This document shows positions 1 through 64,000 of a stretch of DNA of 64,000 nucleotides, piece by piece (position 1 is the stretch's first letter; every line of letters starts with the position of its first letter). Source of the DNA: Aphrocallistes beatrix. Lineage: Eukaryota > Porifera > Hexactinellida > Sceptrulophora > Aphrocallistidae. The stretch is from NCBI GenBank assembly GCA_963281255.1, contig OY725488.1, positions 8,963,524 to 9,027,523 of the forward strand. Reading direction: 5' to 3'. The position numbers were made by a program, and so were the translations under genes. The notes below the pieces were generated by a model. That model searched no databases and was not told the DNA's origin. It saw nothing but the letters and a program-made list of their open reading frames with translations.

Positions 1-710
1 ATTCTGCACACAAAAAACAACAAAAAACATTGCGTTTTAATATATAAGTATAAGATGTATCTATTGTAAACAAAAATTATAATAATATACAATAATTATA
101 TAACAATTATATAATTATTATATAATTATTGTATAATTATTATTGATTGAGGAACTGGGAGGTGCTAGAAATGTGTCTACGATTAAGTTCGAAGATTTAA
201 GCGAAATCTTCACACCTCGCCGATATAGATGACAAATTGTGCTGACTAATGAAATTCGTTTCTTTTATAATGCGAATACTTTGGGATCAAACAGTAGTGA
301 CAGTGTCCGCAAGCCGCGGAGCGCAAGCAAGCGAAGCGCGCTTGTTTATATGAAATAGAATCGTGTAAATCGCATTATAAAAACCTGATAATTGATTGGT
401 TCTCGCTTGAACCAAAGAATTTCAATCACAAATAGTCCCTTCGATTTTATGCGTTGTAAATGTATTCACTACTGTTTAGATCCCAGTGTACTTGTATTTT
501 ATAAAAGAAACGAATTTCATTGGTCAGCACAATTTGTCACCTATCTCGGCGAGGTGTGAAGATTTCGCTTAGATCTTCGAACTTAATCGTAGACTCATTA
601 TTATTTACCTGCGTGCCAAATTTCACATTTCTAGCACCTCCCAGTTCCTCAATCAATTCTGGTCAAACAAAAAAAACAAAAAAACATTGCGTTTTAATAT
701 ATAAGATTTG
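1..710. repeat. Foldback repeat, family A (two inverted arms)
   Basis: The arm at about 145-300 is the reverse complement of the arm at about 470-660; both carry the text around 'ctcggcgaggtgtgaagatt'. An A-rich stretch ending in 'cattgcgttttaatatataag' occurs near both outer ends (about 25-50 and 686-705). The centre holds the tail of repeat family B ('gcaagcgaagcgcgcttgt', about 325-343). Related copies lie near 6960-7240 and 22330-22520. No credible gene; the small ORF at 520-759 is repeat sequence. Confidence 0.7.
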
Positions 711-967
711 CACTAATCCCTTAGTCTCTACTAGCATCTACTTCATACGTTTAAACTGAATATTGAGTTTAAACAGGGCATTTTACAAAATTCACAGAAA
801 TGTGCATTTCACGCTACTTTTATGCTAACCCAGAGACATTATAACTACAGTATATGGTAATATTTGCACTTTAAAAATGTCTGGTTTTTATCTTTAAACG
901 TTAAAATCCTTTTCATATACACACATAGAACAGTCAAGATTATGTCAGGTGTCAGTGTAGTCTGCTG

Positions 968-2407
968 TTAGTTCACATCAGTCTCGTCCAGAAGCTGCGA
1001 GCCTTCTGAATTCACGAACTCTTCTTTTTCATATTTTCTTTTAAAGTATTTGAACAGTTCTTGTATGACGAGACATAGGACGGCGAGGGCTGGGATCAAG
1101 GTAACACCTCCTAGGATATAGAATATCCATCCTGGGTCTGATTTCCTGAGGGTTGGATAGAGTGAGTTGAAAACCACGGCACTGATGATCCCACTAATCG
1201 CATTGAGTAGCGAGATTATACTGAACAGACTCCCGTGGTCTTTAGGTTCCACCAGCTTGGAAAGGGAGGAGCGGATTGGTGGTACTCCTAGTGAGGCTAA
1301 GATGGCGATCCCGGGCACAATCCCTAACAGCTCCCAATCCGTTTGAAATAATCCAGTCAGTCCGTAAACCAGCGCGTTGTCAACGATGCTGACTAGAATC
1401 AGGAGGTTGTCCGGAATGCCACACTTGAATAGGATCGGCAGGAACAAGTATAGGCCGAGGCAGCGAGCTAGGTAGGTGAGGCCGAAGTACAGACCCTGTT
1501 TTGACGGTCCCCAGCAGAGTGGGGGGCCTAGGGCGTAGAGAGGGAATATATTGAGAGTTGTCACGACGTCTCCTACGATGAACCCGAACACAGCCAGGTA
1601 GATCGCGAATCTTAACGGGGATTTGTTACGTTTAAACAGGGCAAGAGGAGTTAGCGCCTCTTTGATAAAAAATAGGATTTTTCCTCCAAGATCCTTCGAA
1701 ATTGTTCTTGTGGATTTTTTATTTGATTCTGGGACAAGCAACACGTACAACAGCGTGATACAGTACAGGACGATGACAAGTATGAAGCTCCATAGAAACC
1801 CAAGCCATTCCAGAAGGTAGCCACTGATAAATTGGAACAGGAATGTTCCCATTAGTATGCATGCCTCCAAAATGCTCAGTCTGAAAGTTCTGCGGCGCTC
1901 AGAAGAAAGGTCTGCGAGCATAGCTGATACGGCTATGGTCACGGACTGGTGGGTGCCCCCCAGTCCGTCGATCAGATTTGGAACGAGGATGGAGTAGGGG
2001 TGAAGGTTGAAGAGGTAAATGACCAGGAAGATGATGGCTGATAGAATCGAGGCGAGAGTAGCTGTTATCAATATTGGTTTTCTCCCAATCCAGTCAGAGA
2101 GAACTCCTACCACTAAGATGGTGAGTATGGTAGGCACCGAGAAGGCTAGCTGAGCCACCTCAGACAAGTAGGAGGAGTAGGACTGGATGTCGTCAATGCT
2201 TTGAGTTGAATTGAGGCAAGGGACTGTCTTGTTCTGGTTGAGAATATTGCTGCAGTTTCCTGGCTGCAGGTGTTTGCAGCTGGAGTAGTAGATGAACTCC
2301 GGCAGCACGAATCTTTGGAAGGAGATCGAGCAGAAGTAGAGGAATATGATCGGCTCTGGAGGCAGCCGCACCAGCTTTAGCAGATTTAGGACTTCCTTTC
2401 CTTTCAT
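968..2407 (-). CDS. SLC46-like major facilitator transporter
   Basis: A single-exon frame of 479 residues. It looks like a 12-helix major facilitator protein of the SLC46 type (proton-coupled folate transporter group), which moves small organic solutes across the plasma or lysosomal membrane. The first helix follows a 'PPEPIIFLY' stretch, as in SLC46 proteins. A cysteine-containing extracellular loop (about residues 43-75) with NCS and NST glycosylation sequons follows. The MFS motif A, GVLSDWIGRK, is at residues 101-110 between helices 2 and 3. The C-terminal tail is charged and carries a dileucine (SQLLDE), a possible sorting signal. Length fits the family (about 450-480). The start at 2407 is the first Met before the conserved segment. 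Substrate cannot be read from sequence. Confidence 0.82.
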   Translation of the reverse strand: MKGKEVLNLLKLVRLPPEPIIFLYFCSISFQRFVLPEFIYYSSCKHLQPGNCSNILNQNKTVPCLNSTQSIDDIQSYSSYLSEVAQLAFSVPTILTILVVGVLSDWIGRKPILITATLASILSAIIFLVIYLFNLHPYSILVPNLIDGLGGTHQSVTIAVSAMLADLSSERRRTFRLSILEACILMGTFLFQFISGYLLEWLGFLWSFILVIVLYCITLLYVLLVPESNKKSTRTISKDLGGKILFFIKEALTPLALFKRNKSPLRFAIYLAVFGFIVGDVVTTLNIFPLYALGPPLCWGPSKQGLYFGLTYLARCLGLYLFLPILFKCGIPDNLLILVSIVDNALVYGLTGLFQTDWELLGIVPGIAILASLGVPPIRSSLSKLVEPKDHGSLFSIISLLNAISGIISAVVFNSLYPTLRKSDPGWIFYILGGVTLIPALAVLCLVIQELFKYFKRKYEKEEFVNSEGSQLLDETDVN

Positions 2408-2508
2408 CTAATCCTTCAATTTTACCCTGGAAAAATGAAAAGTTTCCTTCATATTATTCTAGCATTACATAGAATATCCTATCAATTGACAGATATCAGA
2501 TTTACGTA

Positions 2509-2687
2509 TATTGAAAAGTACTGGGCGCATGCCCCATAGAGATAGGCGCATGCTCCCAGTACTTTTCAATACCTCCAGATTTAACTGTAGAATGCCCAGC
2601 ATTTATATGGCTTATGGCTTCAGCGTCATAGAAAATGGCTGGGAGACAGGATCGGGGACACTGTGTCCCCCTGGGCATTCTACGGTT
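2509..2687. repeat. Two adjacent hairpins
   Basis: Bases 2509-2571 form a hairpin with arms of about 27 bp ('tattgaaaagtactggg' and its complement) around a short loop. Next to it, 'actgtagaatgcccagc' (from about 2583) pairs with 'ctgggcattctacggtt' (about 2668-2685) across about 65 bases. They lie upstream of the SLC46-like gene on its strand and may be MITE remnants or structured RNA. The short ORFs here on both strands are a consequence of the symmetry. Confidence 0.6.
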
Positions 2688-3068
2688 AATTGCTTGCATG
2701 GTGTCCATGGTACATGTTAAATAAAATTAATTAATTAAACGCGAATCTCGTATCTAATCCCTGCAGAAAAAACTGATGTCTTGTTAGTTAATAGCTAAGG
2801 TATTCCTTCAACAATTTTATACTTTCTGAAATTATAGCATGATTTGGTTAACTTCTAATAATATCTGAAATTTTCATGAGTCATATTACCTAATACAGGA
2901 CGCTAGTGCTATTGAAAAGTCCTTATCCATGCACTAAGGACTTTAGAGCTAAAACAGGACTGGATCTTGGCTTGGTTCGGGAACGGGAATCCGGGACTGA
3001 AAAATTTTATCCCGGTTGAATGTTTTGGAACCGGACCTGTCCACCATAGCATCCCAATATTACTCGAA

Positions 3069-3577
3069 CAAGCGCGCTTCGCTTGCTTGCGCTGTGCGGC
3101 TAGTGGACACTTGGTATCTGCCAGAGGCGTCCTTTGGGAGCCTAAGCTCACATTGATTAATTATAAAGGAGATAACATCTCTAAATACATCTGTCTTACT
3201 GGTATAACTATATCACTCGAAAAATCACCAAATTTGTCAATTTGTCAATTTTTGGTGCATAATGATGACGTCATAACAGAGTGATGAGTCATCTATAGAT
3301 AGTTGTATCATATGTGAAGAATATTAATATACACAGTCTATTAAAATTTCAGCCTTCTATCACCTAAAATGAGTTATAGTCGAAAAACTGAAATTACTAC
3401 CTAAAAGGTGACAATGACGTCATAATTCCATGATGAGTCGACATTTTCGTCTAAGGTCAGAACCTAGTGGAGCCATAGCCAAAAGACTCCCAAATGCCAA
3501 AAATCCACTTTCTGTGTGTCTGGCAGTTTCTTCAATACATTCGTATACAAACACATTAATCGAGTTTTAATAGTAAG
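3069..3577 (-). repeat. Family B dispersed element, copy 1
   Basis: This copy is inverted relative to those at 16532-17073, 56540-57771 and 62781-63166. One end is 'acaagcgcgcttcgcttgcttgcgc', the other 'cgagttttaatagtaag'. It contains two perfect CRE palindromes TGACGTCA (3266-3273 and 3415-3422) and an AP-1 site TGAGTCA (3285-3291). No coding potential was seen. It could be a SINE-like element or a MITE; I see no tRNA-like promoter boxes. Confidence 0.75.
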
Positions 3578-3589
3578 TATTATATGGAC

Positions 3590-3829
3590 TCACATCTCGT
3601 CTATGGCAGCGTTGCTAGATGAACTGCTTAGCAAGTTCTTGCCAAGTTCATGCCAATTCAAAGATGTATTTTACATGTATATGTCAAAAGTAAAAAATTC
3701 TTGCCATGTTTATGTCAAGAATAAGTTTATGCCAAGTTCACGCTAAAAGTGAAATATTCATGCCACAACTCAAAAATTCATGAAACTGGTCAACTCTATG
3801 AACTCTTCATGATATGGCAACATTGGTTG
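3590..3829 (+). repeat. Family F element abutting CEP76
   Basis: It is rich in 'ttcatgcca' units and matches the reverse complement of 23868-24251 along its length. The right boundary in both copies is 'catgatatggcaacattgg', after which similarity stops. In this copy that boundary lies inside the first codons of the CEP76 frame. Confidence 0.7.
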
Positions 3830-5811
3830 TAGCCCAGACAATGGATAGCGACGTCTCCTCGGTGGATTCCCAGCTGGAGGAGTACAGAGAGGACATCCAC
3901 GAACTCGTGCACGCACACCTCAACCACATCGACCTGTCCCAAGAAGTGGAGCGGTTGATGGAGGGAATGGATTCGGGCGCGGAAATCGATGATGACGTCA
4001 TCTTCCAGAAGCTAACAGAGCGCGGATTAATCGCCCCAGTGCTCGAGAGTGTGGATAAACTTGTGAAGGAGAAACAGGAGAAAGTGGAGTGTCCTCCCCC
4101 CGCCCCAGCCCTCATGAGGAGGCAGGGGGTGAAGGAGGGCGTGAGGGGGCTGAGTGTGACTCTGATCAGAGGGCGTGCCTTCCTAGAACACCTCCAATCG
4201 GAGGAGATGCTCCCTGGCACCCCTGCCCCCACCTTCTTCATCCACGCCTACTTCCAGGGGCAGAGACTGGTGTCCCCGGAGCTCCCGTGCCACTGCGACC
4301 TCGAGATAGCGCACACGTTCCGCTTCTCCCTCTCCTCCCGCGCCCACCGGGACCTGAGGGGGCCGGACCTGCTGGGGGTGAGTGAGGGCGTGGCGCTTGT
4401 CCTGGTCAGGCACGAGCTGGACGGCCGGCGGAACCTTATCGGGACAGGAGCGGTCGAGTGGAGGCGGGTGCTCGTCGAGCGGGGACTCAGGGCGGAAGGG
4501 AGTGTGGAGGTGTTAGGGGTGGGAAGCGAGTCAGCTGTCCCCACAGGGGCGCTGGAATACCGGCTGGAGCTGGAGCTGGGGGCGGGAGAGCTGGCCTGGC
4601 TGAGAGAGAACCCGGTCACTTCGCAGCTGCTGGAGACGCAGCGGGGCCTGGAGCAGTCCCGGAGTTCAGAGCAGCAGCGGCTGTTCCTCATCTACAGCAA
4701 GCAGTGGTGGAGCCAGTACTCCCAGCTCAGACCAGTGCACCGCGCCAGGAAGGTCCCTCTCTTCCCTCCCTCCGAGAGCGGAGCCCCCCTTCTGGCCTGC
4801 CGCTACGTCTCTCCGCTCAACACCCACAGACTCATTGAGTCCCCCCGGGCGGCGCTTCGGTTCTGCTCGCTCATCCCGCGGAGATCCGACCCCCTGACCC
4901 CCGGCCACTCCTCCCCGCCCTCCGACACATGGCTGAGTCGTGCGGCGGCTCTTTCCTGCCGCGGGGCGGGGGAGGCAGACCGCGCGGTGCTCCTCTGCTC
5001 GCTGCTGCTCGGGTTCGGACTCAACGCGTACGCGTGCGCCGGGACCGACAAATCCGGCGCTTGCTACTGGGTGGCCACTCTAGACGTGTCCGGGCCCACT
5101 CTCCTCTGGGACGCGACCTCTGGACAGAGGCACACGCACCGGCGGCAGACGGTCTCGGACGCGCTGGAGGGTCGCGTGCACCCCCGCGAGTACCCTTACC
5201 TCACGATCGGATCCCTCTTCAACCACAAGCACTTCTTCGCCAACGTTCAGGAGACGGACTCCGTCCCCCTCTGCTCTTTCGAGGTCAGCAACCCCTCCCT
5301 CTGGAAGTCGTTGGACCCAGAAGCGATCCGAGCTGTCACTCTCCCCCCCTGGCCCCCTGCCTCGGCCCCTCTCCTCCCCCCCTCCACCCAGGGGGCAGAG
5401 GCGTCCGAGAGGCTGGAGAGGGAGCTCAGGGCCCTCCTGCTGCAGTTCCGCTTGGAACGGGAACTGACCACCCACTGGGACGAACAGCTGTCCTACATCC
5501 TCGCCCCCTCGCTCGTGGCCTACGAGGCGGAGAGGGAAATGGGGTGTGTCCTGGCGAACGAAGATTTCCAGCAGGCAGTGAGGCACCACGTGAAGGCAGG
5601 ACACACCTTCAAAGGCTACCCTGTCCAGTTCAACAGCTGTGAGGCGGGAAAAGTGTTCAGGCACTGTATTAAGTCTGACTTGTGTCAGGAGATCGTCACG
5701 TGTCGGGGAGACAGCTTGCAGTTCGCAGTGCGTACACGGGTGTCCTGCTATCCAGACGAAGTGTTCGCAGTGTGGGTGATGTGGGCGTGCCACTACGCCT
5801 CCGTCCTGTGA
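3814..5811 (+). CDS. CEP76: Centrosomal protein CEP76
   Basis: One uninterrupted frame of 665 residues, close to the length of vertebrate CEP76 (about 659), with similarity along its whole length. CEP76 is a centriolar protein that restrains centriole re-duplication and works with CP110. Visible parts: an acidic helical N-terminus, a C2-like domain from about residue 112 (LSVTLIRGRAFLEHL) to about 265, the family motif KQWWSQY near residue 295, and a transglutaminase-like fold around 'LLCSLLLGFGLNAYACAG'. The catalytic triad is not intact, as expected of a non-enzymatic member. The end 'FAVWVMWACHYASVL' matches the family terminus. The first Met (3814) lies in a dispersed repeat, so Met10 (3841) may be the ancestral start. 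Coding sequence is very GC-rich. Confidence 0.9.
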   Translation: MATLVVAQTMDSDVSSVDSQLEEYREDIHELVHAHLNHIDLSQEVERLMEGMDSGAEIDDDVIFQKLTERGLIAPVLESVDKLVKEKQEKVECPPPAPALMRRQGVKEGVRGLSVTLIRGRAFLEHLQSEEMLPGTPAPTFFIHAYFQGQRLVSPELPCHCDLEIAHTFRFSLSSRAHRDLRGPDLLGVSEGVALVLVRHELDGRRNLIGTGAVEWRRVLVERGLRAEGSVEVLGVGSESAVPTGALEYRLELELGAGELAWLRENPVTSQLLETQRGLEQSRSSEQQRLFLIYSKQWWSQYSQLRPVHRARKVPLFPPSESGAPLLACRYVSPLNTHRLIESPRAALRFCSLIPRRSDPLTPGHSSPPSDTWLSRAAALSCRGAGEADRAVLLCSLLLGFGLNAYACAGTDKSGACYWVATLDVSGPTLLWDATSGQRHTHRRQTVSDALEGRVHPREYPYLTIGSLFNHKHFFANVQETDSVPLCSFEVSNPSLWKSLDPEAIRAVTLPPWPPASAPLLPPSTQGAEASERLERELRALLLQFRLERELTTHWDEQLSYILAPSLVAYEAEREMGCVLANEDFQQAVRHHVKAGHTFKGYPVQFNSCEAGKVFRHCIKSDLCQEIVTCRGDSLQFAVRTRVSCYPDEVFAVWVMWACHYASVL

Positions 5812-6195
5812 CACAATTTTAATTTTTTCATTTTAATCAAACAAATGGTGCTTACTGCATTTCTGAACTCTTATAATATCTCTCGTTCACGTAATTAGGC
5901 AATTATTTCATCTAGCATTATGTTGTGTACTAAATTAAGGTACAATTAACATTACATCAAATCTAAAAATAGATTGGAAACTGATAATTTAGCTCAAATT
6001 ACAGGACGTACGTACAAATAGACTGCACATTGTTCACTTCATTGTCTTAGAAAATCGTTCACATCTGAATATGTTTCTCTGTTATAATCGACGTGTTTTA
6101 GCTCTGCGAATCCTAGAATGGATTTTCTGAGGTTTTTGATTGATGCCGTAATTCCAATTTCTAAATTAGATTTATCTGAACTTAAGAATCCTGAG

Positions 6196-6450
6196 ATGCC
6201 GCTGTACAGGGACTTGCTGCACCCGAGCCCGGAAGAGGAGAAGAAGAAGCACAAACTGAAACGACTGGTCCAGAGTCCCAATTCCTACTTCATGGACGTG
6301 CGTTGTCCCGGCTGTTACAAGATCACCACCGTATTCAGCCATGCACAGACTGTCGTACTGTGCGCCGCATGCTCCATGATCCTCTGCCAGCCGAAAGGGG
6401 GACGAGCGAAGTTGATCGAGGGGTGCTCCTTCAGAAAGAAACCCAACTAG
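6196..6450 (+). CDS. RPS27: 40S ribosomal protein S27 (eS27)
   Basis: The 84-residue product matches eS27 end to end: [20 protein letters not shown] at the start, then the zinc-ribbon cysteines C37, C40, C56 and C59. It is part of the small ribosomal subunit and is normally 84 residues long. The frame is open upstream to an ATG at 6118, but family alignment puts the true start at 6196. The 5' untranslated part could therefore extend through 6118 or begin after an intron ending just upstream. Spacer 5812-6195 shows no other gene. Confidence 0.93.
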
Positions 6451-7414
6451 CCGCTTCTGGCCTCTAGGAGAATTGCCCTTCACCCCTTCGATTCCCAGCT
6501 CGCAGTCACATCGTTACCATAGTAGTAGGACATAGATTTTAGTTAGTTTGAGGTAGCGATAGTAGTATGCTGTATTAATGACTACTTTAATGCTTATTGT
6601 CTTGTTTCTTTGCTGTGGCAGCAACGTAGGGGTGTTAAGAACCCAGGTCAACCGTTGAAAGCTAGGCTCTAGCATATTTTTCAAAAGGTGTGAAAATATA
6701 CCTACACATAATCTTTTTTATTGCTACTAGTAACTAGTATAATAAAATTAGCATACAAGTATTAAAGTTATTGCTTTGAAGTATTAATAACGATGACGTC
6801 TATTGTGGTGTCATACAATGATTTATATTGTGAGAGTCAAGCCTTATGTATTATATGGAAAAGGTGCGAAAAATCTTTCCCTATTTTATCCAGATATGTG
6901 AAAAATTCGCTTATGTATTCGAATTATCGTAGACTCATACTTAGACGCCTACTATGTGGCAATTTTTGCAACAAAAAATCCCAGTGTTTTGTAATTGGTC
7001 CACATGAACCAATGAATTTCAATCCCAAATAGTCGCTTCGATTGTATGCATTATTAAGTATATTCTGTTTATTCTCTAATCCATCTGTTTTATTAAATAA
7101 TCTAATTTCATTGGTCAACACAATTTGTCACATCTCGGCGAGGTGTGAAAATTTCGCTTACGAACTGCTTTGCAGACTAATTATTATTTACTAGCATACC
7201 AAATTTCACATTTCCCAGTTCCCCAATCAACTTGCACAAACATACATTGAGTTTTAAGATAGAAAAAATTGAATTTATACCTCTGATGTTTAGGCAAGAA
7301 TAGAATATTTCAATATTATTGCGAATTCAAGTGTTTTAAACCGAAATTTATGAAGAATCCTGTATTGTTAAGCCTAGGGTGTCTACTGGGCATTTTCAGT
7401 CTGGAGTGGGGACT
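6451..7414. other. Spacer with a divergent family A repeat
   Basis: No gene seen. Bases about 6960-7240 contain a decayed copy of repeat family A ('tttcattggtcaacacaatttgtcac', then 'ctcggcgaggtgtgaaaatttcgctta'). The remainder is AT-rich with no supported feature. Confidence 0.5.
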
Positions 7415-8567
7415 CCAATGGCGGATTAACCACGGCATAGGAACCCGGGGGGGCTGGGGGGGCTCGAGCCAGGGATTTACTTGCTACTTACTACCTTTTT
7501 ATTTTTTTGGAGGAAAATAAAAGGTAATAAGTAAATATTCTGGATGGCGAGCAAAAAAAATGTAGCAAGTAAATTTCCCGGACACCCTAATGAAATGGAC
7601 ATGGTTGAATTAAGAAAATTCTGATTCTGAAATGCTCAAATATTTCTACAAATCGTTCGATGCGCCCTCGTTTTGGTCTTATACTGCACGATCAATAATT
7701 TCTTCTCCTCACGCCAACTAAATGCCGGTCAAAAAATAAGTAGCAAGTAAAAAAAAAGTAGTGAGTGAGTAAAACTAAATCTAAAATGGAGGAAAAAATA
7801 AAGTAGCAAGTAAACGGTTGGCAAAAAATCCGTACAACTTTTTTTTTTTCCAATTCTGGAATCCCTGGCTCGAGCCCCCCTTGGATTCAAAGATGGCCCA
7901 TAGACGCAATACAAAATTTAGGGCGAGCCCCCCCTGGAACCCGAAATTGTCCTTCATTTGGTAAAGTTCGGCGCCCCTGAACCACGGAGCACCTGGGGGA
8001 CTTGCCCCAGGGCCCCCAGCTCCCAGGGCCCCCACTAAAGTTCTCAAAATTTATTTGAAAATATAGCTAATTTAGTTTGAGAGTTATCTATTATAATATA
8101 CGAACTTGAAATTCAAGTGATACCACTTATCTCTATAACATCACCTTTCGAGATTTTCTAAGTGCGAAATTTTTGACGATTGATGTGAAATCAATTTTCC
8201 GAACAACCTCACACTCGATTGACATGACTGAAAGGCAATTCAATCGATTCTGCCCCATAGTCAAACGTAGTTAATTCTTTTTAGCTGTGAGAACGATCTT
8301 CTCCACTGCAATTACTGACCATTAAGCATATATAGAGACGAAGGGCGGCTCCAATATTTGGAAATGTGGAAACTAAATCTTGTTCAATAAGTAAATTATA
8401 CATGTCGACTTATTTGCTAACATCTTTATCCCTAAGTTGTGCTCCCAGTACTCACTATGTGCAACATCTATCATTTTTCCAAATGCGACGGATGTTTCGT
8501 TAACAGTGGTGAAGAGGCCCCTCAATTCTAGCTTCCCCAGAGCCCCATGATCCTTTAATCCGCCCCT
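7415..8567. mobile_element. hAT-like non-autonomous transposon with 8-bp target duplication
   Basis: The termini are inverted and imperfect: left 'caatggcggattaa', right the complement of 'aggggcggattaa'. A perfect 8-bp direct repeat, ggggactc, flanks the 1153-bp body (7407-7414 and 8568-8575), as expected of hAT insertion. Inside are runs resembling 'agcaagtaaa', repeated several times between 7470 and 7820, and 'ggcgcccc' text also seen near 14320. No transposase frame remains. Confidence 0.65.
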
Positions 8568-10409
8568 GGGGACTCGTGGCATTTCATGTAGAGATAATTT
8601 AGCTGAGATTGTATCATTTATAGATCTTAAAATGTTGATGAATTTCATGCGACCTATACTAATACTTGAATTAATTAGGTTTGGGTATGATTTACTGTAT
8701 TAAGATTCTTTTTAACCATGGTCCACTCTACATCTTAATTCAAACGATCAGTCTAAATGTTAATAATCCTAATATAGTTTCTCCGGGATTAATGGCCGGA
8801 AACCACAAGCTACTACCCAATTGGATTTATTTAACTGTTCCCAGACTGTAGGTAACAAGTCACACTTGTTAAGCCCAATAACACAATGATCTTGAGTCTA
8901 GACACAAACTGGACAATACATTGTCTTTTTTTGCCCAGGTTTTTTTCCATCATTATTTTTGCCGCATGTTGATGACCTCTGTAAACATTGTTTTATTTGT
9001 AGCAGTAAATCCATTACAAAATAGTCTTTTCCGTCTTTTTTGTCACCTAGGATGTGAAATCGATTGGACAAATTGCTACTCCGAATGTACAGTTTGAACT
9101 GAGTGTAAAAGTTTACGTATTTGTATTTATAACTTACGTTAGAACCAAGGGATTATCTAGGAGCGCCAAACGCTCCTTTGGGCGTATGATTTCAAGCCTC
9201 AAAGTGTTTAGGAGCGTCAAAACCCAGACTAATGCCCAATATACCTTATATTATAATGTTATTTATCGATTTAGGCGTATTAAAATTTAGGAATTTTAGA
9301 TTAGGAGCGTATCTCTGGAGGGCTGTATAATACCCTGGTTAGAACATATTCTGATATTCGTTCGCGATGAGTCAAATTACCAAATCATGAGATTATCAGA
9401 TAGAAACTACATAGGAAACCATGTTGGTTTATGATAATTCCATAATACAGTAGAGTACTAAGCAGCCTTCGAAGCGAACTGATACTCGTGTATGAATGAA
9501 ATGGAGGAATGTGACTCATGATCACCTAGATGGGAGTCAACCTCCTGAACTATGAACTTAACTTCCGTATTTGCAATGGGAATTATTATGAATTATTTCA
9601 TATTTGTCCAAGTGTTTGCATGGGTATTTATTGTAAACAAATATGATATTTTAACATAATGAAAGTTAAAAAAAAAACAACTAGGATCGCTCAATCACGA
9701 CCGCGGTCTTATTTTGAGGATCGACGATCTTTTTTTTTTAATAATCGGATCGAGATCTTTTTTATCCCGATCATTTTTTGGAGATTTGTATTGTCTTCTC
9801 TCACCAACATTAACTTATTCTATTTTTCTATGCTGTCACAGATTTGAGTCTTCTTAAAAGACTATTACGTATTCTGGAGCTGAACTTTTTTCGAATTTTA
9901 GTTCTGATAAAAATATTTGTCAAGTAACAAAACGATCGGAAAGTTTTCAAGGATCGCCGATCATAAATAATATCAACTAGGATCGCGAGCTTATTTTCCA
10001 GACCGAATCAAAGTCCTAATTTTAAGTACATGTGACTCAATAGCATTTTCTGCATACACCTGGACTGCTCAGAAGTCTGACCACAGTGTGTGATAGTCTA
10101 TGGAGGAGTGCTAATGATTCGATATTCCATTAAAGTATATATGCTAATTATTTTATAGCAAATTAGAAGTAATAGTCTTACCATCGCTAATAGTTATGGT
10201 TACTAGTTAGAATACGTAACCTCATCAATCGAAAAGTCTTTTACAATCCCCTTTTATTCTCGTGAAATTCAGACTAATTCAATTAGGATTTACCTGTAAT
10301 TTCTCCTTCCCACTGAAAGCAAACCCAATTATTTGGTATTTAAGATCTATTTTTGAAACACATGCAGGCAGAAGAATTAATCAGAAATTAAATAAAAGCA
10401 AGGCATTGA
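8568..10409. other. AT-rich spacer with family O repeat
   Basis: The only recognisable item is a repeat at about 9150-9335, containing 'aggagcgccaaacgctccttt' and 'ggagcgtatctctggagggctg'. A second, inverted copy lies at about 56245-56430. I see no coding sequence. Confidence 0.5.
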
Positions 10410-10718
10410 CTAATACTGCTTCTCTAGTTCATCCAAGATCTCCATAAGTTCTAGCTGGAGCTTGGCTTCTCGTAAAGCATTCACCTCATGCAGCAGGTCG
10501 TTGTATTCCCTCTGTAGCTGTTCTTTGAAGGCTTCTAGACTTTTTTGCAGCCGTTTCTTTTTCTCTCGCTGGGCTTTGTTGTATTTACTCATTTTCTTGA
10601 GCCGTCGCGAGTATTTAATGGCCTTGGCCTGATCAGGACCGATGTTGTTATTTTTAATAATATTATTGAGTTTTTTTATCTCAATATCAGCTATGATATT
10701 GTGAAAAGAATATTCCAT
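10410..10718 (-). CDS. Small basic leucine-zipper-like protein
   Basis: The 102-residue frame has a basic stretch (about residues 35-57, with RRLKKMSKYNKAQREKKKR) followed by leucines at 61, 68, 75, 82 and 89, a perfect five-step heptad zipper. Arg51 sits exactly ten residues before the first zipper leucine, as in bZIP factors. The invariant Asn eight residues before that Arg is Met43 here. The frame is AT-rich, unlike most neighbours, and there is no activation domain. It may be a divergent bZIP, a dominant-negative type partner, or one exon of a larger gene. I cannot name an orthologue. Confidence 0.55.
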   Translation of the reverse strand: MEYSFHNIIADIEIKKLNNIIKNNNIGPDQAKAIKYSRRLKKMSKYNKAQREKKKRLQKSLEAFKEQLQREYNDLLHEVNALREAKLQLELMEILDELEKQY

Positions 10719-12198
10719 TGGATTTTTTTGGTGTTCTGGTTGTCTTTGGAGATTAATTAGTGAAACCTCCTCTCATTTCTTCTATTTATACAAACCGACT
10801 AACCTCTCCACTCACTAGCTCCAGCATTTGACACATTCTGCATAAATTTACGCTTGTATGTACTGCTAGCCATTTCATTTGTAAAGCAAAAATCTATTAT
10901 AATTAACTGTTCATTTACTTTTTGCATTTAAATATTTTTATTGATTTTAATTATGATTAAGCTATACATTGTTACATTTATTGGGATGGGTTTACAGGAA
11001 TTTTTATAAAAAAATAAGTCATAAAGGATATTAGTAAATATATATATGTATATATATATATATATGATTGAGACAAAATTTAGTTTGAATAAAGACATAT
11101 TTTTATTTCCTTGGAAGAACCGAGTCGACCTATTTATCGTGTTCTAATATTTAATCAAGAAAATGAAATGTCAGAATGCTGCGTAATAATGATGACTTAG
11201 CATTTATCTAAAATCGTATAAATAGGGTGTAAATCTACATACACAACCACAACCTTACAAAATTCATCTTTTAACCTCCTGCTAGGAGAGGAATTACGGC
11301 CAGACACTTGTCTAGAACTCTTGACCTATACTAGTTAATCTGCTCGAAAATCTAATTGTGATATTATAGCAAGCCCAACAAAATGATAGCTATCTTTGGT
11401 TGTGGAGAGGTGTGTGCGATCCATGAGAAAATACGATTATAAAATGGGAGTCTTGGCTTTCATATTAACATTTCGAGCTGGAACATTGAATTTTACTGGA
11501 GAAATCGGCTCCAAAAGACGAAAACCCGAACTCACTATAAACTCAACTCATTGTGGTTAACAATGTCTACTATGCACACTTCCAAAGTCTATGTTTTTAG
11601 TAGAGACTATAAGCAAAAATTTTACTAGCATCAATGGCCTACTATTCGCACAACTTGATAAAGATTGGATTTGCATAAAAATTTCCAAGCTATCGTTTGC
11701 ATTTAGAAAATTTGTTGATAGTATGCAGGAATTATCTTTGTGATTTCAACTATTATGAGTACTTCTAAACACGGCGAAAATATTCAGAAAATTTTGACCG
11801 ATTTATTTATCAGCATTTTAACCACAATCACACATTCAATATGTCGATCTTCTATGAAAATTTAATGTGGTATATAGAACTAGACACAACCGTATTATTT
11901 TTCATTAGAATTATGCAATCATAATCAAAATACCCTTGCAATGCATGTCTATGCAACTTGATAGATTCCAACTAAAAGACTACAAAATTATATTCCCGAC
12001 TATTTCAACTTTGACACTTTTAATATCGGAGATTTTTATATGGTCAAAGAAATAAACCCGGTAGGATTTGTACCTAAGGCCGCCCGAAACAAATATACGA
12101 TTGTAACTGTACTAAGTTCAAACTAACATCATGTCTCATTATTTTTTTTGTTATTAGAGGACCAAGTATATTTCTCTCTGGTTGGCAACTATATTTTA
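10719..12198. other. AT-rich spacer
   Basis: It contains a TA microsatellite at about 11038-11066. I see no gene, no clear repeat family and no RNA gene. Confidence 0.5.
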
Positions 12199-12797
12199 TA
12201 AAGGTTAACTAACATTCGGTGAAATGGGTCAGTTAATGATATCTCAATTTTTGCAAAATTTCAAAAGAAACTTGTTTTGGGCAATTAAACTAGGAAAACT
12301 TCCTTATTCACCTAAAGCTATATTTGGGGGTTTGGGGTATGAAAATCTTCACATGGACAACTTGCAAACGGATCATGTGAGTTTTCATGCTATCTTGATT
12401 CTCTTGACGAGAATTGTCTCAGCTTCACATCAGCTGAATCGAGATAGGAGGGTTTTTGCGAGATAACTTATGGTGTTTTAAAGTTGAAAACCGAGGAAAG
12501 TGGCATTACACCATAACTGGCGAAAACTCTTGTCTCAATTATCTCGAGCAGCTGAGGTGGAAGCTGAGAAAATTCTGCGTCGTTTCCCGTTAAGAGAATC
12601 AGGATAGCATAAAAACTCGCTGAGTTATGCTCCAAGAAAGGAATGAAATTTTGAAAGATTTTGATTTTGACACCCAAAAGCTCCCTTCAGGGGCTTTTGG
12701 GTTTTAGGTGGAGGATAGATATTAACTAGTTCTTTACCCAAAACATGACTTTTTTAAAATTTTCAACATCGACCCATTTCACCGAATTTTAACCTTA
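12199..12797. repeat. Foldback element of about 600 bp
   Basis: The left end 'aaggttaactaacattcggtgaaatgggtca' is matched by the complement of the right end 'cgacccatttcaccgaattttaacctt'. Inside, text such as 'gctatcttgattctcttgacg' and 'gcgagataacttatggtg' recurs inverted, so almost the whole element folds on itself around about 12485. The small ORFs here are by-products. Non-autonomous TIR element by inference. Confidence 0.7.
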
Positions 12798-13551
12798 GTC
12801 AATTCATTAACTGAACCAACTACAACCTTTCCTTTGTTTCGAGATCTTTTCAGCTCGGGCCGTTGATTTAAATGGGCAGTTTGACATGTTAAATCTGCTG
12901 AAATTGGAATATTCTCCTCATGATCCAGAGTGAAGAACAGAGCATGGCCGCCTACCTCCACCTCCCATTTATCTAAACTATATTAATAGTTTAATAGTCT
13001 CTGAGAGATATAAACAAAAGAATCCACATAACAGTCTGAGACAACACAGGATGAGATATGGAATAATCTTGTTTTCTTGGAGTTTGCTGATTACAAGAAT
13101 GCTTGCAATGACAAAATACTGAAAGTATTATTTTTGGCCTTAATTGAAAATTATTATTTAATTAATTAATTAAATAATTAATTACCTCAAGTATATACCT
13201 TCCTAGACAATGGCGCAATCGGATAGGCTTTGCTCATCCATATGCAGGCCTCACTATAGTATTACTGCATCTTCTGCATAACACAGTATTTTCTATATAA
13301 AGCAGCATTGGTAGTAGCAACCAGAACGGCTATCGTAGGAGGTGCAAAATCTCGAAGTCATAATCCAGCATCGCTTGAGGTCAAGGGGTTACTTTGGTGC
13401 TAACTTGGTACCAGTTTATCTTATCTCATGTACGATACCAGACACGTTTGAATAAGGAAGATATGCTCGAACTTGAGATATACGAGATGCCTTCACGTTC
13501 ACGGGATAAACAAGAAGATTCACATCGTCAGAGAAGCAAAAGAATATATCG

Positions 13552-13595
13552 ATTTTTATAGTATCATAGATACATATCTATGATACTATAAAAAT
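13552..13595. repeat. Perfect short palindrome
   Basis: Two exact 20-bp arms, 13552-13571 and 13576-13595, enclose a 4-base loop. It could form a cruciform or an RNA hairpin. No neighbouring gene explains it. Confidence 0.85.
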
Positions 13596-13856
13596 GTGAC
13601 ATTTATCCTAATACCCAACTTATATATTTATCTCAGAGCATCGCTTCTGATCAAGATTGTCCTTGGAATAGCACCCTTCATAGATGTTTCGTATTCTTGC
13701 TGCAATTTATCAATTCCGGCATCTGGACTTTAAGCATTCGTTTCTTTTTTTCGCGTTGCGCATTGTTTTACTGGCTCATTTTCTTGATCTTACGAAGTAC
13801 TGTTGCTTTCACAGATCTGCAAGAATTTTCGCAGAGCTCATCTACAACGCAAATCA

Positions 13857-13968
13857 AATGGCAGTGTCGGTAGAAATTTACTGGTAACATAATCCTATTT
13901 CTATAAACATCTATCCTACGCTAAAAATGGTATCATGTTACTGTCAAATTTCTAGCGACACTGCCACT
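13857..13968. repeat. Short TIR element (MITE-like)
   Basis: The left 'atggcagtgtcggtagaaattt' pairs with the right 'aaatttctagcgacactgccac', giving arms of about 33 bp with few mismatches around a spacer of about 45 bp. Confidence 0.6.
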
Positions 13969-15273
13969 TAACGTATGCACATGTAATTCCACTTTTGTTC
14001 TGTATTATTGATGCGCTACAATACAAACAACTTGTTTATGCTGATGTCTCGAATGTCAATTTATTTGGTTGTAATTTTGTACATTAATTATTTCTATTAA
14101 TAAATATATGATGCTTTTAAGTAAGTTCAAATTAAGATGGGTTATCAAACTTTTACGTGGGTTTTTCTTTCAGAAACTTTCAAATGCGTTGTCTTCCGCA
14201 GCCGCCGAGCCCAAGGGGACTCCACTCCTTCCCGTATGTACCCGGGCATTAGGCCTAATACAACATTTAAGTCTGAGCTCCCCAGATTACCTCAGATTCA
14301 CTTACGATCCCCAAAGTCCGGCGCCCTAATTCGGTTAATTTTTATAAAATAAGTTCGAATACGATGTTTAACAATTTTTCTAAATTTCTCAAACAATAAT
14401 CAGTAAGTGATCTTAGAGAGTTTCCCTCAATCAGGGACGCCGAACTTTGGGAATGATTAGCCAATTGATGGGGCTTCCAGGCACACATCTAAACGTATTT
14501 CGTCTATGGACCATCTTCAAATCCATGTGGGGCTCAAGCCTAATTAACAATGCCCAAATGTTCTATAATTCACTCAGGAAGCAACGACACGACCATCATT
14601 CCTAATATAATTATCATTTTCGCAAAGGCAGAGCAATAAATTGTAGTTATGTCTTCGTCTATTCATATTTGGTCGAAAGATTCCTGCAACAGCTGAGCAG
14701 TAGTCATCCTACTGCTCATATGAAACTATTGATATTTCTTGATCTCAAATCGAGTACCCCATCTCCGCCACATGTTCTCACATGGTTGAGTAATGTACCT
14801 GAATACAAGTTTTCTAAGTGCAGAACCCAGCTGCACAGCAGAATTTAAAGTTCTGAATATTTTGAATATTTAGTTTTAACACTTATTTTCAATATCTCAA
14901 CTTGACCTCAGTCTTCGTTTGACAATTCTGTCTAAATTACATTATGGAGCTGAAACAAGTCCTGATTTCTCCGAAACTCTATTATGTTTTTCAACGGTAG
15001 TATCAACAGTTGCAAGTTCACATACTATTCCCTTTTTTAGAGATTTTCACATTACCTTCATATATAACGCAAATAAGAAAATCATCATTTTACCAGTTGG
15101 ACTCTTATTATAGATTCGGCTGTGATACCAACTGCTCCGCGAGAGCACTCGTCACAGCGATTAGACTAATACGGTCATTCCATAATTGTCTAATTGCTGC
15201 TATGACAACGCATGAGAAATAAGATAGTACATCACAGCCACTAATCTCGCTATGCTACTGGTCTGGACAATTC
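13969..15273. other. Spacer without a supported gene
   Basis: It contains GC-richer repeat remnants near 14190-14330 and 14420-14460 that share text such as 'cggcgccc' with the hAT-like element at 7415-8567. The short ORFs here have no family resemblance and are not called. Confidence 0.4.
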
Positions 15274-15882
15274 CTAAGAGACGTCTTTCTTCTGTTTGTG
15301 TTTACGCCTCTTTTTGTTTGCATCCATCAGCCCCTCCACTGCTAGGATTCCATCTTTAGTTCTGTTTACATTTCGAACCACAAAATCGACCCCTTCTCCC
15401 ACATCAGGGACAGTTGCCCCCTCTTCGAGCTCGACGGACGCGTTGAAGCATCCGTACACCAGACATGCGACCCTGCCCTCCCACACCTTCGTAACCGTCC
15501 CCCTTAATCTGTCCCCTGGCTGTGGGGAGAATGCGTAGTACTTCACACTCAGATTGATCAGTACGTAACCGCTATCCAGCACTCGAGGGTCCCCGTCCAC
15601 TTTCAGTTCATCGAACGAGAGAACAACGCCTTGTAGCACTTCATTGTACTTCAGCAGTTGTCTCTTAGCGTGCATGGCTATGCCTTCTGTAGGGTCACTG
15701 AGATCTAGTGGAGAGAGGCTCAACTTCTCTTTGACACGGAATTCTTTTATGCCTCCTATCTTCCCTGTTAGGTATTGCTCGCTTCCTCTCTTGCGGGGAG
15801 TCGTTTCTTTTTGTGTCTGACTTCTGTCGTCACAAAATGAACTCGAACTGTTGGAGTTCTCATGTTCATTCCAATCTGCCAT
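15274..15882 (-). CDS. POLR1F: RNA polymerase I subunit RPA43 homologue
   Basis: The 202-residue product resembles the core of RPA43 (POLR1F/TWISTNB), which with RPA14-type partners forms the Pol I stalk and recruits RRN3. The SHS2-like segment reads 'KYNEVLQGVVLSFDELKV', followed by 'INLSVKYYAFSPQPGDRLRGTV' (partly quoted). The OB-fold contains CLVYGCFNASV, the strongest family signature (residues about 145-155). The lysine-rich tail (KKRRKHKQKK) is a likely nuclear localisation signal. It is shorter than human RPA43 (338), lacking much of the C-terminal extension. Single exon; start is the first Met in frame. Confidence 0.85.
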   Translation of the reverse strand: MADWNEHENSNSSSSFCDDRSQTQKETTPRKRGSEQYLTGKIGGIKEFRVKEKLSLSPLDLSDPTEGIAMHAKRQLLKYNEVLQGVVLSFDELKVDGDPRVLDSGYVLINLSVKYYAFSPQPGDRLRGTVTKVWEGRVACLVYGCFNASVELEEGATVPDVGEGVDFVVRNVNRTKDGILAVEGLMDANKKRRKHKQKKDVS

Positions 15883-16057
15883 ATTAGTAACTAGATATCA
15901 TCCATTCGGTATATGGGCATTAAACAAATATCGACATACCGTGACAATCTGGACATTGTGTCTAGCACTTAGGAATGAAAATATCGAATAAATAATAACA
16001 GACGGTTATTAATTTCCTCCATATTTTCTACCTGAGTAAAGATTGTAACCATTCCAG

Positions 16058-16190
16058 GGCATGCCTAATTTACGGGACGGGACGGGATAGTCCCGTAAAA
16101 TCTAGGTACCTAATTTACGGGACGGGACGAGTTAAGATGCCTAATTTACGGGACGGGATGCCGTCCCGTCCCGTAAATTAGGCATACCCC
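16058..16190. mobile_element. Miniature hAT-like element made of GGGAC repeats
   Basis: An exact 8-bp duplication, cattccag, flanks the 133-bp body (16050-16057 and 16191-16198). The body carries three direct copies of 'cctaatttacgggacggga' (from 16064, 16109 and 16140) and one inverted copy at 16162-16183. The ends are inverted ('ggcatgcctaa' and 'ttaggcatacccc'). Confidence 0.7.
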
Positions 16191-16531
16191 CATTCCAGTG
16201 ATTTGAGGAATGGGAAGGGGCAATGGTTTGCTTCAAACCATTCCCTAGGCGGAAAGCACTCAATGGAGGGAAGCGCTCATTCGTTCGAGGATATGTGCTA
16301 TGTGCGTAATACTGAAGCAAAATCCACTGTGAAAAGAGTGGAAAATGCTGTGGGAACTTAACAATCTTGAAAGTATTTAAGATTCGGGTAAGCACTAATA
16401 GCCAAGTATCAATATTTGAATGTATCAATATTTGAAAAAAAGAAATGTCCCTTTAACTTAAGGTTTTCTTTTGTAAAGGTGAAAATATTTTACGTATAAA
16501 TCGCGAAATTACACTTTACTACTTTACGCAT

Positions 16532-17073
16532 CCTTACTATTAAAACTCGATTATTGTTTGTGTATGTGTGTGTGTATATATATATGTAACGAATTGATTG
16601 AAGAAACTGCCAGGCACAGAAAGCTGATTTTTGGCATGTGGAAGTCTTTTGGCTATGGCTCCAGTAAGTTCTGAGCTCAGACCAAAATGTCGACTCATCA
16701 TGGAATTATGACGTCATTGTCACATTTTTAAAAGTTAAGCAATACAGTTATTCGAGCATAACTCAGCCATTATAGGAGATAGAAGGCTAAAATTTTAATA
16801 GAATCTGTATATTAACATATTCCACATATGGTACAACTCTCATATGATGACTCATCACTCTGTTATGACGTCATCATTACTCATCAAAAATTTTAAAAAT
16901 TGACAAATTCGGTCATTTTTCGTGCGAAATCGATTATACCAGTAGGACAGACATATTTAGAGATGTTATCTCCCTTATAATTAACCAATGTAACCCCAGG
17001 CGACCGAAGGGAGCCTCCGGCGGACACAAAGTGTCCGCCAGCCGCGCAGCGCAAGCAAGCGAAGCGCGCTTGT
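16532..17073 (+). repeat. Family B dispersed element, copy 2
   Basis: A complete-looking copy. The left end is 'ccttactattaaaactcgattattg', then a TA/TG microsatellite, 'gtaacgaattgattgaagaaactg', and the right end 'gcaagcaagcgaagcgcgcttgt'. It contains CRE sites TGACGTCA at 16709-16716 and 16866-16873 and an AP-1 site TGACTCA at 16848-16854. Confidence 0.75.
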
Positions 17074-17352
17074 CATCTTAAAGTAGCAATGCGTTTCACC
17101 AAAGTTTTTTAATACCTCCAATTATACTATCTAGTTCTTGTCCAGGTTTTTTATATACGATTATGTCCAGGAAAGGAAAGTTTTTTTCGGAAGAAATGTC
17201 AAAATGTCCAGGTTTTGGATAAATTCCTCAGGCCCCTGGCACCCTACTTCAACTGATATTCAAACTAGATCTGAAATATATTAATTATATGTGTCTATCT
17301 ATATATAACAACAATCCAGAACCTATGGAATTAATGTGTACACTATTACTCG

Positions 17353-17563
17353 AATCGTAGCCAGCCCTCGAATAATCCCCCCCCCCAAAGAGGGTGTAAA
17401 AATCTTTTGCTACCCCTTAGAATAAAGTTTTGTTATAAATGCTTCCCTCCATCATTTAAACACCCATTGATCATTGACTCATTGAAGATTAATATTTCAT
17501 CTGGTGGTAAATGGAGCTAAAAAATAATAATCTCCCCGGCTACTAATATTCGAGGATTTGCAG
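17353..17563. repeat. TIR element, family T, copy 1
   Basis: It is bounded by 'ccctcgaataatccccc' and 'ccccggctactaatattcgag', which are inverted relatives. The copy at 57868-58007 shares 'ctcgaataatgccccc', 'ggtggtaaatgg' and 'actaatattcgag'. It lies just upstream of CEP152. Confidence 0.55.
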
Positions 17564-17660
17564 TATTTCAATGTATATAAGCGTATATTTCATCTTGAAA
17601 CAAGCCAGAATAAAACAGTTGCTTCTACGTAGATATAAGCAGTAGCGAGAGAAGTGTCTT

Positions 17661-20600
17661 ATGTCGCACTTGAATCTCGAGGCTGTGCTCGGGCTGGATC
17701 AGCTTGAATACGAGCAAGAAAAGGCGCGCGCAGAGGAAGAGCGCACGAGGGAACAAGAGTTGAAGGAAATCCTGGCACGAGAGCTGCCAGAGGACCTCCT
17801 GGACGACCTCTCCGATACCTCTTCAGAGGTGTCAGAGATCATAGAGGACCCCATCCCACAGTTAGTAGGCCACCCAACTCACCACCTGAGGGTGGAGGGC
17901 ATAAGCAGGAATACCCCCAGACCCCAGCAACCCGACTCACACTCCCAGCTAGACGAACAGTTCTTTCACAGCAGCCAAATCCTGGTCTCGACACCTAACC
18001 CCCCTAAGGAGGCCTCCTTGGCCCCAACCACCAAGGAGTCCCTAGCGGAGACCGCCCCCTTGTCCCAGGGTGCAGGGGGGGAGGAGCTGCTCCGACTGAG
18101 GATTCTGAATGAAGCCCGGGCCAGCGAGATCCGGTCCCTCCAGATCCAGATGCAGCAGCTGCAGGCGGAGTACAGACTCCAGGTGTCACAGCTGTCCGCG
18201 GAGGTTATGACGCAGAGGGAGGACATCTCCATCAGCTCGCAGCACCTGAGAGAGTCGCAGACGCAGGCGGGCCTGTCTCACGCACAGCTGACAGAGCTGG
18301 AGAGGAAGCTGGCGCAATCGGAACGACAGTGCGAGGCCCTGCGAGGAGAGAACCTGCGCATGAGTGAAGAGCTCCAGAACGCGCTCACCCACCTGGACAA
18401 CTGCAAATCCCAGCTGGAGACTCTCTGCAAGGCCGACGTGATCGACCGGCTGAGGGAGCAGCACCTGAGTCTGATCCAGCAGAGCGAGACGGACCACCTG
18501 GTGGAGGTGCGCGAGGTGCGAGAGGAAATGGAGGCGGTGACCCACAGCTACCAGGAGACCATCCGCCAGATGGACGCAGACCTGCTCGAGCAGAGGCAGG
18601 CGTCCCTGCAGGAGACCGACCGGCTGATCGGAGAGCTCCGGATGAACCGGGGTCTGCTGGAGCAGCTGAGAGTGGAAGCGGGCGAGAGCGAACTGAGAGC
18701 GCGAGTGGAGCGGCTAGAGAGCGAGATGAGTGAGGGAAGACAGAGGGAGTGCCAGCTGGAGGATGAGAAGAGACAGCTGGAGCTCATGCTGGGAGGTCTC
18801 AGGAACAGATGCAGCGAAGCGGAGAGGGAGAACGATCGGGTCTGTGCGGAGAGGGACGAGACCGCGAGGGAATGGATGGAGAAGGCTAGCGAGGGGGAGG
18901 CAGACCGGAAGGAGAGTCTGGAGAAGTGCCGGGCCGCCTGTCTCCAGCTGCACGAGGAGAGTTGCAACCGTCTGAGACAGAAATCCGCCCAGGAGCAGCG
19001 GCTGCTGAAGGAGCTGCACGAGCGCGAGAAGGAGCGGCTGTGCGGGGAGGTGGACGGCTTGAAGCGGGGCCTGGCGGAGAGCGGGGAGAGGGTCTCTGTC
19101 CTGGAGACAGCCGCGTCCGAGAAGGAGGCCCGGGTGCTGGAGCTGGGGGGCGAGCTGGCTGAGAGAGAGCGGACTCTGCGAGAAAAGGAGACCTGTGAAA
19201 AGAAAGAAGCTGACTCGGCTGCTACTCTCCAGGCGTCCGAGGTGCTAGAGGAGCAGGTGGAGGCGAGAGAGGCGTGGCGCTACCAGGGCGAGCTCAGGAA
19301 CCAGTGGCACGAGTGGAGCCGTGCGGCCGACCGGGAGAAGAAAGACCTGGCCGCGTCACACGACGTCGTGGTGAAGAAGTACCAGCTCGAAATCTCGCAC
19401 CTGAGAGAGCACATCTCGAACCTGGAGAGCGAACTCTCCGAGACTGTCTCAGCTCAGAAGCCACAGAGGGAGCCACACACGCCTTCGGAGACGCGTGCGG
19501 AGATATACAACTACACCCTGGAGGCTGTGCACGACGCGTTTACAGAGGTGTTAGGCACCCGTGAGCTCACTGAGGCCCTCCCATCCCCTCTACACCTCCC
19601 ACTCGCCGAGTACTCGCCCACAGAGACGACCGGCGCTTCCGAGTTCCCATCCCTCCTTTCCTCATACCTGCAGCAGACGCTGCTGAGCGTCGTACAGCCG
19701 CTCTGTGCTGAGAAGCGGGCCGCCGTTAGCTCAGCGGACCGACTCAGCAGCGAGCAGAGTAGTCGCGTGCAGGAGGCCGTGACTCAAGCTCTGAGGCACG
19801 CCAAGCAGCAGTACCTCAAGTCCTTCTCCGACCTGAAGGCCTCCCTCAACGCCAAGTTCTCCGAGAAGATGGCCGGGCTGAATGGGACGTGGGACCAGGA
19901 GCGGATCACTCTGAGCGAGGAGCTGGACGAGAGTAGAGAGGCGTGCCAGCTGTTGAGGAGGAGAGTGAGGGAATGTGAGCACGAGTCAGAGGTGGTGGGA
20001 AAGAAACAGGTGGAACAGCTGTCTCTGCTCAAGCAGAAGTTATCAGACACAGATACGGATATGGAGATCTGGCATGACGAGAAGAATTCACTGAGTGAGG
20101 AGCTAGAGAGGAGTACTGAGGCGTGCCAGCAGCTGATCAAGAAAATTAAGGATATGAATTCAGCTGCTGAGAAGGAGAAGAAACGGCATCTAGAAGAGCT
20201 GTCCCTTCTCAAGCAACAGCTGAGAGAAACGGACACTCTACTCCAGGAGCGAACTCTGCTGAGTGAGGAACTCGATGCGAGTAAAGAGGTCTGTAGGCAA
20301 CTGAAGAAAAAGCTGAGAGATCTAGAATCTGCATCGGAAAAAGAGAAAAGGAAACAGATTGAAGAACTGTCATTGCTCAAACAAAAGCTTTCCGTCACTG
20401 GTGCAGATGCTGAGGTTTGGCATCACGAGAGGATTGCACTGCAGGCAGACCTGGAAAGAAGTAGTGAGGCCTACCTACAGCTGAAACCCAGACTGGAGGA
20501 GTGTGAGCTAGCCTCAGAGAGAGAGAAAAGAAAGCAGATGGAACAGCTGTCTCTCCTGAAACAGAAAATAACCGAAACAGAGGTCGCACACAAAAAATCA

Positions 20601-20900
20601 GTGCAAGCACTGCGTCAGAAATTCAAAAAACAGATCAGGGAAACCAGGGATGCGAGTTTCCAGGCTGACGCTGTTGATAAGCGCTACAAAGAACTGTTTG
20701 AGCGAGCATTGACCAATCTTCGCCGGGAAACCGAAGGGCTGATGAAGAAAAAGCTAGCGATTATTGAGGAATCGAGAAGGGTGGAACTTGAGAATACTAA
20801 GAAAATGGTTGAGAATAACGATCACTTCCTGAGACGGTGCAAACAAGTGATGGATTCGGGCAAGAAACAAACGATCCAGGACTACCACAGCTCGACTTAG
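17661..20900 (+). CDS. CEP152: CEP152 (Asterless) centriole scaffold
   Basis: A single-exon frame of 1079 residues, almost all coiled coil. CEP152/Asterless rings the proximal centriole, binds PLK4 through an acidic N-terminus and recruits it for centriole duplication. The N-terminal segment LKEILARELPEDLLDDLSD (residues 32-50) and the acidic stretch after it match the equivalent segment of CEP152. A C-terminal 'HFLRRCKQVMDSGKK' resembles the conserved end of the vertebrate coiled-coil region. It is shorter than human CEP152 (about 1700), having no long C-terminal tail. Residues about 740-990 contain four or five internally repeated blocks (EQLSLLKQK-type) suggesting tandem expansion of the coil. 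AATAAA at 21177-21182 could be its polyadenylation signal. Confidence 0.78.
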   Translation: MSHLNLEAVLGLDQLEYEQEKARAEEERTREQELKEILARELPEDLLDDLSDTSSEVSEIIEDPIPQLVGHPTHHLRVEGISRNTPRPQQPDSHSQLDEQFFHSSQILVSTPNPPKEASLAPTTKESLAETAPLSQGAGGEELLRLRILNEARASEIRSLQIQMQQLQAEYRLQVSQLSAEVMTQREDISISSQHLRESQTQAGLSHAQLTELERKLAQSERQCEALRGENLRMSEELQNALTHLDNCKSQLETLCKADVIDRLREQHLSLIQQSETDHLVEVREVREEMEAVTHSYQETIRQMDADLLEQRQASLQETDRLIGELRMNRGLLEQLRVEAGESELRARVERLESEMSEGRQRECQLEDEKRQLELMLGGLRNRCSEAERENDRVCAERDETAREWMEKASEGEADRKESLEKCRAACLQLHEESCNRLRQKSAQEQRLLKELHEREKERLCGEVDGLKRGLAESGERVSVLETAASEKEARVLELGGELAERERTLREKETCEKKEADSAATLQASEVLEEQVEAREAWRYQGELRNQWHEWSRAADREKKDLAASHDVVVKKYQLEISHLREHISNLESELSETVSAQKPQREPHTPSETRAEIYNYTLEAVHDAFTEVLGTRELTEALPSPLHLPLAEYSPTETTGASEFPSLLSSYLQQTLLSVVQPLCAEKRAAVSSADRLSSEQSSRVQEAVTQALRHAKQQYLKSFSDLKASLNAKFSEKMAGLNGTWDQERITLSEELDESREACQLLRRRVRECEHESEVVGKKQVEQLSLLKQKLSDTDTDMEIWHDEKNSLSEELERSTEACQQLIKKIKDMNSAAEKEKKRHLEELSLLKQQLRETDTLLQERTLLSEELDASKEVCRQLKKKLRDLESASEKEKRKQIEELSLLKQKLSVTGADAEVWHHERIALQADLERSSEAYLQLKPRLEECELASEREKRKQMEQLSLLKQKITETEVAHKKSVQALRQKFKKQIRETRDASFQADAVDKRYKELFERALTNLRRETEGLMKKKLAIIEESRRVELENTKKMVENNDHFLRRCKQVMDSGKKQTIQDYHSST

Positions 20901-21554
20901 GCCGTGAAAGCATTTTAATTACTGAACTCTAAGACTACTCACTGCATCACTCTACGGAGAAGGCTAATGGTAATTATTGAATTAGGTCAATTATTGTTAC
21001 TGTAGAATCTTAATAATTATGGAGGTGCTTATTTCAAGACGATTGGGGAGGCTGGTTCCGAACCACCTGCGCATACCATATACTCTCAGTGGTAGTCAAG
21101 GCAGGATCTACGTACATTCATGGTTTAATTAGTTCGAATCAGACTTCAGCTAAATTATTTTTAGATTAAATTTCTTAATAAAATGTTTTGAGATAAATTT
21201 CTAGACAAAATAGTGGTTTATTTTTTTGAGAATTCCTATAAAGCTTTTTAATCAAAACTCTACTTATTAATATGGAATGAATCCATTAATTCATTAAAAT
21301 GCAATTAAACAGCATTAGCAAGTCTCCACCAAATTGAATCTCTTTTAAAGAATGAATGTTTGGATTAGATAAAAGCAACTGGCATGTCCATGCACGTGGG
21401 TACAAATGCAGTTCTAACATCCGCATTTTAACATAATCCTACTGATATCCCCACGCCATATTTGCGGCTGGGAATGTGTATAAGTGGAATTTATAAGTTT
21501 TAAAAACTCTTTTTGTCGATATTTTACCATCACTATCAGCATATGTCAACGTCA
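20901..21554. other. CEP152 3' flank
   Basis: AT-rich, with a candidate polyadenylation signal at 21177-21182. No other feature seen. Confidence 0.4.
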
Positions 21555-21782
21555 TCATAGGCGTCGGAAATGGGCCCGCCGGCCCTTGGGGCCGCTACAT
21601 TCACGGCATAATACATAATACTGCCTGATACACGGTTCTAGGACTTTGGGAATGTATCGGGTAAGCTTTTACCCAGCCAGGTAGGCCCTCCGGGCGTATC
21701 CAACCCATAACCGACGATGCCGGGTAGAACCGGGCATAGTCCGGGTAGAGCCGGGTAGGGCCGGGTGGGTCCGACGCCTATG
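21555..21782. repeat. GC-rich TIR element with CCGGGTAG units
   Basis: The ends 'cataggcgtcgga' and 'tccgacgcctatg' are exact inverted repeats. The interior has a short tandem array of 'ccgggtag'-like units (about 21690-21770), sharply richer in GC than the surroundings. Confidence 0.65.
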
Positions 21783-22052
21783 AACGTCATGTATCGTACT
21801 AAAGGCAACCCAAAGAAAAAAACGAGCTTAAATTTTATGTTGTGAGGCTGTTGAAACGAATGTATGAAATCGAGCAAATCCCACAGTACATAACAACAAC
21901 AGAATATAATACTATAATTGTGTCATGGCTAGTGTAACTACAGATCGAATTGTTTGAAATCTGTAAACCAATTCAAGTACAATGCTGAACTACTCTGAAA
22001 TAAATCATAATCATCTCACTCCAATCTGATCATTCAGATCTGAGTGTCTTAA

Positions 22053-22520
22053 CAAGGCCGTAGGCACCAAGCGTGAAGTGGTCAGGATTGACCACTTTTT
22101 AGTCACATCCGGACCACTTCACGCCTGATAGCCAGTCCTGCCGTACAAAATGTCCTTTTGGGGGATACAAGCGCACTTCGCTTGCTTGTGCTGCGCGGCT
22201 TGCGGACACTGTGTGTCCGCAGAGTTACCCAGTGGGTGCTTGGGGATATTAGAGAAACAATACGTCGCTCTCTTGTTTTATACTAAGTATGCTGAATTGT
22301 CATCTGTCTACAGTTACATTAATTAAATCAGAACTGTAGCAGAAAATTTAGGATCCCAATGTATTTGCATTATAAAAGAAACGAATTTCATTGGTCGGCA
22401 CAATTTGTCACCTATCTCGGCGAGGTGTGAAGATTTCGCTTAGATCTTCAAACTTAATCGTAGACTCATTATTATTTACCTGTGTGCCAAATTTCATATT
22501 TCAACATTGCGTTTTAATAT
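22053..22520. repeat. Composite of family Q, family B tail and family A
   Basis: Bases 22053-22150 ('caaggccgtaggcaccaagcg', 'gaagtggtcag', 'ggaccacttcacgcc') match 25627-25785. Next comes a family B tail (about 22168-22225), then a family A arm (22370-22510). No gene. Confidence 0.6.
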
Positions 22521-23783
22521 ATAAAATTGGTCAAAAGATCAACCTACCGGTGGCTAGGGTCCTGTCTTACTTTTGAGTGAATCAGTATCATGATAGTACG
22601 TACCGACGTCTACACCTGATTGTTATGAGTAAGGCTTAATCGCTATTTTTAGCACTCCTACTTTAGGAGATACCTTATGGTGGTATGAACGGTGTGTATC
22701 CTCCTGCTCGTTCCTGGGAAATCTGTTGGACCAAATTTTAACCATAAATTCCTTATATGGTGGAGAACTGTACCTGGGTGCAAATTTTATAAAATTTCCA
22801 CAACTTTGCACAGGTGTCAAATTGTATTAGCCAATCAGAATCCAGAGATTCTACCTCACTCAATGCATATAAACAAGTTATTACCATTCTTCAAACTTGA
22901 AATCTAATTGGCTGATATGGAAAATATTTTGTGTAAACTAAAACGTCCTCCAATTGTGATTCCACTAGAATATAAGAAGAGACACAACTATGCATAATAA
23001 GCACACAAAAAAGGGAAAATTGGGCAATTTAGTTTTTGAGTTAATTAAACTTGTTTGAAAGATTTGAGGTGTGAAATTTGTTTTGTTTTTAATTCACTTC
23101 AAAATAGCTTCTCACAGGGGCCTTTTGTTGTTTCTAGCACAAAGTTAATTTCAACAAGTTAATTTTATAAAAGTGACCTTTTCCAATATTCAAATAAGGT
23201 CCTTTAACATTACTTTCCGCATCCATTCAGTCACTAACTGCAGCTGCACTATTGGTCTGTCGACAGACAATTTTTAAATGTGTATAATTCTCAAAGAATT
23301 CGGTGCACAATTCTAGAAATATATCTCGATAGTTCATTTTAGACGGCGATTTCGTAATAGAATAAGCCAATCAAAGAAAATGTTTAAATCGAATCGAGAA
23401 TTAATATTGTTCATTTGGATTCCGTACATATATGGAGACATGCGGAATTGGATTGCGGCACTAGAGTGGTTCTACTGAACTCTGAATATGCATTTATTAT
23501 GTCTTAAAATAGAAATCGAGAACTGATAATTCCATTTCGCAGATAAGCATTGAAATACCGAAGTCATATAAGTAAATAACAAATAAATTTTATTTGTCAA
23601 GACCTCGTTTAACATGAATCTAACACAACTACAATGGATCAACTAAATTAGATTTTTTAGGACTGGAATAAGGAAGTGACTACAAATTAGATACACGGCC
23701 TTTCTTAAAAAATACCTGCAACTGGCTTTTTTTAAATATTTAAATATTCCGGACAAAAAAACTAGAATCTCCCTTGTTCCGAA
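22521..23783. other. Spacer without a supported gene
   Basis: AT-rich. I see neither coding sequence nor an assignable repeat. Confidence 0.4.
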
Positions 23784-23808
23784 AACAACAACAACAACAA
23801 CAACAACA
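23784..23808. repeat. CAA microsatellite
   Basis: About eight CAA units. Similar tracts occur at about 35587-35612 (inside an intron of the 31-exon gene) and 60511-60530. Confidence 0.9.
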
Positions 23809-23867
23809 TAAGCACCATTCTTACTCTATATCCAAAATCACCATTCTGCGGGCCCAATGTTGCCATA

Positions 23868-24251
23868 TCATGAACAAAGTTCGTAGAGTTGACTATTTTC
23901 ATGAACTTGTGAGTTGTGGCATGAACATGGCAAAATACTTCCTTAATTTGGCATGAATATGGCATGAACATTTTACTTTCAACCTAAGTTGACTAATTCA
24001 TTGAAGATGATGAAGAATTATGAATTATTCAAACATTGCTCGCTCCCTAAGCGAAATATCAAATATTGAATTATTCAAACATTGCTCACTCCCTAAGCGA
24101 AATATCAAATATTTTTTTCATTTTTTTAGTTTCAAATTTTGAGTATTTCATTGATAATTCATGAATTAGTCAACTTAGCTTTCAACATACACTTGTCATG
24201 AACATTTGAAAGTATGTGACATGAACATGCTAAACAACTCATCTGGCAACA
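23868..24251 (-). repeat. Family F element split by family G
   Basis: The reverse complement of this segment matches 3590-3829 on both sides of an interruption at about 23987-24179. The interrupting piece is family G (outer text 'ttgactaattcattgaagatgatga' and 'gataattcatgaattagtcaac'), also present at about 41547-41770. The interruption shows that G inserted after F. Confidence 0.7.
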
Positions 24252-24572
24252 GTTAATTTCGGCCTTATTCTGTTATCCCTATACAAATTATTCGGTTAGT
24301 TGGAATTGGTTCATTTTTCAGAAACCGAACACGATTCTGAATCTGAATCCGTATTTAAATGTAAACTCATTAATTCTCGAATGAAAAATTACTCAGTTAG
24401 CGGGACGTCCCACTAAAAACGGGATGGTTGTCATGTATGCGATATAGTCTGCAGTTCTTGTGGGAAGTACGACTCGATTTGAGCCGACCCTGAACCTGAA
24501 TCCGATTCCAACTCTGCTCCCCCTAGATCAGCTCAAATGAATCCTTGACCAGTATTCCTAGGTTCTAATTGA

Positions 24573-25154
24573 ATGGCAGATAATGGCACCAAGCCGACCA
24601 GTGAATCAGATGAAATGGTTCTGAACGCATTGTTTAATCCAGAAGCTCCTCTAAGCGGCTCTCTCCCACCACAGGAGCCAGAGGGGGGAGGGGGTACAGT
24701 CGGGGTAGCAGACTCACCTGAGTTGGTGAGTGCGAAAGCTTTGGAGCTACAAGCTGTGAGGGCAGGAGAGGAGGGGGAACTGGAGTCCGCTCTTGGGCTG
24801 ATAAACACGGCGATCGAGACAGCACCTGACTACCCGTCCCTCTACAACAACAGAGCTCAGCTGCTCCGGATGCTCGGTCGGACTCAAGACGCCATGACCG
24901 ACCTGAACACAGCGATAGAGCTGTCAGGGGGCGTGGGCAATAGCGCGGTGATGGCATTCACTCAGAGAGGACTGCTCCTCAAAGTGGAGGGGAAGGATGA
25001 GCTGGCGTGGAGCGATTTGAAAAGGGCAGCTGACCTCGGTGGAGCTTTCGCTAAGTCGATTCTTGTTCAGATCAATCCGATGGCCGCTCTCTGCAATAGA
25101 ATGCTGAAGCAGGCCGTTCAAAACATGTACCCATCCCCGAATGAACAATTCTGA
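24573..25154 (+). CDS. TTC36: Tetratricopeptide repeat protein 36
   Basis: The 193-residue product matches TTC36 (HBP21; about 189 residues in human), a small TPR protein linked to Hsp70 binding and, in mammals, tyrosine-catabolism enzymes and cilia. The conserved N-terminal 'VLNALFNPEAPL' lies at about residues 17-28. TPR-type helices span about residues 52-150, including ALGLINTAIETAPDYPSLYNN (partly quoted) and RAQLLRMLGRTQDAMTDLNT. The C-terminal 'NPMAALCNRMLKQAV' matches the family end. Single exon with GC-rich coding sequence. Confidence 0.9.
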   Translation: MADNGTKPTSESDEMVLNALFNPEAPLSGSLPPQEPEGGGGTVGVADSPELVSAKALELQAVRAGEEGELESALGLINTAIETAPDYPSLYNNRAQLLRMLGRTQDAMTDLNTAIELSGGVGNSAVMAFTQRGLLLKVEGKDELAWSDLKRAADLGGAFAKSILVQINPMAALCNRMLKQAVQNMYPSPNEQF

Positions 25155-25626
25155 CTTTCACTTAGCCTTTTTTAATTAAATGTTTTCCTATAATGGATAC
25201 CAATCTGGTTTGCATTAGCGTTGCTATGAGAACATGTTACCTCAGTTGATATCTTCATAGATTTGTAAATCTCATAGTTCTCACATTATTGAGATTATAA
25301 TGGCTTCTAATAATGCTATCCGAGTACAGCATTCTGTCTACTAAGCAGACCCATTAACATCAAATGAAATTGTTTTGGACAAATAGACAAGAATATTGCT
25401 TAGTCTTGTAAGCACATGAGAAATCCTCGACTGAATACCATTTGCAATTAGCTTTTGCTGAGCTAACACAATGGGACTCACAGCAACAATCTAACTCACT
25501 AGTCGTAGAGAGTTCAAATCGACATTCCTTTCGAGTACGATAGTTAATCTAAGTTGTACCACCTGCACAGAGTAAACATCTTCCACCTGCTACAACCTGT
25601 TAATTCAATTCAGTAATTAAATTTCA

Positions 25627-25785
25627 AGGCCGTAAACACCAGCTGAGGTGTGAAGTGGTCCAGTTGTGACTGGGTCAGGTTAAAACTAGTCCGACCGTAC
25701 ATAATGGTCCTTTTTGAGGCTAAATTTGTTAAAAGTGGTCAGGTTGAAACCGGACCAACCGGACCGATGGCTACGGCCCTACAAT
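25627..25785. repeat. Family Q repeat upstream of STK36
   Basis: It contains 'caaggccgtaaacacc', 'gtgaagtggtcc' and ends 'gatggctacggcc', inverted relative to its start. It is related to 22053-22150. It lies about 55 bases before the STK36 start and may sit in its promoter or 5' UTR. Confidence 0.55.
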
Positions 25786-25840
25786 AAAAAATTCAGAAGA
25801 AAATTCTAATTCACATCCATCCACGTCAAATCTAGGTCCC

Positions 25841-28800
25841 ATGAGGTCAGGTTCACAGAAGGTGCCTCGAGACTACAAGGAGTACCACGTGCTCCAGCTG
25901 ATCGGAGCTGGGTCGTTCGGACAGGTGTACAAGGGACGCAAGAAGGGAACGAAGGAAGTGGTCGCCCTCAAGTTCATGTCGAAGATGAACAGACAGGAAC
26001 ACGAGCTGACCAACATCCGTCGTGAGATAGAAGTTATGCACACGCTGGACCACCCGAACATTATCCGGCTCCTGGATTGGCACGAAACTGAAGAGGGTTT
26101 CTGTGTGGTGACAGAGCTGGCGGAGGGGGAACTCTTCCAGGTCGCATACCGTGTAGACTCGAATAATTGCCCCTCCCCCCTTCTCCCCAAAGGAGGACAA
26201 TACATTTTTGCTGCCCTTTCGAATGCAGTTGCTCAGTAGCATTTATCCAATCACTCTTGCAGTTATAATAGTTGATATGTCTCTATGGTATGGTGCAAAT
26301 AGTTCGCAAAAAAACCGGAAATAGTTTACATAAAAACCACCATTAATCCTAATGATAAAAAGTCGAACTATTTCCTTTTTCGAAAAGTCGAACCATTTCC
26401 GCATTATCGTCTCTATATCTGAAATATCAGGTGGTAAAATACGGATAGAAATTAACAATCGCCATTCGAGGGTATACGGGAATTTTCAAAGTGGACTTTT
26501 AGGTTTTGGAAGACGACAAGACACTGGAGGAGGCTGTCATCCAGGGGATAGCGGTGCAGCTGATCCAAGCCCTCTTCTACCTCCACTCAAGGAAGATCCT
26601 CCACCGCGACATGAAGCCACAGAACATCCTGCTCTGCAACGATGGAGTTGTGAAGCTATGCGACTTTGGGTTCGCAAGAGCAATGAGCATGGAGACCATC
26701 ATGCTGACTTCAATAAAAGGTTTGCTGTAAGATTATCGCTCAGAGTCTAGATTAAATTGTCTTGTTAGTGCATATGACGTGTAACAAACAGCTGTTCTTC
26801 AGGAATTATACTCATACTGGCATTCTTGCGGTCCTGTTTATAACTTATCTACCAGTTGTAGTATCTACACAAATGACAATGCTGATGGATACGATTATTC
26901 TTGAATATAAATAAATTGAAGTGACAATGTGTACGTCCACTGAATTGAACGGAGTTGGCAGCTCCTTTTGCGAAGTGTAACGATGGTAAAATGTCACGAT
27001 TGGCCAATCTTTAGTTGGCCGACTATACTAGCATAGTGACCAACTCTTGAAATGAGTGCCTCCCTTTTTATAGGTATTTTCCTCCATTACGGGTTTTTCG
27101 GGAATACCATAAATGTGAGATGAATGAAATTTGAATTCAATGTGTAGACTGTTTATGGGCAGACAGAGTTACTATATCATTTGCGATCTGACATTTTCGG
27201 GTTAAATTAAGTCGAAATTATCAGAAAATACGCTTAATTTCCCGTAAATCTGAATTAAAAACAGCCACCGTCTCCGCCCCACAGGTACTCCCCTCTACAT
27301 GTCCCCTGAGCTGGTGCAGGAGCGGCCGTACGACTACACCTCAGACCTGTGGGCCCTCGGCTGCATCCTCTACGAGCTGTACGCCGGCCAGCCCCCCTTC
27401 TACACCAACAGCATCGCGACCCTCGTCAAGCTGGTGCTCAAGGGACACATCAAGTGGCCCAAGGGAATGAGTAAGCCCTTCAGGACGTTCCTGCAGGGAC
27501 TCCTGGAGAAGGACATCTCGCAGCGACTCAAGTGGCCCGACCTGCTCTGCCATCCGTTCTTGAAGAAACACCTCAACTTCGACAAGATGCGTGAGATCCA
27601 GATGGAGGGGCGACAGGTGGCCAATCAGAGGACGCATGGAGAGGTGGTCTGTCGCGGGGGTAGAGGAAGCAAGCCCCAGGGCAGATCCGAGAAATCGACA
27701 CCGGCACTCGAGAAGTCCCAGTCGGGCCCCATCCTAACGAACAAGTCCTACTCCACACCCGTGAAGTACGAGCTGAGCACTGCACACCCACGGACTGAGA
27801 ACCAACACGCGACGGTAAACTCCTCGAAGCGGAATCCTAGCACTGGCGATGACGACGTAAAAGAGAAGGCAGGATTTAATACTGTTATCAGCGAAAATAA
27901 TTCTGTCAAATCTAACGGTGAGCTTTCTAACGATCTTGAAATCGAATCTCTCTCGAAAGCTAATATTTTGGAGTCGGAAGCTGAACTTGAAAGTCCTTCT
28001 GTTAAAACCCTAGAGATAACGGACAGAAACGACTCACTCAATTCGACATATGAAATATCTCCCTCCAAACTTGACACCTCTAATTCTACTCCGAATCAGG
28101 AAATCCCAGATCCAACTCACACAGAGCAAAATACTTACACAAACTCCAGTGTAGCCTCTAACATAAAGAAGTCCCACTCGACTCACGAGCAGGTCCCTCC
28201 CGACGAAAGAAGTGAAGTTAGTCCTTTGAAATCTAAATCAGCAGTCGAGATCTCTTCTTTACCCCAAGACAAAAGTTCTAAAAAACTAAACTCCGATAAA
28301 ACACGACGGAAATCTCGTCCTTCTCCCGAGGGACTTCCTTCCGACCCAGAGAGACAGAGTTCAGCCCCCTTGAGGACACACCCCTCCTCAACACCCTCGT
28401 CTCCCCTCCAACTGTCCCCAGAGCCACCTCAGCACGAGAGCGGCCGGGACGAGAGACTCATTTCCAAACTGGACAAGTTCAGGTCGAAGCGTTTCAGTTC
28501 TGCGACGGACCTCACTCAGCTGGCATCCCGGAAGCTCAGCTCCCTCCTCTCCCAGAAGCAGACCCCCAAGCACCCCCGGGAGAACCCCGCCTCCGAGAAG
28601 CCGCACTCTGCCTCCGCCAAGCAGCGCCTCTCCGGCCTCAAGTCCCACTCCCTCCAGGACCTGCTGCCCTCCCGCGCAGACAAAGACCGGGACTTCTCCA
28701 AGTTCGAAGCGGCGGTCTCTCGGATCGACTCTCTGTTCCGGCTGCTGATGCGGTACCTGTCCTCTCTGGACGTCAGCTTCCCCCTCCTGCGCGCCTGGGC

Positions 28801-30436
28801 CCAGTTCTACCAGGTCCTCTCCCCGACCCCCGCGGACGCCAGCCCCCCCGGCGCGGACATAATGCGGGACCTGGAGCGGGGCTGGGAGGGGACCGAGCTG
28901 TTCCTGGAGCTGACGCGGGACTGTCTCAGCAAGATTCGCAGCGAGAGTCCCAGACTGCGCTCTAGGGCCGGAGAGAGGCTGAACAAACTGCTCACATTCC
29001 AGATCCTGATCCTGGTTGCTAGGGAGACGGTGCCGGACTCGGAGATGTCAGAGGTGGTGCGGCGGTTCGGGACAGAGGAACTGTGCTCCGTCCTGATGAG
29101 CTCCCCCGTCCTGCTCAGAGAGAACCTGTGCAGGGAGCAGCTGGCGGCTGTGTTCCTCTCGCACGAGCTCTTCTCCCTCCTCACCCACTGTAGCACCATC
29201 CAGTGGAGTGCCCGCGTGCGGAGAAAGCTGGACTCCGTCACTCACATGGTCACTCGTTCACTTCCGGAGAGACGGCCCCCCTACCCGGCGCCCTCCTCCA
29301 CCCAGCTCCTCCTGGCCTTCTACCCCCTCGCCAACGCTCTGGTGCAGAAGCGGTTCTCGCAGCTGGAAGGAATGGACCTGGACGGCTTCATCGATTTCAA
29401 CATCCGCACTCTGCTGGAGGCGCTGCCCACTCAGGACTTCGCCCCCTACGTCACCACGGGGTACCTGGACCAGGTGTTCGTGTTCCTCAACTCCATGCTG
29501 AAGGAGCAGAGGAGGAACAGGACCCTCCTCAGACTCATCTCATTCGCCTCGCGACTCTTCACCCTCACTTGCATCAACCGGATCGCGGACGTTACACACA
29601 CGACCCCGCTCGGCCCCATCCTACAGCCCAGCCTGTCCCCCATAGCGCTCCTGGAGTTCCTGGTCCTGGTGCGGGACTGCCTCCTGCAGATGAGTCGGGA
29701 CAGCCTCTCCCTGCAGGCCCTCAGCTCGGACCTCGTGAAGGAGCTCTTCGTGTCGGTGTCGGCCCTCATGCACACACAGACCCTGGACCGCCTCATGGAT
29801 TGGTACACAGAGTGGACCTTCCTGGAGTTCTACTGCCAGCTGGTGGAGCTGTGTGTGAAGGGGCTGTGCTACCTGCTGGAGTGCTGTGTGGACCGCGGCA
29901 TGAACCACTGGATAGACTACAGAATCGCGAAAGTTGACACAATCGCCTCCCTCCTCCGTATCGCGCAGTACCTGCTGATAGCTCAGCCAGACACTGACGG
30001 CCTGCAACCGTTACTTCTCATCCTCGCCTTCTGTGCACGGAGAGAGGAGCTCATCACACACGTGGCGTACACCCTACAACTCCCGGAGTGGGAAGACGTC
30101 CCGTACTCTCTGTTCTCACACCTGATAGAGGAGACAGGGAGGGAGAAGGAGCTCTGCCTCCTGCTCAAGGTGTTCCTAGAAGTGGCATCTCTGCACCACC
30201 AACAGCAACACGAGGACCAAATGGCGCCTGTACTGAGATTGATTTCGGACAGACACAACTCAGATCTGAGCCTCTTCTACCAGCTGCTCGCGCACGAGAA
30301 TAAAGAGATCGCTAGGACGGTGTACGAACTCCTCGGCCTCCTCATCGACAGGTCCCAGGACTCTCAGATCTCGGACGAGATAGCCTCGCAGCAGCGACTC
30401 ATCGATGCCTGCGTGAGACTCCTCGACTCAAGTTGA
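25841..30436 (+). CDS. STK36: Serine/threonine kinase 36 (Fused), three exons
   Basis: Spliced coding parts are 25841-26140, 26503-26719 and 27285-30436, joining in frame to 3669 nt, 1222 residues. STK36/Fused acts in Hedgehog signalling in some lineages and in motile-cilium central-pair assembly. The kinase domain (about residues 14-270) is intact: glycine loop GAGSFG (22-27), lysine in VVALKF (Lys44), HRD (134-136) in [13 protein letters not shown] (154-156), then [13 protein letters not shown] Ser/Thr-rich, AT-richer linker (about 300-540) precedes a long helical, ARM/HEAT-like C-terminus. Human STK36 is 1315 residues. Exon 1 ends at GELFQ, exon 2 begins VLEDDK, matching the family. The first donor is gtcgca, which is weak. 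AATAAA at 30563-30568 is a likely polyadenylation signal. Confidence 0.92.
26288..26405. repeat. Family P repeat in STK36 intron 1
   Basis: Related inverted text, 'aaatagttcg' and 'cgaactatttcc', is arranged symmetrically, with 'attaatcctaatg' at the centre. A second copy lies at about 50024-50196. Confidence 0.6.
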
Positions 30437-30606
30437 CTGTGGATCAGATTCCTATTAATTACATTTGTTACTCGTATGCTCTAATATAGCTCCGATACGA
30501 CACTGTATGCTAGTTACATATGAAGAAGATTGAAGAACTCACTCGGAAAACTGTGTGTTTAAAATAAAGATAGGGAGTAGACGATAAGATCCTGCTTACT
30601 CTAGGG

Positions 30607-30770
30607 CAGTGGTTCCCAACCTGGGGTCCTTGGACCCCTTAGTGGTCCACAGGAGATATCAGGGGGTCCACATGATTCGAAATTTTGTGTTACGGTTAAT
30701 AGGAGGGGGTCTACAGAATATAGGAAAATTTTTATAGGGGTCCACAGCCCAAAAAGGTTGAAAATCGCTG
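30607..30770. mobile_element. hAT-type MITE with 8-bp target duplication
   Basis: The termini are 'cagtggttcccaacct' and the complementary 'aggttgaaaatcgctg', the classic hAT terminal type. The duplication ctctaggg is exact (30599-30606 and 30771-30778). The 164-bp body has no frame. A divergent inverted relative lies at about 55489-55616, and a partial end at about 38541. Confidence 0.85.
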
Positions 30771-31048
30771 CTCTAGGGGTCTGAATAAACGGGCGGCCTC
30801 GGTTATTAATTTTTTGATCTTTTCCACTCCCCGCGTCTATTCCTAAGTCATAGCAGGTCTTATCAGCTGGACTCAGGCCCACACGAACTAAGGATTTTAA
30901 TAATTCTTGATTTACTTCTACAACATTGTACAAGAGCGGAAGTACTAATATTTGGGTGCATCCAAGTATAGTTTAGAACAACTCGCCTCTGGCGAATGTA
31001 GTGATCCTATTCGAATCCTAAACACATTTGCTTTTACAAATTAGTATA

Positions 31049-31205
31049 TACAGTCAACTCCGCTTAATCGGGACAAGTCTCCAGGAACGAAATGGTTCCC
31101 ATACATATAAACTAATACTACATTTCATCGGTTAATTGGGAACTCCGCTTAATCGGGACAAAATATCCGGGACCAAAGTGTCCCGATTAAGCGGAGTCAC
31201 CCGTA
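31049..31205. mobile_element. pogo/Tc1-like MITE, family D
   Basis: A 157-bp element starting 'tacagtcaactccgcttaatcgggac' and ending with the imperfect complement 'gattaagcggagtcacccgta', with TA at each edge as expected of TA target-site insertion. Relatives: 37253-37369, 41877-42181 and 59446-59798. Confidence 0.7.
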
Positions 31206-31407
31206 ATAGAATGAATTAAAAAAGTTTATAAATGAAGGAGAAAGGATCAGGGTCTACTTGTTTGAAAAATATTTTAAAAACTCGGTGAATTCCGCCCCTA
31301 AAAAGAATGGCAGCTGGCGCACGTTCATTATCCAAATATCCAAATACTGCGAACAGAGCTCATTCAATTATCTATCATTACCTAAGTCTACGATACAATT
31401 GAGCCAA

Positions 31408-32766
31408 TCAGAAAGCACTAGCAGCATGCTTGCTGCCCCTTCCCTTCTTCTGATTCTCCTCCCACTTCTGTCTCACCTTCCCGTGTAGCATCAAGCTACG
31501 CTGCTTCAGCTCCTGAGTCTTGTCCAGCATTTGCTGGTAGATGGGCGGGGGGTCCTTCCTGATTATCACACAGGATTCCTTGGCGTTTATCTTAGCAACC
31601 AGGTTCTTCTCCTGAATGTACTTGACAATCCACTGTTCGGCCTGACTCACACTCAGATGCATACACTCGGCGAGCATGCTCAGAGAGATGCACTGGTAGA
31701 TCGTGATGAAGTTCTGTAGCACCGCTCGGCGGGCCGCTTCGATGAACGGCTGGTAACACCCGGTGAGGAAGAAGTCGTTCTGTACCACCTGGAAGCAGAG
31801 CGACAGCTTGTCCCGAGCAGCTGAGAAGTCGAACTCTTTGTAGAGTGCGATCAGGAACTGCACGATGGGGTCTTCCGTCTCGGCGCGGTTATCCGTGATG
31901 TACTGCAGGATCCGCTTCACCATGTCCGGCCTGGGACTGAGGAGGGCGGCCACGGCGAAGTAGCGGAACAGATACGGACACTGACTCTGTACCGTCCCCA
32001 AGAGGACACGGTCCTCTCTCAAATCTTCAGACCCGGCGAATATGTTCACCAGACGGTCCATCCCGTTCTCGTGGTGGAAGAACACGTAGAGACTCCAGTG
32101 GATCCACCAGGTGCGCTTCCTCTGTTTCTCCTGCGCGGGGACCGTGGACCGCTCGATGCTCTCCTTCAGCTGGTCCAAGCTCCTCAGTGCGTCATCGAAC
32201 TTGTGCTGGAGGATTTCGCAGGCGATCCTTCCCCAGAGAGCGCTGTTGATGGTCTCTTGGTCGTAACCGGAGTGCGCCAGGTAGAAGAACCAAGTCAGGG
32301 TGCTGAAGGCCAGTCCATAGTCCCCGCACTCGTAATTCAGCTTCGCGAACTGGTACAGATCCCCGACCATCTCCACAGTCATGTTCTGCTTCCGACACAG
32401 CTCCTCGAAGGCTTTGTCTGCATCCTCATTGGCGCCGATTATCTCCCTGGAGTCCGGGTTCTCCAAGATCGTCTCTATCACCTCCTTCTTCTGCTCCGCC
32501 GCTCTGTACTCTTCTCGAACCCGCTTCTCTTCGGCCAAGAGCTCTGGGGGGATTTCTTCCCCTTCCAACTCCTGGTGTATCTGTATGACGTAGTCTATCA
32601 TTTTAGAATTCTTCAACAGCTGTAGTTTGGTCCGAGTCACAACCTCGGGGGAGTAGAGAGATCTCTTGGATAGAAACTCCAAAATTGGGAGTGTCATGTG
32701 AGCATCAAAGTACTCACATATTTTCGGGGTCAGATCGTAGGAAGAGAAGTCTGCTTCAGTTGCCAT
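31408..32766 (-). CDS. EIF3E: Translation initiation factor eIF3 subunit E
   Basis: The 452-residue product matches eIF3e (INT6; 445 in human) throughout. It begins 'YDLTPKICEYFDAHMTLPIL' (residues about 10-29) and contains 'LYSPEVVTRTKLQLL'. It continues through the helical solenoid ('WFFYLAHSGYDQETINSALW') to the C-terminal PCI domain (about 240-400), including 'SLSMLAECMHLSVSQAEQW'. As part of the eIF3 octamer core it helps recruit the 43S pre-initiation complex to mRNA. Single exon; the start at 32766 agrees with the family. Confidence 0.95.
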   Translation of the reverse strand: MATEADFSSYDLTPKICEYFDAHMTLPILEFLSKRSLYSPEVVTRTKLQLLKNSKMIDYVIQIHQELEGEEIPPELLAEEKRVREEYRAAEQKKEVIETILENPDSREIIGANEDADKAFEELCRKQNMTVEMVGDLYQFAKLNYECGDYGLAFSTLTWFFYLAHSGYDQETINSALWGRIACEILQHKFDDALRSLDQLKESIERSTVPAQEKQRKRTWWIHWSLYVFFHHENGMDRLVNIFAGSEDLREDRVLLGTVQSQCPYLFRYFAVAALLSPRPDMVKRILQYITDNRAETEDPIVQFLIALYKEFDFSAARDKLSLCFQVVQNDFFLTGCYQPFIEAARRAVLQNFITIYQCISLSMLAECMHLSVSQAEQWIVKYIQEKNLVAKINAKESCVIIRKDPPPIYQQMLDKTQELKQRSLMLHGKVRQKWEENQKKGRGSKHAASAF

Positions 32767-33087
32767 AGATACTAGATCTCTAATTTAGTAAATTTGGATC
32801 ATTGGATCAAAGGGAATATTTGTGGGATGGGAATCATTAGCAGCCATCCAGATCTTGTCTGGGCTATCCAGCTGTATAACTAAACGTGTCCAGCAGCTGA
32901 TATTACGGGATAGACAATTCTTGACTATTCAACATAGAATTGATGAATTATTCAATGTTAGAATGTGAGAATAATTTTATTTCCAAGAAGTAATTATTTT
33001 TATTATCATTCTTTCATCTTTGACAAATAAACAAGCTACTATTAATATCTACAATCATATACAGTAGAATTCGGTTAGCACTTACTC

Positions 33088-33224
33088 GCTACCAGGGTTG
33101 CCGTGGGAATGATTTTAAGCCTATGGGTATTCCCACATGTGGGATTCTGTGGGTATTCCTGTGGAATTCCCACAGAATGAGAATTGAAATTCCATTCCCA
33201 CGGCAAACCTGGCAGCTACCCCTC
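33088..33224. repeat. Short TIR element
   Basis: 'taccagggttgccgtgggaatg' is matched in inverted orientation by 'cattcccacggcaaacctgg'. The middle contains further 'gtgggattc' / 'gaattcccac' symmetry. About 137 bp, non-coding. Confidence 0.65.
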
Positions 33225-33607
33225 TGGCCCTATTTCGGTCCATAAAATCCACAAAACTAATGTGTTAAATGTATACTGTACGCACAACAGGAATTTAGAA
33301 ACATTCCCAAGACATTCTTATATACTGGTGTATCCATTGTATAAGTAAGGCAATGTGGAGACTGGAAAAGATTAGCTTTACGGTTCTAACTCCACACCAT
33401 TTCCAGCTTTGAACCTTTCTTGGATAATTATCATTTTATTCTGCAAAGTGTACATATTTATCCTTGCAAAAATGTTGTCATGTGGTATGGTATCAAGTAA
33501 CAAGCACGAACTCATCGTTGCTGACAAGAATAAATTCCAGTCAGGTTTTATCCAATAATGTGTCTAATTGAAGGAAGCCTCATGACCAGTCTTCTCCATG
33601 TATTTAG

Positions 33608-33750
33608 AAGGCTTAGTTATAACACATTTCATGAATAATTTCGTGTTTTTCCCAGAAGCATGCTACACAGTCTGTGCCTCGGCTATAAACTGTAGCATGC
33701 TGCTTCTGGGAAAAACGAAATTATTCATGAAATGTGTTGACATAAGCCTT
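33608..33750. repeat. Long near-perfect hairpin (60-bp arms)
   Basis: Left arm 33608-33667, right arm 33691-33750, loop of about 23 bases. The arms pair almost completely ('ttcatgaataattt', 'cccagaagca', 'tgctaca' and complements). Size and shape would suit a small-RNA precursor, but a MITE is equally possible. No expression evidence can be read here. Confidence 0.75.
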
Positions 33751-34408
33751 ACTTTCGTAGGACACAGGCCATGTAGACATAGGAAGCATTGGCAGAGATC
33801 TAACCAAGTCACAAATTTAAAGATTTGGAACGAATTGTAAAATTATTTCACTGAATGCAGTTCAGCAAAATATTTGAGGCGAAATTAAATCATATCAGAA
33901 TCTTAAAATATTATTTAAAATTGTCTGTAGTAGTAAATTGACTATGAATTATTTCAGACTGGAAATGCTGTTCATTTTCATCAATTTCTTACATAAAGTA
34001 TAAACTGTACTGATGTATTTCTTAATATTATGGTTTAAGGGAGGAATTATGACCGGCGGGCCGGTTACCAACACTCATTTAGAACTGTACACCTATATTA
34101 TATGAACATCTATGCTTCAAACAATATTATAGGAAGTACACTAACATATGTATGTATGACATATTAATGATTGTGCTACAAATGTAGGCAAATGAAATAA
34201 CAAAAAAATAGTCAAACCTCAAAACTCAAAAGTAAGAAGTCAACCGACTATGTGAACTGAGCCGCTATACAAACGCAAGGACCCATTGAAATATACAACA
34301 TTATACAGTATGCTGTGTGCCTATGTAATGAATCCTAATTAAAAAGAACTAAGTTAAGAAGAGGAGACAGAGTGGAAAAGTGGGGTCGGAGAGGTGTCTT
34401 GATTTAGA

Positions 34409-37400
34409 TTAGTTGACTGTACTCCAGACTGGAGAATTCTGCTCTCGGTTAATCGCATCGATTGCTTGAGAGCGGAACTCTTCGATAGATGAGCCTTCCA
34501 ATTTGACTAAAAGAGGAGAAATCGTGTATAGAAAAAGTCCATTCTTGCCAACTATTTTTGCGGGACATCCCGCTTTTTCGGACATATGTTGAAATTAATG
34601 TCCCGCGAAATGTTCCAAAAAGTGGAATTGCCCGCTTTTCAGTGTAGAGGACTAATACAAGATAGAATGTCCAACTAAATAGCTCAAAGTCCCGCTTTTT
34701 CCTTGCAGAGGTTGGCATGTATGAAAGTCACACATAAAATAATGAGGATACTTATACAGCGAACATCGGAATCACCGATTATTGGCGGAATACCGATGTG
34801 ACCAATAGGAAGTATTACCAATGTTGTATATAAGTATTTTCTAAAATAATTTCGCTCCATTACTTACCAAATTCATGTGAATGCGACACATCCTCTGTAG
34901 GTGCAGAATCAGGGAAGAAGGATTGCGGGGCTCTACTCGGCAAGCTAGAATTCAGAATTCAATACCAATAATCCCGTCTATCCACAGAAGAATGGACGCA
35001 CTAGACCGGCGGAAACAGCTGTGAGGGGTCAGACCCTCGCGGGGTTTTAATTTTACTCCAAAAGTGATCAAAGGCCACGGCCAGATTGGCCTAACCGCCA
35101 GTTCTCCCTCTAAGCTTTTCGGCGGTAAATCGCCGAAAAAATGGCGCCCCCGGAGGAGTCATGGCCGATTTTTAAAGGAAATCAGGAAAAGCCGGATTTT
35201 AAGAGCCCAAGAAAATTCCTAATCATAATATATGCATTTACATATAATAATACATTATAGACCTCTGAAATGCAGCTCTAGCACATACTTCCAACAGTCT
35301 CGTATCTAGGTGATCTACCTGTCTGTACTATACGGTGTGTCTAACATTATAGACTTAGCTATTATATCGCTAAATTAAAAGCCATCGCCGATTCTTAGAG
35401 AGAGCACTGCTAACCCTTCCGCCGGCCTCATAACCAACTTACACAGACCTCGGGTCGCACATGATGACGATGGGGTGGAGGTGTGAGAGCTCTGCCAGCT
35501 CCTTCCTCCCCTGCGCCACAATCACTGGGTGTGTGCGCTGCATATTAGTAAATATAAACAATGATTCACACTCAATTAATTGAAAATAACAACAACAACA
35601 ACAACAACAACAATTGTTTCTCACCTTTTGAAGACTCTTTTGGAAATGTTCTAAACAGAAGTATTAGATTTACTGTTAATTTGTATTCAAATTCGTGAGA
35701 TTCTATCGTGGGTTTACCTTCACTCTTGAAGTGTGAGAATTTGTCTCTGTGCTGCTCAAGGAGTTTCTCTTTCAAGTCTGCTGCGAGCTGACCTACTAGC
35801 ACCACGGGACGAGCCTTCGGCGCTACAAATAAGACATTTCTCAAATATTAAAACGATATAGGACTTTGTTTGTTTGTTCGAATTGATTAAGTCGTAGAGA
35901 TATTAAAATTGGCATGTAGGTGTCAAATGTTGAAGATTTAACCCTTAAATTACCTGGAGTCATTTATATTTATAGCAAAGACCCCACACTTCTAAGGTTT
36001 CCCGCCCAAAATGACAACCGGAAATGAGTTAGCAAAAATCTAGCGCCATTTAAGGGATAATTATTAAGCAAAATTTTCACACCTCTGCAAAAAACAACAA
36101 ACAAATTTTCACACCTTTTCTATACATTATATATGGCTTAAGTTAATTAACTCTCACAATAGCAAATATTATCGACAATATCGTTATCAATTGTACTGCA
36201 AAGAATAACTTATACAATATGCTAATTCTTTTATAGAGTATTGTATAAGAACTAAAATGATGTGTGTATTTTCACACCTTTATATACATGTTTTCACACC
36301 TTCAAATATAAGTTTGCTAGAGACTAGCTTTCAAGGCATAACACACAGCGTCCGTAGGCGGTACAGCACAAGCAAGCGAAGCGCGTTTGTAATAGTAATG
36401 ATTTCAGTTAGAATCAAAGTGTCCAATCTAAATCTAACTCTACCTTTGATCTTGTTGAGGAAGACGAAATGAGGCATAGTTCCGTCGATGATTTCATACT
36501 GCATCTTCCGCACTCTGTAGAATGGAATATACATCATTAATCTGTCAATAGGACAAGGAGGGTCTGTGAATAAATACCTGTCAGGATTGGGGATCTCCAT
36601 CAGACCAATCTCCCTCCCTTGGTCCCCTATCTTCCACGCACGCCAACTTTCGGGAGTGTAGAGAGAGTTCACAACGTGCCAGATCCCCTGCTCTAGTAGT
36701 GCACCGATGAAGAAGTTGGTTCTTTACAGGAGATAGCACAGAATCATATGAGATTAGGAATAATTCAGTAAGCATACTTGCCAACCATCCCTGGGATTCT
36801 ACACTGAATCCAGGGATTTTGAGTCAATTTAAGTGACTATTTATGTCTAATAAGGATGGGAAATGTTAATAATTTGCTTCTAGAATCGCAAGAACATTCC
36901 AGAATTTAATTATTAATGAATAATAGTGTAAAATGATTAGTTTCTATGGATTATCTTTAAAAATCCAGGTAATTTCTAATGGGGTTGGCGGGTATGAGTA
37001 AGGCTGATTAATAGAAAGCAGCATTGCACAACGTTTCCTTGCTAAAGAGAATATCATTGTATTACAGCAAAATTAGCAGTCACAATCTCTACTGGTCTGA
37101 TACTATCCTGTGATAGCTGTACCCATGTATTCTATTCGTATAGTAATTAATGATGAGCTGTTACCTCACATAGAATGAATCCCAGCTGTCAATCTGTGAT
37201 AACGCTTTTGAATAACCTGAAACAAATCGTATTGTTAGAACGGAAAGTAAACTACAGTCGACTCCACTTAATAGGACCACCGGTTAATCGGGCTAGTTTT
37301 GGCAGGACCGGAATAGTTCCCGGATTAATTAATCGGGTTAAGTGGTCCTATTAAATGGAGTCAACTGTATGTACGTACATCGCATATATAAACATATCTC

Positions 37401-40400
37401 CAATAATTACTTACGGAATTTGTTTTCTGAAACTGTGAGATCAAATGATACGTTTGGAGGGAGAGAAGTGATCTTTTTTTGAGCTTCGAATCCGTTCAAA
37501 GATTGAAAACTTTCTCCATTCAACTAAAAAAGAATCGGTGGGCTGATTTTGTAAACAAACCATAAAACTACCTCAAGTTCTGATTGCGTAGAGATAATCA
37601 CAACAAATATCATGCAAGTATTTAAATAATTGAATATACAATGGTGGATGATCTCAACTGCTACTAAGAAGCAAACATCATAATGAACTTCCACTGCTAG
37701 TTCCAATTGACCTGCTTCATCAATTAGCTGGGTTAGTTAGTTTCATCAGAGCGATCGGAGCATTGCAACATCTCGTATGCGGTGGAAATATATTCTATTT
37801 TATGTATATCACGAAATACATGCGCTACAGCTGCACTCTTTTGTTATTACAATAAAGTAACAACCTCATGGATGTCTTACACATCTGTTAAAATGTTAAT
37901 TTGGACTTGTTGTTCTAGAACCGAAGGGCGATTAGTGACTGTGAAATATTCAAAGACAATGTACTTACTATCCGCAAGTTTTGGTACGAATAAATAGAAT
38001 TTCGACCACAATTTCTTGTCGTACTAGTTGAGATGATCAGAGCAGATTCATTAAAAAGTGCAGTTTTACAAAAAAGTAAAGTTCACCCACAAAAATGGAA
38101 AATAATAAATAATATGGAGGCACTGCTGTTTACTACAAATCACAATTATGGACCTGTGTCCCTGTATGGAGGCAAAACAATGTGAACTTATGCGCTTGAA
38201 ACATTAAACATTCAAAACAGGTGTATTCTAATAACGTTAATAAGAGAATGAGCACTCACTGAGAAGATCTGGTCCCCCAGGCCCAGCTGATGCTTGATGG
38301 CATTCTCAACTGAGTGCACAAAGATGCCAGTCTCGCTCCCACCCACGATTGTGAAGCTGGACTCTTCACTTTTGACAATCCTCACTTCACGAGATTCCGA
38401 GCTGGAATGAAACGGAACGTAAAACTTGACAAATCAGACAAACCGTTTTTAAACCAGCGTCTATTAATAAACAGATTAGAGAGTAAGAGATTTTGTATTG
38501 ATCGTTTGTATAGAGACAATTTGAAATAACTCACTTATACCAGTGGTTTCCAACCTATGACGCATTCCCCAAAAAGGGAACACTTTAAGTCAACACAATA
38601 CTTCCCTACCAACAGGAGTACCCAACTATGAGGAAACTTGGTTCAGAGACAATAATATCGCTTTATTGGGCCGCGGCAGAGGCAGGATACCACTGTTCAT
38701 ATAGTTTTATCATAAATTTATAATAATACAAAATATGCAAAGAAAACAAGCGATCCATAATGTGTACAATTATTGGTCATGAATAACAAATCCGTTATTT
38801 GGGTGAGGACTCACACTTTCTGCAAATCCGACTGTACGGGTTCTAGTGTGAGAGTGGCATCGAACTCCTCTCCTCTGGCGGTCAGGACGATGGGTTTCCC
38901 GCTCAGTCTGAGATTGTCCATCTCCTGGTTGATCAGTTCGATCGCTTCGCTCTCCAGCATTCTGTCTGTCTTGTGGGAGTTGATCGAGTTGATGCTTCCC
39001 AGGGGGCATTTCCGGGAGTATTTGGGACCGGACAAAAGGGTTATTTCTCCCGTGATCACATCTCCGCTGTCGCGAGAAAGAGAAGTTTCAAAGCTGGGCC
39101 CGTACCCAGAATCTCCGAGGTTTTTGGAGCTGCTAGCATGTGCAACTATTGAATAGAAATATAAGTTAAAATACAGCAAACTTAGCAGTGGCGAAAAAGA
39201 GATTATAAAATTTACGTTTTGGAGTGGTTTGGCCGCGTTCATAACTGTCGTCTACGCTCTCCTTTTTGGCGATCGGCTCTGGCGGACTCTTCTGAGTGGT
39301 CAACGGTTTCTTCGGGACCTCTTCGCTGGCAGATTTTGATAAGGGAGGAGAGGACTGCTTAGTTTGTGGAGGCGAAGATTGGGTCTGGGAAGGCTCCATC
39401 AATTTAGTCAGGTAGCTCATAATGGACTGTGTAGTTTCTAAAAGATGGATATTCTTAAAAAAATGGTCTATCGAGAAAACACACTCTGTCTCTACAGAAA
39501 ATTCCTAGCACTCACCAATGGGCACGGAGCCTCCACGGTTGATTAGCTCGAGAGGGTCTCCTTTGGGGTAGAAGGTAGACTTTGGTTCATGCTTGGTTGT
39601 CTCACATTCTCCTTCATCAGTCTCGTCGTTATGAACTCCATTGGTACGTTCAAATCTAGGAAAGCAGTATAATCATCAGACAGTGTTAGTGGAGGATTGA
39701 AACCATTCACAAGCTATACTTCCAGTTACGCAATCTTAGTGCAGCTAGTTCTATGTAACAGAACTGAACTGTAGTGTAGTGGAACCGTCACTGCAACTGA
39801 ATGGACATTCGTAGGCATTTATTAGATATGAAATAAGGAATCCAGTATGTAGGCTGCGGTATGTATGGCATTCTCAGCAGTAACGGTGAAGAAATGATAA
39901 CAATAATTCACTCACTGTTTTCGCACGAGACTGAGACAGACGGAGATCTTGTGGTGTCCGAACTTCTGAGCGTAGTCCTCGGCCAGGAGTCCGGCGGGGG
40001 ACGGGATGAGGAGGAGGTTGTGGCTGGTCCGCGGCTGGAGCAGGACGTAGAGGAGAGGCTCGATGCCTAGCCCGGCTGCCAGCACTAGCATCTTGTACAT
40101 CGGATTGTACCCTGCGAGAATAAATAATAAAAGTCAGGAATGAATAGGAGAGGGAGAGAGGAAGGAAGGAATTGGAAACTTACCAGGATGGTTGTAGAAC
40201 TGGCTGGGGCCCTGTTGCTGCTGCTGTGAAGAGTGGAACTGAGAAAAGTCCCCGGTGATGCTCTTGTAATGCTCGTTGCTAACAAGATTGCTCGTGAGGC
40301 CCTTCAACACTTCGATGGTGTACGGACTGTAGTTCGAGTCAGTGTAGGTGAACTCTGCCGAGGCAATCTTCGCACGCGACTCGGCAAGAATTACGTATAT

Positions 40401-43400
40401 CCGCAGCGTCTCACTGCGGATATGAGCCGGGATCTGTGTGAACAGCGCGTAGCCCATGTCCTGCGTGATGGGGACGAGATGTGGCTCTACGGCTGAGTCG
40501 AAGTAGAGGAATTTCTCTCCTTGAGGGACAGAGTTGTTGTCTTGATGTGAAAATACGATACAGAGGTCACCGCCACCCTGCAAACAAAGAATCGTTAAAT
40601 ATAAATTATATTTATTTTTAAATTTTTATTTCGAATAGAAACGGCTAAGTTACCTGGATCGGACTGTGTACTGGAGTGATGCGGATATCTACAGGGTTTG
40701 AGAGTTGAGATGAATTTATGATTTTAAAAGTCTGAAATTCGGGTTGAATATTTTTTCTCGAAAGAGGTGGTCGCTCCAATTGCCATTTGTGGTTGTTAAC
40801 GTTGTTATGAATTTCTGAATTCATTATGTTTGAGAGTTGATGGTAAGTGAGTTTACTGCTCTTCCTCTATTAGTCTCTTTTATACAGAGAAATAGGAACT
40901 ATCCACTGATTAGCATGGAAAGCTAGGTCACCTAAGTTCTCTATGAAGTTATAATGAAACCTACATTGCTATGTATTGCGATACAGAACTTATCTTGCCT
41001 AGATTCAGAATGAATAGGATAGCATATATTTAGTTCTAAATAGAACAATGCAGATTGTAAGATCTAATAAACTATTTTATTTCAGACCTAGCTACTTCCC
41101 ATTACGTAAAGTATTTCATCGCTGTTACACAATGATGAATGTAATTAATAATTATTATTTCAAATAGGAGAATTAGGTTTTGAAAGTGGAAGCATGTTTG
41201 CAAATGGCAGCTGAAATATTGGAACCTTAAAGTTGTTTGGTAAGAAATAAGAAAAATCGGAGATGGGAACTAACTAACCATAGTAATCTGTGATCAAAAC
41301 GTGAGTTTGGTCTGGGATCTGAAAAGGAGCATGAATTTAAATTGAGTATTTATTCAAATAAACGCATCAACTCGATATAATGAATACCTGCTGCGGAATC
41401 ACGTGCTCTACTTCCTTCTGGTCGAGCAGAGGACTGTCAATGTGAGACATGGGACCTGAAAGAAGTTGGAATGTTATGGCGTATGATGACAGATAATAAC
41501 TGTCGCCTAATACATTACCAATACGGAATAGGTCTCTAGCTTGGTTGACTAATTCATTGAAAGATGATGAAGAATTATGAATTATTCAATTAATGAATTA
41601 TTCAAAAGCTCAAACATTAGTGCAGATTCTATGCCCAAAAGTGTTTGAAAGGTTGCTCATGTTATATATCTCTAACATTGCTCAGTCCCTAAGCGAAATA
41701 TCAAATATTTTTTTCAGTATTTTAGTTTCAAATTTTGAGTAATTCATTGATAATTCATGAATTAGTCACTTAGGTCTCTAGACGTAATAGAACATTAAAC
41801 ATTAATAGATCTGCATAATGTTCAGACCATCGGTGTGAAGCTATTCGGATTAGCGAGGTATTACAAAAATGTGAGATACAGGTGATTCCGCTTAATCGGG
41901 ACACTTTGGTCCCGGATATTTTGTCCCGATTAGGCGGAGTTCCAAATCAACCGATGAAATTTAGTATTAGCTTCTATGCATGGGAACCATTCCGTTCCTG
42001 GAGACTTGTCTCGATTAATTAAACCCGGAAAAACTTAGAATTATGCTTACTCATTTCCGGTTTAACCCATTTTGGACGGGGACGCCATAGAAAATTGGGG
42101 TCATTACTATAAATAGAAATGAACCCAAGTTGTCCCGGGTTTAATAACCGGTGTTCCAACTAAGCTGAGTTGACTGGACTATAAGATAACAGCTAGGTTC
42201 TAACTGAGAACAAACTCACTTCTGTGCGTGAAAGAAGAACCAGGTCCAGAGTATATGTTGCTAGAGATGTTACTAGCGTTCTCCTCGAAAGGATGGACAT
42301 TGGGAGAGGGAGCCAAATTGAGATCCGAACCTGGAGATGGTTTGCAGGGGATATCCACATACTCGTCATTCTCGAGTTGAGTGTATGCCTGGTTGGACGT
42401 CTCCGGATCAACCTGAGAATAGTAGGAAGTCGAATCTCCGCTGAATCTAGTACCGGGGACTACTTGGTCCTAGGGATGCATACACCGAATTGACTAGAGC
42501 ACTTGAGGGGAATATCTGTGAGTGGCAGCGAACTCACCGACTCTCGCACTGTGTAGATTGTCGGCGGATTGCTCGGTATCATGTTGAGTCCGTTTTCTAA
42601 TCGGATAGCATAAAATATTTCGTACTAATTTGGAACTGAAACATATATTGAACTTACGCTGAACTGGGTGAATACACTCTTGTTGCTAGAGAATAGAGAA
42701 TATGGAAAATGCTTACTTGAACTATCTGGGCCAATATGCAAATATTAGAAATTATGAATTTATAAGCCACATCATTAAAATGGATTAAATAATGCAAAAC
42801 TTAAATAATGCAAAACTTGAACCAAAACTGAAGTATCAAATGGTCTAATATTCATGTTGCGTTACGGCAATGAAATCATTCGCAGAATCACAGGAAATGA
42901 AAATAAATTCCGAATCATAGACGTAGAGGTATATTATTCGAAAAGTTATGGTTAATTTGCAAAATGAATTCCAAATTTTTCGAGACGACACAAATGAGAA
43001 TTATACCTGGAACAAGTTCTGTTGTTGAATGATCTGTCCCGGGTGCATTTGGTGAGGAATTGCCCGCGGGAATATTTTTATAGGCGCCATTTGCTGCGGT
43101 TGGTGGTACTGCTGAATATTGAGCTCTCGATCTACACGAAAAGTTATTGACTGAAGGTTCAAATATTTTGAATGCAATAAATATATTTACCTCTCTTGAG
43201 AGGTGTGAAGGCATTATTAGCATCGAAAATCTGATTCTAAGTGAGAAAAAGATACAACCTAATTGAGAACATTGTAGCACTAATAATTATTAATAAACTT
43301 ACATTATTGGGGTGAATAGCTAGAATAAAAAGAAATCAATTAAGATTGTTCACTCTTATCAGTTCATTTTCGTAATAACATTTAGTTAGTTTCGATTACT

Positions 43401-46400
43401 GGCAATGGTATCACCAATTGCAGGCCCGAGCAAATGGAAGTATCTTCCAGGAGTTCTTATCAATTAAAATTCCGATACGTGCAAGTTTCATATTTCAAAA
43501 CAGAACTAAATCTGCTTTGTTCTGATTGGTTGGATTATTATATTAATTAAACCGGATTTGTGTAGTAAAGTTGATTTCATATCCTAGGTGACAAAAATCC
43601 ATTTTTACGGAGTCACGATTATTAATAAAACAATGCTCACACAGGCCTGGCAAAAACGTCAACTTTTATTTCATTATAATTGTATTAAATGCATTCAGAC
43701 GTATAATAATGATCGGCGTAGAGAACTTACAGAACGGAACTGAAGAATTGACGATATGTTGCTGCTAGAAATGAAAAGTAAATGTGTATAAACTGCTCTG
43801 GAATTGTGTCACAGATATAATAGCCAATAGATTCTCCGTGGATGCTAGATCGGATTTACCACATTCCAAGTAAATATATCACACACTTCATCACATTCAG
43901 GGATTTTTAGACCTAGTTCCGAATAATATTCCAACATTCTTATCAGGCAATGAAATGTGGTATCCGCCAGAATATTTGACAACCTTAATGGTATATTCTC
44001 TAATTCTTAAAAATATCTGATTTTTGGAAGGACTTCGGCCATCGTTTCATTTTATCTAGCCCACTCTAGTCTAAATAACCATAACTCTACCACAGTTCTA
44101 ATATTAGTGTAATGTACCTGGAATGGATGGTGGTATTGCTCTAGAATAGTAGGGTTGGAGTTTGGGTAATGAGAACATAGCTAGAAAGTAGGTTATAACA
44201 AGGTTAAGTATGTATTCCTATTACGATGTGAGAGAACCGTGTTTAAACATAGGAAAGAGAGAGTTGTCAGAAAAATGCAAGTGGTAAAGTTCAATAGTGC
44301 TATTTTAACCCACAACCGAAAAAAGAGTAGGTCCACAGGCGTTAGAATGGCCCCGGGGAAGTGACTAGTAGGATGCGATATGGTGTTAAATCCCTGGATT
44401 CTAATTGGCTAATACCTCCTGTGAAAAGGTGTGAAAATTTTAAAAAAGTTGTACCCAGATGCATATTTCCACCGTATAAGGTATTAATATATGGTCCAAA
44501 TTTTGTTCAATTTGGTCCAATAGATTTTCAAGGAACGAGCAGACGGACATAGATGCTACACAGTTCATGTCATAAGTCAGAAAAACCGCTAATAAACTTA
44601 AGTTATCAGCGCAAATATGAAACACCAAAGTATCCATATTCAAAAAGTATCAATTTAAAAGTAAATTCCAGAGAAATCATTGGCTGTAACGTTATTCTGT
44701 CGATTACATTGTTTTTGGGTTATCTAACAATAATATTTTTGCAAATATTTATAGAAAATATATTGCATCAAACATTAATTCATTAATTAATGGTGCAATT
44801 ATTCTGTACTATTCAAAGTTCAAAACAATAAATATTTCTTGGGAAATACAATAAATATTTCGTGGGAAAGAATCGTTTGCACAACATGTTTCGTACCATC
44901 GGAATGTGAAGTTGATTTAGTAAAAAATTATCTAATTTGCGTTCCAAAAAATCAAGAAGTAAACGCGGTTTTTATGGTTTGAGAGTTTCATGATAGACAA
45001 TTAGTTCTACAAATATATTCCGAATAAGAGTTCGTTTCAGTAGATAACAAAATTCGTTCTAACATTCCATAAATTAATTGGTTGTTGGTAGATTGCATAG
45101 TGTGATTTCAATACGCAATTTCCCCAGCAAACACGAAAGAGTTGTCTAGCTACAACAGTTACGCAGATAAGTAGGAGAATGAAGAAACTGAACTTGAATA
45201 GGAACTAATTTCCACGGGTTCAGTTAAGTAGGCTGAAATAGTCAAAGAGTAATTGTTACTAACACCCAAGCTTTGAGTATATAAAAAGATATCAGCGAAA
45301 CTCACAAGAGGAATTGGGGGAGTCCGAGGATTCTTCACAAACTTGAATACCTCTAGGAGAGAGACGATAATTCAACATTTGCAACAAGCATGAAGGTCTG
45401 AATGAGAATAACACAAACCATCACACAACTCTCTGGGGGCTTCAAACACTCGCGTTTTGTACAACGTCCCTTCTTTGATGCTCATGTGCTTCACTTCTTG
45501 AAGGTTCGGGAAAGCTTTAGAAAGACCCTATGGGGAAAAGGTAATACACTCCAACGCCATGATTAGGAATAGATCTAGATCTAGGTGTGGTGTACTATGT
45601 GGTGATTTTAGACATCCCTTGTATTGAACACTAGGGATCTCTTCAATCATACTTATTCGATTGAATTATATTTAGAAGCTCGTTATAATACAACGCCCAC
45701 TTCGAATAAGGCCGGTAAAACAAACACGCACACCCAAAATTGATATGTATGTTAAACTAATTTTGAATATTGCAAAATTTTGAAATTCAGAAAACAATAT
45801 GGAGAGCCAGCGTACGAAAATCAGAAGTCGAATCGAATACATTTATTTCAAACTTATTCGAAGTGAATCTAATTAGGCTGCAGTAGTATTGAATTGAAAC
45901 ATTGTACTGGAACGAATGAATGAATTCCAATTCTTCGGATTATATTTTTAGAACTTCGTTTTCACATCCAGCGTGATATACAAATCTTCACTTGTGACGT
46001 AACGAACTTAAGCGGCGTAAATCAAATCAAAATCAAATAAAATTTCTCGCGGATAGAATAACGTTGTTCAACACATTATCTAATAATGTTATAGACAAGA
46101 ACATGAGAGAAATTATTTCGAAAATTACGCCATTATTGACGAATCAAATTCCGATGACTGGAATACTTAGTCATACTACATGCTGATATTATAACATCAC
46201 AGACATCTCGGATACGAGCAATTCATTGTATTTCGGCTAAATATTTTAAAAATATTTATAAATATATCATCCAACATACCTTTTTGAATATACTGGTGGC
46301 GTCCATCTCTTCTGAAGTTCGCTCCTTCTCGGAATACCAGATCCGAGCTAAGGTTTGCCAGTCACGAATCTCGAATTTCCCGCGTTTTGGTTCCAGCCAT

Positions 46401-47067
46401 CTACAAAGTTACTGCTGTACTAAAATTAGACTGTAAGACTCTGAAGTTATTCTCGAACTAACTAAAGGCTAAGCTGGGAAACTTGATCCATATATTTTAT
46501 AAGAATGTGAGTGCGTAAATACGGGCTCGGGTTGCCCATTTTTTGTCAGTATTGAACCCTTAGAACTAGAATTTGGTCCCGACATGTACCCCTTAGCTGA
46601 TGTACATATAAAAGTACCTTGAATAATCTCCCATTTGAAGGTTGCGGATGATAAACTGCGCGAGTTTCCCTCTCTTCCGGGAGTAGGCCCAGTTACACCA
46701 GGCTACTTTCCACTCTTCATCTGTCCCTGATCTCTCTTCTTCCCTAAAATAAAGAATTGACATCATGTAGCTATGTATGAGAAACGGAAACTTATTTGTT
46801 ATTTGCTAGATTCAGTTCATAATATATCCCATATTTGAAAACGGTCATTCGTTTGACGAGAGAGAGGGAGAGGTGAGGTTTCACTTACAAGATGACAGTC
46901 CCTGGTGTGGAAGTGATGGACTGGGGTGTACAGGTGAGGGAATTCATGGATTTTGTTGGTTGTGGGGAGGACAAGGACATGAGAGACTGGGAAGAGGGTG
47001 TTAGGGAACTACTGAAGGTGATTGAGTTGTTGGGGGGGACTGGTGTTACAATATGCCCGTGAAACAT
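34409..47067 (-). CDS. 31-exon winged-helix/TIG/ANK/PDZ/SH3/GUK fusion protein
   Basis: Exons, 5' to 3': 47067-46889, 46743-46618, 46400-46280, 45527-45419, 45352-45306, 44180-44118, 43764-43731, 43319-43303, 43236-43191, 43131-43007, 42685-42658, 42596-42538, 42469-42220, 41455-41388, 41318-41279, 40688-40654, 40577-40184, 40111-39916, 39655-39516, 39437-39216, 39145-38815, 38401-38260, 37523-37415, 37216-37165, 36721-36578, 36514-36444, 35822-35718, 35650-35625, 35537-35443, 34944-34868, 34506-34409. All introns are GT-AG, all phases join, and the total is 3549 nt, 1182 residues. Order: ETS/IRF-like winged helix (about 70-175), Q/P/H-rich linker (180-318), tyrosine motif (347-358), TIG-like (439-535), ankyrin-like (582-645), acidic then Ser/Pro-rich linker (646-770), PDZ (about 880-958), SH3 (975-1035), GUK-like (1045-1182). 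An in-frame stop lies seven codons before the start. The role is unknown; a signalling-coupled transcription regulator is an inference. Least certain are exon 1 and the end of exon 4. Confidence 0.8.
34541..34724. repeat. Family C element in the last intron of the fusion gene
   Basis: The termini 'ttgccaac' and 'gttggcatgtatgaa' are inverted, and the interior is rich in GGGACATCCCGC-type words. Other copies: 47785-48003, 53082-53256 and 59483-59664. Confidence 0.65.
35965..36392. repeat. Family E fragment and family B tail in an intron
   Basis: About 35965-36055 contains 'tttcccgcccaaaatgacaaccggaaatgag', matching the complement of 48661-48760. About 36340-36392 carries the 'gcaagcgaagcgcg' family B tail. 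Both lie between exons 26 and 27 of the fusion gene or touch its flanks. Confidence 0.5.
37253..37369. mobile_element. pogo/Tc1-like MITE, family D, intronic
   Basis: A 117-bp element from 'tacagtcgactccacttaat' to the complementary 'ttaaatggagtcaactgta', between exons 23 and 24 of the fusion gene. Confidence 0.7.
39916..40688 (-). other. TIG-like plus ankyrin-like module of the fusion
   Basis: Exons 16-18. The segment beginning 'IRITPVHSPIQGGGDLCIVF' (residue 439) has the beta-rich TIG/IPT pattern (P..G P..GG..), through 'ETLRIYVILAE' and 'ASAEFTYTD'. The next exon gives MLVLAAGLGIEPLLYVLLQ and GLLAEDYAQKFGH. This lines up with the ankyrin-like stretch after the TIG domain of BCAP/BANK1/Dof (LLHFAAKYG, then N-x-AEKHGF). 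CAMTA-type TIG-ANK proteins are the alternative comparison. Confidence 0.6.
41547..42181. repeat. Family G element, then family D element interrupted by family E
   Basis: Family G spans 41547-41770. Family D starts at about 41877 ('tacaggtgattccgcttaatcgggac') and ends near 42181 ('taagctgagttgactgg'), twice the length of its relative at 31049-31205. The excess (about 42030-42140) contains 'catttccggtttaacccattttggacgggg', a family E piece. All lie between exons 13 and 14 of the fusion gene. Confidence 0.6.
42220..42469 (-). other. Tandem tyrosine motif exon of the fusion
   Basis: Exon 13 (residues 319-401) contains YTQL at 347-350 and YVDI at 355-358, four residues apart, in an acidic setting (QLENDEYVDI). 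It resembles an ITAM with a shorter spacer (ITAMs have about 6-8). Such motifs, once phosphorylated, dock SH2 domains. Phosphorylation here is inference. Confidence 0.5.
45419..46743 (-). other. ETS/IRF-like winged-helix segment of the fusion
   Basis: It is spread over exons 2-4 (residues about 61-178). Key residues: KLAQFII (helix 1), RWLEPKRGKFEI (strands), DWQTLARIW (helix 2), MDATSIFKKGLSKAF (recognition-helix position) and QEVKHMSIKEGTLYKTRVF (wing and last strand). Length and the first half fit an ETS domain. The end, with its EV...S..+G....RV pattern, fits IRF. Both folds are winged helices that bind GGAA-type sites. The ETS recognition arginines (RALRNY/RGLRYY) are replaced by KKGLSKAF. 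Confidence 0.6.
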
Positions 47068-47784
47068 CTTGATCTGGCTATCTCACTAATGACATACACT
47101 CGCACTATTCTAATTTCGTGTCCAGAGGATCTGTATCCAAGATAGAGAGATAGACCTTCCTTAGATTTTTTGAAAGAGGGAGACGGTTCACAAATTCGAT
47201 ATCAGGTGAGTAAATGTATTTTATAGGAGTTCAGTACGAAAAATCGAAAATCTAGGGGGTGGATTTCTCAAGAGATTGAATAAGAAAACCCCGATAAACA
47301 CGAGTAATGACTACAAATTCAAAAATAGACAGTCTTATTACTTCATATTGCTCTATAGCGCTTATATACATATTATTGCCTACAATCTACACCTATTTTG
47401 CTCCCATTGATAAGGAAAAATTCTTCCCTAATTGCCTTGTACCAAAAGCTTTAAATTACCCTGTTACAATGCATAAATAAATATAATGACAACAATACTG
47501 TATATGAGAGTGGAGCAGATACTAAAATGAAGTAAGTATCTCTCCCGTAATGACGGGGAATTTTAATAGAGACCATCACGTGCACAGAAAATACTATGCT
47601 ACGGTACCTGGTGATTGAATAATTAAACTTGTGTGGATGTAATCAATATTTGTCGAGATGTGCTGCATTATTTCCATTATTTGTGCATATAATTCATTAT
47701 GCGGTTTGACAGTGTGTTTGTGTGCAGACTCACAGACTACGGCGTTCTGCCTAGGCGAATCAACACATTCAAAACTGTCCAATG

Positions 47785-48003
47785 TTCATACATGCCAACC
47801 TGAGCCATGATAAAAGCGGGACGCGGCGTTGAATTTCGCGGGACATGACGGGACGCAATAGAAATATACTATACATATGATACAAAAAAGCGGGACATAA
47901 TGGGGAAATTTCATGTAAAAGCGGGACACGATAAAATTAGCTCAATAGAAGAGTGAAAAAAGCGGGACGTCCCGCCCAAAACGGGACAGTTGGCAAGTAT
48001 GAA
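47785..48003. repeat. Family C element
   Basis: About 219 bp with 'ttcatacatgccaac' and 'gttggcaagtatgaa' as near-inverted ends; repeated GGGAC words inside. Confidence 0.7.
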
Positions 48004-50968
48004 TGTTTTAAAGCCTAAAAAGCTAAGCTAAACGATTTACATTTGTAAACTTCTCAATTTTTAATTTATCTAAAAGAGCCATTGCACCGACACAGTGTGA
48101 AGTTTGAAATCAATTCAGGATCGTAGATGAAGTTCTGCCAATTTATAAAAAATATGCCTATTTGATCGTAGATTTTGTTAAATCGTAGCTCGTATATATA
48201 ACTTAGTATCAGTACCTAATTTGAGACGAAGCCTTATGACATTTAGTAACAGATAATTAAAAGGAATCAGAGAATACCAAAGTGCGCATATATTCGCATA
48301 ACACATGCTCCGAGCTTGTAGAGAACAGTTCGGTGGGTTCCGACCCAAGCACCCACTAATAGCTGAACATAATATTATGTTGAAGTAGTTAGTTGAAAGC
48401 TGTCATGTATGAAAAGGAGTACATATAATTTAGTTGGAAATTGACATGTTCAGATTATTCCTCAACTTAGTCAAGGAATGTCATACATGATAGAGATATT
48501 AAATAATATTATTTTCAGCAGTAAAGCACTAAATTCTTTCTGGCTTTATTCAAACTTAAGAATTAAGTATTGTTAACACATCGAACGAAACTTTCAAATT
48601 CGTAGTTAGCAGGTAGCCATAATATGGGACAAAATTGATTTTTCTCAGTATACCCCTCCGTTGCCCCTGGAATGTGTCGCGTCATTTCCGGGTTAAGCCA
48701 TTTTGGGCGGGGAAGCCATAAAAATTCTGGGTATTTACTATAAATAGAAAAAAACCAAGCCATCCGTTAAAATATTGGTGTGATGGATTTTAAAAACTAT
48801 TGACTATGTCTATGTCTGACATTATCTGTTTAGAAATAAGTTCTAATGACTACAAACGCACAAATCAATCAATGTGGAGAACTCCCAACCGCAACTTTAT
48901 TTTGTAATAATCTCACACTTCTATTTCTATAATATCTTCTATAGAGCTCAACTTATCGGTTCAACTCGAAATTAGTCACCGCTAACTAGAGACATTCGTA
49001 CTGATCTACCATTGAATGGTAGACTTTCCAGTAATTGTGTCCCGCATTACTCGCAGAAGGAAGTAGTTAGTTTCAATATTAACATGACCGCTTCCTATAA
49101 GCCCTCATTCATATATGCACAGTCGAATTTTGTCCGTTGAGTTCATATCCTAGGAAACAGAAAAACAGACGGACAAAAAAACCCGGGGTAAAAACCAATG
49201 ACTTCGATTGATACAGCATTGTTAATTCCAAATAGAAAGACGTATAATTAGGTTTAGATTCTAGTTTCATTTTGAGGTGAAGGGGGGCGGCGTTAAAAAA
49301 AGTATTGGATTGTACTCCTCCACAACATTGAAGTGCAATTTTAAATTCAGAAATATTTTCAAAGTCAGTAGAAGTCTACTCGTTATTTACAAGATCACTC
49401 AATTACGAGTGAGACAAAGTGCATTATTAGGTAATGAAGCTCCTTATCGAATCTATCAAATAATGAATTATAGCATCCGATTATTTACAGTGCTTAGGGA
49501 ACGCTGCTCAACACAATTTCAGCATATCGAGATGAAAGAATATTTAATGATGTGCAGACGCCAATATCATTCTGAACGTAGATATTGATATTCAGAGTAG
49601 TCAAGGTGGTGAGATTCTGTTTGAGAAAGTTGTGTGTGATTGTCACATTCAATTTAAATGCACCACCTCAATGTGACACAAGCTAAACCTTGGCTACGCC
49701 ACTGTTGATAGTTTATTTTAGTATTAAACAGATCTAATCTAAGTATATTGCACATCAAACGAGATATTTCGTCCTTAAAAAAGCGAGAAGCTATTTCAAT
49801 GTTAACAAACGAGTCAAATACTTTTAAATGCATCAATGAATTATATGGTTACAGCGCACATGAATTTTGTTCTGATAAAGAGAATTGATTGGCCATCGAG
49901 GATATATTTCTTAAATGGATTAAAGTTTAAAGAATCTATAACACAAGTTTTAGCTAGAAATTAGATTAGATTACGTTCCAAGTTTTGAAGTAGAAATTCC
50001 ACATCTTGTTAAACCATGTTATAAGGGTATGGTGGAAATAGTTCGAACCAAAACCGGAAATAGTTCGACTTTCCAAAAAAGGAAATAGTTCGAAAAAACC
50101 CCATTAATCCTAATGGTAAAAAGTCGAACTATTTCCTAAATCCGCAATTCGAACTATTTACTTTTTCGAAAAGTCGAACTATTTCCATTTTACCGTTATA
50201 AGTATCAGTTAAAACAAACAACTCACATTTGAATGTTTATTAGTGTAGATGGTAGAGCTACTTACTCCTCCTAAAAAGCATACGAAATAAGAATTCTGAT
50301 TCCAGTTATTTCTATTTCATTAAAATCGATCATTGGCTTACCTGAGTTTAATACTATTTTCTGTAATAGGTTTCTCCGTGTGCTAATATGGCCTATAATA
50401 TAGTCCTATTTATGCTTATGCTTACTGCTGTGCCATCTACTCCGTTCGTGGTTTCATTACTTTCATTACTTTCATTACGGCCATTTAGGTAGGGTTTAAA
50501 GGTAATGCTATAGCCTTTACTTATTAATAATGGATGTAATTTAACTTGTGAAAGGATGTAGTAATTAACTGCTGTTGATAGTTAATAATTGCGGCAAATC
50601 AGTTGGGATCATCATTGGCTTAATATGGACATATAATAATCACTGTCGATTTACACAATGTCATGATAATATATTTTGACTGTTTATTATTAATACGTAC
50701 AGTATGACTGGCAATACTGTGTAAGGATCATTTCATGAATTATTCTCTGTTAAAATATTCTCCTTATATAATAAATCAGAACACGTATATGCGTGTTACA
50801 TATAATCAACGTGGGATTTATCATATTCTACTTCACATGTTATAGTCATGTCTTGATAATATTGATGGTTAGCTACTAGACGCTAGGGAACTCATTAACA
50901 TCTGCTGACATGATTTCATCGCATCTTGTGAAGTAAACACAATCACACATCAACATTGATAACAGGCA
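48004..50968. other. Spacer with family E and family P repeats
   Basis: Family E lies at about 48661-48760 ('catttccgggttaagcc', 'ttttgggcggggaagcc'). Family P lies at about 50024-50196, an inverted arrangement of 'ggaaatagttcga' words. The rest is AT-rich with no supported gene; the 103-codon ORF at 49277-49588 has no recognisable domain and AT-driven composition. Confidence 0.5.
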
Positions 50969-51895
50969 CTAATCTAGTCCGTCAACTTCATCCAATCTCT
51001 GATGACCGCCAGGAAATAGGTTAGACAGCGGATTCGCCATTCCGCGGAATGGTTGGGCTCGAAGGAAGTTCAGTTTGGTGAGCAACTCAACCAGGGATGG
51101 GTCTGTCTGTAGCGCAGTCATGTACTGCTCTGTGAGGTATTGGCACCTCTCTAGAGGGGAGGGGTCGCCCCCACTCTCCTCCTTCAGGACTTCAAGCAGC
51201 ATGTGGTTGTAGTTGAGGAGGGGGTGCTCCTTATACGGGAAACCGGTCCCCAGCAACGGGTGGTTGGAGAGGAATGTTCTCAGGGAAAGTTCTGCCTCCT
51301 TCAGGTACCCTTCAGCCAGGAAGCCGAGTACCAGCTGCGACGCGAACTGCCCGGTCTCCCCGGGGTAGCCCTCCCTCAGAGAGAAGTCCAGGACGCGCAG
51401 AGCGAAACTCTCCGCCTGGCCCGCGTGGAGGAAGTGCTTCCTGGCTTCTGGGTGGCGCTTGAGGGCCCAGAGGAGCTCTCCCAGCTCGGAGTGGAGTCTG
51501 GGGTCGCCGTTTCCGGGGGTGGCCTCCTGGGACCACTTGATGCAGATGCGCATGAGCTTGATGGCGGCGGTGCTCTCCTTCTGAGCGGTCTTGAGTTGGT
51601 TGAACAGTGCCAGCGCCCGCTCTACGTCCCCCTCCCCAGCCGAAACCGCATGCGTCCTGAGGTGTTCCGCCCACTTAACCGCCAGCTCCTCTGCACTCTC
51701 CAGCTGGCACCGCGACAGCATCACCTCTGCCCCCTCGTACAGGGTCCCGGCCGCCTCCTCGCTCGCCCCGCGCCCCATGTGTCGCGTGTACAGGGTCAGG
51801 TAGACCTGACTGGCCTCGTAGTAGCTCCCCTCCTCCAGCAGCCGCTGGAGGCGAGCTTGGAGGCGTGAGCGACCTGAAGAGGGATCTGAGGACAT
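50969..51895 (-). CDS. GET4: GET4, tail-anchored protein insertion factor
   Basis: A single-exon frame of 308 residues resembling GET4 (TRC35; about 327 in human). GET4 is an alpha-solenoid that, with UBL4A and BAG6, passes tail-anchored proteins to GET3/TRC40 in the cytosol. Family features: LLEEGSYYEASQVYLTLYTR near the start, then AAGTLYEGAEVMLSRCQLES, PRLHSELGELLW, PEARKHFLHAG, FASQLVLGFL and the PLLNYNHMLLEVL segment. The end 'PFRGMANPLSNLFPG' resembles the conserved tail (G..GNLL.SL.G). The BAG6-binding region cannot be judged. Family identity is high even though sequence has drifted. Confidence 0.85.
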   Translation of the reverse strand: MSSDPSSGRSRLQARLQRLLEEGSYYEASQVYLTLYTRHMGRGASEEAAGTLYEGAEVMLSRCQLESAEELAVKWAEHLRTHAVSAGEGDVERALALFNQLKTAQKESTAAIKLMRICIKWSQEATPGNGDPRLHSELGELLWALKRHPEARKHFLHAGQAESFALRVLDFSLREGYPGETGQFASQLVLGFLAEGYLKEAELSLRTFLSNHPLLGTGFPYKEHPLLNYNHMLLEVLKEESGGDPSPLERCQYLTEQYMTALQTDPSLVELLTKLNFLRAQPFRGMANPLSNLFPGGHQRLDEVDGLD

Positions 51896-53435
51896 TGTGG
51901 TCTAGCGAGACAGGAATAATATTGTCTGCTCATTAAGGGTTGATTAATAACTAACACTATGTCTCGTACCCACTGCCTCTATCTAATTGTACAGTTATAT
52001 CCGTCTATAAATGGACACCCAGTTTCAGAGAAAAGTGCTCAAAATTAAAGTGGGGGAGCGCCTGTAAAATTGTAAATTGTTGGTAGGACATGGACATATC
52101 TATAAATGTTGTACAAAAGGTTTTGCGATCGCCGCTCCTACATAATATTACGAAAGAATAAGGCAACTCAAGAAAATAGATGGAATTTACAACCATTGAA
52201 AAGATAGCGTACCAATCCGTCAAGGAAAATGTTAAAATATCTTTAAAATTAGTCGGTCATGGTACGTAGAGAATGTATTCACGGGCGGACGCATTACAGT
52301 TCTATGATAGAACTACGTATATATTAAAAGGTCCATTTCGCATGATCAATTGCCACATTAGAGAGAAATACAATCCCAATTGTGAAGAATGGAGGCTTTT
52401 AGGTCCGATTGATAGGATCCTCTGCTCGGTCCGAGGCATTTTAGTTCGAGATTGGATCAAAGAATGAGCCGAAATGATGCTTTTTCCGCTAAAAATTCAA
52501 TGCAATGTGGTGGATTTAGCGACATTAATTTTTGGAATAGTTTTGCATATATAGAAATATTTTAAGTGATTTTTGCATATTATGTGTAAAGTAATGATAG
52601 ATCATGCACAATGGGTCAATTGATCATGTGTGACGATTGCGCCTCAACTACGATCACCAACTGTGTTCAGTTGTTACCATCGTGCCATAGTCAATACATT
52701 CAATTATTTACGCTTACTTTGTATTCGTTAAAACGTTCATTGCAATTTATAACAAAACCCTTGAGAAGTCTCTTGGATTTAACTGAAAATCCCTGGAATC
52801 CTAGATGCTAATTATATCACAATTTTGTTCGTGAATAAAACACTACAGGTATGTCCATGCGATTCTTGAAGCAGATTATTCATACGTACGTACGTGTATG
52901 TCTCGCCATTATTATGCATATAGAGCGGTAATCAGGGATCTCTGAATGGTTGGAAAGCATGCTAGTGTGAAATTTGTAGAAATGGATCGTGAAGAATGAA
53001 CGCATAGTCGTTTAATATTTTCAAACGATGAGTATATTTTGCCATACCTCTATACCAACCAGATGAAAAGAGTGCCTATATTTCATACTTGCCAATTGTC
53101 CCGTTTTTAGCAGGACGTCCCGATTTTTCATGTTGAAAGTAATGTCCCGCAAAACGTTCCAAAAAGTGGAATTGTCGTAGGACTAATACGAATATAATAT
53201 ATCCCGCTAAATAGCTCAATGTCCCGCTTTTTTCCTTGCATAGGTTGGCATGTATGTGTGAGTCTATTCTGCTATAACTATGTAACATCTGGAAAATACT
53301 AGGAACTGACATTCTAGCAAAAAGCTCGTCCGTGCGTTAGTTTCAATGTATAATATTTTCTGCAATACATGAGACCTGACTATACAATACTGCATACACC
53401 ATGGATAAGAGAATACATTGAGGTTGTCCTGGGAT
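51896..53435. other. Spacer with family C element
   Basis: Family C lies at 53082-53256 ('ttcatacttgccaattgtcccg' to 'ggttggcatgtatg'). No other feature seen; short ORFs here lack support. Confidence 0.5.
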
Positions 53436-54446
53436 TCAACAGAGGGGCATGGGTGAGTGCTTGTCAGCTCCTGGAGTGATGACAGAGCTAGGCGGGAAGC
53501 AGTCCACTGACTCACTCCAGGGGCTGAACGGCTGATTCTCCTTGCTAGCCAGTCCGATGAAAGAGTCGGACGAGACCGGCTGGAGCTCAGGGGAGCTGGT
53601 TTTCTCATGCGTCCCGCCCACTCCTTCCTCCTCCTGCTGCGAGGACTGCGAGACGGTGGGGGTGATCGGATTCGCATCGCAGCACTGAGACCCCTGTCCG
53701 CCCCCTGTCTGGTCCATCAGCACCTTCTTCTTGTCCTTGCATCGCTTGTTCTGGAACCAGACCCGGATCACGCGTGGAGTCAGTCCGGTCAGTTCCACCA
53801 GCTGGTCCTTCATTACGGCGTCTGGGCGCGGATTGGCTGAGTAGAAGCGGCGCAGCACGCTCAGCTGCTGCTCGTTCAGGACGGTCCGCACGCGGGTGTG
53901 CTTCTCCTGAGCGCGGACGGGCGGGGACGACTTCTGAGATTTGGGACCCGGGGCTGGCTTGGCGACGGAGGGGGTGGGGGGGCTGAAGGGGGATGAGGAG
54001 CTGGAGGTGGAGGTTCGAGGGGAGTGGTATTCCTCTTTCACTTCCACCGCCTCGTAGAGGTTGAAGTGCTCTTCGCTGCAGAAGAGAGAAGAATGGGAGA
54101 GGATGAAGGGGGAGTTAGGTTCGATGTCTTCTTGGCATGCCTCGCAGGTGAAGCAGTTGCCATGGTAATACAGATTATTCACTCTGTAGGCCCTCTCCTC
54201 GAAATCGAACAGCTGACCGCATCTGGCGCACTGCTTGCAGAACAGCCGCAGATAGTCCGGCTTACAGTACACATTGTCCCCTTCAACATAGCAAGTGTTC
54301 TCCGAGTCGAACTCTGTCCCACACTCGTGGCACTTGAGACAACTGCAGTGGCACTCTCTGTCGGCTATCTGCTTCACGATGCTCTCCGACACTGTAGTCC
54401 CACTGCAGATGAAGCATGTCTGCTTTAATTCAATCGATTGATCCAT
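53436..54446 (-). CDS. ISL1: Islet-type LIM-homeodomain transcription factor
   Basis: The single-exon 336-residue product has LIM1 (about residues 11-66, starting CFICSGTTV), LIM2 (about 70-128, CKQCARCGQLFDF) and a homeodomain at about 183-242. The homeodomain carries TRVRTVLNEQQL, ANPRPDAVMKDQLVELTGL and the diagnostic VWFQNKRCKDKKK; Trp230-Phe231 begin the recognition-helix signature. CKDKK and 'LTPRVIRVWFQNKR' point to Islet rather than Lhx1, Lhx3 or Apterous classes. Islet factors bind LDB and specify neurons, heart and other cell types in bilaterians. The C-terminus is short and acidic, shorter than vertebrate ISL1 (349) overall, with no clear LIM-binding decoy domain recognised. Lack of introns is unusual for this class. 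Confidence 0.9.
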   Translation of the reverse strand: MDQSIELKQTCFICSGTTVSESIVKQIADRECHCSCLKCHECGTEFDSENTCYVEGDNVYCKPDYLRLFCKQCARCGQLFDFEERAYRVNNLYYHGNCFTCEACQEDIEPNSPFILSHSSLFCSEEHFNLYEAVEVKEEYHSPRTSTSSSSSPFSPPTPSVAKPAPGPKSQKSSPPVRAQEKHTRVRTVLNEQQLSVLRRFYSANPRPDAVMKDQLVELTGLTPRVIRVWFQNKRCKDKKKVLMDQTGGGQGSQCCDANPITPTVSQSSQQEEEGVGGTHEKTSSPELQPVSSDSFIGLASKENQPFSPWSESVDCFPPSSVITPGADKHSPMPLC

Positions 54447-56058
54447 GACTGCACCTGTGGCCAGCTAAGAATTGAACTATAATTACATTGAAAACAGACT
54501 GTTTATATTCAGCTGGTTTTGTGAATATATCATTAAGCTAATGCAATACATAATATGCAACTGTTCTGAATTGTAATTGTTAAATATTATTTGAATAATA
54601 ATAGAAATGGCACTGAGTTGGTATGGTACATTGTTGGTTCTCAGGTTTCATTGCAGTTATCCATCTCTCTGGATTCATTTTATATATTCGCTGCGACCGA
54701 CATAAACTCGTGGAATTAATGCAAACTAGACAACTTTTCAAAATCTAAACCAAAAAGATAGAAACCCAGCAGGTCGTTATTAAGTTACGGGACCCAGATA
54801 TTGAGAACGGTGTATTCATCGTGTCTGCGGGCGATGATCTAATTCGATTGGATAGATTAAGGAAATGAATGATAATCATGAACAACATACTCATATCATT
54901 CCTGTATCAAAGGATAAGGAAGGATGGTTGGATGTTAAGCGTAATTGGTAAGATTAATTCTTTTGGTAAATTTCATAACGATACAGACGAAGCATATTCT
55001 GATAAGGGATTATATCGGCCGCCGAAAAATCTGTGATATTTTAAAACGCCTTGAATTTGTCTTATCGTAAAAAAATGACATCGCTCCCATGAGATAAGTT
55101 ATATCTGTGAAATTCTTCTGAAAATTTTTCTGATAAAACATTCCTATTGATTTCACTGGTTGCCATGGGCTGTATGTCCCCGATCAAACATTGATGACTT
55201 CCAAAATCTAAGTTCAAACATAGCTAAGTCTATTCTTCGTCTTTTATAGTGAAGGGCATCTGGCACTCCTTCTCAAGGGTAATTTAACATTGATGTGCTA
55301 CAGTATATCGTTTGTAAATTCATTTTCTCGTCCAAACTCCTCCTTTTTGGAGAAAAAATCCACCTTACATGTTTTTTACGCTTACGTTTGAAACGTTTCG
55401 GATTGAATTTGCTGAATTTGCACATGCACTTAATGAACTTCTGTTAAAGCTATTTCATCATTTACTGGATAAGGAGATGTCCTTGTCCCAGCGGTTCCAA
55501 CATTTTTTGATCTTTGAACCCATAGCAATTTTTCCTTCCTTCTCATTAACCGTAATGCAAAATTTCAGACCTCATGGATCCCTAAGTTCTCCATGAACCC
55601 AGGCTGGGGGCACTGCCTTATGCCATGTACTTGTATCATATTTGTCAGGTCATGTGTATGTAGTACGTCCGTACGAGCAATCCTGCAAATTCTAACAGTA
55701 TGATTTAACCAAATGTAGAAATCGGACTATAGATTTTGCATGGTGGAGATGTGCAGCGTCAATTTTTGGCGAAAATCCACCTCTCCCGGTTTGTATAAAG
55801 GTTCGTTCAAATGTTACGCAAAATTCTGATTTTAGACACCTCCTCCTTATGTCACGCTTTTGACCATCTTGCAATACAACAATGATAGGTTGTCACACTT
55901 GCTACCCTGTACCCATTGGAAGTGTTACGTAACGTTTGAACGGCCCCTACGTGTATATGCATATTATGTCGCTACAAGATGTGTTTAAAGGTATTCTCAA
56001 CGAGGACAATACAAGGTATTTTACTAGTAGAATCCGATTATCGTACTTAGAAGGTGAG
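54447..56058. other. Spacer with divergent hAT MITE
   Basis: About 55489-55616 is an old inverted relative of the hAT MITE at 30607-30770 ('cagcggttcc', 'ttaaccgtaatgcaaaatttc', 'caggctggggg'). Nothing else is supported. Confidence 0.45.
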
Positions 56059-56219
56059 TACAGTGGAATTCGCTTATTAGCAACTCGAGTTTTGATCATA
56101 AAATGGTTGCTAATAAGGGAACAGAATTAACACAAAATCTCCACCTGGGACCTGAAAATTGGTTGCTAATAGAGCAATATTGCTAGTAAGGGAGTTGCTA
56201 ATAAGCGAATTCCACTGTA
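56059..56219. mobile_element. TIR element with TA edges
   Basis: 161 bp starting 'tacagtggaattcgcttattagcaac' and ending with the exact-looking complement 'gttgctaataagcgaattccactgta'. Pogo/Tc1-like by its TA flanks and CAGTGGA-type ends. Confidence 0.75.
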
Positions 56220-56244
56220 TTTCATAACTTATCATATGCACTCA

Positions 56245-56429
56245 GGGCATTATACAGCTCTAAGGAAACACGCTCCTAATCCCATAAAATAGTCATATGC
56301 TTAAATCGATAAATAAAATGCAGGTACGTATATGAGAATATTCCAAAATTTGCTCTCCTAAACACGGCTGAGCATAAAGCCATACGCCTAAAGGAGCGTC
56401 TCGCGCTCCTAGATAATTCCCTGTTAATG
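56245..56429. repeat. Family O repeat, inverted copy
   Basis: It contains 'cacgctcctaat', 'catacgcctaaaggagcg' and 'gcgctcctagataattccctg', the reverse complement of text at about 9150-9335. Confidence 0.55.
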
Positions 56430-56539
56430 TACTGTATACTATGTACTGTATATACTATGTACTGTATACTATGTACTGTATATACTATGTACTGTATACT
56501 ATGTACTGTATATACTATGTACTGTATACTATGTACTAT

Positions 56540-57228
56540 CCTTACTATTAAAACTCGATTATTGTTTGTGTATATATATATATGTTACAGGGTATCTGTA
56601 AAATCAGGGTAATTGTAATTACCCTGATTTTTTTAGGGTAATTGTAATTACAGTATAACCTCCATAAGTGGGGGAGCATGGGACGGGATAAAACTGGTTT
56701 ATCCCCCATTCCCCGGTTAAAATTCAATTATTATTTTCTAGATGAGAACATCTAACAGCCTATTTGAAACTTGTAGAATTTCAGAAAATACATAGTACAT
56801 AGTACATATAACACACCCATTAATGTACCAGTTGAGTTTTATAAGTTACACAATTACATTTAGAAAACTCCACTTCCTAATATGGTACTTAGGTGGTATA
56901 ATTGTTAACTTATAGTATGGAAGGGGGCGAATTCAGGGGGGGAAATTCAGGGTGGGCAATGTTACCTGTTACAATGCAACTGTCAATTGAGGAATCCTAT
57001 TAATAGGACAATTGCTCTTAGGTGAGCTAAATTGTGTTTCCCGTACTTGTGTATTACAGGCTGAGCAAATCTGGATGGACATGTGAAAATGGCCCAAGTT
57101 GCGCCTATACAAATGATCCACTATACAATGAGTGGTCATTATAATTAACCTAAAAAAACAAAGTAATTACAATTACCCTGAAAAAAGTCAGGGTAATTAC
57201 AATTACCCTGATTTTACAGATACCCTGT

Positions 57229-57284
<56 letters not shown>

Positions 57285-57771
57285 TGTAACGAATTGATTG
57301 AAGAAACTGTTATGCACAGAAAGCTGATTTTTGGCATGTGGGAGTCTTTTGGCTATGGCTCCAGTAAGTTCTGAGCTCAGACGAAAATGTCGACTCATCA
57401 TGGAATTATGACGTCATTGTCACATTTTTAAAAGTTAAGCAACAGTGTTATTCGAGCATAACTCAGCCATTATAGGAGATAGAAGGCTGAAATTTTAATA
57501 GAATCTGTATACTAACACGTCTCACATATGATGCAACTATCATGATGACTCATCACTTTGTTATGACGTCATCGTTACTCATCAAAATTTTAAAAATGGA
57601 CAAATTTGGTGTTTTTTCGAGTGATATCGATTTTAAAACTAAGATGAACATATTTAGAGATGATATCTCCCTTATAATTAACCAATGTCACCTCCAGGCG
57701 ACCGAAGGGAGCCTCCGGCGGACACGAAGTGTCCGCCATCCGCGCAGCGCAAGCAAGCGAAGCGCGCTTGT
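56540..57771 (+). repeat. Family B dispersed element, copy 3, carrying an insertion
   Basis: Ends 'ccttactattaaaactcgattattg' and 'gcaagcgaagcgcgcttgt' as in copy 2. CRE sites TGACGTCA at 57409-57416 and 57564-57571, AP-1 site TGACTCA at 57546-57552. Its internal TA microsatellite is interrupted by a TIR element (56587-57232). Confidence 0.75.
56587..57232. mobile_element. TIR element inserted in family B copy 3
   Basis: The outer text 'acagggtatctgtaaaatcagggtaatt' is matched by the complement 'gattttacagataccctgt' at the other end; each end also has inner 'gtaattaccctga' symmetry. About 645 bp, no transposase frame. It sits in the TA microsatellite of family B. Confidence 0.75.
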
Positions 57772-57867
57772 ATACTATATACTGTATACTATATACTGTA
57801 TACTATGTACTGTATATACATACTATGTACTGTATATACTATGTACTGTATATACTATGTACTGTAT

Positions 57868-58007
57868 ATACTCGAATAATGCCCCCAAAGCTGCCTGTTA
57901 GAATCCTAATATTAATTGAAAATTCTCTTAAATCTGAAATTAATATTCTTCAGGTGGTAAATGGCTATAATTAATAATGGCCCCGGCGACTAATATTCGA
58001 GTATATA
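57868..58007. repeat. TIR element, family T, copy 2
   Basis: Outer inverted text 'tatactcgaataatgcccc' and 'actaatattcgagtata', with 'ggtggtaaatgg' inside, as at 17353-17563. Confidence 0.6.
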
Positions 58008-58581
58008 CTGTATATGTATAGATATTTTTACACCTTTAAATGCAAATTTGTATTTTGAGCCAGAAGCAAGATTCTCAGTAGAATCTGCAGATTTTCTCAT
58101 TTAGATAGCTATAATGTGAATAGTGCATGAGCTACGTATTAACATATTTATATACGTATGCATATTTTAACACCTGATTAATATTCAAATTGAGCTGCAC
58201 TATTCGTCTGTCGATGTTTGAATGTTTCAAATACCAGAAACTTATTCTCATAAATTAGCAATGTATAGCTAGATTAATGGTTTCGATGTGAATAAATTTT
58301 GATATTGTAATCCCAGAAATATATGCACGTACTCCACCAAAGTAAAGATTCATCGTGAAACAGACACTTATCTCCCTTGGAAATCAGATCAAGATATTTG
58401 AGATGTATTATCAATCAGAACTCAGAGCTGATAATAGAACATAATAGTACAAGACTGAGTACTGCACTGCACTGGCACGTAAACTAGTGCCAGTCAGTTA
58501 CAAGGCAAAATATTAATAAATACTCTTCTCACTTAAACCAAGCGAACCTTGTCCGTTGAATGGATTAGTGGACGTCACCTT

Positions 58582-59118
58582 TCAGGATTCGAAGCTTAGG
58601 ATTGGCTGTATTTTCTCTGACTCGATCAGAACGTTCTGGTTATAGTCTGCGTGTTCCCTCATGAGCAGTTCGTCCTCCTCGTCGCTGTACTCCTGTTCCA
58701 TCTGGTAGAGAGGGAGCAGCTGCTGCTTCTGTTTCCTGCGGCGGCCCGCACGAATCAGACAGGCGAATAGGAAGAAACAGAAGCAGAGAACGAGAATAAA
58801 CCCAGCCACCCCCGCGGCTACGTAGACGTAGAGCAGCCAGTGGGGTAGGCCCGACATGGGGGTGGGGGTGAGGACAGAGGAGTTGGACGGGGTGTAGGTG
58901 TAAGGCAGTGAGGTGGAGGAGGCCACTGACGTTGTGTGGGGGGACATCGTGTCTGAGGATGGGAAGGGGGTAGGGGAGAGGAGGGTAGACGGTGAGGGGG
59001 TGGAAGAGAGGAGGGTAGACGGTGAGGGGGTCATTGATGGAGAGTGGATTGAGGAGTGCGTGCTGGAAGATGGAATCGGTGAAGGTTGGAGAATAGTACT
59101 ACTGAACATGGTGTGCAT
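58582..59118 (-). CDS. Mucin-like single-pass membrane protein, possibly 5'-incomplete
   Basis: I do not recognise a family. The 178-residue frame has a Ser/Thr/Pro-rich N-terminal part (residues 1-90) with imperfect repeats such as TPSPSTLLS, expected to be O-glycosylated. One hydrophobic segment follows at about 95-122 (LYVYVAAGVAGFILVLCFCF), then a stop-transfer RAGRRRKQK. The acidic cytoplasmic tail has tyrosines in YQMEQEYSDEEDE and ADYN. No signal peptide precedes the S/T/P region and an in-frame stop lies three codons before the Met. A signal-bearing upstream exon spliced to a nearby AG is therefore possible. Confidence 0.5.
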   Translation of the reverse strand: MHTMFSSTILQPSPIPSSSTHSSIHSPSMTPSPSTLLSSTPSPSTLLSPTPFPSSDTMSPHTTSVASSTSLPYTYTPSNSSVLTPTPMSGLPHWLLYVYVAAGVAGFILVLCFCFFLFACLIRAGRRRKQKQQLLPLYQMEQEYSDEEDELLMREHADYNQNVLIESEKIQPILSFES

Positions 59119-59445
59119 TGCTGCCTATATTCTATATGAACCTATGATGGCTGAATGGCTTCAGAGAGAATAAATAGATTCAGTAAAAATACAGCTAATT
59201 CATAACAGCAACGGTGGTAATATATAGGATTCTGCTCTTTGTTTGAAATGCAATGCAGTTTTGAAATCAGACATTCTACTATGATGGCTGTTGTGTCACC
59301 CACCATGTGACCTTATGACATACAAATATCTCCCACATAGCATCAAGTGTAATTGTATTCAATTCAATCACTATTGTTATCAGTGCATAGCAGAAAGGGG
59401 TGTACCCTACAGACAGGGAGTGGTTGTATTAGTATCTAATGGAAT

Positions 59446-59798
59446 TACAGGTGACTCCGCTTATTATTAATCGGGACAATCGCATATCTGCCAACTTGAG
59501 CCATGATAAAAGGGGACGCGGCGTTGAATTTCGCGGGACATGGCGGGACACAATATAATAGTATTAGACATGGAATATAATGGAGAAATTCCATGTAAAA
59601 ACGGGACACTCGTGAAAATTAGCTCAATAGAAGAGTGAAAAAAACGGGCCGGTTGGAATGTATGCCATCGGGATTTCGATATTTTGTCCCAATTAAGCGG
59701 AGTTCCTAATTAACTGATGAAGTTTTGTATTGACATCTATGTATGGGAACTATTCCGTTCCAGAGATTTGTCCCAATTAATAAGCAGAGTCGACTGTA
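59446..59798. mobile_element. Family D element with a family C insertion
   Basis: Family D ends 'tacaggtgactccgctt' and 'gcagagtcgactgta' frame the segment. Family C (about 59483-59664, 'catatctgccaacttgagcc' to 'ggttggaatgtatg') sits inside, after 'aatcgggacaatcg' and before 'ccatcgggatttcg'. Confidence 0.7.
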
Positions 59799-60087
59799 TT
59801 AGTCCTTGGAGACACTGAGTTAAGCTTATTCATATATTCAATAAATATATTGAAAACGTGACACTATTAATTCCGAATGAATATATTCTTAAGATATATT
59901 CTGGGAAATACACAAAGAGAAACTGAATTGGAAGTAAGGTAGGAGGAATAAAAGGTCAGACCACTAAACACATGTCTATTTTCACAAATAGAACTGGTAA
60001 GCTGGATATATGGTACAATGGATAATAATGCTAACTGACCCGATTCTACCTAGGAGGCAATTCTATTTATAGAATAGACCCACACTT

Positions 60088-60370
60088 TTAGGGTTTTCCC
60101 GCCCAAAATAACCTAACCGGAAATGAGTTAGCAAAATCCCTAGTCCGACTCGGGTTTTACCAGCACTCGAATTGGTAGTAAGAAATGCAGACAGAAATCG
60201 ATGCTTAGAGAGACGCCTGCAATAACCAACAATAGAAAAACTATTGTTGGTAATTTGCAGTATAATAACCCACGCTTGCCACAGGAATGTGTTGCGTCAT
60301 TTCCGGTTTAAGCCATTTTCAATGGGGAAGCCATACAAGTTTGGGGATACTACTATAAATAGAAAAATCC
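60088..60370. repeat. Family E element, two-armed copy
   Basis: 'ttcccgcccaaaataacctaaccggaaatgag' on the left is matched inverted by 'catttccggtttaagccattttcaatggggaagcc' on the right. A small hairpin, 'caataccaacaatag...ctattgttgg', lies between (about 60220-60252). Confidence 0.6.
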
Positions 60371-61133
60371 CAAATGCTTTCAAGGGATAAAAGGTTTGTA
60401 AACTACCAACACAGTTGTCGTATTACCAATAATTATTGTCGAAATAACCAGTGAAAATCAAAACCTGAAACATCTTTTCTAAAATTTTGCAATGTTCCTT
60501 CTTACTTATGCAACAACAACAACAACAACATCTCTACAACTTCACTTTACCACCAACTCAACAAGACAACATGTGTTGGTAATTTGCAACACTTACCCAG
60601 ACCTTTTCTTTTTAATCGATACGAAATACTTGAAATCCGAAGAGATAGGTTCAACGGTTCGTCTATGGTTTTTGAGGATGAGATTCCGAACCTCAAACTT
60701 ACAGATATGCAGTGGCGTGGAGGCCGTGCCGCCACACCTTTTCTGTTCACTATTGTCTGGTATTGGGACGGCTTTTTTAATGCTAAATCCGTGGTGTTAA
60801 TTTAACCCATTCTAGGTATCATGCACTCTATGCAATTCCTGCAGAAAATATAAACTTATAGCCATCCAACGCTTTTGATTGATAAAAAACAAGGAAAATT
60901 GAAAGTTCCTGGGTCTGGAATCCTTTGATTAATCTGAATATCTCGGATAATTGCAGGGCACGGTAAATGTGCTTGTATGATGGCTGTCATCAAAAGACTA
61001 AAATAAGTCGTCAAATTTAGTGCACTAGAATAGATGGTTTATAACTTTATATCAAAGATGGGACCTGTCGGTTTGACCGATTGGGTCGAGTCACAAAATG
61101 ACACTGATCTATCTCAGGTTTATATTACTCCAG
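60371..61133. other. Spacer with CAA microsatellite
   Basis: CAA tract at 60511-60530. The two ORFs of about 60-100 codons spanning 60492-60805 on both strands have no domain support. Nothing else seen. Confidence 0.4.
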
Positions 61134-62131
61134 GCATAGCCTACTGTATATAAGGCCTCACAGTAACTTGCGGATTTGGGACTAGGGATGCGGTAGAATA
61201 TGGATGAACTAATACATGAACTGCCTTAAATCACTAACAAAGCACAATAGAGCTTAGGAATGTATTACCAGCATATATAAATATGGTATCAAAGTACCCA
61301 TATCCGTTGTTAAATTTAGATTGGTTACCATATTATTGCGCAATAGGTTACATTTGTGACAGATTTGGTGATTTTCAGAGGTCGTTTAAGGGCACTTCTA
61401 AGTGTTTTTATTATAAAATTTTCCGCAAAAAACTGAGATATGAATCGGTTTTTCATGGAATGTTGCTACATTCCAGTGTTGCTATGGAAACGTGTTTTGG
61501 TCAGTTGGGGCTATATCTTGAAAACCACGATAGCTAAACATTCAAATGTAATTCCATTTGATAGCGAATATACTACTCCCTATTAAGCAATAATGTAATT
61601 TCGACGTCTAAATTCAATGATTTACGAGATATTAGACAATTTATCATATTGGTCGCAATTGTTAATTTGTCGAATATCTCGTAAATCATTGAATTTAGAT
61701 AGAGAAAGTATATTATCGCTTAATAGGAAGTAGTATATTCGCTATCAAATGGAATTACATTTGAATGTTTAGCTATCGTGGTTTTCAAGATATAGCCTCA
61801 ACTGACCAAAACACGTTTCCATAGCAACACTGGAATGTAGCAACATTCCATGAAAAATACACTTAGAAGTGCCCTTAAACGACCTCTGAAAATCACCAAA
61901 TCTGTCACAAATATAGCCTATTGCGCAATAATATGGTAACTAATCTAAATTTTAACAACGGATATGGGTACTTTGATACCATATTTATATATGCTGGTAA
62001 TACATTCCTAAGCTCTATTGTGCTTTGTTAGTGATTTAAGGCAGCTCATGTATTAGTTTATCCATCTTCTACCGCATCCCTAGTCCCAAATCCGCAAGTT
62101 ACTGTGAGGCCTTATATACAGTAGGCTATGC
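61134..62131. repeat. Large foldback element, arms of about 490 bp
   Basis: The left arm runs from about 61134 ('gcatagcctactgtatataagg') and the right arm ends at about 62131 ('ccttatatacagtaggctatgc'). The arms match through most of their length (for example 'gctattgcgcaataatatgg' types on both sides), with a loop of about 20-30 bases near 61640-61665. The ORFs inside are incidental. Confidence 0.85.
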
Positions 62132-62780
62132 TCCAGGATATGTAGTATGTGTATACACCAAGGATTAAAGCATATGAGTTTAGTAAGACGGAATCGTGCA
62201 CTAAGAGGAATCCAATTATCATTTGTACCACAGCTAAGCACAATATAATCGTAACAAACCAGCACTCCATTAAACTGCATCTCTCTCCAGCTAATCGTAA
62301 CAGCATATCAGAGTGAATATTATTTATTTAGAGCTAAACAAAACATATCGTTACTTAGTTCCTATTTGTTGAGTATGGAATGAGCTGAATTTATAGATAG
62401 AACTTCATGACCTAGGTTTTTAAATTAGGTCACAAGGATACAGCTAATTATAGAACTCTTCTAAATACATCCTTCTATTACCTAAGCTTATTCAAATGAC
62501 TACGGGGTATCACCTAATGAATAATTAACATACTTACGTACATTGAATCATTCATTGTCTAACCATCACGTCATGTTACTATACTGCGTAACCAGGTAGA
62601 ATCTATAAGTAGTGTGCTGGTTCACATGAATCTGAAATAATCAAAGAATAGGTCATGTACATGTAGTAGACATAATAAGTTCAACCTAGCGTACGTATCC
62701 AATCCATGCAATCTGGATAGAGGAGAGATGTGGGACTTGAATTGTGATATTAAAGATTACTTGATTAGTTAGTATTTATT

Positions 62781-63166
62781 CTGACCTCAGACGAAAATGT
62801 CGACTCATCATGGAATTAAGACGTCATTGTCACCTTTTTATAGTTGGAAATTTCAGTTTTTCGACTAACTCAGCCATTTTAGATGATAAAAGGCTGAAAT
62901 TTTAATAGAATCTGTATATTAATATTCTTCACATGTGATACAACTATCATCACTCTGTATTGATGTCATCATTACGCATCAAAAATTGAAAATTTGACAA
63001 ATTTGGTAATTTTTGAGTGATATCGATTATAACAGTAAGACAGACATATTTAGAGATGTCATATACCTTATAATTCATCAATGTGAGCCTAGGCGTCCGA
63101 AGGACGCCTCTGGCAGACACAAAGTGTCCGCCAGCCGCGCAGCGCAAGCAAGCGAAGCGCGCTTGT
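62781..63166 (+). repeat. Family B dispersed element, copy 4, 5'-truncated
   Basis: It begins at 'ctcagacgaaaatgtcgactc' and ends 'gcaagcgaagcgcgcttgt'. Its CRE positions have decayed to aagacgtca and tgatgtca. The missing 5' part suggests truncation or a deletion. Confidence 0.65.
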
Positions 63167-64000
63167 TTATAGAAAAGAGGGCGTAAATGGATCTATGCTT
63201 ACGCTAGCTCTCTCCAGAAATCATTTAGCTTCTAGCTTAATAATATTTTGTCTCTTTGTGGACACACTGACATATTTATTTTCCTAACAGAGCGAACTAG
63301 GCACTAGTGGCGGAGGGGAGATCAGAGATTAAGGAGACAATCTAAATTATAATTTCAAAAACTCAGAATAACTAAATAAAAATTACTAAAAATATCCAAC
63401 TTTAGAAAAAATGGAGAAATTGAATGATTACACATTTTGAATGTCAGACTATCAGTATCAGGATGTATTGCTAGGCTACCAGACACAGACCCAAAATTGG
63501 AGAAGCATCAATGTACACAATTTTAATAGGTAATGAGCTTCAAAAGAGAAATAATAAATTTCTAGCACGTGATAAGAAAGGAGAGAACAAAGACTTCCAA
63601 GAAACAAACTAAATTCTCCATTTTAATTGCTTTAGAATAGTAATCCTGATGCTTCAACTCATTCTAATCTACCACTGAAGATATTTCATGATTGTTCCTT
63701 ATTACCTTAAAAGATACGACAGAAAGCACAGGAATATATACTGAGAGAGATGACCAACCAATTACTAGAATTAGAATTAGAAGGTGCATTCTTGCGACAG
63801 TAAAATATTCTTGAAGTAATATTGCATCGTTAGTTTGTGCAGAGATCTCCAAGGCTGATAATTCAATGCGACCGGGTTTTATATAGCTGGAAACGTTTTA
63901 AGAAAATAAAATGTTATTGCTATGCATTACGCCATTGATTAGAAGAAATTCTTTAGAAATTCTGAATGAATAATGGCACGAGGTTCACAGGAATTTACTT
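63167..64000. other. Window edge, no supported gene
   Basis: AT-rich. A 28-codon hydrophobic stretch on the minus strand (63789-63706) followed by 'gtaata' could be a signal-peptide exon, but nothing downstream confirms it. Confidence 0.3.

Follow-up and report, generated by a model that had tools for sequence, protein, structure and literature searches.

A predicted 31-exon gene of Aphrocallistes beatrix with an ETS/IRF-like N-terminal segment and a ZO-1-type PDZ-SH3-GUK module

The minus strand of the window analyzed here (the whole 64,000-nucleotide stretch of Aphrocallistes beatrix contig OY725488.1) contains an open chain of in-phase exons between positions 47067 and 34409, with similarity to ETS and IRF factors at one end and to the PDZ-SH3-GUK module of ZO-1 at the other. 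On balance, we favor the reading that this chain is one gene for a 1182-residue MAGUK-type protein with an ETS/IRF-like N-terminus, much as an initial annotation of this DNA had proposed. That the ETS/IRF-type winged helix and the ZO-type module form, in one protein, a scaffold-tethered transcription factor is a tentative suggestion, to which we give less than an even chance.

We rebuilt the gene model by hand reading combined with a DP gene finder, which supplied exons 5-9 and 12. The rebuilt model has 31 exons separated by 30 GT-AG introns with matching phases, and its 3549-nt coding chain (1182 codons and one stop) runs from an ATG at 47067 to a single stop ending at 34409, directly after NREQNSPVWSTVN. 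The initial annotation had likewise given 31 exons on one strand, GT-AG introns, matching phases, no internal stop and a terminal NREQNSPVWSTVN; since it gave no exon list, the agreement concerns the exon count, both ends and the terminus, to none of which the rebuild was blind. Individual joins were examined in a bridge test, in which the exons under test were left out of training and the score of the real join was compared with those of shuffles. The features of the model, with the evidence for each, are as follows.

46889..47067, minus strand: exon 1, predicted start codon and an N-terminus rich in Ser, Thr and Pro (initial-exon score)
46618..46743, minus strand: exon 2, first part of the winged-helix-type segment (Pfam and PDB similarity)
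46280..46400, minus strand: exon 3, RWLEPKRGKFEIRDWQTLARIW, ETS-like core (similarity to Pfam Ets, SPDEF and ELK1)
45419..45527, minus strand: exon 4, IRF-like end of the winged-helix-type segment (IRF Z scores)
43007..45352, minus strand: exons 5-10, Pro/Gln/Asn/His-rich linker, at 45352-45306, 44180-44118 and 43764-43731 (exons 5-7) and 43319-43303, 43236-43191 and 43131-43007 (exons 8-10) (bridge 4 to 10)
41279..42685, minus strand: exons 11-15, linker, at 42685-42658, 42596-42538 and 42469-42220 (exons 11-13) and 41455-41388 and 41318-41279 (exons 14-15) (bridges 10 to 13 and 13 to 16)
40184..40688, minus strand: exons 16-17, initially annotated as TIG (strong exons, bridge 16 to 18)
39916..40111, minus strand: exon 18, initially annotated as ankyrin-like, with an in-frame TGA at its donor site that overlaps it
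39516..39655, minus strand: exon 19, connecting the two halves (bridge 18 to 20, frame fit)
39437-39216 and 39145-38815, minus strand: exons 20-21, pre-PDZ linker (bridge 20 to 22)
38401-38260 and 37523-37415, minus strand: exons 22-23, PDZ domain (Pfam PDZ, ZO-1 similarity)
37216-37165, 36721-36578 and 36514-36444, minus strand: exons 24-26, MAGUK SH3 (ZO-1 alignment)
34409..35822, minus strand: exons 27-31, guanylate-kinase-like domain and stop, at 35822-35718, 35650-35625 and 35537-35443 (exons 27-29) and 34944-34868 and 34506-34409 (exons 30-31) (match to ZO-1 SH3-GUK 3lh5)

The exons of this model have a GC content of 0.499, compared to 0.345 for the introns. Splice sites differ between the strands of the region, a contrast that is partly circular because hand-picked exons of the same gene served to train the matrices: at scores of at least 6, all six minus-strand donors and 14 of the 16 minus-strand acceptors are model sites, versus two donors and two acceptors on the plus strand. 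At scores of at least 4, the contrast is smaller, with 42 donors on the minus strand (26 of them in the model) versus 36 on the plus strand and, correspondingly, 69 acceptors (25 in the model) versus 29. When left out of training, exon 1 still ranked first among the candidate initial exons in the 3.9 kb preceding exon 2 (score 9.2), with shorter starts inside it at 7.6 and 6.6 and the next other candidate at 3.9; the nearest upstream in-frame stop lies at 47085, with no ATG between.

Shuffles never reached the real score in bridges 4 to 6 (0/100), 10 to 13 (0/200), 4 to 10, 13 to 16, 16 to 18, 20 to 22 and 27 to 29 (0/300 each). Additional small exons outside the model entered the best path for 13 to 16 and, at an exon penalty of 5, for 4 to 10; with the penalty at 7, the latter path consisted of exactly exons 5-9 (0/150 shuffles). 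Three bridges were weaker, namely 22 to 25 (3/60 shuffles at or above the real score), 2 to 4 (3/100) and 29 to 31 (4/100), each with extra small non-model exons in its best path. Joins 22 to 25 and 2 to 4, weak by shuffles, are backed by homology. Exon 30, with an acceptor score of 0.9, is the least certain exon of the model.

Other signals were less informative. Branch-point motifs were found in 8 of 30 introns versus 8 of 85 decoys, too weak for use on single introns, and amino-acid composition, which failed to distinguish the exons from other frames, was dropped as evidence. Pfam searches of the three minus frames, run frame by frame with stops as X, gave no match at E ≤ 1 (the exons are short), and at the same threshold the flanks at 47100-50903 and 32780-34401 gave no Pfam match. 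Neither RNA families at gathering score nor tRNAs were found.

The translation of exons 22-31 resembles the PDZ-SH3-GUK module of ZO-1, with an alignment across PDZ and SH3 at E = 2.7e-11. Pfam PDZ matches the excised exons 22-23 with 24.7 bits (E = 3.1e-5), above its cut-off of 23.2, and the whole protein with 18.5 bits (E = 0.0027), under that cut-off; the same exons score Z 11.4 to the ZO-1 PDZ. The SH3 domain follows directly, with Z 14.3 in addition to the ZO-1 alignment and with no Pfam SH3 match, and the ZO-1 SH3-GUK structure 3lh5 (E = 1.3e-5) covers the SH3 and the early GUK. The Pfam PDZ match and ZO-1 alignment back the PDZ and SH3 domains initially annotated. For the GUK domain of that annotation, there is a series of similar pieces in the right order (Z 7.8-8.7); on its own the putative domain has no Pfam match, and its best PDB hit is PSD-95 at E = 0.71. 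Exon 21 shows no detectable PDZ similarity. A stretch with CAMLLSINQPYSYPPTPLEITWIF (37030-36947), SH3-like by eye, was rejected as an exon because no GT donor was seen before its stop and because the direct join of exons 24 and 25 matches ZO-1.

At the other end of the protein, similarity scores bear out the ETS/IRF-like segment of the initial annotation, with an ETS-like first half and an IRF-like second half. Pfam Ets scores 19.7 bits on the excised exons 2-5 (E = 0.0011) and 15.3 bits on the whole protein, both below the gathering cut-off of 26.9, and the best solved structure is SPDEF (1yo5; E = 0.0012). The exon 3 core scores Z 11.3 to a piece of SPDEF, itself picked from the structure search, and 8.4 to a piece of ELK1. 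The C-terminal half (exon 4 and the last part of exon 3) scores Z 7.1 to IRF2, 5.0 to IRF1 and 3.0 to a third IRF; Pfam IRF has no match in the model protein, and hhalign gives an IRF probability of 9%. ETS recognition helices typically carry an arginine pair. By eye, no such pair is evident in MDATSIFKKGLSKAF, which has lysines, and the basic patches RKR and KRGK are kept in the segment. We infer a divergent ETS/IRF-like winged-helix segment that may bind DNA.

The same single gene might encode an ordinary junction scaffold whose winged helix is a protein-interaction module that no longer binds DNA, a reading that overlaps with the one we favor and that we consider quite possible, if short of an even chance. 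The retained basic patches and a core well kept relative to ETS (Z 11.3, to the search-picked piece) argue against such a role, whereas the divergence of the segment, its Ets score below cut-off, the absence of an IRF match and the ETS recognition-helix arginines, not evident by comparison with the ETS consensus, are consistent with it.

Between the linkers, the middle region appears to hold no fold assignable by profile and similarity tests. The TIG domain initially placed in exons 16-17 found no support: there is no Pfam match, the hhalign probability is 0.7%, Z scores are -0.4 to CAMTA1 and 1.4 to the BANK1 DBB (a hand-entered piece), and the best TIG-type score, Z 2.4 to a MET piece, was equaled or exceeded by 29 of 1000 shuffles. 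Nor did the ankyrin-like label of exon 18 hold up, with no Pfam ankyrin or DBB match in the model protein and Z scores of 1.5 to the BANK1 ankyrin (hand-entered) and -0.1 to an ankyrin consensus. Single-sequence AlphaFold2 predictions for single exons reached mean pLDDT values of 44 (exon 17) and 46 (exon 21), so that neither model was good enough to be used in a fold search. No relatives of exon 17 were found in viral contigs, and none of exon 21 in genome contigs.

The initial annotation had read a single frame from the ETS/IRF-like segment to PDZ-SH3-GUK. Splice-graph statistics with controls support that frame, and the two halves probably belong to one gene, as predicted from the sequence. 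When exons 18-20 were excluded from training, the bridge from exon 18 to exon 20 via exon 19 scored 20.2, compared with an average of 2.6 for shuffles; 0/3000 shuffles and 0/656 transplanted noncoding segments reached the real score, although its margin over the best of each (19.1 and 19.3, respectively) was small. In negative controls, joins between neighboring separate genes, 234/500 and 51/500 shuffles scored at least as high as the real join. Of the three sense frames of exon 19, two contain 6 and 1 stops, and the single open one is the frame required by both neighbors. The scoring matrices for the bridge tests come from this gene itself.

Mis-joined neighbors are frequent in gene prediction, and two adjacent same-strand genes, an ETS/IRF-like factor extending to about exon 18 and, in exons 19-21, the start of a ZO-like MAGUK, could have been joined wrongly both in the initial annotation and in our model. 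We regard this as the main alternative, though less likely than one gene; the leave-out bridge argues against it. Unspliced, exon 18 would end at an in-frame TGA with an AATAAA 88 nt downstream, but its donor is fair (4.9), and AATAAA is an unreliable end mark here: among 8 other predicted stops in the window, 3 have one within 600 nt (at 276-290 nt), and the final stop of the model has none in that range. A separate gene could start at the in-frame ATGs of exons 20-21 (39420, 39399, 38960 and 38921), whereas intron 18 offers no good initial exon feeding exon 19 in frame (all score ≤ 0; best -0.0). The genome is compact, with 384 nt between the CEP76 stop and the RPS27 ATG, so that a gene boundary could fit the 478-nt gap at exon 18/20. 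A broken gene or an assembly chimaera is very improbable: the model draws on one genomic sequence only, but the chain is open over 1182 codons and 31 exons (in a model built avoiding stops), and positions 34000-48500 contain no repeat families of at least 40 bases (seed 14).

If the chain is a single gene, long Pro/Gln/Ser-rich linkers and the middle region would join the winged helix to PDZ-SH3-GUK, which, by analogy with ZO, DLG and CARMA proteins, could anchor the protein to a junction or to a receptor complex. The winged-helix part would bind DNA or another regulator once it reached the nucleus, be it in the intact protein, in a shorter isoform or in a fragment released by cleavage. In this manner, the state of a membrane contact or receptor could act on gene expression with no separate messenger in between; should transcripts confirm one gene, a domain for gene control could be part of a membrane scaffold itself. 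Known MAGUK junction-to-nucleus signaling uses separate partners, ZO-1 with ZONAB and CASK with Tbr1; the fusion would unite in one protein functions otherwise split between a MAGUK and its partner, and would offer a direct, testable path from cell contact to DNA. An ETS-like first half followed by an IRF-like second half would also bear on the kinship of the two winged-helix families.

Compared with ETS factors (SPDEF, ELK1, ETV6), the gene product shares the W-x11-D-x4-AR-x-W core with SPDEF, but scores under the Pfam cut-off and differs by eye in the recognition helix; to our knowledge, no ETS protein carries a MAGUK module. Its second half, FPNLQEVKHMSIKEG, is similar to LPDIEEVKDRSIKKG of IRF2, yet unlike IRF factors it lacks a Pfam IRF match and reaches only the 9% hhalign probability. 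DBB proteins (Dof/BCAP/BANK1) are alike in domain order only, by eye, and differ by the absence of Pfam DBB and ankyrin matches and by the Z scores of 1.4 and 1.5 against the hand-entered segments of BANK1. ZO-1 is closest among solved structures (E = 2.7e-11), in both the order and the sequence of PDZ-SH3-GUK. ZO proteins combine three PDZ domains with a ZU5 tail, whereas this gene product has one detectable PDZ, a GUK end and a winged-helix-type N-terminus, and three frames of 32780-34401, downstream of the stop, gave no Pfam match. The link to CARMA/DBB immune proteins initially proposed lies in the MAGUK module; the closest solved structure is ZO-1, Pfam detects no CARD in the 1182 residues and no DBB family, and the 27 PDB sequences with matches at E ≤ 10 include no CARMA chain. 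A limited literature search found no protein with this domain order. CARMA proteins terminate after GUK, an end common to this gene product. PMC5978004 views them as the fusion of a CARD-coiled-coil protein with a ZO-1/Dlg5-like MAGUK, a precedent for fusion upstream of this module; CARMA/CARD11 and the protein predicted here are alike in a MAGUK module bearing a foreign signaling N-terminus. The fusion predicted here would be another foreign N-terminus upstream of a ZO/DLG5-type PDZ-SH3-GUK module.

Combining a three-frame reading of the minus strand with a DP gene finder for which hand-picked exons served as training set, we assembled a 31-exon gene running from 47067 to 34409 on the minus strand. 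All 30 introns are GT-AG, the phases are consistent, and the coding length of 3549 nt (1182 codons plus stop) contains a single, terminal stop. The exon number, both ends and the terminus of the initial annotation were thereby reproduced, in a rebuild that was not blind, as that exon count and both ends were known beforehand. The gene finder returned 45 exons at an exon penalty of 6 and 58 at a penalty of 4, each path with 28 exons identical to those of the model; exons 1 and 23 are absent from both paths, exon 30 from the first and exon 6 from the second. The other exons in these paths, weak or altered, were excluded. Mean GC is 0.499 in exons versus 0.345 in introns.

Across the 12.7-kb region, 6 of 6 donors and 14 of 16 acceptors scoring at least 6 on the minus strand are model sites, compared to two donors and two acceptors at this score on the plus strand, with matrices trained on hand-picked exons of the scored gene itself. 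A cut-off of at least 4 narrows the contrast to 42 minus versus 36 plus donors and 69 versus 29 acceptors.

The N-terminal segment (exons 2-5) had been described as an ETS/IRF-like winged helix. Its ETS component finds support: the best PDB match is SPDEF (E = 0.0012), seven of the eight PDB matches at E ≤ 10 are ETS proteins (SPDEF, ELK1 and ETV6), shuffle Z-scores reach 11.3 and 8.4 against SPDEF and ELK1 pieces picked after the search, and the ETS core spacing W-x11-D-x4-AR-x-W is present. The Pfam Ets model matches the excised exons at E = 0.0011 and 19.7 bits, under its cut-off of 26.9, and the whole protein at 15.3 bits (E = 0.026). The IRF component fared less well, with Z-scores of 2.2, 4.0 and 4.9 against three IRFs and an hhalign probability of 9% to an IRF alignment, versus 85% to a two-sequence ETS alignment. 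The second half alone scores Z = 5.0 for IRF1, 7.1 for IRF2 and 3.0 for the third IRF; judged by sequence, an ETS-like half followed by an IRF-like half may place the segment (45419-46400, minus strand) between the two families. Because the recognition residues typical of ETS proteins are not evident here, a role in protein binding rather than DNA binding is a serious rival.

The C-terminal PDZ-SH3-GUK assignment is supported by a match to ZO-1 (E = 2.7e-11), with a second one (E = 1.3e-5) covering SH3 and the early part of GUK. Pieces drawn from the search alignments gave shuffle Z-scores of 11.4 (PDZ), 14.3 (SH3) and 7.8 to 8.7 (three GUK comparisons); two control pairs scored 1.1 and 1.4. 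The Pfam PDZ score lies above the 23.2-bit cut-off when the domain is excised (24.7 bits) and below it in the whole protein (18.5 bits).

We could not substantiate the proposed TIG (exons 16-17) and ankyrin-like (exon 18) domains: these segments have no Pfam match, their single PDB match is plastocyanin (E = 0.98), all Z-scores are at most 2.4, and hhalign to TIG gives 0.7%. AlphaFold2 run without an alignment gave no informative fold. Linker residues 778-784 (DSGYGPS; 39093-39113, minus strand) resemble the phosphodegron motif DSGxxxS. DBB proteins, according to PMC7260276, occur in cnidarians and bilaterians and went undetected in Mnemiopsis, Amphimedon and Trichoplax.

The 31-exon gene lies alongside six neighbours that show long unbroken coding segments (GC 0.48-0.64), those with Pfam matches including CEP76, RPS27, eIF3e, GET4 and the LIM-homeodomain gene.

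Neighbouring genes in the window
971-2407, minus strand, MFS transporter
3832-5808, plus strand, CEP76
6187-6447, plus strand, RPS27
31414-32763, minus strand, eIF3e
50978-51886, minus strand, GET4
53442-54464, minus strand, LIM-homeodomain gene, Islet-type by eye

A further stretch (58588-59064, minus strand), Ser/Thr/Pro-rich and then hydrophobic, resembles a small single-pass membrane protein and has no Pfam match at E ≤ 0.001. Opposite exon 1, the antisense strand likewise stays open over much of the exon (46877-47062, plus), and its reading seems more folded-protein-like than the Ser/Thr-rich sense reading.

Whether the two halves form one gene turns on exon 19 (39655-39516, minus strand), which has a single open sense frame compatible with both neighbouring exons. 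With exons 18-20 excluded from training, the top-scoring splice path between exons 18 and 20 runs through exon 19 and reaches 20.2, a narrow lead over the best null values: none of 3000 dinucleotide shuffles (top 19.1), none of 656 transplanted noncoding segments (top 19.3), and none of 656 with the exon 18 donor and exon 20 acceptor retained (top 19.2) reached it, nor did any of 1000 at penalty 7. In a similar recipe trained on all exons, this join scored 27.9 (0/500; its path includes one additional 21-nt exon), and the between-gene controls gave 234/500 (exon 31 to eIF3e) and 51/500 (CEP76 to RPS27). Elsewhere, no shuffle reached the real score for 4->10, which links the winged helix to the linker (0/300; at penalty 7, 0/150 with exactly exons 5-9), 10->13 (0/200), 4->6 (0/100), or 13->16, 16->18, 20->22 and 27->29 (0/300 each). 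Joins 22->25 (3/60), 2->4 (3/100) and 29->31 (4/100) are weaker, and their best paths all include additional small exons. In some joins these counts take shuffles without a path as below the real score (up to 73/300; 31/60 for 22->25).

Two adjacent genes would be consistent with the immediate in-frame TGA (ending at 39912) that follows if the exon 18 donor is unused, and with an AATAAA 88 nt beyond it (39823, minus strand). This hexamer marks ends poorly in the window: of the eight other predicted stops, three have it within 600 nt, at distances of 276-290 nt, and the model's own final stop has none within 600 nt, which counts against reading the copy after exon 18 as a gene end. Two genes are possible in so compact a genome, in which the RPS27 ATG lies 384 nt downstream of the CEP76 stop. 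The same AATAAA is also a possible alternative 3' end, yielding a short isoform that lacks the MAGUK module.

A MAGUK scaffold to which a winged-helix module was added is the most likely reading. MAGUK proteins bind partner tails and an SH3-GUK ligand at membranes; the scaffold part would do likewise, and the winged-helix part, going by its sequence, could bind DNA in the nucleus. In the literature searched, mainly open-access and with few subscription papers and preprints, we found no paper that names the ETS, PDZ and GUK domains together, and nothing with this domain order among the titles and abstract openings listed. In PMC2859873, ZO and CARMA form one group, sister to DLG5; CARMA appears restricted to vertebrates; and Amphimedon is described as without ZO but with a CARD-PDZ-SH3-GUK MAGUK. 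CARMA of jawed vertebrates is itself described, in PMC5978004, as a CARD-coiled-coil protein joined, upstream of PDZ, to a ZO-1/Dlg5-like MAGUK.
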